64,000 bases of DNA from Lolium rigidum (lineage: Eukaryota; Streptophyta; Magnoliopsida; Poales; Poaceae), in the NCBI RefSeq assembly GCF_022539505.1, contig NC_061508.1, positions 38,310,256-38,374,255 on the forward strand, in the 5' to 3' direction. Positions 1 to 64,000 of the stretch are shown piece by piece. The notes beneath the pieces were generated by a model. That model was not told where the DNA came from and made no database searches. It saw only the letters and a program-made list of their open reading frames with translations. The translations under genes and the position numbers were made by a program. Position 1 is the stretch's first letter. Each line of letters opens with the position of its first letter.

Positions 1-973
1 CGGCATGTCGCAGCCACAGCTCTTGTACTATGCCTAAGCGCCAGCAACTAGAAAACATGAAATGGAGTCTGTTGCAACGCTGTCGTTGCTACCCTCTCCA
101 TGGAAGTGTTGATTATGCCGGATTGCCGGCTGCTGCGGCGGTGCTCAACCACCCGTTATATCTGATCAAACAATCCAGTCTAGAGGTACGTTGGTGCTGG
201 TATACATGTAACTGCTAATTTTTTTTCATGTAGTATATGATATATTTTTAGCATGTATATGTCTAGCCCATCAGCAATTAAATTCCGCCCATGCCACTTG
301 GTTACCTCCGGTAGCAAAGAATTCAACAGTTTTCATCTATAATCGGTATATAAATTCGGATAGTATATTTATATTCATGATCCATAGTCATTGCTCGCTC
401 TAAATTTGTGATAAGTCCGGTTGATCCGACAAGGTTATCTAAGGGAAATTAATCTTAGATAGCTTACCCAGGCATAGAATTTTTTTCAACTCCACTCACA
501 CCTCGGCCTCGCCCCCCCTATACTTAAATCCTGGCTCCGCCCCTGGAAGCTAGCAACTGTTCCCAGTGACGGACTGACAGAAAAGGTCGGCGCGTGTTGA
601 GACTTGACGCACTCGGTTTAGCCAGCCAGCCAGCCAGGCGAGCTCCACAGCTAGCTGTACAAGTCGTGCCCGAACAAGCCACACTCGAATCAAAGCTACT
701 GTTAGTTTATGCTAACACAGTACACTCTGGGAAAGCTAATTCGACTACCTTAACAGACATGGATCGCACACAGGATGCTTCCTTTTCCTCATCTTACAAT
801 AATATACTATACCCTGCATTATTAGCAAATGTACTACGACCCAAGATATTGCATCCACAGTATCGACGCGATGTGAACACAATCGTTAACTAGCTATTCA
901 ACTGCTAAACAATTCGTAAACAATCATAAATTAGCTGGCAAAGAACATAGTTTTGAGTTGTGGCTTGTGTGTC
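1..973. other. Unassigned flank upstream of the ERF gene
   Basis: I find no convincing gene here. Short open frames at 30-218 and 594-893 lack recognisable domains and have no promoter context. Around 485-545 there is a C-rich stretch ending in 'ggctccgcccctgg', resembling a tail seen in many dispersed grass repeats, so part of this flank is probably old transposon debris. The last few hundred bases before the TATA box presumably hold the ERF promoter. Confidence 0.4.
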
Positions 974-983
974 CTATAAATAG
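974..983 (+). promoter_or_regulatory. TATA box of the ERF gene
   Basis: The sequence ctataaatag lies about 135 bp upstream of the ERF start codon. This fits a plant core promoter with transcription starting near 1005-1015 and a 5' leader of roughly 105 nt. It is the only good TATA element in the 300 bp before the gene. Confidence 0.7.
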
Positions 984-1118
984 ATAACCCGTCAGAGTAT
1001 CAAGCACACCATCGAGCACACACAGCTAGCGCACAGATCGACCAACAAGCCTTGCGTTACAAATCATCGCGCGCCGTGGTTTCGTCACAAAGCAAAGGAA
1101 CAGCGAAGCTAACTAGCC

Positions 1119-1823
1119 ATGGTGAAGACAACGACGAGCAATGGCAGCGTGGGGGCGAAGCAGCACCTCGGAGGGCATGGCAATGGCGGCAAGATGAGGA
1201 CGTACAAGGGCGTGCGGATGAGGAGCTGGGGCGCTTGGGTTTCTGAGATCCGCGCGCCGGGGCAGAAGACCAGGATATGGCTCGGCTCCCACTCCACCGC
1301 CGAGGCGGCGGCGCGCGCCTACGACGCCGCGTTGCTCTGCCTCAAGGGTGCCTCCGCCGCCGCCGAGCTCAACTTCCCCGTGCGCTTTCCCTTCGACCTC
1401 CCGCCCGCCGCCATGTCGCCCAAGTCCATCCAGCGCGTCGCTGCCGCCGCCGCCGCCGGCAGTGCCAGCGCTCCTATCGACTTCACCTGTGCCGGTGCCG
1501 GCAGTGCCAGCCACAGCGATAGTGATAATGGCATCGCCTCGGACTGTAGCTCCAGCAATGCCTCCGCCGTGAGCTCCCCGGAGACGGCGGGCAGCTGCAG
1601 TGACACCGCCGACCTGGACGGCTACGACATCGGAGGAGACCTCCCGGATTACAGCGCACTCGCGGACATCGACGCGTTCTTCCAGTCGCCCAAGTGCATG
1701 GAGTACGCCATGATGGACCCGTGCAGCTCCTTTTTCGCGCCGGCGCCCATGGAGATGGAGGACGCGTGTGGCTGGGAGGAGGAAGGCCACATTGCGCTCT
1801 GGAGCTTCTCCTCTCTCAACTGA
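1119..1823 (+). CDS. AP2/ERF transcription factor, DREB A-5/ERF014-015 type
   Basis: Single-exon frame of 234 aa, starting at an ATG in good plant context (gccATGg). One AP2/ERF DNA-binding domain spans about residues 29-87. It shows [10 protein letters not shown], the WVSEIRAP strand, [16 protein letters not shown] and the closing LNFP. This pattern is closest to ERF group II (DREB A-5), notably the ERF014/ERF015 branch, which also begins MVKTT and ends the domain with ALLCLKG. The C-terminal half is Ser/Ala/Asp-rich and ends in LWSFSSLN, similar to the LWSY/F tail of DREB-like activators. It should act in the nucleus on GCC-box or DRE-like promoters, probably in stress or development. GC content is very high, as in many intronless grass ERFs. 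The following 190 bp to the MITE at 2016 holds the 3' UTR; aataa appears near 1965. The family call is strong; the subgroup is inferred from remembered motifs. Confidence 0.93.
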
Positions 1824-2015
1824 ACTCTCAAGTGGAGTCAGGGGAAGACGAAGCAACTGACAAATCGTTAATCAAAGCGAAGACCGGAACTGGTCACGCA
1901 TGGTGATAACTATACACAATTTTATACGTTATATACATTAATTTTATTCGATGTACAAAGTGATAATAAGCCAGTTAAGCATTGTGACTTGTGAGGGGGA
2001 GCTCTAATGGAGCTA

Positions 2016-2097
2016 CTCCCTCCGTTCCTTTTTAATTGACTCGGATTTAGTACAAATTTGTACTAAATTCGAGTCAATTAAAAAAAAACGGAGGGAG
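2016..2097. mobile_element. Stowaway MITE (82 bp) with TA target duplication
   Basis: Begins CTCCCTCCGTTCC and ends with the inverse, ACGGAGGGAG. It is flanked by TA on both sides (2014-2015, 2098-2099). Nearly the whole element folds into one hairpin whose arms meet at the tacaaatttgta centre. These are the defining traits of Stowaway (Tc1/mariner-derived) MITEs of grasses. It sits just past the ERF gene's 3' UTR. Confidence 0.92.
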
Positions 2098-2149
2098 TAC
2101 ATGTTTTAAGGCAGCTTCCATGGAGTTAACCTCCTTACGAGTGCTTGTT

Positions 2150-2345
2150 ACATTTTTTTTTTGCGGGGCAAACGGGATTGTATTAATTAGTAACAGTGTG
2201 ATTACAATCCCGAAGGATACGACTCATAAGAGACTCGGGAGCCGCATCTAGCCAAACTTCAGTCCTATTTTGAAACATACCAAATCTAGCTAACTCATGA
2301 CTTGCACTATTCTGCCCTTACATTCATATGTAAAAGCTGCTTAAT
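2150..2345 (-). mobile_element. LINE 3' end: RNase H tail and poly(A)
   Basis: Read on the minus strand, this encodes the end of a plant L1-type LINE ORF2. The RNase H C-terminus shows NSASHELARFG and then a DCN triplet before the stop. A short 3' UTR follows and then a poly(A) run, seen as T's at 2150-2162 on the plus strand. The rest of ORF2 is not on this strand; the preceding part appears inverted just to the right. It is a non-functional remnant. Confidence 0.72.
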
Positions 2346-2419
2346 TTGCAATTGCAAGTATAAGATATGGTTTACAAGTATCGGATTCTATGTCAGATTT
2401 TTTCTTCAGATGATTACGA

Positions 2420-3110
2420 AGTCGCACCATACATCTATTAGCTAACAAACCCCTTAAGGCAAGAAGAACTGTGGCGGAAGCGGTCATCAACGGTGCTTGG
2501 ATCGATGGTATTAAGAAATTAAGAAACCATTCTACATACAGGGTTTTATGCAGGTTGTTGCCATATCAGAAGAGCTCACTAATATGCACCTAAACCATGA
2601 CCCTGATGATGTATGGACGTGGAATTGGAGCGGCAATGGGTCCTTCACATTCAAAGCGTCTACGGCACGGTGTGACATGACTAAAGAAACTTGGAGATAT
2701 ATCTTGGGTGCCATTACTTTGAAAAATCACGCGGTCTAGATCAGAGGAAGAGTATGGACAGCTAACAGACTTGCAAAACGAGGCCTTCCTCACAGCGCGC
2801 GATGGGTCTTTTGCAACGCTACTGAAGAATAGGCTCGGCATATCTTCATTGGCTGCAAGGTGGTCAACATTGTTATGAACTGGATCCTGAGGTGGGCTGG
2901 TTTAACGCAAGCTATCCTATTCAGTAATCTAAGCCTTAAAATATGGTGGCAACAAGTGATAGCCAATTTTCAAAACATTGGTATGTACAAGCTGAATCTG
3001 ACCCATCCTAATCTCTTGGTCGATCTGGAAAGAAAGAAACAACTCGTTGTTTGAAAAAAACTACAAACCTATGCTTCAATTATCTATCAAATCCAATTAA
3101 AGAAAAAACA
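2420..3110 (+). pseudogene. LINE ORF2 fragment, zf-RVT region, inverted
   Basis: On the plus strand, broken frames encode the zinc-binding region that follows reverse transcriptase in plant LINEs. Recognisable pieces are TVAEAVINGAWIDGIKKL near 2470-2525, DDVWTWNWSGNGSFTFK near 2607-2660, VWTANRLAKRGLPHSARW with CNATEE near 2752-2830, and a linker SWSIWKERNNSLFEKNY near 3015-3065. In an intact LINE this stretch lies directly before RNase H. Here it points the opposite way to the RNase H tail at 2150-2345. There are several stops and frameshifts, so it is not expressed as protein. Confidence 0.75.
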
Positions 3111-3736
3111 GTGTGATATTTCAGAGTTTTATCGGCGCTATAGCATATTTGGAGAGTGAACACTACTTTATGCATATTTAGCTCGCTACAATGCTAATTC
3201 CGCTATTAGCGGCGCTATGCATGCTATTTTTCACAGCGTTGTAGCGGCGCTATTCTACGTAGACAAAATAGAGCAACCGACTAGCCATTTTGAGCCTTTT
3301 GGTCCACGAGCCACCGAAGTCATTTCTAACCCTAGCCATTCAACCCGTCGGCAACCACTGAACCACATCGACAATCCCCACTTCGTCTCACATGATGTGT
3401 ACATGTTGAAGAAGAATCAACATCACAACGAGCAAGAGTTGCCATTGCAACAAAAAATAAAGAAAGTTTGCCAGCCTCGGAAGAAGAAGTTGGTTCCAGT
3501 TTTTCATGATGATGAGCTGAAATGTGCGGGTTCTTCTTCTGAATCGGATGATGACCCATGCATTCTCCATCTAGTTCATTTGATTTTGATTAATTGCTAC
3601 TTATGCTATGTTGTTGGCTTGTTAATTGTTTATCTAGACTATGCCTATTGGTTGGTTAATTTTCTGCTAGTCTTTTTTTAAATCTTAATTCTCCATCTAG
3701 TTCTAGACTATGGCTATTGAATTGTTGATGTTATTT
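3111..3736. other. Unclassified AT-rich repeat-like DNA
   Basis: Contains short self-complementary 'gcggcgctatt'-type motifs (about 3130-3260) of the kind found in decayed DNA transposons. An open frame at 3217-3681 encodes a Lys/His-rich then acidic-Ser stretch (SSSESDDD) and a hydrophobic tail, with no family I recognise. I would not call it a gene. Confidence 0.35.
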
Positions 3737-3990
3737 CCTCTCTCTCAAATTAGGACACATATTAGTTTTGTTCAAAGTCAAATTTTGTAAATTTTAATTA
3801 AATATATAAAAATTTATAGAAACATCTACAACATGAGCTCAACGTTATTAGAATCATCATGATATATACTTTTATATTATATGAATTTTGTATTATAAAG
3901 GTTAATATACTTTCATATATAGTTGGACCAACATTATAGTGTTTGAATTTGACCAAACCTAATATGCATCCTAAATTGGGAAGAAGAGAG
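3737..3990. mobile_element. Long Stowaway-like MITE, degraded
   Basis: The two ends are imperfect inverted repeats of about 50 bp. The left end carries caaattaggacacatattag and a GTCAAATTTTG block. The inverse of the right end reads ccaatttaggatgcatatta followed by GGTCAAATTC. The outermost bases (cctctctct / agagag) are a degraded CTCCCTCC terminus next to TA at 3991. The AT-rich middle with 'aaatttatagaaa' and 'atgatatatact' matches the long mariner-like MITE type common in Triticeae. Confidence 0.72.
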
Positions 3991-4318
3991 TACTTGTTAG
4001 TCTGGAACAAATCTTTGTCTTTCATTGTGATCCGGACTTTGTAAATTTGATTTGTTGATCATTGTGATTTAGATAATTTTTTAGCTGGTGAAATCCTTAA
4101 TATACATGGTACATCTGTCATTTTTAATATTTTTTGTGTGAAATGCTATTAGCATGATATGACGTGCATATCGTATTTTGGAAAGCCACACTATTTCATT
4201 TAGCGCGCTATTCTTTTCATTGAATCCAATCAGAAGCTGGACAGTGGCCCGTGGGCGATAGCAAGCAAGGGCCGCTTTAGTTTGTAGGGTGTTAGTTTCG
4301 CTGTAAGCACTGATTTTC
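3991..4318. other. No gene seen
   Basis: AT-rich sequence with another 'tagcgcgctatt' motif near 4200, similar to those at 3130-3260. This suggests the long MITE inserted into an older DNA-transposon fragment. No supported coding sequence. Confidence 0.35.
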
Positions 4319-4473
4319 TGTTGTTGTGGGTGGAACGGTGTTGACCTTTCGGTCCACCGGGTACGTGTTAATATAGCGAGTAATAGCCCCTTGTAGGGCA
4401 ATACAGAGTTGGACACGTATATGAGTGGTGTACTATACCATATCATATACGTGTCGATATTACATCTCTAATA
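4319..4473 (-). repeat. 3' LTR of the first copia (155 bp)
   Basis: On the minus strand, the purine run at 4474-4482 is followed by an LTR-like sequence starting near 4473 with a TGTTAG-type start mutated to TATTAG and ending near 4319 in CAACA. It contains a 12-bp inverted repeat, acacgtatatga / tcatatacgtgt. The left limit rests only on the CA dinucleotide, because no second LTR is available for comparison. Confidence 0.5.
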
Positions 4474-4479
4474 CCCTCC

Positions 4480-5034
4480 TTAATCTAGACCTGGGAGAGG
4501 TTTAGATTACGCTTAAACTCATTGAGTTTCTTAGTACATAAAGCTTTGGTGAAGCCATCTGCAATCTGGTCCTTGTTGGAAATAAACCTGACATCAAGTT
4601 GCTTGCTAGCAACTCGTACTCTAACAAAGAAAAAATCAATCTCAATATGCTTAGTGCGAGCATGAAAAACTAGATTAGCAGACAGGTAGATGGCACCAAG
4701 ATTATCGCATCATAAGCTTGGTTTTTTCCTTGAGTCTCACACCTAGTTCTTGAACAAGAGCTTCAACCCAAATAAGCTCAGCAGTGACATTTGCAAGTGC
4801 TTTATATTCAGCCTCTGTGCTATAACGAGACATTGTAGATTGTTTCCTGGCACTCCAAGAAATAAGATTGCGACCAAAAAAGATAGCAAATCCACCAGTT
4901 GAGCGTCTGTCATGTAAATCACCTGCCCAGTCTGCATCAGAATAGGCACTAAGGAGTGTGGAAGAAGACCTCTGAAAAGTGAGACCAACTTGGCTTGTGC
5001 CCTGAATATACCTCAAAATCCTCTTGACAACAGT
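4480..5034 (-). pseudogene. Copia RNase H domain (broken)
   Basis: Encodes the copia RNase [19 protein letters not shown], then [21 protein letters not shown]. After a frameshift near 4702 comes the C-terminal [14 protein letters not shown] and [11 protein letters not shown]. The catalytic Asp and Glu positions are still visible. The frame would continue from the reverse transcriptase at 6575 if the solo LTR were absent. Confidence 0.85.
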
Positions 5035-6574
5035 TGATACGTCTCCAACGTATCTATAATTTCTTATGTTCCATGCTAGTTTTATGACAATACCTACATG
5101 TTTTATTCATACTTTATATCGTTTTGATGCATTTTCCGGAACTAACCTATTAACAAGATGCCGAAGTGCCAATTCCTGTTTTCTGCTGTTTTTGGTTTCA
5201 AAAATCTTACACAGGAAATATTCTCGGAATTGGACAAAATTAATGCCCACGATCTTATATTTCACGGAAGCCCTGGGGGCCCCACCCCACATGGCGGCGC
5301 GGCCAAGGGGGGGGGGGGCGCCAGCCTATGGGGGGGCCACCCCTGGCTCCTCGGAGGCTGCCCTTCCGCCTATATATTCTCTCCGCCTCGAAAACCCTAA
5401 AAAGATAAGCCACGAGACGAGAAAAGTTACGCAGCCGCCGCCATCGCGAAGCCAAGATTCGGGGGACGAAGTGTCCGTTCCGGCACGCCGCCGGACGGGG
5501 AATTGCCCCGGAAGGCATCTCCATCGACACCACCGCCATCTTCATCGCCGTTCGTTGTCTCCCATGATGAGGAGGGAGTAGTTCTCCCCGAGGCTAAGGG
5601 CTGTACCGGTAGCTATGTGGTTCATCTCTCTCTCCCATGTGATCTTTATGTGATCATGAGCTTTGTGATCTAGTTGAATATCATCTATGTGCTACTCTAG
5701 TGATGTTATTAAAGTAGTCTATTCCTCCTTCATGATGTAAAGTGGACAGTGTGTGCATCATGTAGTACATGGCGTAGGTTATGATTGTGATCTCTTGTAG
5801 ATTATGAAGTTAACTATCACTATGATAAATATATTATCTTGGATTTATGATTTGACGTGGATATCCCTATGAGTGGTGTTTGTCAAGTACTTGATGAACT
5901 CTGAGTGGAGCTTTTGTAGCCACTACACGATTAGTGATTCCATTAGGAGAGTTATCCAGAGTAGCACTGTTATACACTCTAAAGGTTACTTTAATATGAA
6001 CTCCGGATTCACTCTCCACGGTGTGACGGTGACGGTGTGCGCATCGTGTGTGTTTCCTTTATGAAGTTGTGGAGCTTGTTAACTCCGGCTTGAGGTGTGC
6101 TTTTGTAGCCCTACACAATGAATGGTGTTTGTTATCCAACAAGAGAGTGTAGCATTTATTTATTCAGTTATGTGATCAATGTTGAGAGTGTCCACTAGTG
6201 AAAGTATGATCCCTAGGCCTTGTTTCCGAATATCGAAACTCCATTTATTTACTGTTCTACTGCATGTTTACTTGCTGCCATTTATTTCAGATTGTTATTA
6301 CCACTCATATTCATCCATATCACTTGCATCTTACTATTTCTTCGCCGAACTAGTGCACCTATACATCTGACAAGTGTATTAGGTGTGTTGGGGACACAAG
6401 AGATTCTTGTATCGTAATTGCAGGGTTGCTTGAGAGGAATATCTCTGACCTCTACCTCCTTGAGTTCGATAAACCTTGGGTGATTCACTTAAGGGAAACT
6501 TGCTGCTGTTCTACAAACCTCTGCTCTTGGAGGCCCAACACTTTCTACAGGAATAGAAGCGTGCGTAGACATCA
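5035..6574. mobile_element. Solo gypsy LTR (1540 bp) inside the copia
   Basis: Starts TGATACGTCTCCAACGTATC and ends GCGTAGACATCA, so it has TG...CA ends. It is flanked by acagt (5030-5034) and gcagt (6575-6579), a 5-bp target duplication with one mismatch. No primer binding site or coding region follows, and copia coding sequence resumes exactly on each side, so this is a solo LTR left by LTR-LTR recombination. The same LTR family appears truncated at 55025-56522. The middle (about 5276-5345) holds a GC-rich block also found in the Athila LTRs. Confidence 0.88.
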
Positions 6575-7530
6575 GCAGTCCAATGTGCAGTTGTCGGAGC
6601 ATGAAGATACTGACATGCCTTGTTAACTAAAATGGCAATATCAGGTCTAGTCATTGTCAAGTACTGAAGAACACCAACAATATATCTAGTAATATCATCA
6701 GGGCCAAGAGGAGAACCATCTGATAAGGCCAGTGTATCAGCAGGGGAAAGTGGTGTAGGACATGGCGTGCAGAAGCTCATACAAACACGCGTCAATAAAT
6801 CTGTAGTATATTTTTCCTGATTCATGAGCAAACCATTTGACTGTTGATGAACTTCAAGTCCTAAAAAATAATGAAGATCTCCAAGATCCTTAAGAGCGAA
6901 TTCTGAACTCAAATTATGAAGAAGAGCTGAGATGGTTGATCAGAGGAACTCGTCACAATGATGTCATTAACATAAATAAGAATGTACACAGTGAGACCTG
7001 ACATGTTATATAAGAACAAAGAAGTATCAGAGCTTTGGACGAAAGGAAACCAAGGGTGTGAAGCTTGGAACTTAGCCGAGAGTACCAAGCTCGAGGGGCC
7101 TGTTTTAGACCATATAAAGCCTTGTCAAGTCTGCAAATATAATGTAGAGTAGCGGAAGACTCAAAACTAGGTGGTTGCTTCATGTAAACTACCTCTTCCA
7201 GAACACCATGTAAAAACACGTTCTTAACATCTAGCTGCCGTAAGCTCCATCCTCTGGAGACTGATATAGATAAAACAAGCCTGATAGTAGAAATTTTAAC
7301 AACATGACTAAAAGTATCTTCATAGTCTATACCATGCCGTTGCTTCAATCCTTTTGCCGCAGGACGTGCTTTATACCTGTCCACTGTGCGATCATCATGT
7401 TTCTTGATGCGATAAACCTATTTGCAATCAATAACATTCTTGTTGGAGTTTGGAGGCACCAGGTGCCCGGTTTGATTTGTAAGAAGGGCATCATATTCAT
7501 CTTGCATAGCTAGCTTCCAATTTGGGTAAG
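6575..7530 (-). pseudogene. Copia reverse transcriptase (broken)
   Basis: Read from right to left it shows [45 protein letters not shown], the [12 protein letters not shown] motif and [19 protein letters not shown], all classic copia reverse transcriptase. The catalytic YVDD box reads YVND on the minus strand near 6965-6985, which alone would abolish activity. Frameshifts occur near 6953 and 7030. The C-terminal part meets the solo LTR at 6575 within the HWTA...[10 protein letters not shown] junction. Confidence 0.88.
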
Positions 7531-8490
7531 CTAGAGCCTCATTGAGTTTTGTTGGTTCTCCTGTAGATGTGAGCAAAGCATATCTAACAGTGTCATCAGA
7601 ATATTTTTTCGGGTGACGTATACCTTTTTAAAGATGAGTTTTAACTCCAGGTGCAGCCATAGGTTTAGCTGCAGCTGTAGGTGGAGCAGAAGATCCGTAG
7701 GGAGCAGCATGTGCAGAGGAATCAGCAAGTACAACACTGATGTCGCTGTCATCATGATGGTCCTCATCATTGGCTAAGTCATCATTGGGCTCATCATTGT
7801 CTGGTCCAGCAGGTGCATGCGGGGGCGAGAGATTCTCCTCCTGGCGCCGCATTGAAGACTGCCCTCGCTCGGCAGAGGAAGGGGACCGCAACGTGGCAGC
7901 AGGGGACGGGAGTGCGTTGGACAACACAAAGGCGGGCGATGCCTCCATCCGCGACGTGGCGCCAGCGGGTTGGTGCGGGCGGGACGGCACGCACATGGGA
8001 GTAAAAGCCGCGTCAGGTGGTGTCGGTGAGCGATCCGAAGTGGATTTCTGCCCAGAATCAGCCTCGGGATCGCTATCACTGTTGCTATTGTCTTCTGTCC
8101 TGTTCTCCTGATCTGAGGCATTATTTGATGCGCTGTTTTCTGCATTTTCTTCAGAATTTTGACTAGTTTGATCTTCAGAATGTGCAGGGGTTTCTTCAGC
8201 GGCAACCTGAGGAGGATCAACAGTAGAAGCAAGATGCAAATAATGATCATTAGTATGCACACCCCTATCATTAGATTCCGAAGATGAGTTATCATTTGGA
8301 AGGAGAAGAAATTCTTCACGTAGACGACGACCTGCGTTAGGAGGAGAGAAGAAAACAGAAAGAGATTCTCATCAAACACAACATCACGAGAGACATAGAC
8401 GCGACCAGTGGTCACATCAAGGAACTTTACTCCTTTATGACGAGGACTATATCCAAGAAAAACACAACGTTTGGAGCGAAAAGAGAGTTT
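7531..8490 (-). pseudogene. Copia integrase C-terminal/acidic linker region
   Basis: Low-complexity Ser/Asp/Glu/Pro-rich sequence between the integrase core and reverse transcriptase, with blocks such as NSDSDPEADSG and DNDEPNDDLANDEDHHDDSD. Such variable linkers are normal in copia polyproteins. The GC-rich part at 7790-8030 gives open frames on both strands that are not separate genes. Confidence 0.7.
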
Positions 8491-9815
8491 ATGTTTGTTA
8501 TAAGGACGCAGGTTGGGACAACAAGCAAACCAAAAACTCGAAGTGACTCATAATTGGGTTAATTTGAAGAAGTTTTTCTGTGGAAGTCTCAAAATCGAGG
8601 ACTTTGGTAGGAATCATATTTATGAGAAAAGTGGCTGTGATAAAGGCATCATCCCAATATTTGAGAGGCATGGAAGCATTGGCGAGTAGAGCAAGGCCTA
8701 CTTCAATAATGTGATGGTGTTTGCGTTCAGCAGAGCCATTTTTATGAGCATGAGGGCATGAGACATGATGAACAATGCCTACACGTTGATAAAACCCGTT
8801 TAATTTTTCATATCCACTTCCCCAATCAATTTGCATGGTGAGAATTTTGTGACCAAATTGGCGCTCAACATACTGTTGAAAATCAAGAAACACTTGATAC
8901 ACATCCAAACATTTCTTAAGCAAATATATCTAGGTAAATTTGCTAAAATCATCAATGAAGCTTACATAATATGCATGTTTGCCTACAGAAAGAGGAGCTG
9001 GACCCCATACATCAAGGAAAATTTGTTCCAAAGGAACAGTAGACACACTAGTAGAAACAAGATAGGGTAGCTGATGACTCTTAGCCTGTTGGCATAGATC
9101 ACATAGGTAAGGATTTATTTCTGAGCAATATGAAAGCTTATTCTTCCTAAGTATTTGCTGAACAATAAAAGATGAAGGATGTCCTAGAAGACGATGCCAC
9201 GTAGAAGATGAAGGCTTGATGGTGACTAGAGCATGCTTGGAAGACTCCGAAGGAACATGAACTAGAGGATATAAGCCACTATGATGAGGACCTTTAAACA
9301 CGACTTGCTTCGTTACCTGATCCTTAATCAAGAAAAAGAATGGGTGAATTTCCATAAAGGAGTTGTTATCTAGAACATCCTTATAAGCAGAAAGTAAATT
9401 CATGGACGCATCAGGAAAATGGAGTATGTTACGAAGTTGTATAGAACTATTTGGGGTGTGCAAAATAGAATGACTAATATGTGCAATATCCAGACCTTGT
9501 TCACTAGCATTGTGAACTTGATCACGTCCTTGATAAGGCTCATGGACTTGAAGCTTGTTGAGTTGTCCAGTAACATGGTTAGTAGCTCCAGTGACAATGT
9601 AGCAATTTGTATCAACACAATAGGCACAACTGTGGTTTTGTTTGTAAGTGTAACAGTGGTTTTGAGCGTGAGCGTGTTTTTCTGTTGCTAGGGTCTTGTG
9701 TTAATATTTACTCATCTGTACTATCTTCCTGTGGGGTTTCTTTTTTTCCATCTCAATATAGACATGTTTCTTTCAAAATGGAGAGTCTATCTTCAGCCTT
9801 TGCGTCAAAATGATG
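8491..9815 (-). pseudogene. Copia protease, pre-integrase and integrase core (broken)
   Basis: From right to left: a degraded protease box (ATNHVTGQ near 9560), the pre-integrase segment (TWHRLLGHPS, then CDLCQQAKSH) and the integrase start FLDVWGPAP...YYVSFIDDFSK. A frameshift near 8930 is followed by the second catalytic region (IDWGSGYEKL) and the third (HKNGSAERKHHHIIE). The first Asp pair and the Glu can be placed. The protease active-site DTG/DSG is lost (VTGA). Upstream of 9640 only scraps of gag remain. Confidence 0.82.
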
Positions 9816-11311
9816 CGGTCAAAATGATGCAGACAACGTTTTTTAATTAAATTATTCAACAAAACCTTACAAGGAAAATACAAAGATCAAACTAAAGCTG
9901 TCTCGCTAACAACAGATGTCGCAACACCAACAATCTTGATGAAGGGGGTGACCGTGCCAGGCCTCATGCCCGGACCACACCAACACACATCATCAAAATA
10001 CCAGAGGCCTCACCAAAATGTCCAACAATAAGTTGGGAATACAAACGGTCTAGCAAACCCTGAATGCACACCATTGCACGCGCTCGAGAATTCCCTGCCA
10101 CCATCTTCTATCGACCCATCTTTAGGAAGGATCAAGGCATTGACCTTGTCAGGCCTTCCACGACGCTAGATAGTGTCGCCGCCTTGCGTGCATCCACTGT
10201 CACATGCTAGCCGCCAAGACCCCGTTGCGCCACTCCACCGAGGCCTATTGTGGTCGACGTGGTATATGAAACACCGCTCCACTAGCAGTCCCCTCCAGGC
10301 ATCACGTGTTCCAAAATGATGCTCCTAGAGGGTGAGCGACACTGAAAGTGTCGCCGTCGTCCAATCCAGGAGACCCAGATCTATCGTTCCCCCTTACCAT
10401 CTAGGACGAGGCGGGAGATACGCATCCACGACACCTTCAACAAGGTAATGACGTTTGAGGACTCCGCCATCGTCGGCTCCGATGTGGTTGGAGCCCGACT
10501 CTCACCGGCTATCTGTCTCGCCCGGAGCGGCCGATCCACACATCCACCATCAATCCGCCCAAAGAGGATCGACACGCCTTTCGCCGCGCCGCCGCATAAT
10601 AGCCACGCCGTGACGCCGGTGGCCGCACCACGCCCTGGCACTAGGGCGACATCCCGGGCCGTCTCCTTCGGGCTAGGGGGCGAAGAGGAGTCCCTACCAC
10701 CGCCGGTCGGCCGGGCTTTGCCTAGCAGAACCCAGGCAACATCCGGAGAGGAGGAGGAGGGGCGAGAGGTGATGGCGGCGGCTGGATTTGGGTCCCCCTT
10801 GGTCGCTCCACGAGTGTGACACGAGAGGAGGAGGTGAAACAAAAGCTAGATGAGGAAGTATAACCGCGAACAAAGCCCCTCAATGTAGACATCTATCCTA
10901 CATGGTTCTAAACAAAGACTAGGAAGTTTAGTTCAACTTCCATGCCCCCCTCTTCTATAATTAGAAAAGGACAACACCTGCTTTTACCGTTTCAAAAACT
11001 TCCATGATCGATAACGGATTGGCGAACTTCTCCATTTACATTCACCACTTTCGTGGGGAGAGGAGGAGGGGGTCACTTCCCTTGTTTCTTTGCTTAGTTT
11101 ACTGCTGGGAAGAAGATCGATAGTAATGGGCTGGTATGAGCTTTACTTCCATGGGCCGTTTGTTATTTGAAAATTACCCTTAAAACTATCGAGCCTGGTT
11201 TCATAGCTAGGAAAACAAATATAGGCCCGAGCTACCGCAAGCGCACCAAAATGGTGGCCCGTCGGTGCTATATTACAATCGACACACCATTTTATGGGTG
11301 CTAGTGGTGCT
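9816..11311. other. Unclassified dispersed repeat, no supported gene
   Basis: Begins with a poly-T/AT stretch near 9839 and continues with phrases such as 'caacaccaacaatcttgatgaa' and 'gagcgacactgaaagtgtcg' that look like noncoding transposon sequence. Open frames at 10381-10842 (-) and 10448-10819 (+) are mirror images in GC-rich DNA with no domain. Beyond 10850 nothing is recognisable up to the Athila LTR. A LINE or CACTA noncoding region is possible, but I cannot assign it. Confidence 0.35.
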
Positions 11312-12656
11312 TGATGACCCACAAGTATAGGGGATCGCAACAGTCTTCGAGGGAAGTAAAACCCAATTTATTGATTCGACACAAGGGGAGCCAAAGAATA
11401 TTTGTAAGCCTTAACAACGGAGTTGTCAATTCAGCTGCACTTGGAAATAGACTTGCTCGCAAGAATTTATCGAGTAGCAACAGCTTTATAGCGAAGAGCG
11501 TAGTGAAATATAAGCAGCAGTGTAATAAAGACAGCAATAGTGATTTTAGTAAACAACAGGATTAAAATACTGTAGACATAGGGATGGATGAACGGGCGCT
11601 GCATGGATAAGATAACTCATGTAATAATCAAGACAAGGCATTTGCAGATAATGGGGGTTCAGGTTGCTGTCACTCCGGCAACCCCACAATTAGCAAACGA
11701 ATACAAGATGTATTCTCCTAGACCCATAAAGGTGAAGTATCATGTAGTCGACGTTCACATGACACCACTAGAAGAATAACACCACAACTTAAATATCAAA
11801 CCATTAAATATTACTCAACATAGTTCACTACTAACATTTAGACTTCACCCATGTCCTCAAGAACTAAACGAACTACTCACGAGACATCATATGGAACATG
11901 ATCGGAGGTGATATGATGATGAATAACAATCTGAACATAAACCTTGGTTCAATGGTTTCACTCAATAGCATCAATAACAAGGAGTAATCAATACCGGGAG
12001 AGTTTCCCCTATGAAATAAGCAAGATTCAACCCTAGATGTTACAGCGGTGATGAGGTTCAGCGGTGGAGGTGACGGTGACGGTGGTGGAGATGATGGTGA
12101 TGATGATCCCAATGAAGTCCAGCTCGATGACGGTGACGATGGCGTCGATTTCCCCCTCCGGGAGGGAATTTCCCCGACGGATTTCAGCCTGCCGGAGAGC
12201 TCTTTTCTCTCTGGTGTTTTCCGCCCCGCGGAGGCGGCTGTGTCTCCTCGCGCTTATTCCCAGCACCTTAGGTTTTCGGGTAGATGAAGTACGCGAAAGA
12301 GAGGCGGCCGAAGGGGCTGTGGGCCCCCTCCCCACAAGGCGACGCGGCCAGGGCAGGGCCCGCGCCGGCCTATGGGGGGCCCATGGCGGCCCTCCTCGGC
12401 TCCTCATTTTGGCTGGCTCATTCTTCTGGAAAAATAAGATCTTCGGTGTAATTTCCGTCAATTGTTGATCTCCATAAATATTGCATTCTGACGGTGCTTT
12501 TTCCAGCAGAATCCTGACTCCGGTGAATGATTCTCCAATAATCATGAAACATGCAAAATAGATGAAATAACATAAGTATCATCTCTAAATATGAAATATA
12601 TCAATGAATAACAAGTAAATTATGATATAAAATAGTGATGCAAAATGGACGTATCA
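11312..12656 (-). repeat. 3' LTR of the minus Athila copy, divergent outer third
   Basis: Outer end tgatgacccacaagtatagg, inner end gtccattttgcatcac on the minus strand. The inner part, from about 11653 to 12656, matches the partner LTR (20297-21297) almost base for base. Apart from the last 22 bp, the outer 341 bp (11312-11652) has a sequence unrelated to the partner's 504 bp (19793-20296). The LTR is therefore 1345 bp against 1505 bp. Confidence 0.82.
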
Positions 12657-12668
12657 ACTCCCCCAAGC
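12657..12668 (-). promoter_or_regulatory. Polypurine tract next to the 3' LTR
   Basis: On the minus strand, aagcttgggggagt directly precedes the LTR start TGATACG. This is the expected plus-strand DNA priming site for a gypsy element. Confidence 0.75.
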
Positions 12669-14455
12669 TTAGACTTCGCTTGTCCCCAAGCGAAACCGAA
12701 CTCGATAAACAAGACCACATGTTTATGGAGTGAAGAGTCGATAAAAAAATACGGACAAGAAGCATCATATTAATTCACACAAGACATTCTAGTGAACAAC
12801 TTCCTCATATAATTCAACTTGAAACAAGTAGAAGGAAATCACAAATAAAGGTACATAGGAAATCATAATTGGTGATGGCAAACTTCGTTCTTGGTCAGAG
12901 AACAATTGACAGATTGTACTTATCTATCGAGCAGCGCTCTTATATTAAAGTTTATATGGCAAAACTTGCATACTCAATCATAATAATCTCCTCATAATCA
13001 TTGATAACTTTCAAAGCTATATTCATTTGGGTAAAACTTGTACTAAACAAGGAAGAATAAAAGGCATGATTAAATAGATCACAATATAGATGGTTGGATC
13101 ACAACAACTCAATTGCTTGCTTAGGATGGAGGGAAATAGGTTTACTGACTCAACATAAAGCAAAAGATAGGCCCTTCGCAGAGGGAAGCAGGGATTAAAT
13201 CATGTGCTAGAGCTTTTTAAGTTTTGAAATCATATAGAGAGCATAAAAGTAAAGTTTTGAGAGGTGTTTGTTGTTGTCAACGAATGGTAGTGGGTACTCT
13301 AACCCCCTTGCCAAACAGTACTTCCAAAGAGCGGCTCCCATGAAGGACGTTATCTCTACCAACGAAGGTAGATCATCCCTCTTCTCTTTGTTTACACATG
13401 TACTTTAGTTTTATTTATGGATGACACTCCTCCCAACCTTTGCTTTCACAAGCCATGGCTAACCGAATCCTCGGGTGCCTTCCAACATTTCACATACCAC
13501 GGAGGAGTGTCTATTTGCAAAATTAAGTTGCTTACTGATGGATCAGGGCAAAACATGTGAAGAGAATTATTAATGAAAGTTAATTAATTGGGGCTGGGAA
13601 CCCCGCTGCCAGCTCTTTTTGCAAAATTGTTGGATAAGCGGATGTGCCGCTAGTCCATTGGTGAAAGTTGCCCAACAAGATTGAAAGATGAAACACCACA
13701 TACTTCCTCATGAGCTATAAAACATTGACACAAATAAGAGATAATAACTTTTGAATTGTTTAAAGGTAGCACATGAAGTATTTACTTGGAGTGGCGCAAA
13801 ATACCACATAATAGGTAGTTATGGTGGACACAAATGGCATAGGTTTGGTTTAAAGGTTTGGATGCACGAGAGGCATTCCCTCTCAAGCATGTGTCTTTGG
13901 CTAGCAAGGTTGATTAGCAAGCATAAGAGTTGAGGGAAACAAACAAATATACATGTGATAGGAACAATCATGCATCTTTCTTGTAAGCACAAATAATTTT
14001 AACTTCAGAATACTAAGCTCATAGCTAACAAGAAAGATAATGAAATAACATATCTACATGTATTTCCTCTTTTCTACTTAAACTCAAAGTGTTGTTGCTA
14101 TTGACCAATGCTAAGTTTGCCAAAACCAAATAGATTTAATCAATGCTCCCAAAGTGATACCAATACTAACAACAAGATCAATCATATAATAGAGATTGCA
14201 AACTAAAATAAGGTGTGCAATATGTAAATGATAAAACTTCTCATTAATATTCCATAACGATAACTCACACCAAGGGATACATATAACCAACTAAAGAGAG
14301 ATACTTCCACACTGCAAACCATCTTATATGATAACTTCCCTACTCATGATATGACACTACTTGATAGTAAAAAGGTAAAAGATAGTGATGATGTGATACC
14401 GCGGCACTCCCCCAAGCTTGGAACAAACCAAGGGGGTGCCAATACCAATGATGAA
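12669..14455 (-). other. Athila 3' noncoding region
   Basis: About 1.8 kb of AT-rich DNA between the extra frame and the 3' LTR, with no open frame longer than about 60 codons and no recognisable motif besides a second purine tract at 14405-14420. Long 3' noncoding regions are normal for this lineage. Confidence 0.7.
14405..14420 (-). promoter_or_regulatory. Internal polypurine-tract-like site
   Basis: On the minus strand the sequence reads ccaagcttgggggagtgccg, repeating the core (aagcttgggggag) of the true polypurine tract at 12657, but 1.75 kb upstream of the LTR. The plus Athila copy has the same motif at 63781-63796, at the same place just after the extra frame. Confidence 0.55.
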
Positions 14456-14854
14456 TTACTCCTTCGGCGGTGGTGATGATGGGACGACCCTGATGGGAGC
14501 AAGGAACCGCTCTAGCATTCTGCGAAGTCGGTTGTTCTCCTCCTGAAGTATCTCCACTTCCCTTCTCAGAGCACGGTATTGATCACAAAATTCATCAGTA
14601 ACCCACAAAGCTTCCTCCAAGGCAGGGAAAGAGTTGAGGCTAGGAGCAGGTGGTAAAGGTCCCTGCAAGTTATGAGAAAAAGAACGCCGAGTGTTAACCG
14701 ATCCCACCAAGATTTGCTTACTACCAACAGCTTGTTGCTCTCTTTTTGATGGCATCTTCTTCACTTTCTCCTCGAAACTCTCATCCATCTTTCTCCACTC
14801 GGGATCTTGAATATCTTCCTCCGAAAGCCCCTTGCCCTTGTTGTTGGAGACCAT
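14456..14854 (-). CDS. Athila extra ORF downstream of pol (132 aa)
   Basis: Open frame of 132 aa after integrase, starting at the ATG of MVSNNKGKGLSEEDIQDPEW. The first 20 or so residues match the frame at the same site in the plus copy (63199-63744), and both end in SSPPPKE or SSPPPPKE. The middle differs strongly. The C-terminal third (YRALRREVEILQEENNRLRRMLERFL) has regular hydrophobic spacing and should form a coiled coil. Athila elements often carry an extra frame here, sometimes called env-like, but I see no signal peptide or membrane segment, so an envelope role is not supported. Function unknown. It has no intact partner genes in this copy. Confidence 0.6.
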   Translation of the reverse strand: MVSNNKGKGLSEEDIQDPEWRKMDESFEEKVKKMPSKREQQAVGSKQILVGSVNTRRSFSHNLQGPLPPAPSLNSFPALEEALWVTDEFCDQYRALRREVEILQEENNRLRRMLERFLAPIRVVPSSPPPKE

Positions 14855-15193
14855 GGTGCTTCTAGATCAAAAACAGATCCTGGCAGAAAACAGCTCGAAA
14901 CAAAACACGACGAGAAAACGATATACGGACCTCCAGGGGTTCGGGGGATTATATAGAAGAAATTTTCGCGTCAGAAGGAAAGTACCAGGTCGAACCAGAG
15001 TTGGAGAGGGACACCGAGGGGCCGTCCTCATAGGGCGGCGCGGCTAGGGTAGGGCCTGCGCCGGCCTATGGGGGCACGCCCTCGTGCGTCACCTCCTCTC
15101 CGTTTCGATCTCGTAATTTTTCACATTTTCCGAAAATAGCAAAAACATAGTTCGTAAAGTTAAACGCGGACTTTTTATTACCAGAACTGTTAC

Positions 15194-18106
15194 CTATTCA
15201 AAGTCGAACTCTGCAGAACTATCAATTTGACCTTTGATGAAAGCTTCCGGAGTCACCACTCGAATAACATCAACATCTTCATTATAAGAATCACCAGAGA
15301 TATAATTCTTGAGTCTTTGTCCATTCACCACTTGTGTGGCATCACCTTGCAGAGAACTAATTTTAATTGCCCCTGAACGATACACCTCCATAATGACATA
15401 TGGTCCTTCCCATTTTGAGAGCAATTTCCCTGCAAAAAATTTGAGATGAGACCGATACAATAGGACTTTATCCCCAACATTAAATTCTCTTTTGATAATT
15501 CTTCTATCATGCCATTTCTTAACTTTCTCTTTAAAGAGTTTAGCATTTTCATAAGCTTCACTTCTCCATTCATCTAGAGAACTCAATTATAGCAATCTCT
15601 TCTTACCGGCAAGTTTAGGATCTTTATTTAGTTCTCTTACAGCCCAATAAGCTTTGGGCTCTAGTTCTAAAGGTAAATGACAAGCTTTCCCATAAACCAT
15701 TTTATAAGGTGACATACCCATAGAATTATTATAAGCAGTTCTATAAGCCCATAGTGCTTCCTTCAATTTACTAGCCCAGTTCTTTCTAGATTTATTAACA
15801 GTCTTTTGCAAGATAGATTTAATCTCTCTATTTGATAATTCTACTTGCCCACTAGTTTGAGGATGATAAGCAGAAGCAATCCTATGATTAATACCATATT
15901 TAGCAAGAGTTTTTCTAAAACCACCATGAATAAAATGACAACCTCCATCAGTCATAATATATCTAGGAACTCCAAATCTAGGAAAATTAATATCTAAAAG
16001 CATTCTTAAAGAGGTCTCACCATCAGCACTTTTTGTGGGTATGGCTTCCACCCATTTAGTAACATAATCAACGACGACAAGTATATGAGTGTTACCTTCT
16101 GAAGAAGGGAAAGGACCCATGAAGTCAAATCCCCAACAATCGAATGGTTCAATAACAAGAGTATAGTTCATAGGCATTTCATTGCGTCTGGAGATATTAC
16201 CTACCCTTTGGCATTCATCACAAGATAAAATAAACTTTCTTGCATCTTTGAAGAGAGTTGGCCAATAGAAACCTGATTGTAGAACCTTTTGCGCGGTTCT
16301 ATCTCCGGCGTGATGTCCTCCATAAACACTACCATGACACTTACTCAATATCTCTTGTTGTTCATATTCGGGAACACATCTTCGCATAATACCATCCACT
16401 CCTTCTTTATATAAGTGTGGGTCATCCCAAAAATAATGCCTCAAGTCATAAAAGAATTTCCTCCTTTGTTGAGCTGAAAAGGTCGGAGGCAAGTACTTGG
16501 AAACAATAAAGTTAGCATAATCAAGCATACCAAGGACTATCTCGCGAGCTCACCTTTATTACAGACCAATTGTTCATTTGGAAAACTATCATTAACAGGA
16601 ACATGATCATAAGCAATATTTTCCAATCTAGACAAATTATCAGCAATGGGATTATCCAGCACCTTTCCTATCTATAATATGCAAATCAAATTCTTGCAAA
16701 AGAAGCACCCATCTAATAAGCCTTGGCTTAGCATCTTTCTTTTCCATAAGGTACCTAATTGCAGCATGATCAGTATGGATTGTAACTTTTGAATCAACAA
16801 TATAAGATCTTAACTTGTCACAAGCAAAGACTACAGGTAATAACTCTTTTTCAGTTGTAGCATAATTTCTTTGAGCAGCATCAAGAGTTTTAATAGCATA
16901 ATGAATAACATTCAATTTTTTATCTACTCGCTGTCCAAGGACATCACCTACAGCAAAATCACTAGCATCACACATGATTTCAAAAGGTAAGTTCCAATCA
17001 GGAGGTTCAACTATAGGAGCAGTTGTTAAGGCTTTCTTTAGAGTTTCAAAAGCTTCCTTACAATCATCATCAAAAACAAAAAGGTACATCTTTTTGAAGA
17101 AGATTAGTAAGAGGCTTTGAAATCTTAGAGAAGTCTTTAATAAATCTCCTATAAAACCCAAAGATGACCAAGAACACTACGAGTACCTTTAACATCCCTA
17201 GGATAGGGCATCTTCTCAATTGCGTCAACTTTAGCTCTATCAACTTCAATACCTCTCTCAGAAATTTTATGTCCCAATACAATTCCTTCATTAACCATAA
17301 AGTGGCATTTCTCCCAATTAAGAACAAGGTTAGTTTCTTCACATCTCTCAAAACTTTATCAAGGTTTCGCAAGCAATTATCAAAAGAATTTCCATAGACA
17401 GAAAAATCATCCATGAATACCTCTACAATATTCTCACAAAAGCCATGAAAAATAGTAGACATGCATCTTTGAAAAGTAGCAGGAGCATTACATAAAGCAA
17501 AAGGCATACGTCTATAAGCATAAGTTCCATAGGGACAAGTGAAAGTGGTTTTCTCTTGATCTTTAGTTTTAACAAGAATTTGTGAAAACCTGAATAACCA
17601 TCAAGAAAGCAAAAATGAGTATTTTTAGCTAACCTTTCTAACATTTGATCAATAAAAGGTAAAGGGTAATGATCTTTCTTAGTAACTTTATTAACTTTTC
17701 GATAATCAATGCACATTCTACACCCTACAACTACTCTTTGAGGGATGAGCTCATCATTATCATTAGGCACAACAGTCATTCCTCCTTTCTTAGGAACACA
17801 ATGCATAGGACTAACCCATCTACTATCAGCAATAGGATATATAATACCTGCTTCAAGAAGTTTTAATACCTCATTCCTTACCACATCCTTCATCTTAGAA
17901 ATTAGACGACGCTGATGTTCAACAACAAGGCTTTGCATCATCTCGCCTCGTTGATGGCATGTTGGCAAATAGAGGGAGAAATCCCCTTCAAATCATCAAG
18001 AGTATAGCCAATAGCTCCTCGGTGTTTCTTCAATATTTCCAATAACCTTTCTTCCTCAAAATCTGAAAGCTTAGAACTAATAATAACAGGATATATTTTC
18101 TTATCA
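15194..18106 (-). pseudogene. Athila reverse transcriptase, RNase H and integrase (broken)
   Basis: Right to left: reverse transcriptase with [30 protein letters not shown] and the intact FMDDFSVYG box near 17410. RNase H follows with [12 protein letters not shown] and [17 protein letters not shown]. Integrase has its zinc-binding HHCC ([15 protein letters not shown] ... CDECQRV), the core FDFMGPFP ... MTDGGCHF ... [10 protein letters not shown], and a chromodomain-less basic tail. Breaks are seen near 18110, 17560, 17390, 17110, 16640, 16550 and 15590. It is homologous throughout to 60110-62860 on the plus strand. Confidence 0.92.
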
Positions 18107-19780
18107 TCAATATGAGCATACTTGATTATCAGGCAACGGTTTTAAATCAAAAACATGATCTTCCTTTGGTGGTGGTGTTGTACCTAGATCTTCAACCGGC
18201 AAGTCATGTTTAAGAATAGGTTGACGAAGGAAAATTTCATCAAGCTCATTCCTTTCTTCCCTAAAGACTTCACTCTCACTATCCTCCAAATGTTGCTGCA
18301 AAGGATTATTAGGAGCAAGAGCAATAGATGCACACTGGTCAACTCTAAAATCATCACTAGGCAAATCAGCTTTATAAGGAGTTTTGGCAAATTTAGAGAA
18401 ATTAAACTCATAAGATTCACCGGCAAATTTAGTCACAATTTTCTCCTTCTTGCAATCTATAACAGCTCCACAAGTATTTAGAAAAGGTCTACAAAAAATA
18501 ATAGGGCAAGACTTACTAGCAGCAGAACCAAGTACCAAAAAGTCAGCAGGATATTTAATCTTACCACATAGAACTTCCACATCTCGAACAATACCAATAG
18601 GAGAGATAGTTTCTCTATTAGCTAGCCGAATAACCACATCAATATCTTCAAGTTCACAAGAACCAATTTCATGCATGATTTCTGTGTAAAGCTCATAAGG
18701 AATGGCACTAATACTTGCACCAATGTCGCATAAACCATAATAACAATGATCACAAATCCTAACAGAGAGCATAGGAACACTGGCTTTCCTAGACTTATTA
18801 GGATGCGAAACAATATTAGAAGCATCTTCACAAAAAATGATATGACCATCTTCTACATTTTCAGTCACAAAATCTTTAACTATTGCAATAGTAGGTTCAA
18901 CCTTTATTTGCTCTTCAGGTTCTATAGGTTTCTTTGCACTTTTATTAACCACACTAGTTATAACAGAATACTCCTTCATTTTAGCAGGGAAAGGAGTTTT
19001 TTCAATATAAGCTTCAGGAAGAATATGATCAACAATTTCAATTACAACACATTTATTTATAGATGAATCAGTTTTATCTTTGTACGGTTCATGATACTTA
19101 TCAAAATTCTTCCTAGGCAATTCAAAATGAGAGGCAAAAGCTTTATAAAAATTTGCAACAACTTGAGGGTCAAGACCATAAGTAGCACTCATATTACGAA
19201 ACTTATCAGTATCCATAAAAATTTCAATGCATTTCTAATCATAATTTATACCTGACCCTCTATCTTCATCGTTCTCCCATCCTTCAGTATTCGCCTGAAT
19301 CCGATCAAGAAGGTCCCTTTTAAACTCTTCTTTGTTGCGTGTAAATGATCCAGAACAAGTAGTATCCAGCACGGTTTTATCTTGAAAAGAAAGTCTTGCA
19401 TATAAATTATCAATGATGATATTACCAGGAAGCTCATGAATGGGGCATTTGAGCATTAAAGACTTCAATCTCCCCCATGCTTGGGCAATGCTCTCTCCAT
19501 CATGAGGCCAGAAATTATATATGCAGTTTCGGTCTTTGTGAATTTCACTTGGAGGATAGAATTTAGAATAAAATAGAGGCACAATATCCTTCCAATCAAG
19601 AGAATCCCCATTCTTCAGCAATTTATACCAATGCGCTGCTTTACCAGACAACGATATAGAGAATAGTTTCTTCCTAACTTCATCCATAGCAATACCTGCA
19701 CATTTGAATAACCCGCATAATTCATGTAAAAACAATAAATGATCTCTAGGATGGACTGTTCCATCCCCTGCAATGGCGCC
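18107..19780 (-). pseudogene. Athila gag-protease, N-terminus deleted
   Basis: Gag ([20 protein letters not shown], then AHWYKLLKNGDSLDW and [20 protein letters not shown]) is followed by an in-frame TAG at 19235-19237. The frame then continues to the aspartic protease ([14 protein letters not shown] near 18710). It ends early at 18107 through a small deletion relative to the plus copy. The start codon and first ~47 codons are missing: sequence next to the primer binding site runs directly into gag at GDGTVHPRDH. Confidence 0.9.
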
Positions 19781-19781
19781 A
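19762..19781 (-). promoter_or_regulatory. Hybrid, damaged tRNA-Asp-type primer binding site
   Basis: On the minus strand, 11 bp after the LTR end, it reads tggcgccattgcaggggatg. The first 12 bases resemble the intact site of the plus copy (TGGCGCCGTTGCCGGGGA), but the rest comes from gag. The match to the tRNA is thus cut short. Confidence 0.75.
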
Positions 19782-19792
19782 GAAAATAGTCT

Positions 19793-21297
19793 TGATGACC
19801 CACAAGTATAGGGGGGGTATCATAGTACTTTCGATAAATAAGAGTGTCGAACCCAACGAGGAGAAGAAGGTGTTGACAAGCAGCTTCGATGAAGGATTCA
19901 CCGTAAATGCTCACGGACAAGTATTCGGGGGTTTTGATATAGCAGATAAATAAAGTACAAGTAAATAAAATGCGAGAGTAATAGTTGCAGCAAGTGGCCC
20001 AATCCTTTTTAGCACAAAGGACAAGCCGGGTTGTTTACTTATAATGACCAAACGTTCTTGAGGACATACGGGAATTTAGTCTAGTGCTTTCGCTTCATAT
20101 AGTTGATTAATCTTCATTGTTTTGATAAGTGTTGTGTGGGTGAACCTACGCTAATGCATCGCCCTTCCTAGGACTAATACATACTTGTGATTATAATCCT
20201 TGCAAGCATCCGCAAATACAAGAAAGTAATTAAGATAAATCTAACCACAGCCTTAAACTCTGAGATCCTGCTATCCCTCCTGCATCGATATACCAACGAG
20301 GGTTCAGGTTGCTGTCACTCCGGCAACCCCACAATTAGCAAACGAATACAAGATGTATTCCCCTAGGCCCATAAAGGTGAAGTATCATGTAGTCGACGTT
20401 CACATGACACCACTAGAAGAATAACACCACAACTTAAATATCAAACCATTAAATATTACTCAACATAGTTCACTACTAACATTTAGACTTCACCCATGTC
20501 CTCAAGAACTAAACGAACTACTCACGAGACATCATATGGAACATGATCAGAGGTGATATGATGATGAATAACAATCTGAATATAAACCTTGGTTCAATGG
20601 TTTCACTCAATAGCATCAATAACGAGTAATCAATACCGGGAGAGTTTCCCCTATGAAATAATCAAGATTCAACCCTAGATGTTACAGCGGTGACGAGGTG
20701 CAGCGGTGGAGATGACGGTGACGGTGGTGGAGATGATGGTGATGATGATCCCAATGAAGTCCAGCTCGATGACGGTGACGATGGCGTCGATTTCCCCCTC
20801 CGGGAGGGAATTTCCCCGGTGGATTTCAGCCTGCCGGAGAGCTCTTTTCTCTCTGGTGTTTTCCGCCCCGTAGAGGCGGCTGTGTCTCCTCGCGCTTATT
20901 CCCAGTACCTTAGGTTTTCAGGTAGATGAAGTACGCGAAAGAGAGGCGGCCGAAGGGGGCTGTGGGCCTCCTCCCCACAAGGCGGCGCGGCCAGGGCAGG
21001 GCCCGCGCCGGCCTATGGGGGGCCCATGGCGGCCCTCCTCGGCTCCTCCTTTTGGCTGGCTCATTCTTCTGGAAAAATAAGATCTTCGGTGTAATTTCCG
21101 TCAATTGTTGATCTCCAGAAATATTGGATTCTGACGGTGCTTTTTCCAGCAGAATCCTGACTCCGGTGAATGATTCTCCAATAATCATGAAACATGCAAA
21201 ATAGATGAAATAACATAAGTATCATCTCTAAATATGAAATATATCAATGAATAAAGTAAATTATGATATAAAATAGTGATGCAAAATGGACATATCA
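19793..21297 (-). repeat. 5' LTR of the minus Athila copy (1505 bp)
   Basis: Minus-strand start tgatatgtccattttgcatc (21297), end ttgtgggtcatca (19793). It matches the 5' LTR of the plus copy (56523-58033, 1511 bp) along its full length, including the GC-rich block near 20975-21045 and the ATC/GAT-repeat stretch near 20700-20790. Confidence 0.9.
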
Positions 21298-21338
21298 AGG
21301 TACTCCTTTTAATAGAGTACCGGAGCAAAGCATTAACA

Positions 21339-23091
21339 TGATGGGGTTCGTTGCATAGAAAACAAAAAATTTCCTACCGCAAAGACGAATAAATCCAAGA
21401 TCTAATCTATGGAAAAACCAAGATCTAATCTATGAGATCTGAACAACGATATGGAGATGAGACTAACCCTCGAAGATTCCAAAGCCTACGAGATTAATCT
21501 CGTTGTTGGTGTAGACGATCGTTCCGGTGCTGCAATCCGGCAGCACTTCCGTACTCGATCGCGCGTACGGTGTCGATGAAGCCCCTTCCTCTCCCCATTC
21601 CAGCGGGTAGCGGAGGTGTGGTAGATCTCCACGGAATCCCAGCAGCACGACGGCGTGGTGGTGGTGGTGGAGAAGATTTGCTGCAGGGCTTCGCCTAAGC
21701 CTGCACATCGTATGGAGGAGGAAGAGAGGGGGCGGCTAGGGTTGGAGGAGAGGTGGTGTGGCCGGCCACCCCCTCCCCTCTTTATATAAGGGAGGGGTCG
21801 GCCTAGGGTTTCCCCCTGGCCCCACCTCCTTCCTTGGCCGGCGCCCCAAGGGGGGGAAGTCTTCCTCTTATCTCTTCGTTTAAACGCTTTAATCTCGAGA
21901 TAGATTCTATCTCTAAATTTAAACCATTTAAATTAGAGATAGATCTTATCTCTAAGGGGGGGCTGGCCTGGGCCCACATGTCACAGTGGGCTAGACCCAC
22001 CATGTCATGTGGCGCCTATGAGGCCTCTCCCGGGGTGGTGGGCCCACTGGTGGCCCTCTAGAACCTTCTAGAAGCTCCGGTCAAAACACCGGACTTTTTC
22101 CCGAACCCCGGAAAATAACTTCCCTTATATGAATCTTATTCTCCGGACTATTCCGGACCTCCTCGTGATATCCTGGATCCCATCCGAGACTCCGAACAAA
22201 AACTTCGGACTCCATCTCATATTCCGAATCTTCTTATGCGACATCGAACCTTAAGCGCGTCACCCTACGGTTCGCGAACTATGCAGACATGGTCGAGACT
22301 CCTCTCCGAGAAATAACCAATAGCGGGATCTGGAGATCCATAATGGCTCCCACATATTCAACGATGACTTTAGTGATCGATTGAACCATTTACATACAAT
22401 GCCGACTCCCTTTGTCACACGATATTCTACTTGTCCGAGGTTTGATCATCGGTATCTCCATACCTTGTTCAACCTCGTTACCGACAAGTACTCTTTACTC
22501 GTACCGCGGTATGTCATCTCTTATGATCCAATCATATGCTTGCAAGCTAATCAGATGACATTCCACCGAGAGGGCCCAGAGTATATCTATCTGTCATCAG
22601 GATGGACAAATCCCACTATTGATCCATATGCCTCAACTCACATTTTCCGAATACTTAATCCCATCTTTATAACCACCCATTTACGCAATGGCGTTTGATG
22701 TAATCAAAGTACTCTTCCGGTGTAAGTGATTTACATGATCTCATGGTCGAAGGACTAAGGCAACTATGTATCGAAAGCTTATAGCAAATTGAACTTAATG
22801 ACTTGATCTTATGCTACGCTCATTTGGGTGTGTGTCCATTATATCATTCAACTAATGACACAACCTTGTTATTAATAACATCCAATGTTCATGATCACGA
22901 AACCATGATCATCCATTAATCAACAAGCTAGTTATACAAGAGGCTTACTAGGGACTCCTTGTTGTTTACACAACACACATGTATCAATGTTTCGGTTAAT
23001 ACAATTATAGCATGGTATATAAACATTTATCATAAACACAAAGATATTATAATAACCACTTTATTATTGCCTCTTGGGCATATCTCCAACA
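21339..23091 (-). repeat. 3' LTR of the BARE/Angela-like copia (1753 bp)
   Basis: Minus-strand start TGTTGGAGATATGCCCAAGA at 23091, end aacgaaccccatca at 21339. The start resembles the TGTTGGAAATATGCCCTAGA of Angela/WIS/BARE elements, but the family is distinct. A purine-rich tract (aagtgggagatc) precedes it on the minus strand. Confidence 0.9.
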
Positions 23092-23125
23092 GATCTCCCA
23101 CTTGCACTAGAGTCAATAATCTAGA

Positions 23126-26100
23126 TTACATTGTAAGGTACCTAACACCCATAGCATTCTGGTGTTGGTCATGCTTTGCCCTAGGGAGAGCTTTAGTCAA
23201 CGGATCTGCAACATTCAGATCTGTGTGCACTTTGCAAATCTCTACTTCACCATCTTCGATGTACTCGCGAATCGAATGAAAACATAGCTTGATATGCTTT
23301 AGCTTCTTGTGTGACCTTGGTTCCTTTGCATTGGCGATGGCACCCGTGTTGTCACAATAAATGACTAACGGGTCCAATGCACTAGGAACCACACCAAGCT
23401 CAACAATGAACCTCTTCATCCATACCACTTTCGATGAAGCCTCTGAAGCCGCTATATATTCAGATTCTGTTGAAGATTTCGCCACCGTGTACTGCTTGGA
23501 ACTGCTCCAGCTTACTGCCGCACCATTCAATATAAACACGTACCTAGACTGAGACTTGGAGTCATCAGGATTGGTGTTCCAAGTTGCATCGGTGTAACTG
23601 GTTACAACGAGCTCTTGGTCACCGCCATAACAAAGAAACATATCCTTAGTCCTTTTCAGGTACTTCAGGATATTCTTGACCGCAGTCCAGTGTTCCATTC
23701 CTGGATCACTTTGATATCTGCTAGTCAAACTAACAGCATGTGCTATATCCGGTCTAGTACACAGCATGGCATACATGAGAGAGCCTACTGCCGAAGCATA
23801 GGGGATCTTGCTCATCCTCTCTCTTTCATCTGCCGTAGCCGGACCTTGAGTCTTACTCAAGACCTTACCTGGCAACATAGGCAAGAACCCTTTCTTGCTT
23901 TCATCCAATCCAAACTTCTTTAGAATCTTGTCCAGGTATGTACTCTGTGAAAGGCCTATTAGGCGTCTTGATCTATCTCTATAAATCTTGATGCCTAAAA
24001 TGGTACGTTGCTTCACCAAGGTCTTTCATTGAAAAGGACTTATTCAAATAACCTTTAACGCTGCTTAATAGTTCTATATCATTCCCAATCAATAATATGT
24101 CATCTACATATAATATCAGGAACGCTACAGAGCTCCCACTCACTTTCTTGTAAATACAGGCCTCACCATGAGTCCGTATAAAACCGAAGTCTTTGATCAC
24201 CCTATCAAAGCGTAGGTTCCAACTCCGGGATGCTTGCTTCAGTCCATAAATGGAACGCTGAAGTTTGCATACCTTGTCAGCATTTTCAGGATCAACAAAA
24301 CCTTTTGGGTTGTACCATATACAACTCTTCCTCAATATCACCATTGAGGAACGCCGTTTTGACATCCATCTGCCAAATCTCATAATCGAAAAATGCAGCT
24401 ATTGCTAACAAAATCCTCACAGACTTTAGCTTCGCTACAGGTGAGAAAGTCTCATCGTAGTCAACTCCTTGAATTTGTCGGAAACCCTTTGCGACAAGTC
24501 GAGCTTTATAGACAAGTAATATTACCATCAACATCTATTTTTCTCTTGAAGATCCATTTATTCTCGACAGCCTTGCGGCTATCAGGTAAGTCTACCAAAG
24601 TCCATACTTTGTTATCATACATGGATCCCATTTCAGATTTCATGGCTTCTTGCCATTTGTTGGAATCTGGGCTCATCATTGCTTCTTCATACGTCGCGAG
24701 GTCCTCATCATTGTTGTCCACAATCATGACATTTAGACAGGGATCATACCAATCAGGAGTGGTACGTTCCCTCGTCGATCTGCGAGGTTCAGTAGCTTCC
24801 TCGTTCGAAGTTTCATGATCATCATCATTTGCTTCCTCTCCTATCGGTGTAGGCTGTGCAGAAACTTCTTCCGGCACTGCGCTACTCTGATCTATGAAAG
24901 AAGGTTCATCAACCTCATCGAGTTCTACTTTCCTTCCAGTCACCTCTTTAGTGAGAAACTCCTTCTCAAGAAAGGATCCGTTCTTGGCAACAAAGATTTT
25001 TCCTTCGGATCTGTGATAGAAAGTGTACCCAATTGTTTCTTTAGGGTATCCTATGAAGACGCATTTCTCCGTTTTGGGTTCTAGCTTGTCAGGTTGTAAC
25101 TTGTTTACATATGCTTCGCAACCCCAAACTTTAAGGAACGACAGCTTAGGTTTCTTCCCAAACCATAATTCATACGGTGTCGTTTCAACGGATTTAGATG
25201 GTGCCCTATTTAAAGTGAATGCGGCTGTCTCTAATGCATAACCCCAAAACGATAACGGCAAATCGGTAAGAGACATCATCGATCGAACCATATCTAAGAG
25301 AGTTCGATTACGACGTTCGGACACACCATTGCGCTGTGGTGTTCCCGGCGGTGTCAACTATGAAAGTATTCCGCATTTCTTTAAATGCATGCCAAACTCA
25401 TAACTCAGATATTCGCCTCCGCGATCAGAACGTAGAAACTTAATCTTCTTGTTACGTTGATTTTCTACTTCACTTTGGAATTCCTTGAACTTCTCAAAAG
25501 TCTCGGACTTATGTTTCATAAAGTAAATATATCCATATATACTCAGATCATCCGTGAAGGTTAGAACATAACGATAACCACCGCGCGATGCTACACTCAT
25601 TGGTCCACACACATCGGTATGTATGATTTCCAATAAGTCTGTAGCTCGCTCCATTGTACCAGAAAATGGAGTCTTAGTCATTTTTCCCATTAGACATGCT
25701 TCGCATCTGTCAAGTGACTCAAAGTCAAGTGACTCAAGAAGTCCATCGGAATGGAGTTTCTTCATGCGTTTCACTCCAATATGACCAAGATGACAGTGCC
25801 ACATATAAGTAGAATTATCATTCAATTTAATTCGCTTAGCATCAATGTTATGAACATGTGTATCACTACTATCGAGATTTAACAAGAATAAACCATTCAT
25901 CTCAGGTGCATGGCCATAAAAGACATTACTCATATAAATCGAACAACCATTATTCTCAGACTTAAACGAATAACCGTCTTGCATCAAACAAGATCCAGAT
26001 ATAATGTTCATGCTCAACGTAGGTACAAAATAACAATTATTGAGGTTTAAAACTAATCCAGAAGGTAGATGTAGAGGGAGCGTGCCGACGGCGATCACAT

Positions 26101-26185
26101 CGACTTTGGATCCATTTCCAACGCGCATCTTCACCTCGTCACTTGCCAGGCTTCGTCTATTCCGCAGTTCCTGTTTCGAGTACAA
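23126..26185 (-). pseudogene. Copia integrase, reverse transcriptase and RNase H (broken)
   Basis: Right to left: pre-integrase (WHCHLGHIGVKRMKKL, CEACLMGKMT), integrase core with HTDVCGPM, SDRGGEYLS and, after a stop near 25358, TPQRNGVSERRNRTLLDM. Reverse transcriptase follows in three frames (KARLVAKGFRQIQGVDYDETF, WQMDVKTAFLNGDIEEEL, YGLKQASRSWN and an intact ILYVDDILLIGND near 24110). RNase H shows YTDATWNTNPDDSKSQS and SSTESEYIAA. Breaks near 25358, 24510, 24300 and 23985. Most catalytic residues survive, so decay is moderate. Confidence 0.93.
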
Positions 26186-27108
26186 ATGTGAGCAACCGAA
26201 CCAGTATCAAATACCCAGGCACTACTACGAGAACCATTAAGATATACATCAATAACATGTATATCAAATATACCTTTCTTTTTTACGTGGCCGCTCTTCA
26301 GATCGGCCAAGTATTTGGAGCAATTGCGTTTCCAGTGCCCCTTCTTCTGGCAGTAATAGCACACAGTCTCAGGTTTAGGACCAGCCTTAGGCTTCTCAGG
26401 ATGCGCTGCAACTTTCTTGCCGCCCTTCTTGAAGTTACCCTTGTTAGGCTTGCCCTGCCTTTTGAAACCGGTGGTCTTGTTGACCATCAACACTTGGTTC
26501 TCCTTTTTAATCTCTACTTCAGCAGATTTCAGCATGGAAAAGAGTTCAGGTAAATCTTTGTTCATGTTCTGCATGTTGTAGTTCATCACGAAGTTCTTGT
26601 AACTTGGTGGCAGTGATTGAAGGACACGATGAATACCCAGCTGGTTAGGGATCATCATCCCCATGTCACTGAGCTTCTTCGCATGTCCGGACATGGCGAA
26701 CATGTGCTCACTAACGGAGTTGCCCTCTTCCATCATGCAGCTAAAGAACTGTTTCGAAGCCTCATAGCTCTCCACGGCCGCATGAGTTTCAAAGATAAGT
26801 TTGAGCTCACGCATCATCTCACAGGGGTCATGGTGCTCAAAACGCTTTTGGAGCTCTGCCTCTAAGCTGCACAAGATGGCACACTAAACTTCGGAGTACC
26901 GAGTTGCCCGAGTCTCATAAACATTCTTTATGTCCTCGGATACTGCAGGAGGTGGTGGGGGACCTAGCGGTGCATCGAGCACATATTGCAGGCTTCCACC
27001 AGTGAGGAAAATCCTCACATGACGGAACCAGTCAGTGAAGTTGCTACCATTGCCCTTAAGCTTTTCTTTCTCTAGGAACTCGGTTAAAATTGATGGAGGG
27101 GGCGCCAT
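26131..27108 (-). pseudogene. Copia gag and protease (one stop)
   Basis: Starts MAPPPSILTEFLEKEKLKGN at 27108 and runs through a typical copia gag. An in-frame stop at 26884 interrupts it. The zinc knuckle CYYCQKKGHWKRNC is intact near 26350. The protease motif WVFDTGSVAHIC lies near 26205. Downstream it shifts frame into the pre-integrase region. Confidence 0.92.
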
Positions 27109-28275
27109 GATCTACAACATATTTGCAAAGAGTTTAGACTAAGTTTATGATAAAATGAGTTCAATTTTAATTCTTAAATTAACTAGGTGAACTCCCACTT
27201 AAAACAACATCCCTCGCATTGTCTTAGTGATTACACGAACCAAATCCACTACACCAAGTCCGATCTTCACGAGAAAAGATGTAGCTTCAAAGGTGAACAC
27301 TCAAAGTGTTCATCATATCATTCATATGACTCATGCTCTACCTTTCGGTATCCCGTGTTCCGAGACCATGTCTGTACATGCTAGGCTCGTCAAGGCAACC
27401 TTGGTATCCGCGTGTGCAAATCTGGCTTGCACCCGTTGTATGCACATGTAGAGTCTATCACACCCGATCATCACGAGATGCTTCGAAACGACAAGTCTTA
27501 GCAACGGTGCATACTAAGGGTGAACACTTTATTATCTTGATATTTAGTGAGAGGGATCATCTTATAATGCTACCGTCGCGATCTAAGCAAAATAAGATGC
27601 ATAAAAAGGATTAACATCACATGCAATTCATAATGTGTGATATGATATGGCCTTTCTTCTTGTGCTTTTTATCTCCATCTACAAAGCACGGACATGATCT
27701 CCATCATCACCAGCATGGCGTCAAGGTCAGTGGCGCCGCTACTATAACAACTACTTGAAATAAAGCTATTACATGATGAATAGACACGCAGGTCTTTAAC
27801 AAAAATTAAAGACAACCATTAGGCTCCCGCCGGTTGCCATAATACAATAATGAACATCTCATACATCAAATATAATCATCATCACATCATGGCCATATCA
27901 CATCACCAAACCCTGCAAAAACAAGTTAGACGCCTCTAATTTGGTTTGCATATTTTACGTGGTTTAGGGTTTTCGAGTAAGATCCAATCTACCTACGAAC
28001 ATGAACCACAACGGTGATACTAGTGTTGACAATAGAAGTGCAAATTACAATCTTCACTATGGTGGAGAGACAGACACCCGCAAAGCCACTTATGCAATAC
28101 AAGTTGCATGTCAAGCGTGGAGCAAGTCTCATGAGACGCGGTCATGTAAGGTTAGCCCGGGCCGCTTCATCCCACCATCCCGCAAGAAGCAAAGTACACA
28201 AACTAAAGCAACAAAAGCATCACCGCCCACAAAAACATTGTGTTCTACTCGTGCAACAGATCTATGCATAGACAT
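27109..28275 (-). other. Copia 5' leader, noncoding
   Basis: About 1.2 kb between the primer binding site and gag. Only short open frames are present, none with a domain. BARE/Angela-type copias normally have a long untranslated leader of this kind. Confidence 0.75.
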
Positions 28276-28288
28276 GGCTCTGATACCA
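28276..28288 (-). promoter_or_regulatory. Primer binding site, initiator Met tRNA type
   Basis: Minus-strand tggtatcagagcc, one base after the LTR end. This is the standard copia priming site complementary to the 3' end of initiator methionine tRNA. Confidence 0.93.
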
Positions 28289-28289
28289 C

Positions 28290-28809
28290 TGATGGGGTTC
28301 GTTGCATAGAAAACAAAAAATTTCCTACCGCAAAGACGAATAAATCCAAGATCTAATCTATGGAAAAACCAAGATCTATTCTATGAGATCTGAACAACGA
28401 GATGGAGATGAGACTAACCCTCGAAGATTCCAAAGCCTATGAGATTAATCTCGTTGTTGGTGTAGACGATCGTTCCGGTGCTGCAATCCGGCAGCACTTC
28501 CGTACTCGGTCGCGCGTACGGTGTCGATGAAGCCCCTTCCTCTCCCTGTTCCAGCGGGCAGCGGAGGTGTGGTAGATCTCCACGGAATCCCAGCAGCACG
28601 ACGGCGTGGTGGTGGTGGTGGAGAAGATTTGCTGCAGGGCTTCGCCTAAGCCTGCACATCGTATGGAGGAGGAAGAGAGGGGGCGGCTAGGGTTGGAGGA
28701 GAGGTGGTGTGGCCGGCCACCCCCTCCCCTCTTTATATAGGGGGAGGGGTCGGCCTAGGGTTTCCCCCTGGCCCCACCTCCTTCCTTGGTCGGCGCCCCA
28801 AGGGGGGGA
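28290..28809 (-). repeat. 5' LTR of the copia, inner piece
   Basis: Matches 21339-21857 of the intact LTR nearly base for base, then stops abruptly after a run of seven G and one A where foreign sequence beginning TGTCACGCCC starts. Confidence 0.92.
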
Positions 28810-29173
28810 TGTCACGCCCCGAAACCGGGCCTAGTCGTGACAACGCCACATATTTATAATCTCGCGATTATAAACATGTAAGGCTCAAACTAAGACATAT
28901 TATAAAGTTAAAACAACACTTTATTCAATATATTTTCTATTACACAAGTCCAGATACAATATGTATTTTTCCCTTCCCGCGGAACTACGCTACGCTTCTG
29001 CATCATCTCCAAACATGCTAACTTCTATAAAAAAATAGAGATGGAAAGGGTGAGTATAAAGTTATACTCAGCAAGTAGTACAACAAGAAAACAATAGATG
29101 ATTAAGAGAATTAGCGGAATCAAAGGAAAATAACAAAGTGTCAGTCAGAACCAGATACGACGAATACAACAAC

Positions 29174-30336
29174 TGTTGTCACCAGAATTTGACCGGATCA
29201 GAGGTGGGCCGCGATGGAAGATGGGCTTGAAGAATATACATAGAAGAAATACATGAAGCGGCCTTGCGCGAAGAGTTTGGGCTAGATTGCCCGTGTATCT
29301 GTATTATAGTAGATCGCATCTTAGTTTAAAAGGTAGAGTTTGGCCCGTGCACGGTTAGGTGCACGCCTCAATTAGAAAGTCCCTTGGACTATAAATATGT
29401 ATCTAGGGTTTATGAAATAAACAACAATCACGTTCACAACAAACACAAACCAGGCGCATCGCCACCCCTTCTTTCGAGGGTTTCCTTCCGAGTAAGCATC
29501 ATGCTGCCTAGATCGCATCTTGCGATCTAGGCAGTACACGTTTATTCGTCTACCTTGTGTTACTCGTGCTGAAGCGTTGTTGATGGCGAGTAGCACTACC
29601 TATCTTAGGTGTTTTGGGGCTTGCATTGATGCTTTTCTTATGCACATCTGCTTAGCAATGCCGTCCCTCGACACCTAGCTGCCCTTACACCTATCCGGGT
29701 GTAAGGGTAGCATCTTGCTTGTTCGTTACTTAGTAGATCCGATCTGTTATAGTTGCTCCTTGTTCTTCAAGGATTAGTTTAATATCTGCATGATTAGGCC
29801 TTACGCTGGGGTCGGATGATCCGGTAGTACGTTAGGTGTTGTTTACCGTTCCTACAAGGGATGTTCCGGGAATTGACTTAATGTTGGTTTTTAGGCCTCT
29901 TGTAGGGGTAGTTTTCATCATCTTTCGTATCAGCTAGGCCCAACTATGCGTAGGATGTTCCGGTTATGCGGTGAAAACCCTAAACTGTCGTAGATTGGTT
30001 TAGCTTTGTTGTGATCAAGCAGGATCCCCATGTCATTGCAAATCCAATGTGAACCATGGGGCGATCGGCTCTTTGAGCCGATCCACAGGGCAACCTGAGA
30101 GCCGATAGGGCTCGTATTTAATGTTTACGTGTCTACCATGCAGGAGAATAATCGAAGCAATCTAACACCTTCCTGATCGGGTCTAGGTCAGGTGGCACGC
30201 CCTTGCAACCGCCAGGACGTGTGCTGAAAACTTGCGGGACGACGCGAGGTGCCAGGGTCCACTAAGCGGCCTTGGGAGCCTCCCGGCTCTTCGTGTTGCT
30301 TAACCACTGCTCGTCGGTGAGTTTTGGCAGGCAACA
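29174..30336 (+). repeat. 5' LTR of the non-autonomous element
   Basis: Starts TGTTGTCACCAGAATTTGAC, ends gttttggcaggcaaca. Contains cctataaatatg-like sequence near 29388-29398 (ctataaatatg) that can serve as the TATA box of the element, and a short perfect hairpin at 30063-30083. Confidence 0.93.
29388..29398 (+). promoter_or_regulatory. TATA box in the 5' LTR
   Basis: The sequence ctataaatatg within the LTR, also present in the 3' LTR near 36428-36438. It probably drives the sense gag-protease transcript. Confidence 0.6.
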
Positions 30337-30339
30337 CAT

Positions 30340-30361
30340 TCTGGCACGCCCGGTGGGACCA
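30340..30361 (+). promoter_or_regulatory. Primer binding site (putative)
   Basis: Three bases after the LTR end, the sequence tctggcacgcccggtgggac has the TGG start expected of a tRNA-complementary site. I have not identified the tRNA. Confidence 0.6.
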
Positions 30362-30397
30362 TCTTCTACAACATCCACGTCAACACCTGCATTCGAG

Positions 30398-32059
30398 ATG
30401 GCGGACGAACCGATCAAGTACGAGGATCTCCCTGCAGAGCATAAGAAGAAATACGATGAGCTGAAGGCCATCTGTGAAGCCGAATTCATCGGCTCCTTTG
30501 AGAAGACCCATTCTCACGGCATCAGGTTCAAGGTTGACACACGTCCGTTTCCTGGCGTCAACATGGTGGATCTTAGCCACTCCATAAGGTGCGAGCCAGA
30601 GTTCGCTTTTAGCGTCAACATGGCAGGGCTTGTGAGCCGCCATGGTAAAGATAAAGCAGAGAGTAGCCACTCCCGTGGCAAGGGTAAAGAGGAGGCCGAT
30701 CCACGCGACCGGCCCCAAGATGATGATAGACGGTACCTGACCGAGGAGGAAGTGAGAAGCGTGCGGTATCAACGTCCACTCTCCGCGCATCTCCTTAACA
30801 AATATGAACAGCAGTATGACCGACGTCGGCGCTACGACGCAGATGATGAGAGATATCGTCGGTCTGATGCAGAGGACAGAAGGTATCGTCAGCATAATAG
30901 AATCAACGACGGGTACGAGCGTCACGCTAGAGGGAGGTCAAGAGAGCAAGACGACATGGATAAGCATTGGGACTGTCCTTTCTTCAAACATTGCTGGGAC
31001 TCAGGAATGAGCCGATTGCCAACAATCGAGAACTGCCCAGAATGCAGACAGCAAAGGAAGAGGACACATGAGGTTTCAGTGTTCGAGCGTCTAGGGCCTC
31101 TCCCACCTCAGAACAAACGAGCTGAGTCATCTCAAGAAGAAGACTTTGAGGAGTCAGATGGAGAAGAAGATAGGTATCACCGGCCAAGGTGGTGCCCTGA
31201 TGGACTCAGCCATTCTCAGAAGCGTAGGGTGCAGCGGCTACGAAACCTGGAGGAAGCCGAGGCACAGTACCTGTATACGTTGAGGAAGGCAAGGCCCGAT
31301 CTGGCCGTGAAAATTCAGCAAACATTGGAGACAAAGGCGCGCCCGCCAAAGAAAGTATGGCGCCCTAAACAGACGAAAGTCGATGCAGAGGCATCGGCTG
31401 ATACAAACATGGTGTTCATACTCCCGTCAGAGTTTCGCGCTCCAAACGACGAGGAAGTATCGGTGGCTCAATTCGACTGCGGTCCACGGCCAGTTATCTT
31501 TGAGAAGCCACGAGATAGAAGCTACAGGCATTTGAAAGCCCTATACCTGAGAGGTTATATCAATGGGCAGCCTGTCAGCAAGATGTTGGTCGACACCGGA
31601 GCGGCAGTCAACATAATGCCGTATTCCATGCTACGGCGTTTGGGACACTCCAATGATGATCTGATCAAGACCAACGTCACATTGAGCGATTTCAACGGCC
31701 AAGCATCAGAAGCAAAAGGTGTTCTAAATGTAGATCTTACTGTAGGCCGGAAAACCATACCTACCGCGTTCTTCATCGTCGACAGCAAAAGCAATTACGC
31801 TGTCCTGCTAGGAAGGGATTGGATTCACGCTAACTGTTGCATTCCGTCCACAATGCACCAATGCATCATACAGTGGGATGGAGATGAAGTGGAGGTCGTT
31901 CAGGCAGATGACTCAATCGAGATATCACTAGCTGCCATGAATATTTGGGAGGCAGATGACCAAGAGCCGCTCTCTGGAATCAGTTTGGAGGGCTGTGAGC
32001 GCATCGAGGCTTCGAAAAATGGGGTGAGGCTGGTTTTATCCACCGGCCTGACAGAGTAG
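30398..32059 (+). CDS. Gag-protease of the non-autonomous element (553 aa)
   Basis: The frame is open from 30272, but that start lies inside the LTR, so I choose the ATG at 30398 (MADEPIKYEDLPAEHKKKYD). The N-terminal part is charged; a long Arg/Asp-rich stretch (about residues 95-190) is followed by a Cys/His cluster, CPFFKHCWDSGM ... CPECRQQ (about residues 193-220), that resembles a zinc-binding knuckle. The aspartic protease is near residues 390-490, with VDTGAAVNIMPYSML as active site and VLLGRDWIH near its end. Then comes a short tail and a stop; no polymerase follows. The retrotransposon capsid segment (YFxxL...W type) of full gag proteins is not visible. This looks intact and young. 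It may supply structural protein while enzymes come from related autonomous elements. Confidence 0.88.
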   Translation: MADEPIKYEDLPAEHKKKYDELKAICEAEFIGSFEKTHSHGIRFKVDTRPFPGVNMVDLSHSIRCEPEFAFSVNMAGLVSRHGKDKAESSHSRGKGKEEADPRDRPQDDDRRYLTEEEVRSVRYQRPLSAHLLNKYEQQYDRRRRYDADDERYRRSDAEDRRYRQHNRINDGYERHARGRSREQDDMDKHWDCPFFKHCWDSGMSRLPTIENCPECRQQRKRTHEVSVFERLGPLPPQNKRAESSQEEDFEESDGEEDRYHRPRWCPDGLSHSQKRRVQRLRNLEEAEAQYLYTLRKARPDLAVKIQQTLETKARPPKKVWRPKQTKVDAEASADTNMVFILPSEFRAPNDEEVSVAQFDCGPRPVIFEKPRDRSYRHLKALYLRGYINGQPVSKMLVDTGAAVNIMPYSMLRRLGHSNDDLIKTNVTLSDFNGQASEAKGVLNVDLTVGRKTIPTAFFIVDSKSNYAVLLGRDWIHANCCIPSTMHQCIIQWDGDEVEVVQADDSIEISLAAMNIWEADDQEPLSGISLEGCERIEASKNGVRLVLSTGLTE

Positions 32060-32569
32060 CAAGGTCCAAGATGATGGACATACGTGGCGAGGCCGATCCT
32101 TGCAATCGGCCCCAAAAAATGGAAAGAAAAAATCTCATCTCAAGCATGTCACGTAGCTACAGCGAAATCCAAGGAATTGCAAACCATCGTCAAGCATTGC
32201 AATGAGAAAGGAGGCCGATTCTAGCAATCGGCCAAAATTATCCTCGACATACGTTGTCTTGGTTCAGCATTGATCCAACAGAGGATGCCTGAAGAGCCGA
32301 TACCCTCAATTACTTGAAAGAATCGGCTCGGGGGGCACTTAGATGGATAAGACACGAGGATACGAAGTTTGAAGTGGCTGTCAAATGCCCAGCAGCTCAA
32401 GATATATTCTTTGATGATGATGGGTATTGAAGTATGGGGGCCGATGCATAAATAAATCGGCCGTAAAAAATGCAAATTTTTTAAGCATAGCCGATGCGCA
32501 GACATCGACTTAAGAACAAAAAGCGTATGTCGACTCAAGAGGTACAAGATCAGTAAAACAGTTATCAGT
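32060..32569. other. Spacer with repeated GCCGAT/ATCGGC pairs
   Basis: The gap between the two converging frames. It holds several small inverted pairs such as gccgatccttgcaatcggc (32091-32109), gccgattctagcaatcggc (32214-32232) and a gagccgat...atcggctc pair (32294-32330). No coding sequence. It may contain the 3' ends of both convergent transcripts. Confidence 0.7.
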
Positions 32570-35500
32570 TTACACAGAGAAGTTTTTCTGAAGAAATGCG
32601 TCAAGAGCGTGAAGGGCGTCGGCACGGATACGATCCACTTCGGCGATCTCAGCCTCGTCGTCCTCGTCGTTGCCCGTCACTAGTTGACTGCTCAGGGCAC
32701 GAATTTCAGCCAGATCGGTTTTCAGATCGGCTGTGAGGCCTTGTGCTTCCTCTCGAGAGCGGGCAATAAGGGTTTCCTTGTCTTGGATAAGCTGCTTGGT
32801 CACCCTAACCTTTTCTTCAAGGTTCTCCAGTTCCTTGCGCAGGGCCTCGAGTTCAGCACTATTGGCGGAAGTGTCAGTCTTGGCGTCTAAGGCAGCCTTT
32901 TTCTCGTTGAGCCGTTGACACTTCTCTGTAATATCGGCTCTCAACGGAAGCTGGGCATGACGGCGGATAATTCTTTGATGAGCCGACTGCACTCTTAACC
33001 TGAAGGCCGACAGTGTTACAGCTGGCCAAAGCTTCACCTGCAGTGTCACCGGAAGATGGGGCTGGATTTCTTCAAGGATGCCCTTGACTGCCTCGGGGTT
33101 TTCAACCAGTGTCTCAACTGAGGAGGAGAGCAAAGCTTTGAGACGCTGGAGTGGACCATGGACTGTGCCAGGACTTGGCTCTTCATCTGCCTTGGAAGTA
33201 GCCGGCTCGATGGATTCAGGATCGAACGTCAGCAAGCTCGAAAGATCACAACTCTGACAAACGAACAAGAGCGGTATGAGTATATATATATACAACAAAG
33301 AAAGGGAGTGGAGAATACCTCTCCCAGAGTGGGAGGAGCGGCCGATGTTGTGATAATCGGCTCTTCCGTAGACTTGGCTAGGTTAGACACTTGGCCAGCC
33401 ATGCTTGTCGAGGTGGCCAGATCTAGTGTGGCGGATGGCATCAATATCTCTTCAACGTCCCCGCTAGGGATCTCATTAGCCTGCAAAAGAGATGGTGAGC
33501 CGATCCAAGTAGCAATGGGATGACGTGAAATATGAACTGGTGAAGTAATTACATTTGAAACCTCCTGGCTTGACGAGGAAACTTGCGAGTCTTTGCGAGC
33601 CCTTCTGACGCATCGACGCTTCACGCGTGACCCTGTTTTGATTGGAGCTTGAGGAGCGACGGGCTCGGGGGTCGACCTTTTCCTAGAAACCGACGCTGGC
33701 GAGTCCGTCTGGCTCTGGGTGGTGGATCTCTCGGAGTTGCCCGGGGTCGAGTCCTTTTGGCTGGAATTTGCCTCCTTGCTGGAGTTCTCTTCGGTGGAAG
33801 TCTGTAAGAAGAAGTACAAGCATGTTAGAAAGAACTAGAGGGATAAATGGATTTAGTCGGGGCACGAGACAGCTTACATGCAAATTTTCCTGGACAGGAG
33901 CTTTGCGCTTCAGGGTCTTCCTGGCAGCTACTTTCCTCACCGCCTTCCTCGCCTGGGTCGAGGCTCGGGGGGCAACGGGCCCCGAAGATGCTTTACTCTT
34001 GGGAGCCGATTTTGGTGAAATCGGCTGGCTCTGCATTATGACCTTCTTCAGGGGCGGCGAGCTCTGGCAGAAGAGAACTACCGGGGCTGGTGGAAGGAAT
34101 GTGAAGGGGGAGCCATCGGACTGCACGGGCTCTGGGCCGTCTTGTTCCTACCAAGAGATAGAACCAGGTGTTTAGACAATCATCAGGAGCGATTGCAAGA
34201 AAGTTATATGGAATGGTACCTGATGTGCAGGAATGTCATATTCGGCATCAAGTTGCTTCAGCAACGGTCCTAGAGCTCTTCTGAAGGCGTGGGTCTTCCA
34301 CATAGACCACCAAATCTCGAAACCATCGGTAGTGGTGGTGAAGCAGAGGTTGTGAGGGATTGGAATAGCCAGAGCGTCAAAAAGGGTGTAGCACCTTTGG
34401 CCAGTAAGGATGTCAGGCAGTTCAGCTCTGCTTGCTGTCAGGTGGTGGAGAAAGAAGTGTGGGGGCACTTGCCCGAGACCAAGCTGCCGAGCTACTACCA
34501 CCGGTTGGTAAGACTCGTAACCAGGCTTGATGATCCGGTTAGAGGTACTCATGCCAACTGGGAGGAAGCAAGGACGGATCATGATAGAGTACAAGTGCCG
34601 GGTGCTAGCGTCGTCGGCAAAGCTGTCTAACCGGAAGGAGACTGGATTCTCAAAGTTCTCCGATTCGGTATAAGGGAAGAACAGGGGTTTGCCCAAGCCT
34701 TGGAAGAAGATCTTGAACCACTCTGCTGCTTCCTTAGGGATCAGCCTGCTGCCTGGGAGGCTATACAAAGCTTGACCATAGCTGGTGCATCGTATTTCCT
34801 TCCCATTAGCATCTGGGAAGGTGCAGGTGGTCAGAGGTGTGAAATTTGGGATCTGGTTCTGAAAGTACAGCTGAGCCCATAACTGAATAAACCACCAGGG
34901 GCCTCCTATTTTAACTGTCTTTTGGGAGAACAGTTTGACCGACGTCAGTTGAAGAGATCGATAGACTTCTCCAAGGAGCAGTTTACCAAGGCCGAGTGGA
35001 GTGCCTTTGGTGAGTTCGTAAGCCAGGGAGAGATAATTCTTGGTTGGGGCAAGTGAAGGACCACAGAATATGAAGTGCTCCAGCCAGAAGTTCAAGAAGG
35101 CCGTGTGTTCTCTTTCGGTTACAGGGCCTTTGGTTTTCATATAACGCCTGAGGTAGGCGCCCCAGCTTGTACACTCTGTTTTAGAGGAGAGGGTGAAGGG
35201 AACTTTTGGCAACTTAAAGGCAGAGGGGCGGGGGGATGCAATGTCCAGGCCTGTGATCATGGCCACGTCCAACAGAGTTGGTGTCATGGGGCCATGACCG
35301 AACATGAAGCAATTTAGTGCATCAGACCAAAAGTAGCCGATGGTCTTCAGAATGTTTTCATTCTTTTCAAGAGGAGACAATGATAATGATAAGGCGTCGG
35401 CTATCCCTATTGTTTCCCAAGTAGCATAATGGGTCTTAGACACTCTGCTGTACCATGCCACCCAACCCTCAGGGGGATTAGGCCAGGCTCGCAGGCAGTC

Positions 35501-35784
35501 GGCCCAGGAAGTCAGATCTAAATTCTGGTTCACAAAGGGGATTCTGTTGGCCTCGCATGAGATTAAGTGAGCGGGACTCTCGGAAGAACGGGGGCCAAGA
35601 CACATGGAATTTGGGAGAGAGGGATGCGGCAGCAAGATGTCGGAAACCTAAAATTAATAACAGAATGGGGTATTAATTTAGGTGTTTGCTGTTCGATCCT
35701 AACATTGATTCGAATGGCGAAGAAGCGGTTGAGTGTTACCTTCAGCCCAGAGACCATGGCGTTGGTGTTGGATGACTCCGCCAT
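32570..35784 (-). CDS. Antisense spliced PMD-domain gene (5 exons, 969 aa)
   Basis: Exons read right to left: 35784-35740, 35647-34220, 34147-33878, 33801-33319 and 33253-32570. The four introns (92, 72, 76 and 65 bp) all begin GT, end AG and lie in phase 0, and the joined frame has no stop. Start: MAESSNTNAMVSGLK, then VSDILLPHPSL across the first junction. Exon 2 holds a plant mobile domain (PMD, 'aminotransferase-like') region, with WADCLRAWP, WVAWYSRVSKTHYATWE and LLDVAMITGLDI as landmarks. Exons 3-4 encode a basic Ser/Pro/Lys-rich linker with KRRCVRRARK, a likely nuclear signal. Exon 5 ends in a long Glu/Leu/Lys coiled coil (about 110 residues). PMD occurs in plant proteins such as MAIN/MAIL1 and in transposons; its biochemical role is unsettled. 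The function here is unknown. Possible roles are transposition helper, silencing antagonist or captured host gene. Confidence 0.8.
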
Positions 35785-36212
35785 TTGATGTGCTGCGGAG
35801 TTGGGACGGCGCGGTTTGGATCTGAGGTTCGTGGAGTTGCTTGGGCGGCGATTTTGGGGATCTGAGTTTGCTTTCTCAGGCAGAGGTCGCAGGTTACCGT
35901 TTGGAGGGGCAGTTAGGTTGGCCCTGCTCGTGTTTTATGGTAGAGGCCGATGCGATGCCATCGGCTCTTTTGGGGGTTGTTTAACTTTGACTATCGGCCA
36001 AGTTAATTAGGAGCCGATTGTTCAAGAGAGAAAGAACAAAAGAAGAGCCGATTGCTCGGAAATTGCCAAAGCTGTCAAATCGTGCAGAGAAGTTGGGAAG
36101 GCAAGTCGTCATGATGAAGAATACTACGACGGTTCTGCTCTGCCACGACATGACCCTTCGAAGGAAAAACAGAGTGGTTTTGAAATTATCATTACCAAAA
36201 CCAGGGGGCATG
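35785..36212 (-). promoter_or_regulatory. Putative promoter region of the antisense gene
   Basis: 428 bp between the antisense start codon and the 3' LTR. A TATA-like ccataaaacac occurs on the minus strand about 150 bp upstream of the ATG (35930-35940). Several GCCGAT/ATCGGC motifs cluster at 35945-36055. The purine tract for the sense element (ccagggggcatg) lies at its right edge, so this sequence serves both strands. Confidence 0.45.
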
Positions 36213-37376
36213 TGTTGTCACCAGAATTTGACCGGATCAGAGGTGGGCCGCGATGGAAGATGGGCTTGAAGAATATACATAGAATAAATACATGAAGCGG
36301 CCTTGCGCGAAGAGTTTGGGCTAGATTGCCCGTGTATCTTTATTATAGTAGATCGCATCTTAGTTTAAAAGGTAGAGTTTGGCCCGTGCACGGTTAGGTG
36401 CACGCCTCAATTAGAAAGTCCCTTGGACTATAAATATGTATCTAGGGTTTATGAAATAAACAACAATCACGTTCACAACAAACACAAACCAGGCGCATCG
36501 CCACCCCTTCTTTCGAGGGTTTCCTTCCGAGTAAGCATCATGCTGCCTAGATCGCATCTTGCGATCTAGGCGATACACGTTTATTCGTCTACCTTGTGTT
36601 ACTCGTGCTTGAAGCGTTGTTGATGGCGAGTAGCACTACCTATCTTAGGTGTTTTGGGGCTTGCATTGATGCTTTTCTTATGCACATCTGCTTAGCAATG
36701 CCGTCCCTCGACACCTAGCTGCCCTTACACCTATCCGGGTGTAAGGGTAGCATCTTGCTTGTTCGTTACTTAGTAGATCCGATCTGTTATAGTTGCTCCT
36801 TGTTCTTCAAGGATTAGTTTAATATCTGCATGATTAGGCCTTACGCTGGGGTCGGATGATCCGGTAGTACGTTAGGTGTTGTTTACCGTTCCTACAAGGG
36901 ATGTTCCGGGAATTGACTTAATGTTGGCTTTTAGGCCTCTTGTAGGGGTAGTTTTCATCATCTTTCGTATCTGCTAGGCCCAACTACGCGTAGGATGTTC
37001 CGGTTATGCGGTGAAAACCCTAAACTGTCGTAGATTGGTTTAGCTTTGTTGTGATCAAGCAGGATCCCCATGTCATTGCAAATCCAATGTGAACCATGGG
37101 GCGATCGGCTCTTTGAGCCGATCCACAGGGCAACCTGAGAGCCGATAGGGCTCGTATTTAATGTTTACGTGTCTACCATGCAGGAGAATAATCGAAGCAA
37201 TCTAACACCTTCCTGATCGGGTCTAGGTCAGGTGGCACGCCCTTGCAACCGCCAGGACGTGTGCTGGAAACTTGCGGGACGACGCGAGGTGCCAGGGTCC
37301 ACTAAGCGGCCTTGGGAGCCTCCCGGCTCTTCGTGTTGCTTAACCACTGCTCGTCGGTGAGTTTTGGCGGGTAACA
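36213..37376 (+). repeat. 3' LTR of the non-autonomous element
   Basis: 1164 bp, nearly identical to 29174-30336. I count about a dozen differences, mostly transitions plus one inserted T near 36610. On the antisense strand this LTR lies just upstream of the PMD gene. Confidence 0.93.
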
Positions 37377-37381
37377 ACAAC

Positions 37382-38854
37382 GAAATGGAACTTAACGGAA
37401 ATGGACAAGGAAAATATTGGCATCACACATGACAGCAAGCTTCCCAACCCGGGAGTCACAGGGGTGAATATCCACACTTTTACGCTCTGCAGAGGGGTAC
37501 TCTGACATCGACAGTCTTGACTAGCTCCACCGTGCCAGCCAAGCAGTGCCCTTTTACCCGCTAAGACCCGGACACTCTGACCTACTGATGTCGGTCGCTC
37601 CTACGGATCCATCACCGACACGTTCCCGAACAGAGGTTGTCCCCAGCGGAGAACACAGACAGTCCCATACCTGAACTGTGACCGGTATAATATGTTTGCC
37701 GTCGTGATACCAATACACAAGACTAGGATATTCGCAGGTAAATGATACAATCACTATCTTGAGACTCCGAAGCCTCAAGGCTCTACATGAGCTCCCGCAA
37801 ATAATGCAACTCGGAAAGCTGGAGATGACTACCCGTCTCTCTCCAACAACATTATGATGAAACAGGACCAAAGATCGATGTTCAACAATATTAGGATCAA
37901 GCAAGATTAACAGAACATGGTGCAAGCAGCAGTACTAGCACCTCAATGAAATATCAACAAGATAGTCTAGAAGTAGCAAAGTAACTACTCTCAAGATCAA
38001 AGAATTAGGAAAGCATCTACTTGCAATATCAAAGGATTAGGAAAGACACTACTTGCCTCGGTAGTACTTCTATGAACAATGTCAACTATATTTCTCTCAA
38101 GAAGAAAACCCGCCACTATATAAATCAATCATAGAAGTACCAACAACAGTTTGTTACTCGGCTCCCATCTTCGTTTCGGCACCATCTCCGGTTGCATATT
38201 TTTTTGTCTAAACACTTAGGCAGCTCTCACTCTTACTGGCCTAAACTGTCTATCTAATACATCTCATGTGAGCTCTGGTTGGTCGATCCGCCATGCTGGG
38301 TGGTAGAGCAGGAGTGAGTGCCTATTTATAGAGAAGCGATAACGGTTGAAAGCTACCAGAAAATATCTAGGTCGGCCGCTTTGCCGCTTGACCTCTCGAC
38401 GTTGTTAAGGAAACATTGCCGACATCCTAGAAGTGAGCCAAAGGGACTAGCTCATTAGCCTGGCTAACATGCAGCAGTTCCACGTACTCCCCTGGCTGAC
38501 TAAGCCCTCTAGCTGGTTGCCACGTTAGACTCTTCAAATTAATACTACCACACTAGTCTCTTGAGTGCATGCATCGATTTGTTCAATGCCCCTGCATGTA
38601 CGTATGCAGTAGCTCCACTTCTTCTCTCTTCCTTTCAGAATCTCTGCGTAGCTGATTCTGCTAGCTGCTTCTACATAGCTAGATCAAATTGATACAGTTG
38701 TACTACTAGTTATCTTGCATAAACAAGTCAGCTTTTAGTTTTACTAGATTAACTACTCTAATTCTTATTGCATGCAGAAATTAACATCAACTATTATTAG
38801 AAGCTAACCATTTCAACTCAAATTTATATATATTCAAAAGTTAGGGTTCTCTCT
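37382..38854. other. Right fragment of the unclassified split element
   Basis: Continuation of the sequence at 28810-29173. I see no coding frame: the only longer open frame (37554-37925, -) shows no domain. A minus-strand TATA-like ctataaatagg is at 38322-38332. From 38500 the DNA is AT-rich up to the copia LTR junction near 38855. Confidence 0.5.
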
Positions 38855-40082
38855 TCCCCTTATCTCTTCGTTTAAACGCTTTAATCCCGAGATACATTCT
38901 ATCTCTAAATTTAAACCATTTAAATTAGAGATATATCTTATCTCTAAGGGGGGGCTGGCCTGGGCCCACATGTCACAGTGGGCTGGACCCACCATGCCAT
39001 GTGGCGCCTATGTGGCCTCTCCCGGGGTGGTGGGCCCACTGGTGGCCCTCTAGAACCTTCTAGAAGCTCCGGTCAAAACACCGGACTTTTTCCCGAACCC
39101 CGGAAAATGACTTCCCTTATATGAATCTTATTCTCCGGACTATTCCGGACCTCCTCGTGATGTCCTGGATCCCATCCGAGACTCCGAACAAAAACTTCGG
39201 ACTCCATCTCATATTCCGAATCTACTTATGCGACATCGAACCTTAAGCGCGTCACCCTACGGTTCGCGAACTATGCAGACATGGTCGAGACTCCTCTCCG
39301 AGCAATAACCAATAGCGGGATCTGGAGATCCATAATGGCTCCCACATATTCAACGATGGCTTTAGTGATCGATTGAACCATTTACATACAATGCCGATTC
39401 CCTTTGTCACACGATATTCTACTTGTCCGAGGTTTGATCATCGGTATCTTCATACCTTGTTCAACCTCGTTACCGACAAGTACTCTTTACTCGTACCGCG
39501 GTATGTCATCTCTTATGATCCAATCATATGCTTGCAAGCTAATCAGACGACATTCCACCGAGAGGGCCCAGAGTATATCTATCCGTCATCAGGATGGACA
39601 AATCCCACTATTGATCCATATGCCTCAACTCACACTTTCCGAATACTTAGTCCCATCTTTATAACCACCCATTTACGCAATGGCGTTTGATGTAATCAAA
39701 GTACTCTTCCGGTGTAAGTGATTTACATGATCGCATGGTCGAAGGACTAAGGCAACTATGTATCGAAAGCTTATAGCAAATTGAACTTAATGACTTGATA
39801 TTATGCTACGCTCATTTGGGTGTGTGTCCATTATATCATTCAACTAATGACACAACCTTGTTATTAATAACATCCAATGTTCATGATCACGAAACATGAT
39901 CATCCATTAATCAACAAGCTAGTTATACAAGAGGCTTACTAGGGACTCCTTGTTGTTTACACAACACACATGTATCAATGTTTCGGTTAATACAATTATA
40001 GCATGGTATGTAAACATTTATCATAAACACAAAGATATTATAATAACCACTTTATTATTGCCTCTTGGGCATATCTCCAATA
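38855..40082 (-). repeat. 5' LTR of the BARE/Angela-like copia, outer piece
   Basis: Matches 21863-23091 of the intact LTR with scattered substitutions. It ends atatctccaata, where the partner LTR ends atatctccaaca, and is followed directly by the target duplication taaca. Confidence 0.92.
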
Positions 40083-40111
40083 TAACACTCCGTGAACACA
40101 TGTGATCCTCA

Positions 40112-40211
40112 NNNNNNNNNNNNNNNNNNNNNNNNNNNNNNNNNNNNNNNNNNNNNNNNNNNNNNNNNNNNNNNNNNNNNNNNNNNNNNNNNNNNNNNNN
40201 NNNNNNNNNNN
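40112..40211. other. Assembly gap (100 N)
   Basis: Exactly 100 N, the conventional placeholder for a gap of unknown size. Sequence immediately left belongs to the flank of the copia; sequence right belongs to the gene island. Confidence 0.99.
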
Positions 40212-40384
40212 ATATTGATGTAATAATGCTTGACGAACTAACCCAGATTTATTTTTACAATATAAGCACTAGTATTTCTGGGTTCCAAATGGCCCAATAA
40301 TTGGCACGCAGCCCAGTATTTTGAATGTTAGCAGCGATGGTGTATTGGTCAGGTAAGTACATTTCGGAAGGGTTAGATCTGTAC

Positions 40385-40421
<37 letters not shown>

Positions 40422-40581
40422 TGTGTGATCAACCTAGCTGCACATGAATCTTTGGGCTTCTCTTTCTGAAGAAATGAATTCGGCGGCTTCACTTTCTGAA
40501 GAAATGAATTTGGGCTTCTCGAGATGTGTCTGGAACTCTGGATTCAAGCACACGTGCTAGCAGCGTTCAGCCTGCCATTTC
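40212..40581. other. Downstream flank of the RING gene
   Basis: Holds a 34-base T run (40387-40420). Immediately after it is a short direct repeat of about 38 bp containing ctttctgaagaaatgaatt (copies at about 40462-40480 and 40492-40510). This region should include the 3' UTR of the RING gene. No other gene is supported. Confidence 0.6.
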
Positions 40582-41595
40582 TCAAACGAAAAACGAGACG
40601 AAGAAGAAGCAAGCAGCGACGAGAACAAACGACTGCACGATCGTCGGGCCAGAGAGCCCGGAGCTGGCATTGCCGCCGCCGTCATCAGCGCCGTCCCCTT
40701 CCCTGCTCCCGCGCCGTTCAGCTCCATGCTCCCATCCGCCGACGTCCGGATCCCCCAGCATTAACAGCCACGCCAGAGGGCCCCAGCCGGCCATCAGCTG
40801 CCCCGGCGGCTCCCTCCTCTCCGCTCCTCCGTCACCGTCGCCGCCGCCGCTGCCATCGGGAGACTCGCCGGTCGGCGGTGGCAGCTCCTGGCGGCAGACC
40901 GGGCAGGAGTTATGGAGCCGGAGCCACGGCACGATGCAGTCGGAGTGGTAGGCGTGCTTGCACGGCAGCTCGCGCGCGGTCTCCCCGAGCTCGAACTCCT
41001 CCTTGCACACGGGGCACTGCGAGCCGTCCGCCATGTGTGCCGGCGAGATGCGCACCGTGGGGAGCGACTCGATGGCTGATGTCGGCGCCGGCGCCGGTCC
41101 CGGGCGGTCGTTCTGCGTGAGCCCCTCGATGAGCGCGTTCAGGTTGGGCCCGGTGAAGAACTCTGCTGGGTTAAAGCCGGTGGCCGGTGGACCGGCATCG
41201 GCGCCGTCCAGGCCGCCGCGCGCGCCCGGGGCCGGGGGTGGGGACGGGACCCGGCGGCGGCGGCGTGGGCGCGGCGTGTCGCCGTCGTCGTCCTCGCCCC
41301 TGTAAATGACCCAGTGGCGAGGGGCGCCCTCGTACGTGGGCAATGGCGGCGGCGGCTGGAAGTACGTGGGCAATGGCGGCGGCGGCTGGAAGAGCTGCTC
41401 GATCGGTGAGTGCACCGGCGTGGGCAGCTCGATCTCGTGGAGGAAGCGGCCGAGGCAGCGCGGGCAGAAGACGTCGGAGGTGGGGGACGACACGGTGCGC
41501 AGGGCGCGGCGGCACACGTAGCACCAGTACAGGCGCCACCTCCGGCGCTGCCGCGGACGGGCGCCGGTCGCGCCAGGCGCTGACATGGCAGGCAC
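40582..41595 (-). CDS. RING-H2 E3 ubiquitin ligase, zinc-ribbon/RING type
   Basis: Single-exon frame of 337 aa. Near the N-terminus (residues 25-50) a zinc ribbon reads CYVCRRALR ... CPRCLGRF, typical of the RDUF/RHC1A-like plant ligase group. A Pro-rich, basic low-complexity middle contains a tandem QPPPPLPTY repeat. The RING-H2 finger lies at about residues 193-236: [34 protein letters not shown], giving the full C3H2C3 set. It should transfer ubiquitin from an E2 to unknown targets. The last 19 residues ([16 protein letters not shown] core) are strongly hydrophobic and could anchor the C-terminus in a membrane, which is unusual for this group. A second in-frame ATG lies three codons after the first. 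Very high GC, no introns, neighbours are transposons. Confidence 0.93.
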
Positions 41596-42617
41596 CGGAC
41601 AGGTAGAGGGAGAGCTGACTCGCTAGTTTCCCCCGCCGCCCTGTGGCTGCCGATCGAGGCGGTGCGCGATCACGACTTCAGGAGGATATGGTGTGTTTGA
41701 GAGAGGGAAGGTGATCATGTATTCATGGCGGGAAGGAATGGCGTCTGCGGGGGGATAAATGCAGAATACGATTCTGGCATGAAGTGATGCACGTTTTCCT
41801 TCCCTTGGTAACTTTGTTCTCCTTCTCCACGCTTTCAGGTTGCGGGCTCCAAGCTACCGGCGGCGGCATGGAGTCTTAAAAGAAAGCTTGCTGCGTACCA
41901 GCTTACCTTGCCTTTGAGATTGTCTTCAACAAAAAATTTCAGAAGATATAAAACATGGCCTGTAATTTGTAGTGTCAAACCCACCAAGGCGGCTACCACA
42001 ATGCGCTAGCACGGCCCGGGCCACGCAAGACCTGAAGGAATTCCGGCCTGGGCCACAGCTGAGCGCGGCCCACAAAAGGGCACCAGTTTTTCCTTTTTTC
42101 TTTTCTTTTTTTGTTCAAAATTTATTTTTCCTTTTTTAAATCATAAGAAGATTTATACGGAGTATTTGTGTAATGAATGAAATTAAATTGAAAAAGTGTA
42201 GACTTATTTCGAATAGTGTGAACATTATTACCTTTATGAATAATTTTTGTTTGAAAAATATTGACCAAGTTTTTAAACATATCCATATAGTTAAAAAAAT
42301 GACCGCGAGTTAAAAAGTTTTCTAGAGAGAAAAATACTCATACAATTGAAGAAAGTTTTCATGAGGTTAAAAAATTATCTTATTATACCATAAAAATTCA
42401 TTTGACTTTTTAAAAGAAAATAAAATAAAAAAGAAACAAAAATAAGAATGCGGTTGAAAATAGTAAAATATAAGGAAAATAGAGAAACTAAATAATAGGA
42501 AGAAAAAATGAAAATTCAAAAAATAAAAATAATAAAAATAATAAAACAAATGAAAGAAAAACATGAGGTCTAAGTGGGTTGGACCTCCACGAAGAGCTTG
42601 TGTGTCTAATTGTCTAA
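41596..42617. other. RING gene upstream region and AT-rich DNA
   Basis: The first ~250 bp should hold the promoter and 5' UTR of the RING gene, but I see no clear TATA box on the minus strand. From 42090 to 42590 the sequence is A/T-rich with many short homopolymers. No gene supported. Confidence 0.5.
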
Positions 42618-43070
42618 GGGTTTGTTCGGTTTGGGGATGGGGTGGAACGGAATGGAACCGTTCCGCACCCAGAGCCCGTTCCTGCGTTCGGTTGCAAACT
42701 GGAATGAAATGAAGTGGTTCCTCCAAATGGAATATTCCCTCTAGATCCGGAATGAAGTGGTTCCTCCGATTCGGCCGGACGAGGTGGAACGGGTGATCGT
42801 CACACGCCGATTAATTAAGTTTAGCAATAATTAACCAAGTTTAGCAATAATTAATCAAGTTTAGCACTACTTAATCAAGTTTAGCAAATAATTAATCGAG
42901 TTTAGAATAATTAATCGGGTGATTATCTCACCCATTCCATTCCATTCTCATCCCATTCCAAAACCGAACACAAGGATGGAACCGTTCCGTGATAATTTTT
43001 TTGTCCAAACCGAACACAGGGATGGAACGGTTCCATTCCATTCCACCCCATCCCGAAACCGAACACACCC
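42618..43070. mobile_element. Tourist-like (PIF/Harbinger) MITE, 453 bp
   Basis: Inverted ends of about 45-50 bp: left GGGTTTGTTCGGTTTGGGGA and right, inverted, GGGTGTGTTCGGTTTCGGGA. The target duplication is TAA (42615-42617 and 43071-43073). These are hallmarks of Tourist/Harbinger elements. The centre (about 42810-42920) has five or six copies of a 20-bp unit around 'aattaatcaagtttagca'. Confidence 0.88.
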
Positions 43071-44266
43071 TAAAGGTGTCAAAAAGGGATTACCCATAGA
43101 GTCCCTAGGTTGTGTCCTAGCCAAAGGGTGCTCTTCTAAATGGCCCACATTTTACATGGAAAAATCTTTAAAAGTATATATTTATTTTCCAGAATATTAT
43201 ACATTTATTGTACATAAAACATAAATATTCACATAAGTCTATATAGATCTTGTAAGTATATGAATAAATGTTCGTATGTGTGTATCTAAAGCTTCATATG
43301 TAATTAAATAAATGTTCATGAGTTGGAAAAGCTCTTTCTATGTATAAGAAAAAGTCATACACAAAATGAAAAGAAAAGGTTCACTGCTGAACAAAATAAG
43401 GAAGATCTTTGAAATGTAAATCGTAAATTTCTTACACCGTCTCTATTGGAAATATGGCATGGACTAACATTAATATAATTCCAATTTTGTATGACAGTCT
43501 AGATGAAAAACATAGATCTAACAGATGTATACACATGAGATCGCATAGATGAAATCTAACATGCCACACATAACCGGCAAACACCTATATCACATATCCA
43601 AATTGCATACAAGCATAGATCACCAAAATGAATTCTTATGGCGGGGTTGGTGAAGACAAGATCACAATTGAGATGGACAAATCGATGGAGATTTGATGAA
43701 GTGGGTGGGTGATGAAGTCGAGGAAGACGAAGCAGCTGTGCTAAACGCTACCTAGACAATTTATCGTCCGAATCTCTCGTGCAAGACACCAATCGGCGGG
43801 AAAGTCCGGAGACTACTGGTTTCGTCGCCCCCTTACACACGATATGAAGAGGATGGATGAAGGTCTGCGGCATAGAAGAGAACTGTTTAGCGTTGTGCTT
43901 TCTCGTGTCCCCTATCTATAGGGATGTCTCTCTTTTATATACTCGATAGGATAACCCCCATGCAACATGTTCTGCCTATATTCCAGGATCCGCGCCCTGA
44001 AATATCTCTATCATGAACGAATTTATAAATGCACATAAACGTGCAAGTCTATTCCCAGTTCATCCAAGAGATAGACGCGAGTAGATAAGAACAAAAAACT
44101 GCTCGACGAAAAATTAAAAAGAGATGCATTTTCTAAAGCCACGGCCGTGGTCGCCAATACAAAGACAAAGTCACGAGTAACTAGACAAGACGAATAAATG
44201 TGAAATGTGAGCACGTGTAGAGTACACTTAGCTTAGCTGTCTTTAATGTTCACACTCAAGTGAGAA
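43071..44266. other. Possible degraded copia LTR and unassigned DNA
   Basis: From about 43444 ('tattggaaatatggcatgga') to about 43969 ('ccccatgcaaca') the sequence resembles an old copia LTR in layout (TGTTGGAAATATG-like start, CAACA end, TATA-like tttatatactcg near 43934). I find no partner and no target duplication. The rest has no recognisable content. Confidence 0.35.
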
Positions 44267-44555
44267 CCAATCTGTGGTTAGATTGTTAGGAGGGTGTGGC
44301 ACCCTAACCCACCAGGGATCACATCTAGGTTTGACGCTTTGGTATTTTGTAAAGGTGTTTCTAGTAGGAGGCAATATTCCAATCGATATTGAGGCATTTG
44401 TGGTAACTCTGTCAAGATTCAAGAGATTGGGTTTTTTAGACTCAATCTCTCAGAGGTGTTTATAGGGGTAAGGTATGCATACGTGCGTGCATAGAAATGA
44501 GGGTATGTACACATTTGTGAGTGTCTGCGTCTGCGTTGTGCTTTACAAAACAAAA
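44267..44555 (+). mobile_element. SINE-like repeat
   Basis: The 5' part (gtggttagattgttaggagg ... cccaccagggatcacatcta) resembles a tRNA-type pol III promoter with degraded A and B boxes. The 3' part (tcataggggt-like 'tataggggtaaggtatgcat', then 'tgtgagtgtctgcgtctgcg') recurs in reverse at 52608-52790. It ends in an A-rich tail near 44548. The family name is not certain. Confidence 0.55.
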
Positions 44556-44631
44556 ATCTTCTCGGTCGTATGAGAAGCTTGAAATCTTTCGACCATAGCA
44601 GTCTTGGATTAAATCCTTGTATATTCATTGA

Positions 44632-44734
44632 CTCTCCAATTTCTAAATTCTGCCGGCTCAAACTAATTAAAGACCCATTTCAATCGCCCAAGTAGCAGTA
44701 CTGTAACGAGAAGATTGTAGTATATATGAAATAG
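44632..44734 (+). repeat. Upstream copy of the bHLH core promoter
   Basis: Shares order and sequence with 45033-45161: tctccaatttctaaattctg against tctctaatttcagaattttg, ggctcaaactaattaaagac against ggcccaaactaactaaaggc, then actgtaacgagaa...gtagtatatat against actataacagaga...cagtataaata. It looks like an old tandem duplication of the promoter about 400 bp upstream. Confidence 0.6.
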
Positions 44735-45032
44735 GAAAAGAAAGAAAATAAGGAAACAAAGAAAACCCCCCCAAAAAGAAAAAAAATAGAAAAAACACAA
44801 GAAGGAAAATCCATAGAAATCTGATGAAAACTAGAAAAAAGCTGAGAAAACCAAACCAATAGGTTCTAGAACCTTTGCAAAAAAAAAAAAGCAAAAACAG
44901 AAACACCAGGTAACATATTGGGCCGGTCCATTTGGCAAAACAATAATGGATACGTGTCAACACGCTCAGGTTTTTTTTTTTTTGAGCGAGTGAACACGCT
45001 CAGGTTCAAGCGGACCCTCAAATGGGATCACC
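44735..45032. other. AT-rich spacer with a duplicated 14-mer
   Basis: Homopolymer-rich. The 14-mer aacacgctcaggtt occurs at 44959-44972 and 44993-45006 around a T-run, like a filler insertion or replication slip. No gene. Confidence 0.6.
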
Positions 45033-45149
45033 AACTCTCCGTCCATCTCTAATTTCAGAATTTTGTTGGCCCAAACTAACTAAAGGCTCATTAATTGCAA
45101 CAGTAACAGAGTTCCTCCAAAAAAAAGGTACTATAACAGAGAAAATGCA

Positions 45150-45158
45150 GTATAAATA
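45150..45158 (+). promoter_or_regulatory. TATA box of the bHLH gene
   Basis: gtataaata lies about 95 bp upstream of the chosen ATG, predicting transcription from about 45180. It lies in the downstream copy of the duplicated promoter block. Confidence 0.75.
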
Positions 45159-45248
45159 GCAAGCGAAACACACACCTACCCCAATCAAACAACCAGCCCC
45201 TCCACCAGCAGCAGAAGCCCGTTGCTGCTTTCAGACTATCTTCCCTAT

Positions 45249-45800
45249 ATGGACTTGGACATGGCAATGGGTATGATGAACCAAGAACAGCTCATGCACA
45301 CCATCTCGCAACTAGACAGCGTCCTGGCTTACCTGGCTTCTCCATCCTCATCGCCACCACAACAGCCATCGGTTCTAGTTCCATCATGTACTGCTACAAC
45401 TACTCTTCCTTCGGTAACGACGATGCCCGTGCAGCCGCCGCCGCCAGCCGTGGCTAACCCGGAGGCGCAAACGGCCACATCGCGGCTGCTTGTCGGCACA
45501 GTGGCCGCGGACGTGGAGAGGCCAAGGCGGCGCAACGGGCGCGTGTCGAGCGAGCCGCAGAGCGTGGCGGCGAGGCTGCGGCGGGAGCGCGTGAGCCAGC
45601 GGATGCGCGCGTTACAGCGGCTGGTGCCCGGCGGCGCGAGGCTGGACACGGCGTCCATGCTGGAGGAAGCCGTCCGCTACGTCAGGTTCCTCAAGAGCCA
45701 CGTCGAGGCGCTCGAGCAGGCAGCAGCCGCGATGCAAGGCCGCCGCGTTGACGAAGTTGCCGGCGGCGACTTCTACCACCACTGCCCATACTATGCTTAG
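45249..45800 (+). CDS. bHLH transcription factor, HECATE-like (group VIIIb)
   Basis: Single-exon frame of 183 aa. It is open further upstream, but the first ATG is at 45249 (MDLDMAMGMMNQEQLM). The bHLH domain covers residues 102-157: basic part PQSVAARLRRERVSQRMR, helix 1, loop VPGGARLDTASMLEEA, helix 2 YVRFLKSHVEALE. PQSVAAR...LVPGG...DTASMLEEA is the signature of the HECATE/INDEHISCENT/LAX group. The basic region has Ala where E-box binders have the key Glu, which is normal in this group and implies altered DNA binding or action as a heterodimer partner. The N-terminus has a short Met/Asp/Leu-rich conserved motif; the middle is Pro/Thr-rich. Likely roles, from the family, are in meristem, inflorescence or reproductive tissue development. 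High GC, no intron. The promoter has a TATA box and an upstream duplicate. Confidence 0.92.
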   Translation: MDLDMAMGMMNQEQLMHTISQLDSVLAYLASPSSSPPQQPSVLVPSCTATTTLPSVTTMPVQPPPPAVANPEAQTATSRLLVGTVAADVERPRRRNGRVSSEPQSVAARLRRERVSQRMRALQRLVPGGARLDTASMLEEAVRYVRFLKSHVEALEQAAAAMQGRRVDEVAGGDFYHHCPYYA

Positions 45801-45957
45801 AAGGGAAGATGCTTACCATACATTAAGCGCGTTGTATATGGTGCGTGTAGGTGATTCTCGTGGCAGTAGCATGCTATAAATCTGTCACAAGGAGTCAAGG
45901 AGTGCAACTATGTTATGTTCTTACAGTTACACCGGGTGTAGCATTTGGAAATTACAA

Positions 45958-46052
45958 CGTCCGTTTCATATTAATTGTTCGCACATTATTTGTCTACATT
46001 CGCATTATCTACACACTATCTGCGAATCTTAATATGAGACAGATGGAGTATT
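45958..46052. mobile_element. Degraded Stowaway-like MITE
   Basis: Left end cgtccgtttcatattaattg and right end gaatcttaatatgagacaga, followed by tggagta, are imperfect inverses of each other. They correspond to a worn CTCCGT...ACGGAG terminus. It lies in the 3' flank of the bHLH gene. Confidence 0.6.
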
Positions 46053-47076
46053 CTACTCGATCATATGAAGTTCATGTTCATCTATGTATTACACTTGATC
46101 GCTAAACGCATTCCATCCCGATTTTGCATTCACCTGTTCGTTCAATCTATAATTTGAAAAATAGACATATATATATATACATGCTAAACATGCACTTAAT
46201 CGATCATTTGGTTTTGGACTTTGGTAGCCTACCTCCTATCATAGTGTATACGGTGCTGCAGATTTATGTGGCTACACTTGGATCTTAGCACATGTTAGCA
46301 TAGGATTCTCTCCAGAAATAGATCGATGGGTAATGCCACTAGCCAGTAACGTTCAATGCAATGCACAGTTTATCGTGCAAAGAAGCATGTACGCATTTGT
46401 CCACCTCTGCCCATTTTGAAGTTGGTACAAATCTGCAATGTACAGATTACAGAGAGCCAATCAGAAATTTGCCAAAGGAGCCCACATTCCATGTGATGAT
46501 AATATGCTGATGGTCCCTCCTCGTGCTACGAACTGACACGTATATAGTCAGGTAGCCATGGAAACATTGCAATCCTCTCATCGAGTATCGTATCATCTCA
46601 TCCTCACAACTGGTAAACAACATGATGTCATGGAAATGGTGTTCTGTGTCACATGTGCATATATGATTATTTTTTAAATATAAATTTAAAAAGTTACAAG
46701 AATTCAAAAAAGCTTGGTTGACGTCGTCGCTGGAGAGCCGAGGGTACGGATCACCATTTCTAAGGGCCTATCAGCTGGGACAAATATTGCGAGGATAAAC
46801 CTTCCTTCGGCAACCATGAGAAAAGATTCACAGTCGATCTTGCGAAGCAATATCTGAAGGTCGCAAATGAGATCTTGTCATCCAACAAAGGGTAGTATAT
46901 ATTAATATCGAGGAGATATCAATTACACCTAGCCGCTGCAACAACGCATTGCTCTATTGGCAATATGGATCCACATATCCAAAGAAATACGAAATACAAA
47001 AAAAAAGTCTTGATAAAATGATTTATTTCTTGAAACAACAACATTAACACCACCAAAACAGCAGCAGAACAACATA
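46053..47076. other. No gene recognised
   Basis: Mixed AT-rich DNA. A minus-strand frame at 46447-46707 has no domain. The 46719-46900 stretch is more GC-rich and may be a coding remnant of a mobile element, but I cannot place it. Confidence 0.4.
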
Positions 47077-47081
47077 AGTCC

Positions 47082-47213
47082 TGTTAGAGCAATATGCTTG
47101 TTGTATTACCAGGGGGCCAAAGACCACAATATATAGTACATGTACATGTGCAAATATGCATGAAGCCCCCTAACATATGAGGAAACTACAATATACAGAT
47201 ATATACTCTAACA
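47082..47213 (-). repeat. 3' LTR of the short-LTR copia
   Basis: TGTTAGAG...CTAACA ends on both strands (TGTTAGAGCAATATGCTTGT on the plus strand). On the minus strand it includes tatatattgtgg, a possible TATA region. Confidence 0.93.
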
Positions 47214-47225
47214 CCCCCCCCCCCC
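47214..47225 (-). promoter_or_regulatory. Polypurine tract, twelve G
   Basis: Twelve C on the plus strand directly inside the 3' LTR, read as twelve G on the coding strand. A pure G-run is extreme for a polypurine tract and may have lengthened by slippage. Confidence 0.8.
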
Positions 47226-47231
47226 GCAAAC

Positions 47232-50200
47232 TCATGGTGGATCCACAACACCGAGTTTGGAGAGTAAAAAGTCATCTTGCGCTCGAGTTTGTGCCTTTGT
47301 AAAGAAATCCGCCAACTGCAAATGCGAAGGCACATAATGAACCGCAACAACCTCATCCTGCACTCGAGCACGTGTATAAAAAGCATCAACACCAATATGC
47401 TTGGTCAGCTCATGCTTGACCGGATCACGTGCAATACTGATAGCACCTGTACTTGTCGGACAAAAGTGGAGTGGGTGTCGTAACGAGAGACCCCAAAATC
47501 TGCAAGCAACCACCGTAACCGGGTCACCTCGGCAATCAACAAAGCTATAGCCCGCAGCTCAGCCTCAACACTCGAACGAGAAACCGCTACCTGTTTCTTC
47601 GTCTTCCAAGCAACAAGCGAACCACCAAGAAACACACGATAGCGAGAAAGTGAACGACGATCCGTAGGATCACTCGCCCACGTAGCATCCGAGTAGCACT
47701 CGGAGCTGGAGAGAGCTAGAACGAGGAAAGAAAAGGCGACGAGTGATCGTGCCACGAAGGTAACGAAGAACATGGAGGAGATGACTCGTAGTGAACGAGT
47801 GGTAGGAGCTGAGACAAGCCGACTCGAGAATATGAACAGGATAAGAAATATTAGGACGAGTGACGAGCAAGATAAACAAGACTCCCAACAAGATGACGAT
47901 AACGTGTGGGATCGGGAAGAGGATCACCATCGGTAGGACGAAGCTTAACATTAAGCTCCATAGGAGTATCAACCGTGCGCTCATCCCCAAGAGCAGCACG
48001 AGCAAGGAAGATCTCGAATGTACTTCTCCCGAGAGATAGAAAAGCCATCGAAGTGGAGGAAACCTCAATCCCAAGAAAATAGCGAAGAGGACCAAGATCG
48101 GTCATGAGAAACCGATCACGAAGACGAGCCTTTACAAAGGCAATATACTCCGGATCATCACCGAGTAATGATCATATCATCAACATAGAGAAGGAGAAGG
48201 GTGCGTCCACGAGGAGAAGTGTGAACGAAAAGTGCTTCGGATCATGAAGACTAGGAGAGAAACCAGCAGCGGTCACCACGGAGGCAAAGCGCTCAAACCA
48301 GGCACGAGGGGCCTGTTTGAGACCATAGAGAGAACGTCGAAGACGACAAACCATCCCATCGGGAACGGAATACCCGGGAGGAGGCTGCATGTAAACCTCC
48401 TCACTCAACTCGCCATTAAGAAAAGCATTCGAACATCAAGGCGGGAGACGGACCAGCGGCGAACGAGAGGCAACAACAAGAAGGGTACGCACGGTAGTCA
48501 TATGAGCCACGAGGGCAAAAGTCTCATCATAGTCACGGCCGTGCTCCCGCTGAAAATCACGAGCCACAAGACGCGCTTTATAGCGCTCAAGAGATCCATC
48601 GGAGCGAGTCTTAATTTTATAGACCCACTTACACGTGATGGGACGAACACCAGAAGGGGGAGAAACAAGATCCCAAGTGCCAGTGCGCTCAAGCGCAGCG
48701 ATCTCCTCAGCCATGGCAAGCTGCCATTCAGGATGACGCTCGGCATCCCGATAAGAAGTCGACTCAGAAACGACATTGAGACCATACTGACTAGGAGAGT
48801 AACGAACTGGAGCACGACGCTCACGAACAGGCCGAGAAGGGGGAAGGTCATCTGCAGAAGACAAGTCATCAGAAGAAGAGGAAGAAGGGACAGAATCGGA
48901 AGGAGCCGAAGCCGGAGAATGAGGAGTACTAGGTGGACTAGACGAACGAGAGGATGGCGTCGAAGGGGGCGCATCAGAAGTAGGAGGGAGGAGAGGAGGG
49001 ACAACAGGGGGTACATCCGGAAAAAGAAGAAAAGAGATATCATCCACCGGGTAAGTACCCGAGGTGGGGCGAGGATAGAAGGGACGCGTCTCATAAAATG
49101 TGACGTCACGAGAGATGCGCATCCGACGACCAACGGGGTCCCAACAGCGATAGCCCTTATGCTCATCACTGTATCCGAGAAAAACACACTCAACAGACTG
49201 AGCGGTCAGTTTGGTGCGTTCGCGAGGAGGCAGAAGGACATAGCAGACGCAACCAAAAGAACGGAGAGTCGAGTAGTCTGGAGAAACACCAGAGAGACGC
49301 TCGAGAGGAATGCCACCTCGTAGAGCAGCGGAAGGCTGAATGTTAATGAGGTGGGCCGACGTAGCGACAGCCTCAGCCCAGAAATGTGGTGGAAGAGAAG
49401 AGGCAATCATCATAGCACGGGTGGTCTCAAGAAGATGACGATGTTTACGCTCGGCGACGCCATTTTAAGCATGCGCGCCGGGACAAGAAAACTGAGCGAG
49501 GGTGCCCTCCTCAGCAAGGACACCACGAAGGTGCTGAGAGATATACTCACCAGCAGAATCAGCATGGAACACACGAATGGGTGAGGAATACTGAGTGCGG
49601 ACCATGGCCGCAAAACGCTGATAAATAGAGAGCACCATACTGCGAGAGTGCATGAAAAACACCCAGGTGTACCGTGAAAAATCATCAATGAATAAGATAT
49701 AGTATCGATGGCCCCCTTTCGAAGCGAAGGGAGCCAGACCCCAAACATCTGAATGGACTAAATCGAACGGTCGGCGAGAGACGGACACACTAGTAGGATA
49801 GGGAAGCTGAATCTGTTTGCCTAACCTACAACCACCGACGGTGTAACGACCCATCTCCGAGACGAGACCCCGGAAGGCCACGATGAACCAAAGACGACAG
49901 GCGAGAGTCACAAAGGTGACCAAGACGATGATGCCACTGCTGAAAAGAGCCGGTGACAGAGGCAACAGCCGGAGGAGAAGCTGCGGATGAAGTGGCAGCG
50001 AAAGGAACACGAAGCCGGTCTAACTCCCAAAGCCCCGGAGACCGACGGCTACGAGGGCCAGCTCCAACCAGGGCACTGTGTGCGGCGATCCCGAACCGCA
50101 CAAGACTCGGCGTCAAGAATGACGCGACAACCAGAATCGGTGAGCTGGCTAGCGAGAAAAGGTTCATCCGAAGGCGGGGAACATGAGAAACATTAGGGAC

Positions 50201-50610
50201 GAGAGAAAGAGGGAGTAGAAAGGGTGCCTGTACTAGAAACGGGAATAGAGGTACCATCAGCCGTGACAACACGGACGGGAGAAATAAGAGACCGAAGAGC
50301 GAGACGGGATAGAAGACTTAGAGGTCATATGAAAGGAAGCTCCAGAATCCGGATACCACGGGGACGTACCGACTGTGTAGAAAGTGGTGGTCGCGCGAGT
50401 GCCGGAAGAGCCGGTCACGGAACTAGCGGCGCCCGGCGAGGAAGAGTCCGGGTAGCGAGCGAGACCACGAAGACCCACGAGAATGTCCCGATCGGAGAGT
50501 GCAAGCTGCAGAAGATCCTGAAGAGCCAGCCTGCTGACGATCCTGGAACTGCTGACGTAAACTAGGATCCCGCGTCCAGCAGGTGGAGGAAGTGTGGCCA
50601 ACCTTGCCAT
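47232..50610 (-). pseudogene. Copia protease, integrase, RT and RNase H (broken)
   Basis: Right to left: protease WYPDSGASFHMT near 50340; pre-integrase [17 protein letters not shown] and CRLGKQ; integrase [20 protein letters not shown] and, after a stop near 49465, [14 protein letters not shown] Pro/Ser-rich linker follows, then reverse transcriptase ([42 protein letters not shown] near 48180 and DLGPLRYFLGIE) and RNase H (CYSDATWASDPTDRRS, SRSSVEAELRA). Breaks near 49465, 48430, 48170, 47860, 47770 and 47500. Most catalytic residues can still be seen. Confidence 0.92.
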
Positions 50611-51424
50611 AGTAGGTGCAATGAGGACGAGGGCGGAGACTCAAACCGCGAGGCTGCTGACGTAAACTGGAATCCCAAGCATCCAGCAGGCAGTGAAGCT
50701 GCGCTATCTCATGCGCAGAGAGGGGCGCGACTGGAGAGGTCAACGTACAATCAGGTGCCGACGAGGAGCTATCATCCACACGCACAGAGGCCACCAAAGG
50801 GGGCGACGGAGAGCAACACGCCGATGAAGACAGAGTCGGCAAAGTGCGGTCATAACCACATGAAGAGGCCACGAAAGTCGATGTAGAGCGGCAGGCCGAC
50901 GCAGACGGAGTCGACGAAGCGCGGCCATAACCGCGGGAAGAGGCCGCAAAAGTCGATGTAGAGCGGCGGGCCGACGTAGACGAAGTCGGCGAAGCGCGAG
51001 CAGAGCCGCATGAAGAGGCCACAAAAGTCGATGTAGAGCGGCAGGCCGACGCAGACGGAGTCGACGAAGCGCGGCCATAACCGCGGGAAGAGACCGCGAA
51101 AGTCGATGTAGAGCGGTAGGCCGATATAGAGGAAGTCGGCGAAGCGCGGGCAGAGCCGCGTGAAGAGGCCGCAAAAGTCGATGTAGAGCGGGAGGCCGAC
51201 ATAGACGAAGTCGGCGAAGCGCGGGCAGAGCCGCGTGAAGAGGCCGCAAAAGTCGGTGAAGAGCGGCGAGCCGACGTAGATGGAGTCGGTGAAGCGCGGG
51301 CAGAGCCGCGTGAAGAGGCCGCAAACGGCGACGAAGAATAGCTAACAGTCATGCACGGAGGCAGCGGACAAATACCAAGTACCGAAGGTGGGTCCAAAGA
51401 AGGGGCGGGATGAGCGGAAGACAT
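50423..51424 (-). pseudogene. Copia gag-like frame made largely of 25-aa repeats
   Basis: Open frame of 333 aa. After a short start (MSSAHPAPSLDPPSVLG) it consists of seven 25-residue units of the type FAASSRGSARASPTSSTSAR. A segment resembling the end of copia gag (SAHEIAQLHCLLDAW) follows, then a defective zinc knuckle in which CTYYGKVGHTSSTC has Tyr in place of the second Cys. The usual gag core domain of copia elements is not visible, so most of gag appears to be replaced by the repeats. It shifts frame into the protease region near 50430. Confidence 0.75.
50787..51335 (-). repeat. Tandem repeat, 75-bp unit, seven copies
   Basis: The marker gaagaggcc (or gaagagacc) recurs at 50862, 50937, 51012, 51087, 51162, 51237 and 51312, exactly 75 bp apart without indels. 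Two subtypes exist, one with 'cataacc' before the marker and one with 'cagagcc'; they partly alternate. The unit length is a multiple of three, so the frame is kept. Confidence 0.95.
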
Positions 51425-51864
51425 AGCTCTTTTTTTTTTTTTTTGCTTTTGCTTTTGCTTGAGACGGAAGTCAGATCGATCTCAGAAGCGAGATTGAGCG
51501 GAGGGCCACACGCGCGGCCAGGGAGATTGCAGGGAGATGAGATTGACTGCCGATCCAATCGGCGTGTCGGCAGGGATAGGGGAGATCGAAGCGGCCTCAC
51601 GCGCGTCGGGGCGGCGGCGCGGGAGCAAGGAGATCGAAGCGGCCTCGCGCGGGCGGGCCAGGAGGACTTGGGGAAGGCGTCGGGGCGGCCTCACGCGGGC
51701 GGGCGAGCAGCAGAGGGCGCGGGCGGGCCAGGAATCGGGCGGCGCTCGGGCGCCTGGAGCGTCGGGGCGGCGGCGCGGGAGCAGGCAGGCGGAATCGGCA
51801 GATCGGGCGACGGACGGAGATTGAACAAGCAACGTCGGCCGGGGGAAGCTAGAGGATCAATATT

Positions 51865-51877
51865 TGCTCTGATACCA
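51865..51877 (-). promoter_or_regulatory. Primer binding site, initiator Met tRNA type
   Basis: Minus-strand tggtatcagagca directly abuts the 5' LTR. This is the usual copia priming site. Confidence 0.93.
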
Positions 51878-52008
51878 TGTTAGAGCAATATGCTTGTTGT
51901 ATTACCAGGGGGCCAAAGGCCACAATATATAGTACATGTACATGTGCAAATATGCAGGAAGCCCCTAACATATGAGGAAACTACAATATACAGATATATA
52001 CTCTAACA
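51878..52008 (-). repeat. 5' LTR of the short-LTR copia
   Basis: 131 bp, matching 47082-47213 except for two substitutions and one missing base. Confidence 0.93.
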
Positions 52009-52013
52009 AGTCC

Positions 52014-52607
52014 ATCTTCTCCATAATAAATAATGCCTTCATAGATCTTAGGGTTTCACTCTAAGAAAGTCCCCACTCTCAAAAATAATGCCTTCAACAA
52101 GGCCATTACCAGGCAAACCAATTTAGGGCCAGACCTTGGATTTTCACCCTGAAAATGTAAGACTATGAATTTCTCCTGTGCAGTCTCCCACACTTGCATG
52201 CCACTGCTTCAAATCGTGAATCACCAAGCCAACTCCATATCACTACCAAGACTCGAACCACCATTGCTATTCCTCAGATCTCGGCTTTCATGATATTCTC
52301 GGCCAGCATCATGGAACGAGAATGTGCTCCATGATATTAACAGCCAGCAGAGAGCTTTGAAGCGCTCCCTCTGAAACCAAACGGTCAGAGATAAAACATG
52401 TGTGCGCATGACCAAATCACACCCGATCAAGCAATCTCCAGACATGATTCGTCCAGTGGAGTTCGCCGATACACCCTTCCGGAACACAACAGTCCAACCA
52501 GATCGATGGGGACATGCATCTGGCAGAACATCATCTTGGCACGAGAAGGAACCCAAGGATGACCCAAGGAAAAATCTGCTTTGAATCGTTTACCTGGAAA
52601 ATAGATT
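52014..52607. other. Unclassified repeat-like DNA
   Basis: Continues the sequence interrupted by the short-LTR copia at 47076. Repeated phrases such as 'aataatgccttca' (52026-52038, 52086-52098) and the general style suggest noncoding transposon DNA. No domain in any frame. Confidence 0.4.
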
Positions 52608-52790
52608 TTTTTTAGAATACAGTACAACGCAGGCGGTCATAAACGCACACGTACAAACACCCATATGAACACACACATGCACACCTTACCCCTATGAGCA
52701 CATCCTAGGGACTAAGCCGACATATCTTGAGGTTGACGAAGCCAGCATTGCCGCCTCGCTGTGTGTCCATGGTTTCGTATAACTGCAAAC
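52608..52790 (-). mobile_element. SINE-like repeat, 5' truncated
   Basis: On the minus strand: 'tgctcataggggtaaggtgt', then 'tgtgtgttcatatgggtgt' and 'cctgcgttgtactgtattct' before an A-run (T's at 52608-52616). It is the same family as 44267-44555 in opposite orientation. The pol III promoter half is missing. Confidence 0.6.
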
Positions 52791-52830
52791 GAGGCGATTT
52801 GAAACAGCTAGGCTATGCTCAACTTAAGTA

Positions 52831-52912
52831 CTTCCTTTGTTTCTTAATTCTGGTTGTGGTTTTAATTTAAAATTAAACTAAAATCACGATTAAAATTATG
52901 AAATAGATGTAG
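52831..52912. mobile_element. Stowaway MITE (82 bp), worn
   Basis: Starts cttcctttgtttcttaattc, ends attatgaaatagatgtag, TA on both sides. The centre (gtggttttaatttaaa / ttaaactaaaatcac) is a clear inverted repeat. The length equals that of the MITE at 2016-2097. Confidence 0.75.
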
Positions 52913-53711
52913 TAATACAAAAACAAGTTAGCTCTCCATTTAATACGAGCTACATGCAGAGAGAACTCACTCTCGATTAATTGTATGTTGAGTCGATCAA
53001 ATCAGTTTAAGACACATATGACATTTTAAATTTGATATTTCACTTTATACACAATTGAAATTCTAAAGTAGTCACTACAATTTCACAAAACGGTCACATA
53101 AGGACACCTAAAAAACACTAAAAAAAGAATAGTGAAATTAGATTTTGGATTTAGTTTGGCTTGTCCCATAATTCTCATACTGAAAGACAATATTTATTTT
53201 TCTTGAAACAATAGCAAAAAAGTTGTTGCCTCATCCTTTAATTAAAAAGAAAGTGTCCTGTTTTTAGGAGATAACCGGGCGCAAATCTACAATAACACAC
53301 GCCCCCACCGTCATGGAACCCGACCTTTGCAAGGGGTACACCTAGCCACTTTGAATACCCACAGAAGCTACACTAATAGAAGCTCAAGTCGGCTGACTCC
53401 TCGAGAATAAGCGGGCAGCTCCAATTCTGAAGACCAAAAATATTAAATTGCAGAAAATACCACGTAGGTTTCTGTTCATAATAATCATATATAACAAAGT
53501 ATACAACTGCTCAGGATACAAATTGTTTTATTAAAAATGGAAGCATACGAAACGGGACAAAAAGATTTCAATTTAAAGAATCATGGTAAAAATGAAGTCG
53601 TTGATTGAGTTTCTGAATGAACTTTGAGAACACGTGACTCAACAGATTGAACGACATACTAATTTGGACACATGGTCTCAAACGGGGGATCGGGTGTTCA
53701 TGGCATCCTAA
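52913..53711. other. No gene recognised
   Basis: AT-rich DNA with a GC-richer block at 53265-53430. Nothing in either strand resembles a known domain; some of it is probably decayed LINE or LTR sequence. Confidence 0.4.
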
Positions 53712-53905
53712 GAGCATCTCCAGCCGCGTTTTTCAAAGCGTTTTTCCAAAAGGTGCCGGATTAATTATTTGGGGACGTGTTTTGTCCATGTCGCGTTTGG
53801 GGATGTCGCTTCCCAGCTGCGTTCCCTAAACGCTGCCCCCAAACTTTTTAAAATATTAAAATACTTTTTTTTGCATTTTTATTTTAATAGAGAGAAGAAA
53901 CATTT

Positions 53906-54080
53906 CACAAACTAATACATAATTGAAAACATGGTTTACACAAACTAACATATAATTGGGAACATGATTTACACAAACTAATATATAGTTAGGCACATGG
54001 TTTTACACAAACTAATACATAGTTTGGAACATGGTTTACACAAACTAATACATAGTTTGAACCATGGTTGACACAAATTA
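53906..54080. repeat. Tandem repeats of about 32 bp
   Basis: Five to six imperfect copies of acaaactaatacatagtttg plus acatggttt-like sequence. They lie downstream of the B3-like gene, in what would be its 3' flank. Confidence 0.85.
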
Positions 54081-54276
54081 AAATATTGCAAAATAATGAA
54101 ACCTAAATAGTGTTGGCATCGCAAATTTCGTGTGTTCGCTGCCAGTAAAGAACACTTGCAGGCACTCCTAGTCACCCAAACTGGAAAATCCAGCTGGTGA
54201 CGGTACCCATGTTGGTTCTTTCGAGGAAGAACAACCAGAAACCTTCGTGCCTATTTTCGCTGCGAAGAAATAACAC

Positions 54277-54741
54277 TCAATTGTCGCCCTCCTTGGTGAT
54301 GTCACCGTGGTAGTGTCGGCGGCAACGTGTTTCATCGAACACCTTGACGCTCATGTCGGCCTCGCCAAGGTAGGAGAACGTGAGCACGAAGCCGTCTTGG
54401 AGGTGGTGGTAGCGCGCGAACTTCTCCCGGCCGGTGTGGAGGTACATCTTGCCGCGTGCGTTGAAGATCACGTCTACAATCCACCGGCAGCAGCCGCAGG
54501 CAGCCCCCCGCAGATGCAGCGAGGACGGCTCGTCGCCGGCGACGAAGTCGACAAACTTGTCCGGCAGCCTCTGGATGTCGAGTGGGTCGCCCTTGAGGAC
54601 GACGACGAACTCGAACAACAATTGTCGCTCCTACTCCTGCAGGTCTGCCACGGCGTCGCAGGCGACGGCGAGCGGTGCAGCTCTGCCACGGCCACGACCA
54701 TGACCATAGCCATGACCTCGGCCTTCGCCTCTACAAGACAT
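54277..54741 (-). pseudogene. B3-domain-like gene with one in-frame stop
   Basis: 155 codons on the minus strand from the ATG at 54741 (MSCRGEGRGHGYGHGRGRGR). The Gly/Arg-rich start is followed by a TAG at 54631-54633, after which the same frame continues FEFVVVLKGDPLDIQRLPDK, then CRWIVDVIFNARGKMYLHTG, FARYHHLQDGFVLTFSYLGE and VKVFDETRCRRHYHG. The second half has the layout of a plant B3 DNA-binding domain (KLPxxF ... W.V.. ... GW..F...L..G..L.F.Y.G). The stop removes the whole domain from the first product. Such B3-like frames with a GRGRGR start are, to my knowledge, numerous in Triticeae genomes. A frame with further related codons continues past the stop at 54277. TATA box at 54826-54840. 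Confidence 0.7.
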
Positions 54742-54825
54742 GGCGTCGACTCTTGAGATGGTAGCGGCTAGGGTTGGGTAGAGAGGCGCTAGGCTTTGTG
54801 TGTGAGAGGGACGATGAGAGAGCAA

Positions 54826-54840
54826 CCCATTTTATAGGTC
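54826..54840 (-). promoter_or_regulatory. TATA box of the B3-like pseudogene
   Basis: Minus-strand cctataaaatggg, about 90 bp upstream of the ATG at 54741, a normal plant spacing. Confidence 0.65.
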
Positions 54841-55024
54841 GGAGGGAGGCGGGGGAGTGGTGGCGCTCATTAACGCTGGCACGCGTAGCTAGGCGCGACG
54901 AGATGCTTCGCTGCGCCTCTGCGGGAGTTGCACCGTCGCTGCGCGCCAATAGCTTCCGTCGCGAGGTAGACGTCCGTTAGGTTAAACTTCAATGTGCCGC
55001 TGACGCGTTGGTCCCGCCACTCCT

Positions 55025-56522
55025 TGATACCTCTCAAACGTATCTATAATTTTTGATGCTCCATGCTTGTTTTACACCAATTCATATATATTTTGCTTAC
55101 ACTTCGTTGCGCTTTTGTATGATTTCCGGCACTAACCTATTAACAAGATGCCACAGTGCTAGTTCTTTGTTTTCTGTTGTTTTTGTATTTTAGAAAAGTT
55201 ATACAGAAAATATTCTCGGAATTGGACGAAACAAAAGCCGAAGTTAATATTTTACCGAAACAACGACGAAGTGCAGATGGGGGGCGAAGAGGCACAGCAG
55301 GTAGGCCAGACCACCCCTAGGTGCGGTCTGGACCTGGCCCGTACCTAGGGTAGGTCTGGGCCCACTAGGCGCCCAACCGACCTCAATCCTTCGCCTATTT
55401 ATACATCTTCTCGGGAAAACCGGGGATACCCGAGCCTCCATCCACGAAAAGTTCTGCCGCGGCCGCCATCGCCCTCTTCCCGGTACCCTGTCGGAGGGGG
55501 AAATCATCGCTAGAGGCATGTACATCGTCATGCCCATCTTCAAAGTGATGCGTGAGTAGTTCATCACTAGACTATGGATCCATAACAGTAGCTAGATGGT
55601 TGTCTTCTCCACTTTGTGCTTCATGTATTGATCTTGTGAGTTGCCCTGCATGATCAAGATCATCTTTATGTAATCTTATATGTTTGGTTTGCTGGGATCC
55701 GATGAATATTGTATACTATGTTAAGATTGATCATATATTCATGCCATATGTTATTTGTGATCTTGCATGCTCTCCGTTGCTAGTAGAAACTCTGGCCAGG
55801 TGGATACTTGTGACTCCAAGAGGGGTATTTATGCTCGATAGTAGGTTTATGCCTCTAGTTTTCTGGGAGAGTGACTTTATAACTTCTAAGATTGTAGATG
55901 TGTTGTTTCTACTAGGGAGAAAACAACAAGGTTTTATCCGAGGGTAATTCTATTGTTTACTTTACACACATTGCTTAATATGATAGTCTGTTGCTTGCAA
56001 CTTAATACTGAAAGGGGTTCGAACGATAATTTGAAGGTGGATTATTAGTCATAGACGTAGCTGGATTACGGTCTATGTATTATGTTGTAATGCCCATATC
56101 AAATCTCATAGTAATCATCTTGTCATGTATTGATCGATATTCTATCAATTGCCCAACTGTAATTTGTTCATTCAACATGCTATTTCTTTATGGAGAGACA
56201 CCTCTAGTGAACTGTGGACCCCGGTCCTATTTCCTTTACTAATAAATTCAAATGTAATCCTGTTCAGTTTACTTTCTGCAAACATCTCTTTCCATTCGAT
56301 ACGTCTATTCATTTGTGTTCAGTAAACCGGTGAGATTGACAACCTCACTGCAAGTTGGGGCAAAGTACTTTGGTTGTGTTGTGTGCAGGTTCCACGTTGT
56401 TGCTGATGCCGGTAGCGCGCCCTGCCACTAGTCAACCAACAATACTTTCAGAATCCAGTCCTTTCTCCTACTGGTCGATTACACCTTGGTTTCTTACTGA
56501 GGGAAATCTTGCTGCTGTGCTC
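55025..56522. mobile_element. Gypsy LTR, truncated by the Athila insertion
   Basis: Starts TGATACCTCTCAAACGTATC and follows the layout of the solo LTR at 5035-6574 (…cggcactaacctattaacaa, …tattctcggaattggac). It stops at 'gaaatcttgctgctgtgctc', where the other copy continues 'tacaaacctctgctcttgg'. The remaining ~50 bp should lie beyond the far end of the Athila element. No separate gene is present. Confidence 0.82.
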
Positions 56523-58033
56523 TGATACGTCCATTTTGCATCACTATTTTATATCATAATTTATTGTTATTCATTGATATATTTCATATTTGGAGATGAT
56601 ACTTATGTTATTTCATCTATTTTGCATGTTTCATGATTATTGGAGGATCGCGCACCGGAGCCGGGATTCTCGCCGGAAAAGCGTCGTCAGAAGGCAATAT
56701 TTCGGAAGATCAACAATTGACAGAAATTATATGAAAAATCCTATTTTTCCAGAAGACGAAGGGAGCCAAAAGGGGGAGCCGAGGAGGGCCGCCATGGGCC
56801 CCCCTCACAGGCCGGCGCGGGCCCTGCCCTGGCCGCGCCGCCATGTGGGGAGGGGGCCCACAGCCCCCTCTGGCCCCCTCTCCTTCGCGTACTTCTTCGC
56901 CCCGAAAACCTAAGCTGCAGAGGATAGTCGCGAAGAGTCACAGCCGCCTCTGCGGGGCGGAAAACACCAGAGAGAAAAGAGCTCTCCGGCAGGCTGAAAT
57001 CTGCCGGGGAAATTCCCTCCCGGAGGGGGAAATCGACGCCATCGTCACCGACATCGAGCTGGACATCATCTCCATCACCATCATCATCATCTTCATCATC
57101 ATCACCGCCGTCTCCACCGCTGCACATCATCACCGCTGTAACAATTTGGGTTGGATCTTGATTGTTTGATAGGGAAAACTCTCCCGGTATTGATTTCTAC
57201 TTGTTATTGATGCTATTGAGTGAAACCATTGAACCAAGGTTTATGTTCAGATTGTTATTCATCATCATATCACCTCTGATCATGTTCCATATGATGTCTC
57301 GTGAGTAGTTCGTTTAGTTCTTGAGGACATGGGTGAAGTCTAAATGTTAGTAGTGAATTATGGTTGAGTAATATTCAATGTTATGATATTTAAGTTGTGG
57401 TGTTATTCTTCTAGTGGTGTCATGTGAACGTCGACTACATGATACTTCACCTTTATGGGCCTAGGGGAATACATCTTGTATTCGTTTGCCAATTGCGGGG
57501 TTGCCGGAGTGACGTAAACCTAAACCCCCGTTGGTATATCGATGCGGGAGGGATAGCAGGATCTCGAGTTTAAGGCTGTGGTTAGATTTATCTTAATTAC
57601 TTTCTTGTAGTTGCGGATGCTTGCAAGGTGTATAATCACAAGTATGTATTAGTCCTAGGAAGGGCGGTGCATTAGCATAGGTTCACCCACACAACACTTA
57701 TCAAAACAATGAAGATTAATCAGCTATATGAATCGAAAGCACTAGACTGAATTCCCGTGTGTCCTCAAGAACGTTTGGTCATTATAAGTAAACAAACCGG
57801 CTTGTCCTTTGTGCTAAAAAGGATTGGGCCACTCGCTGCAATTGTTACTCTCGCATTTTACTCACTCGTACTTTATTCAACTGCTACATCAAAACCCCCT
57901 GAATACTTGTCTGTGAGAATTTACAGTGAATCCTTCATCGAAACCGCTTGTCAACACCTTCGCTCCTCGTTGGGATCGACATTCTTACTTATCGAAAATA
58001 CTACGATACACCCCCTATACTTGTGGGTCATCA
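56523..58033 (+). repeat. 5' LTR of the plus Athila copy (1511 bp)
   Basis: TGATACGTCCATTTTGCATC at the start, cttgtgggtcatca at the end. It contains a GC-rich block (56795-56865) and an ATC/ATT trinucleotide-rich stretch (57060-57130). Confidence 0.92.
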
Positions 58034-58044
58034 AGACTATTTTC

Positions 58045-58062
58045 TGGCGCCGTTGCCGGGGA
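58045..58062 (+). promoter_or_regulatory. Primer binding site, tRNA-Asp type
   Basis: TGGCGCCGTTGCCGGGGA, 11 bp after the LTR end. This 18-mer is the site reported for Athila elements, complementary to tRNA-Asp. Confidence 0.88.
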
Positions 58063-58148
58063 GTGAAGCGCTATTGGTAAGTGGAATTGGTAAGGGAAAC
58101 TTTTACTATTTGTGCTGATTTTATTTCTGCCCGCTGCTATAATTCATT

Positions 58149-60155
58149 ATGGAGAGATCTTCTCTTGAATTTTTATTTGGAAAATCTACTACTACTGCAA
58201 AGGTAGTGGATGAGGCGCCAGGTGAGGAAGAGGTTCCATACAAAATACCTATGAAAATTATTGAACGTGTTGTGGATAACCGTTATACAGGGGATGGAAC
58301 TGTCCATCCTGGAGATCATTTACTATTCTTACATGAATTATGCGGTTTATTCAAGTGTGCAGGTATTGCTATGGATGAAGTGAGGAAGAAACTATTCTCT
58401 ATATCGCTGTCTGGTAAAGCGGCGCATTGGTATAAATTACTGGATGATGGGGATTCTCTTGAATGGAATGATATTGTGCCCCGATTTTATTCTAAGTTCT
58501 ATCCTCCAAGTGAAATTCACAAAGACCGGAACCGCATATATAATTTTTGGCCTCATGATGGAGAGAGTATTGCCCAAGCGTGGGGGAGATTGAAGTCTTT
58601 AATGCTCAAATGCCCCATTCATGAGCTTCCTGGTAATATTATCATTGATAATTTCTATGCAAGACTTTCTTTTCAAGACAAGACCTTGCTGGATACTTCG
58701 TGTTCTGGATCATTTACATGCAACAAAGAAGAGTTTAAAAGGGACCTTCTTAATCGGATCCAGGAGAATACTGAAGGATGGGAGAACGACAAGGATAGAG
58801 AATCAGGTATAAATTATGATTATAAATGCATTGAAGCTTTTATGGATACTGATAAATTTCGTAATATGAGTGATACTTATGGTCTTGATTCTCAAGTTGC
58901 TGCAAATCTTTATAAAGCTTTTGCCTCTCATTATGAATTGCCTAAGAAGAATTTTGATAAGTTTCATGAACCGTATAAAGATAAAATTGATTCATCTATA
59001 AATAAATGTGTTGTAATTGAAACTGTGGATCATGTTATTCCTGAAGCTTATATTGAAAAACCTCCTTTCCCTGCTAAAATGAAGGAGTATTCTGTTATAA
59101 ATAGTGCGGTTAATAAAAGTGAAAAGAAACCTATAGAACCCGAAGAGCAAATAAAAGTTGAACCTGCTATTGCAATAGTTAAAGATCTTGTGACTGAAAA
59201 TGTGGAAGATGGTCATATTATTTTCTGTGAAGATGCTTCTAATATTGTTTCACATCCTAATAAGTCTAGGAAAGCTAGTGTTCCTATGCTATCAGTTAGA
59301 ATTTGTGATCATTGTTATTACGGTTTATGCGATATTGGTGCAAGTATTAGTGCTATTCCTTATGAGCTTTACACGGAGATTATGCACGAAATTGGTTCTT
59401 GTGAACTTGAAGATATTGATGTGGTTATTCGGCTGGCTAATAGAGAAACTATCTCTCCAATTGGTATTGTTCGAGATGTGGAAGTTCTATGTGGTAAGAT
59501 TAAATATCCTGCTGACTTTTTGGTACTTGGTTCTGCTGCTAGTAAGTATTGTCCTATCATTTTTGGTAGACCTTTTCTAAATACTTGTGGAGCTATTATA
59601 GATTGCAAGAAAGAGAAAATTTTGACTAAATTTGCTGGTGAATCTTATGAGTTTAATTTCTCTAAATTTGCCAAAACTCCTTATAAAGCTGATTCACCTA
59701 ATAATGATTTTAGAGTTGAACAGTGTGCATCTATTGCTCTTGCTCCTAATAATACTTTGCAGCAACATTTGAAGAATAGTGAGAGTGAAGTTTTTAGGGA
59801 AGAAAGAAATGAGCTTGATGAAATTTTCCTTCATCAACCTATACTTAAACATGATTTACCGGTAGAAGATCTAGGTATAACATTGCCACCAAAAGAAGAT
59901 CCTGTTTTTGAATTAAAACCATTGCCTGATAATCTTAAGTATGCTCATATTGATGATAAGAAAATATATCATGTTATTATTAGTTCTAAGCTTTCAGAGT
60001 TTGAGGAAGAAAGGTTATTGGAAATATTGAAGAAACACCGAGGAGCTATTGGCTACACTCTTGATGACTTGAAGGGGATTTTCCCTCTATTTGCCAACAT
60101 GCCATTAATATGGAAGATGATGCAAAGCCTGTTGTTGAACATCAGCGTCGTCTAA
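58149..60155 (+). CDS. Athila gag-protease polyprotein part (668 aa)
   Basis: Starts [20 protein letters not shown] about 85 bp after the primer binding site. Gag runs over about residues 45-230 with [35 protein letters not shown] and [20 protein letters not shown]. The aspartic protease is near residues 380-480, with active-site [14 protein letters not shown] (Asp about 395). The last ~25 residues are out of frame: compared with the minus copy, one C is missing near 60079-60084, so the true continuation (the reverse transcriptase) lies in another frame. Gag forms the particle and protease would cleave the polyprotein. Without the missing base the two parts form one long frame, as is usual in this lineage. 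Confidence 0.92.
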
Positions 60156-62860
60156 TTCCTAAGATGAAGGATGTGGTAAGGAATGAGGTATTAAAACTTC
60201 TTGAAGCTGGTATTATATATCCTATTGCTGATAGTAGATGGGTTAGTCCTGTGCATTGCGTTCCTAAGAAAGGAGGAATGACTGTTGTGCCTAATGATAA
60301 TGATGAGCTCATACCTCAAAGGGTAGTTGTAGGGTATAGAATGTGCATTGATTATCGAAAAGTTAATAAGGTTACTAAGAAAGATCATTACCCTTTACCT
60401 TTTATTGATCAAATGTTAGAAAGGTTGTCTAAGAATACTCATTTTTGCTTTCTTGATGGTTATTCGGGTTTTCACAAATTGCTCGTTAAAACTAAGGATC
60501 AAGAGAAAACCACTTTCACTTGTCCCTATGGAACTTATGCTTATAGACGTATGCCTTTTGGTTTATGTAATGCTCCTGCTACTTTTCAAAGATGCATGTC
60601 TGCTATTTTTCATGGTTTTTGCGAGAATATTGTAGAGGTATTCATGGATGATTTTTCTGTCTATGGGAATTCTTTTGATAATTGCTTGCGGAACCTTGAT
60701 AAAGTTTTGCAGAGATGTGAAGAAACTAACCTTGTTCTTAATTGGGAGAAATGCCACTTTATGGTTAATGAAGGAATTGTATTGGGACATAAAATTTCCG
60801 AGAGAGGTATTGAAGTTGATAGAGCTAAAGTTGAAGCAATTGAGAAGATGCCCTATCCCAGGGATGTTAAAGGTATTCGTAGTGTTCTTGGTCATGCCGG
60901 GTTTTATAGGAGATTTATTAAAGACTTCTCTAAGATTTCAAAACCTCTTACTAATCTTCTTCAAAAAGATGTACCTTTTGTTTTTGATGATGATTGTAAG
61001 GAAGCTTTTGAAACTCTAAAGAAAGCCTTAACAACTGCTCCTATAGTCGAACCTCCTGACTGGAACTTACCTTTTGAAATTATGTGTGATGCTAGTGATT
61101 TTGCTGTAGGTGCTGTTCTTGGACAGCGAGTAGATAAAAAATTGAATGTTATTCATTATGCTAGTAAAAATCTTGATGCTGCTCAAAGAAATTATGCTAC
61201 AACTGAAAAAGAATTGTTAGTTGTAGTCTTTGCATGTGATAAGTTTAGATCTTATATTGTTGATTCAAAAGTTACAATTCATACTGATCATGCTGCAATT
61301 AGATACCTAATGCAAAAGAAAGATGCTAAGCAGAGGCTTATTAGATGGGTACTTCTGTTGCAAGAATTTGATTTGCATATTATAGATAGGAAAGGTGCTG
61401 ATAATCCTGTTGCTGATAATTTATCTAGATTGGAAAATATTACTTATGATCCTGTTCCTGTTAATGATAGTTTTCCAAATGAACAATTGGCTGTAATAAA
61501 TGTGAGCTCGCGAGATAGCCCTTGGTATGCTGATTATGCTAACTTTATTGTCTCCAAGTACTTGCCCCCAACCTTTTCAGCTCAACAAAGGAGGAAATTC
61601 TTTTATGATTTGAGGCATTATTTTTGGGATGACCCACACTTATATAAAGAAGGAGTGGATGGTATTCTACGAAGATGTGTTCCCGAATATGAACAACAAG
61701 AGATATTGAGTAAATGTCATGGTAGTGCTTATGGAGGACATCATGCCGGAGATAGAACCGCGCAAAAGGTTCTACAATCAGCTTTTTATTGGCCAACTCT
61801 CTTCAAAGATGCAAGGAAGTTTATTTTATCTTGTGATGAATGTCAAAGGGTTGGTAATATCTCCAGACGCAATGAAATGCCTATGAATTATACTCTTGTT
61901 ATTGAACCATTCGATTGTTGGGGATTTGACTTCATGGGACCTTTCCCCTCTTCAGAAGGTAACACTCATATACTTGTTGCTGTTGATTATGTTACTAAAT
62001 GGGTGGAAGCCATACGCACAAAAAGTGCTGATGGTGAGACTTCTTTAAGAATGCTTTTAGATATTATTTTTCCTAGATTTGGAGTTCCTAGATATCTTAT
62101 GACTGATGGAGGTTCTCATTTTATTCATGGTGGTTTTAGAAAGACTCTTGCTAAATATGGTATTAATCATAGAATTGCTTCCGCTTATCATTCTCAAACT
62201 AGTGGGCAAGTAGAACTATCAAATAGAGAGATTAAATCTATCTTGCAAAAGACTGTTAATAAATCTAGAAAGAATTGGGCTAGTAAATTGAAGGAAGCAT
62301 TGTGGGCTTATAGAACTGCTTATAAAAATCCCATGGGTATGTCACCGTATAAAATGGTCTATGGGAAAGCTTGTCATTTACCTTTAGAACTAGAGCACAA
62401 AGCTTATTGGGCGGTAAGAGAACTAAATAAAGATCTTAAACTTGCCGGTGAGAAGAGGTTGCTACAATTGAGTTCTCTAGATGAATGGATAAGCGAAGCT
62501 TATGAGAATGCTAAACTCTTTAAAGAGAAAGTTAAGAAATGGCATGATAGAAGAATTATCAAAAGAGAATTTAATATTGGGGATAAAGTCCTATTGTATC
62601 GGTCTCGTCTCAGATTCTTTTCAGGTAAATTACTCTCAAAGTGGGAAGGACCATATGTCATTGAAGAGGTGTATCGTTCAGGAGCAATTAAAATTAGCTC
62701 TCTCCAAGGCAATGCCACACAAGTGGTGAATGGACAAAGACTCAAGCATTATATCTCAGGTGATTCTTATAATGAAGATGTTGATGTTATTCAAGTGGTA
62801 ACTCCGGAAGCTTTCATCAAAGGTCAAATTGACAGTTCTGCAGAGTTCGACTTTGAATAG
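60110..62860 (+). CDS. Athila reverse transcriptase-RNase H-integrase (916 aa)
   Basis: Continuous frame of 916 codons, overlapping the end of gag-protease by 46 bp. Reverse transcriptase covers about residues 20-320, with [30 protein letters not shown] and catalytic FMDDFSVYG (Asp 180-181). RNase H is at about 320-445 ([38 protein letters not shown]). Integrase follows: HHCC zinc-binding region near 545-590 ([22 protein letters not shown]), core Asp in FDFMGPFP (about 607), Asp 666 in MTDGGSHF and Glu 702 in GQVELSN, giving the expected 35-residue spacing. No chromodomain is visible. All catalytic residues are present. The first ATG is probably not a true start, because the region should be translated as part of the gag-pol polyprotein. 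Confidence 0.95.
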
Positions 62861-63198
62861 GTAACAGTATTGGTAATAAAAAGTTCACGTTTTACTTTCC
62901 GAATAATGTTTTTGCTGTTTTTGGAAAATATGAAAAATTACGAGATCGAAACGGAGTGGAGGAGACGCACGAGGGCGTGCCCTCATAGGCCGGTGCGGGC
63001 CCCAGCCTGGCCGCGCCGCCCTATGAGGTGGCTCCCTCGTTGCCCCACTCCGACTCTGGTTCGACCTGGTACTTTCCTTTTGTCGTAAAAATTTATTCTA
63101 TATAATCCCCCGGACCCCTGGAGGTCCGTATATCGTTTTCTCGACGTGTTTTGTTTCGAGCTGTTTACGCCAGGATCTGTTTTCAATCTAGAAGCACC
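62861..63198 (+). other. Spacer between pol and the extra ORF
   Basis: Includes a GC-rich block (62975-63030, 'cggtgcgggccccagcctgg') similar to blocks in the LTRs of both gypsy families here. The equivalent in the minus copy is at 14855-15193. It may hold the promoter or leader of the extra ORF; a tatataatcc sequence lies at 63100-63109, about 95 bp before its ATG. Confidence 0.6.
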
Positions 63199-63744
63199 AT
63201 GGTCTCCAACAACAAGGGCAAGGGGCTTTCGGATGAAGATATTCAAGATCCCGAGTGGAAAGAGGTGGACGAGAGCGTCAAGGAAGAAGATGAAGAAGAA
63301 GTGGAGGAAGACTCGCGTGCGCACCCGCGTGCTACCATCGCAAGCATCAGGGTGGTGGGGAACCCTTTCAGTGCCAAGAGGAGCGCAAGAATTCGCATTG
63401 GAGGAAAGGTTCCACGTCACTACCTAGCTCCAAAGACATCTTCTCCAGGCACCTACAACCCCTTCCGCAATCTAATTTACAATAGTCAAATTGAAAGGAC
63501 TCCCAAGGCAGCATTGCCTAGCAATTGGGATATAGATCGTTCTAACACTGCAGGAAGGATGAAGCCTGAAGCTGAAGAGTGGGGAGATAACTCCAAGAGT
63601 TGGGACTCGCCGTCGGACATACTTCTTAACCGCGTCGAGCACAATTCGGAGATGATCCGCAACCTCATGTACAAGATTGATGAGCTTCAGGAGCTTGTTG
63701 AGAAGCTTGTCAAGAATTCATCACCACCACCGCCGAAGGAGTAA
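63199..63744 (+). CDS. Athila extra ORF downstream of pol (181 aa)
   Basis: The frame is open from 63151, but the first ATG is at 63199 (MVSNNKGKGLSDEDIQDPEW). It matches the minus-copy frame (14456-14854) at the N-terminus and at the end (SSPPPPKE). The acidic stretch VDESVKEEDEEEVEEDS is followed by a region with two 'NPF' motifs and a C-terminal helix (ILLNRVEHNSEMIRNLMYKI, then DELQELVEKLVK) that should form a coiled coil. No signal peptide or membrane span is present. The function is unknown; the occurrence of the same frame in both copies suggests it serves the element. Confidence 0.7.
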   Translation: MVSNNKGKGLSDEDIQDPEWKEVDESVKEEDEEEVEEDSRAHPRATIASIRVVGNPFSAKRSARIRIGGKVPRHYLAPKTSSPGTYNPFRNLIYNSQIERTPKAALPSNWDIDRSNTAGRMKPEAEEWGDNSKSWDSPSDILLNRVEHNSEMIRNLMYKIDELQELVEKLVKNSSPPPPKE

Positions 63745-64000
63745 TTCATCATCGGTATTGGCATCCCCTTGGTTTGTTCTAAGCTTGGGGGAGTGCCGCG
63801 GTATAACATCATCACTATCTTTTACTTTTTACTATCAAGTAGTGTCATATCATGAGTAGGGAAGTTATCATATAAGATGGGTTGCAGTGTGGAAGTATCT
63901 CTCCTTTAGTTGGTTGTCTATGTATCCCTTGGTGTGAGTTATCGTTATGGAATATTAATGAGAAGTCTTATCATTTACATATTGCACATCTTATTTTAGT
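63745..64000 (+). other. Start of the Athila 3' noncoding region
   Basis: Shows the internal polypurine-like site aagcttgggggagtgccg at 63781-63798 and then AT-rich sequence that matches the inverse of 14200-14400 in the minus copy. The window ends here. Confidence 0.75.
63781..63798 (+). promoter_or_regulatory. Internal polypurine-tract-like site
   Basis: Same motif and same place relative to the extra ORF as 14405-14420 in the minus copy. In that copy a second such site directly abuts the 3' LTR. Confidence 0.55.

Follow-up and report, generated by a model that had tools for sequence, protein, structure and literature searches.

The window is a stretch of 64,000 nucleotides from Lolium rigidum (NC_061508.1, 38,310,256-38,374,255, forward strand), and all coordinates below refer to it. 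An LTR retrotransposon occupies 29174-37376 and is flanked on both sides by the target duplication ACAAC. Its plus strand carries a Gag-protease open reading frame (ORF). Antisense to this ORF lies a plant mobile domain (PMD) gene, on the minus strand from 35784 to 32570, whose predicted exons join in frame. The features are, in order:

29169-29173: target-site duplication ACAAC, left copy (sequence)
29174-30336, plus strand: 5' LTR (TGTTGT...CAACA), 1163 bp (blastn and alignment)
30342-30359, plus strand: candidate primer binding site TGGCACGCCCGGTGGGAC (by its place immediately downstream of the 5' LTR)
30398-32059, plus strand: capsid-less Gag-protease ORF, 553 aa (PF13975, E=5.7e-12; no Retrotrans_gag)
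32060-32569: non-coding spacer with nine GCCGAT/ATCGGC words and four stem-loop pairs (word count, RNA fold)
32570-33253, minus strand: exon 6, 684 nt, DUF1409-like segment, coiled-coil-like tail and stop codon (PF07197, weak)
33319-33480, minus strand: exon 5, 162 nt, with one stem-loop (33341-33361)
33481-33552, minus strand: intron missed in the preliminary description, 72 nt, GT-AG, in frame and open (Lolium model alignment)
33553-33801, minus strand: exon 4, 249 nt, second basic cluster
33878-34147, minus strand: exon 3, 270 nt, basic linker and one stem-loop (34005-34025)
34220-35647, minus strand: exon 2, 1428 nt, carrying the plant mobile domain (PF10536, E=4e-24 on the exon alone)
35740-35784, minus strand: exon 1, 45 nt, ATG (junction 1 crossed in 23 of 23 two-sided Lolium models)
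35785-36212: spacer upstream of the PMD gene, with five GCCGAT/ATCGGC words
36197-36212: polypurine-tract-like AAAACCAGGGGGCATG (position)
36213-37376, plus strand: 3' LTR, 1164 bp (blastn and alignment)
37377-37381: target-site duplication ACAAC, right copy (sequence)

Two LTRs, a target duplication and, by their positions, a primer binding site and a polypurine tract identify the element as an LTR retrotransposon. We take its lineage to be Gypsy, of Tat/Retand type, from relatives such as P0104. The LTRs had been described as almost identical, and the alignment agrees: they differ by 7 transitions and 3 transversions (10 sites) and by one gap, and are about 99.1% identical. Their K80 divergence of 0.0087 corresponds to an age of about 0.33 My at 1.3e-8. 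ARAGORN finds no tRNA in the window, and no Rfam family matches 29100-37450 at its gathering threshold.

The preliminary description also called the element gag-protease-only, without pol. The absence of pol stands, but Gag additionally lacks its capsid domain, since a Pfam profile search finds no Retrotrans_gag in the element's Gag-protease ORF. The relative P0091 (946 aa) has this domain at residues 259-336, and its residues 43-472 are absent from the element, leaving a deletion junction at 30523/30527. Two Lolium gene models, P0129 and P0209, cross the same junction gap-free and have the same shortened start of Gag; P0090, a third model, lacks the capsid as well and has an additional gap of 28 residues. 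The capsid loss is therefore probably not private to this copy. A predicted intron in such gene models can skip a capsid.

Neither the capsid part of P0091 nor the reverse-transcriptase parts of P0104, P0129, P0194 and P0209 have a match in the element. Relatives with reverse transcriptase align to its Gag-protease part only; the close Lolium relative P0104 is 92% identical over 339 residues of this shared part. No other long plus-strand frame is left in the element. It thus lacks the capsid, reverse transcriptase and integrase of an autonomous Gypsy element, integrase being judged by the absence of another long plus-strand frame. The Gag relatives are the best 120 of 596 matches, and comparisons used 10, 15, 6 and 5 of them. 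The Panicum Gag proteins that were compared begin at an internal methionine in the alignment, so they are uninformative on capsid loss and were dropped as capsid-less examples. A pattern search of viral contigs for related DNA returned two matches, neither of them a relative.

The PMD gene was at first read as five exons and four introns with 969 codons. The four introns (35739-35648, 92 nt; 34219-34148, 72 nt; 33877-33802, 76 nt; 33318-33254, 65 nt) are all GT-AG, and the 969-aa frame with its single terminal stop holds, but a fifth intron at 33552-33481 had been missed. The frame is open with or without these 72 nt because their length is a multiple of three and they contain no stop. Among 48 Lolium models, alignments extend to both sides of the fifth-intron junction in 23, of which 21 have no insertion there and 2 do; on this count six predicted exons (945 aa) are a better model than five. 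Two of the 21 align closely at the junction and 19 within a variable stretch, and 12 further Lolium models align on one side only. In none of the 48 models does the intron-encoded peptide score above the set value of 35 (the highest score with a stricter gap cost is 32), but P0022 carries SPPPLQ at the site, resembling the intron's last residues, SPSLLQ. The junction of exon 6 is crossed in all 34 two-sided Lolium models. Agreement among Lolium splice sites may not be independent because the models may share one gene finder and have similar sequences. At local composition, the chance of the 491-codon open run is 3.3e-9.

The domain layout first proposed, a PMD followed by a basic linker and a C-terminal coiled coil, is right overall, except that the coiled-coil exon opens with a DUF1409-like segment. 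PF10536 (plant mobile domain) matches the joined protein with E=3.8e-23 and 82.7 bits, above its curated cut-off of 34.9, and exon 2 alone with 85.9 bits, bearing out the domain assignment. The AlphaFold model of exon 2 has pLDDT 72.8 and pTM 0.81; a search for a known fold for the PMD found none. In the 945-aa form, residues 557-574 and 636-654 make up two basic clusters. In the last exon, version 17 of PF07197 (DUF1409) matches weakly (13.8 bits, E=0.051, cut-off 29.2). The same version matches the rice homologue P0057 strongly (E=1e-18) and does not match P0002, P0010 or P0012; the later version 19 lists DUF1409 for 46 of 48 Lolium relatives. The window's segment can be aligned to rice proteins that score above the PF07197 cut-off. 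The acidic tail is coiled-coil-like by eye and by weak matches to coiled-coil families only. A DUF1409-like segment followed by such a tail is also the layout of rice 'aminotransferase-like' proteins.

The nearest relatives among the matches listed are at least 48 Lolium multiflorum gene models. At least 37 relatives are from Oryza, several listed with both PMD and DUF1409, and rice proteins show the same architecture at 30-43% identity. These counts are lower bounds because both PMD searches scored about 8000 candidates sharing most words; individual comparisons used 18 of 89 relatives plus the window, 45 of 89, 6, and 138 of 191. In a midpoint-rooted tree (138 of 139 rows, coverage at least 60%) built without host PMD-B or PMD-C proteins, one fork (SH-aLRT 96) holds the window with 7 Lolium, 36 Oryza and 8 metagenome rows, grouping its PMD with multi-copy PMDs of Lolium and Oryza.

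Extra ORFs with a PMD were reportedly described by Steinbauerova et al. in 2011. According to the consulted sections of Ikeda et al. 2017 (PMC5418596), only Gypsy elements encode members of the PMD-A clades, and the PMD-C proteins MAIN and MAIL1 act in silencing; these sections give no details on strand, introns or non-autonomous carriers. The window gene resembles PMD-A1 and PMD-A2 as a PF10536 protein of a multi-copy angiosperm Gypsy-type LTR element. It likewise resembles the PMD extra frames of Tat-lineage Ogre elements, 57% of which carry extra ORFs with a PMD according to the sections used of Neumann et al. 2019 (PMC6317226). The classification there relies on reverse transcriptase, RNase H and integrase, whereas the window element has neither reverse transcriptase nor capsid.

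Antisense position has its own precedents. Retand elements have antisense ORFs near the 3' LTR, sometimes with an Smc-like coiled coil, and non-autonomous members are known in Poales (Vicient 2025, PMC11963269, in the sections available). The window gene is such an antisense frame near the 3' LTR, but it differs from the Retand ORFs, which carry Transposase_28, in having a PMD and a DUF1409-like segment, six exons and no accompanying pol. Transposase_28 (PF04195) is absent from its Pfam matches up to E=1, although HMMER's filters discard most matches beyond about 0.1. Maize Grande gene23, which has its own promoter and a nuclear protein, and rice RIRE2 are likewise antisense accessory genes (Vicient and Casacuberta 2020, PMC7264820), but the available text of that paper never uses 'mobile domain' or 'PMD'. 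Oryza LTR consensuses with DUF1409 and Gypsy consensuses with PMD place both domains in Gypsy-type elements (PMC9289625); the available text of that paper mentions neither strand nor introns.

There are thus published precedents both for PMD genes in Gypsy elements and for extra antisense genes in Retand elements. As far as literature searches show, a PMD-gene carrier without capsid and pol is new. At least two surveys, as described in the sections consulted, find elements through reverse transcriptase and would therefore miss such carriers: one uses it as a marker, which puts pol-less elements outside its reach (PMC9289625), and the other mines for intact copies of it (PMC11963269).

The explanation that we favour, though tentatively, is that a ryegrass Gypsy family encodes this gene as an accessory gene, and that the PMD protein counters silencing while relatives supply the missing machinery. 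A promoter of its own, located between 35785 and the 3' LTR, would drive transcription of the gene, and the transcript would be spliced. Its introns would survive retrotransposition because they are in the wrong orientation for splicing from the genomic RNA. The protein would enter the nucleus via its two basic clusters and pair via its tail. By analogy, its PMD may engage the host chromatin or transcription machinery used by MAIN/MAIL-type PMD proteins, and the putative result is that silencing is kept off the element family. Capsid, reverse transcriptase and integrase would come from relatives that carry them, such as P0091 for the capsid and P0104 for reverse transcriptase.

As a counterpoint, a gene in a non-autonomous copy may simply be inherited. 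The gene could matter in carriers with capsid and pol and be baggage here, intact because the insertion is young; we consider this possible, if doubtful. The frame's integrity between near-identical LTRs had been taken as a sign of selection, but this is weak evidence, since at about 0.33 My a frame escapes damage by chance with a probability of 0.67 (no nonsense change) or 0.20 (any indel counted as damage). Also consistent with baggage is the linker, whose replacements overall are about neutral (mean BLOSUM62 -0.41, against -0.39 to -0.44), although single-nucleotide ones are milder (-0.01). Replacements in the PMD are milder than neutral (-0.01, against -0.54 to -0.56; single-nucleotide ones 0.20). 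This test used the 48 Lolium models, with alignments of at least 60 columns and at least 60% identity and with columns near ends and gaps excluded.

Identity tells a similar story. It is higher in the PMD than in the linker in all 32 usable Lolium homologues (of 48) and higher than in the C-terminus in 39 of 40 (of 48); medians for the 31 covering all three are 0.905, 0.711 and 0.789, respectively. Constraint on the PMD is thus consistent across homologues, with capsid-less and capsid-bearing carriers pooled. This argues against mere baggage, as does the capsid loss shared with P0129, P0209 and P0090, subject to the caveat on predicted introns. Selection appears better supported by the family, through PMD constraint across homologues and an architecture that recurs in rice, than by the intact frame.

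An unlikely alternative is that a dimeric PMD protein acts as an adaptor, binding the repeated GCCGAT...ATCGGC stem-loops or palindromes to control export, packaging or promoter activity of the element, as a retroviral accessory protein of Rev or HBZ type would. The array of these stem-loops around and inside the gene is new as far as literature searches show. From 30398 to 36212 there are 26 of the hexamers where 2.5 are expected, and their pairs are convergent in seven cases, divergent in one and never in the same orientation (p=0.00035). The spacer at 32060-32569 holds 9 words against 0.34 expected (maximum 3 in 300 shuffles), and its RNA fold has z=-3.91, with none of 100 shuffles as stable. 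The residues encoded by the stems within exons 3 and 5 have a conservation of 0.95, compared to a linker mean of 0.67 (p=0.0003). Wobble pairs in the stem-loops give no clear strand preference. However, the motif was noticed before testing, so these statistics are post hoc. The conserved PI...SA residues could reflect a short peptide motif instead of a stem, and the fold of the second spacer, 35785-36212, is not clearly better than shuffles (z=-1.80).

It is improbable that the antisense RNA rather than the protein matters, by pairing with genomic RNA to feed or block small-RNA silencing; such a role has been proposed for extra antisense frames as a class (PMC7264820, available text), but it leaves unexplained an open frame whose PMD can be recognised between ryegrass and rice, where identity is about 35%. 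It is very improbable that this single element recently captured a host PMD gene together with its introns: the introns are typical of host genes and MULE transposons have captured host PMD-C genes (PMC5418596, consulted sections), but capture is disfavoured by the dozens of close Lolium relatives and by the fork uniting window, Lolium, Oryza and metagenome rows, in a tree without host PMD-B and PMD-C.

PMD proteins are found in both camps of the plant-transposon conflict: host MAIN and MAIL1 silence elements, while Gypsy elements carry PMD genes of their own. A carrier that lacks capsid and polymerase but retains a large intron-containing PMD gene is a clean test case, in which the gene's action, of whatever kind, is independent of the remaining machinery in cis. 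The element also indicates a blind spot in surveys anchored on reverse transcriptase. A more specific and quite improbable extension is that a lineage without capsid or pol persists by supplying, for the whole element family, a trans-acting nuclear anti-silencing PMD protein that recognises the GCCGAT/ATCGGC stem-loops scattered along the element. If the regulator and stem-loop readings were both true, a defective element would be kept as its family's regulator and would not be a pure parasite.

The antisense gene for a plant mobile domain (PMD, PF10536) protein is genuine and well built, an accessory gene of a type already known, and its carrier, an LTR retrotransposon resembling Gypsy elements of the Tat/Retand type, is unusual. 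According to published work, PMD is the commonest extra domain among angiosperm Gypsy consensuses (PMC9289625), PMD-A clades are encoded exclusively by Gypsy elements (PMC5418596) and 57% of Ogre elements have PMD in extra frames (PMC6317226). Retand elements are described as marked by antisense Transposase_28 frames, and some are non-autonomous (PMC11963269). A pol-less carrier of an intron-bearing antisense PMD gene has no description in the titles and abstract openings of the open-licence matches listed, a scope outside which Steinbauerova et al. 2011 falls. The parts of the element are as follows.

29174-30336, 5' LTR
from 30342, PBS-like stretch
30398-32059, plus strand, Gag-protease ORF
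35784-32570, minus strand, PMD gene
ending directly before the 3' LTR, polypurine-tract-like stretch
36213-37376, 3' LTR

The LTRs are nearly identical, as the preliminary description had it, differing by 10 substitutions and one gap, and ACAAC stands at both outer ends of the element. Their divergence (K80 = 0.0087) corresponds to about 0.33 My at 1.3e-8, a rate quoted in PMC6123737. Two 1.2-kb direct repeats (21860-23089 and 38852-40080, 98.2% identical) flank the element. Frames beside the left repeat (23126-26883, minus strand) look Copia-like by eye and are also enclosed by these repeats; the element is thus probably nested in an older one. A further 524-bp repeat occupies 21339-21861 and 28290-28813. 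Farther out lie inverted 5-kb copies of an LTR element (14755-19770 and 58288-63299, 93.9% identical), the right one with long ORFs carrying gag, reverse transcriptase, RNase H and integrase domains. Adjoining the outer repeat is a 337-aa RING-finger frame with a zinc ribbon (40585-41595, minus strand), likely a host gene.

The element had been called gag-protease-only. Protease is indeed present in the plus-strand ORF, but the capsid domain is absent from its Gag. In P0091, a related Lolium gene model, that domain lies within residues 43-472, the segment missing here. The capsid-less junction (within 30398-30530) is common to P0129 and P0209, two models annotated with reverse transcriptase domains that both cross it without a gap; P0090 is likewise capsid-less, with an additional 28-residue gap. 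The claimed absence of pol is borne out with five Lolium relatives as queries: those bearing reverse transcriptase match the Gag-protease part only. The close relative P0104 has this same part (92% identity over 339 residues) fused to reverse transcriptase, and is a candidate helper for the element.

Five exons had been proposed for the PMD gene. The four introns named are all GT-AG and the joined frame runs 969 codons to a single stop at its end, but a fifth GT-AG intron was missed (33552-33481, minus strand). Its 72 nt preserve the frame and contain no stop, so the frame is open whether spliced or unspliced. All Lolium models aligning on both sides cross the junctions of the 92-nt (23/23), first 72-nt (31/31), 76-nt (24/24) and 65-nt (34/34) introns, with 0, 13, 9 and 11 more one-sided, an agreement that is support and not proof because these models may come from one common gene finder. 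At the fifth junction 23 of 48 models align on both sides and 12 more on one; two of the 23 cross with close identity, 19 cross in a variable stretch and two have an insertion. The peptide predicted from this intron exceeded the set score in 0/48 models (best <=32 on stricter re-scoring), but the Lolium relative P0022 has SPPPLQ at the site, resembling its last residues. We take six exons and 945 aa as the predicted model. Lying opposite to the genomic RNA strand, the introns would escape removal when that RNA is copied and could therefore persist through retrotransposition, as argued from the replication cycle.

The expected PMD profile match falls in exon 2 (PF10536, E=4e-24). The basic linker described after it was also recovered; it is rich in serine, threonine and proline, has two basic clusters, and is followed by an acidic C-terminus. 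In the last exon a DUF1409-like segment scores E=0.051, under the curated cut-off of the model version used. A later version is annotated in 46 of the 48 Lolium relatives, and the rice homologue P0057 has PMD and DUF1409 both clear. In the literature DUF1409 is reported from seven Oryza species (PMC9289625).

A search that scored 7992 candidates returned at least 89 related proteins. Among the matches listed, 48 are Lolium multiflorum models that closely resemble the window's protein, a 49th Lolium protein (P0089) has only a short piece in common, 37 come from Oryza and share 30-43% identity, and three have other sources. In a quick midpoint-rooted tree of 138 PMD rows, the window forms a clade (support 100) with seven Lolium rows, on a long branch, within a 52-row fork shared with 36 Oryza and eight metagenome rows (SH-aLRT 96), whose internal branching order the tree does not settle. 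A ryegrass, or a species close to one, is therefore the probable host.

A second feature of the internal region is an array of GCCGAT...ATCGGC stem-loops (32060-36212), with a constant 6-bp stem and differing loops, around and within the antisense gene. The motif was noticed first and tested afterwards, making the statistics post hoc: 30398-36212 holds 26 hexamers where 2.5 would be expected and where 300 shuffles gave at most 8, and of the pairs within 30 nt seven are convergent, one divergent and none same-orientation (p=0.00035, 20000 label shuffles). Density, in motifs per kb, peaks in 32060-32569 (17.6), followed by 35785-36212 (11.7), and falls to about 2.4-2.6 in the LTRs, gag and PMD gene and to 0.1-0.4 elsewhere in the window. 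AGCCGAT is the commonest internal 7-mer (16 times, 0 in the window outside the element), and the base adjoining the stem varies (G-C, A-T or G-T). The 510-nt spacer 32060-32569 folds better than 100/100 shuffles (z=-3.91); the fold of spacer 35785-36212 is unremarkable (z=-1.80, 4/100 shuffles). Two stem pairs within exons 3 and 5 encode PI...SA, residues whose conservation (0.95) exceeds the linker's 0.67 (p=0.0003, residue-matched), a difference that a peptide motif would explain equally well.

An intact frame between near-identical LTRs had been read as a sign of selection, yet alone it says little. Since it inserted, the coding sequence should have gathered about 12 substitutions, 0.4 nonsense changes and 1.2 indels, which puts the probability of an intact frame by chance at 0.67 (no nonsense) or 0.20 (if any indel is damage). 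Homologues are more informative. Conservation is higher in PMD than in the linker in 32/32 usable homologues and than in the C-terminus in 39/40; median identities are 0.905, 0.711 and 0.789, respectively, in the 31 covering all three. Scored by mean BLOSUM62 against a single-nucleotide neutral model, replacements are milder than neutral in PMD (-0.01 vs -0.54 to -0.56), neutral in the linker (-0.41 vs -0.39 to -0.44) and slightly above neutral in the C-terminus (-0.27 vs -0.37 to -0.40). With one-nucleotide replacements only, all three are milder than neutral, PMD most (0.20, -0.01 and 0.04). These comparisons of sequences support purifying selection on PMD at the level of the family, which is not established for the capsid-less branch. 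For that branch, it is nearly as likely as a regulatory role that the gene is inherited baggage in a derivative without capsid or pol, intact because the insertion is young.

The partner phosphatase PP7L is reported to act together with MAIN and MAIL1 (PMC7156037), and anti-silencing use of MULE-captured PMDs is put forward as speculation by the authors of PMC5418596. The most likely role of the PMD protein is that of a nuclear regulator, which would oppose host silencing.
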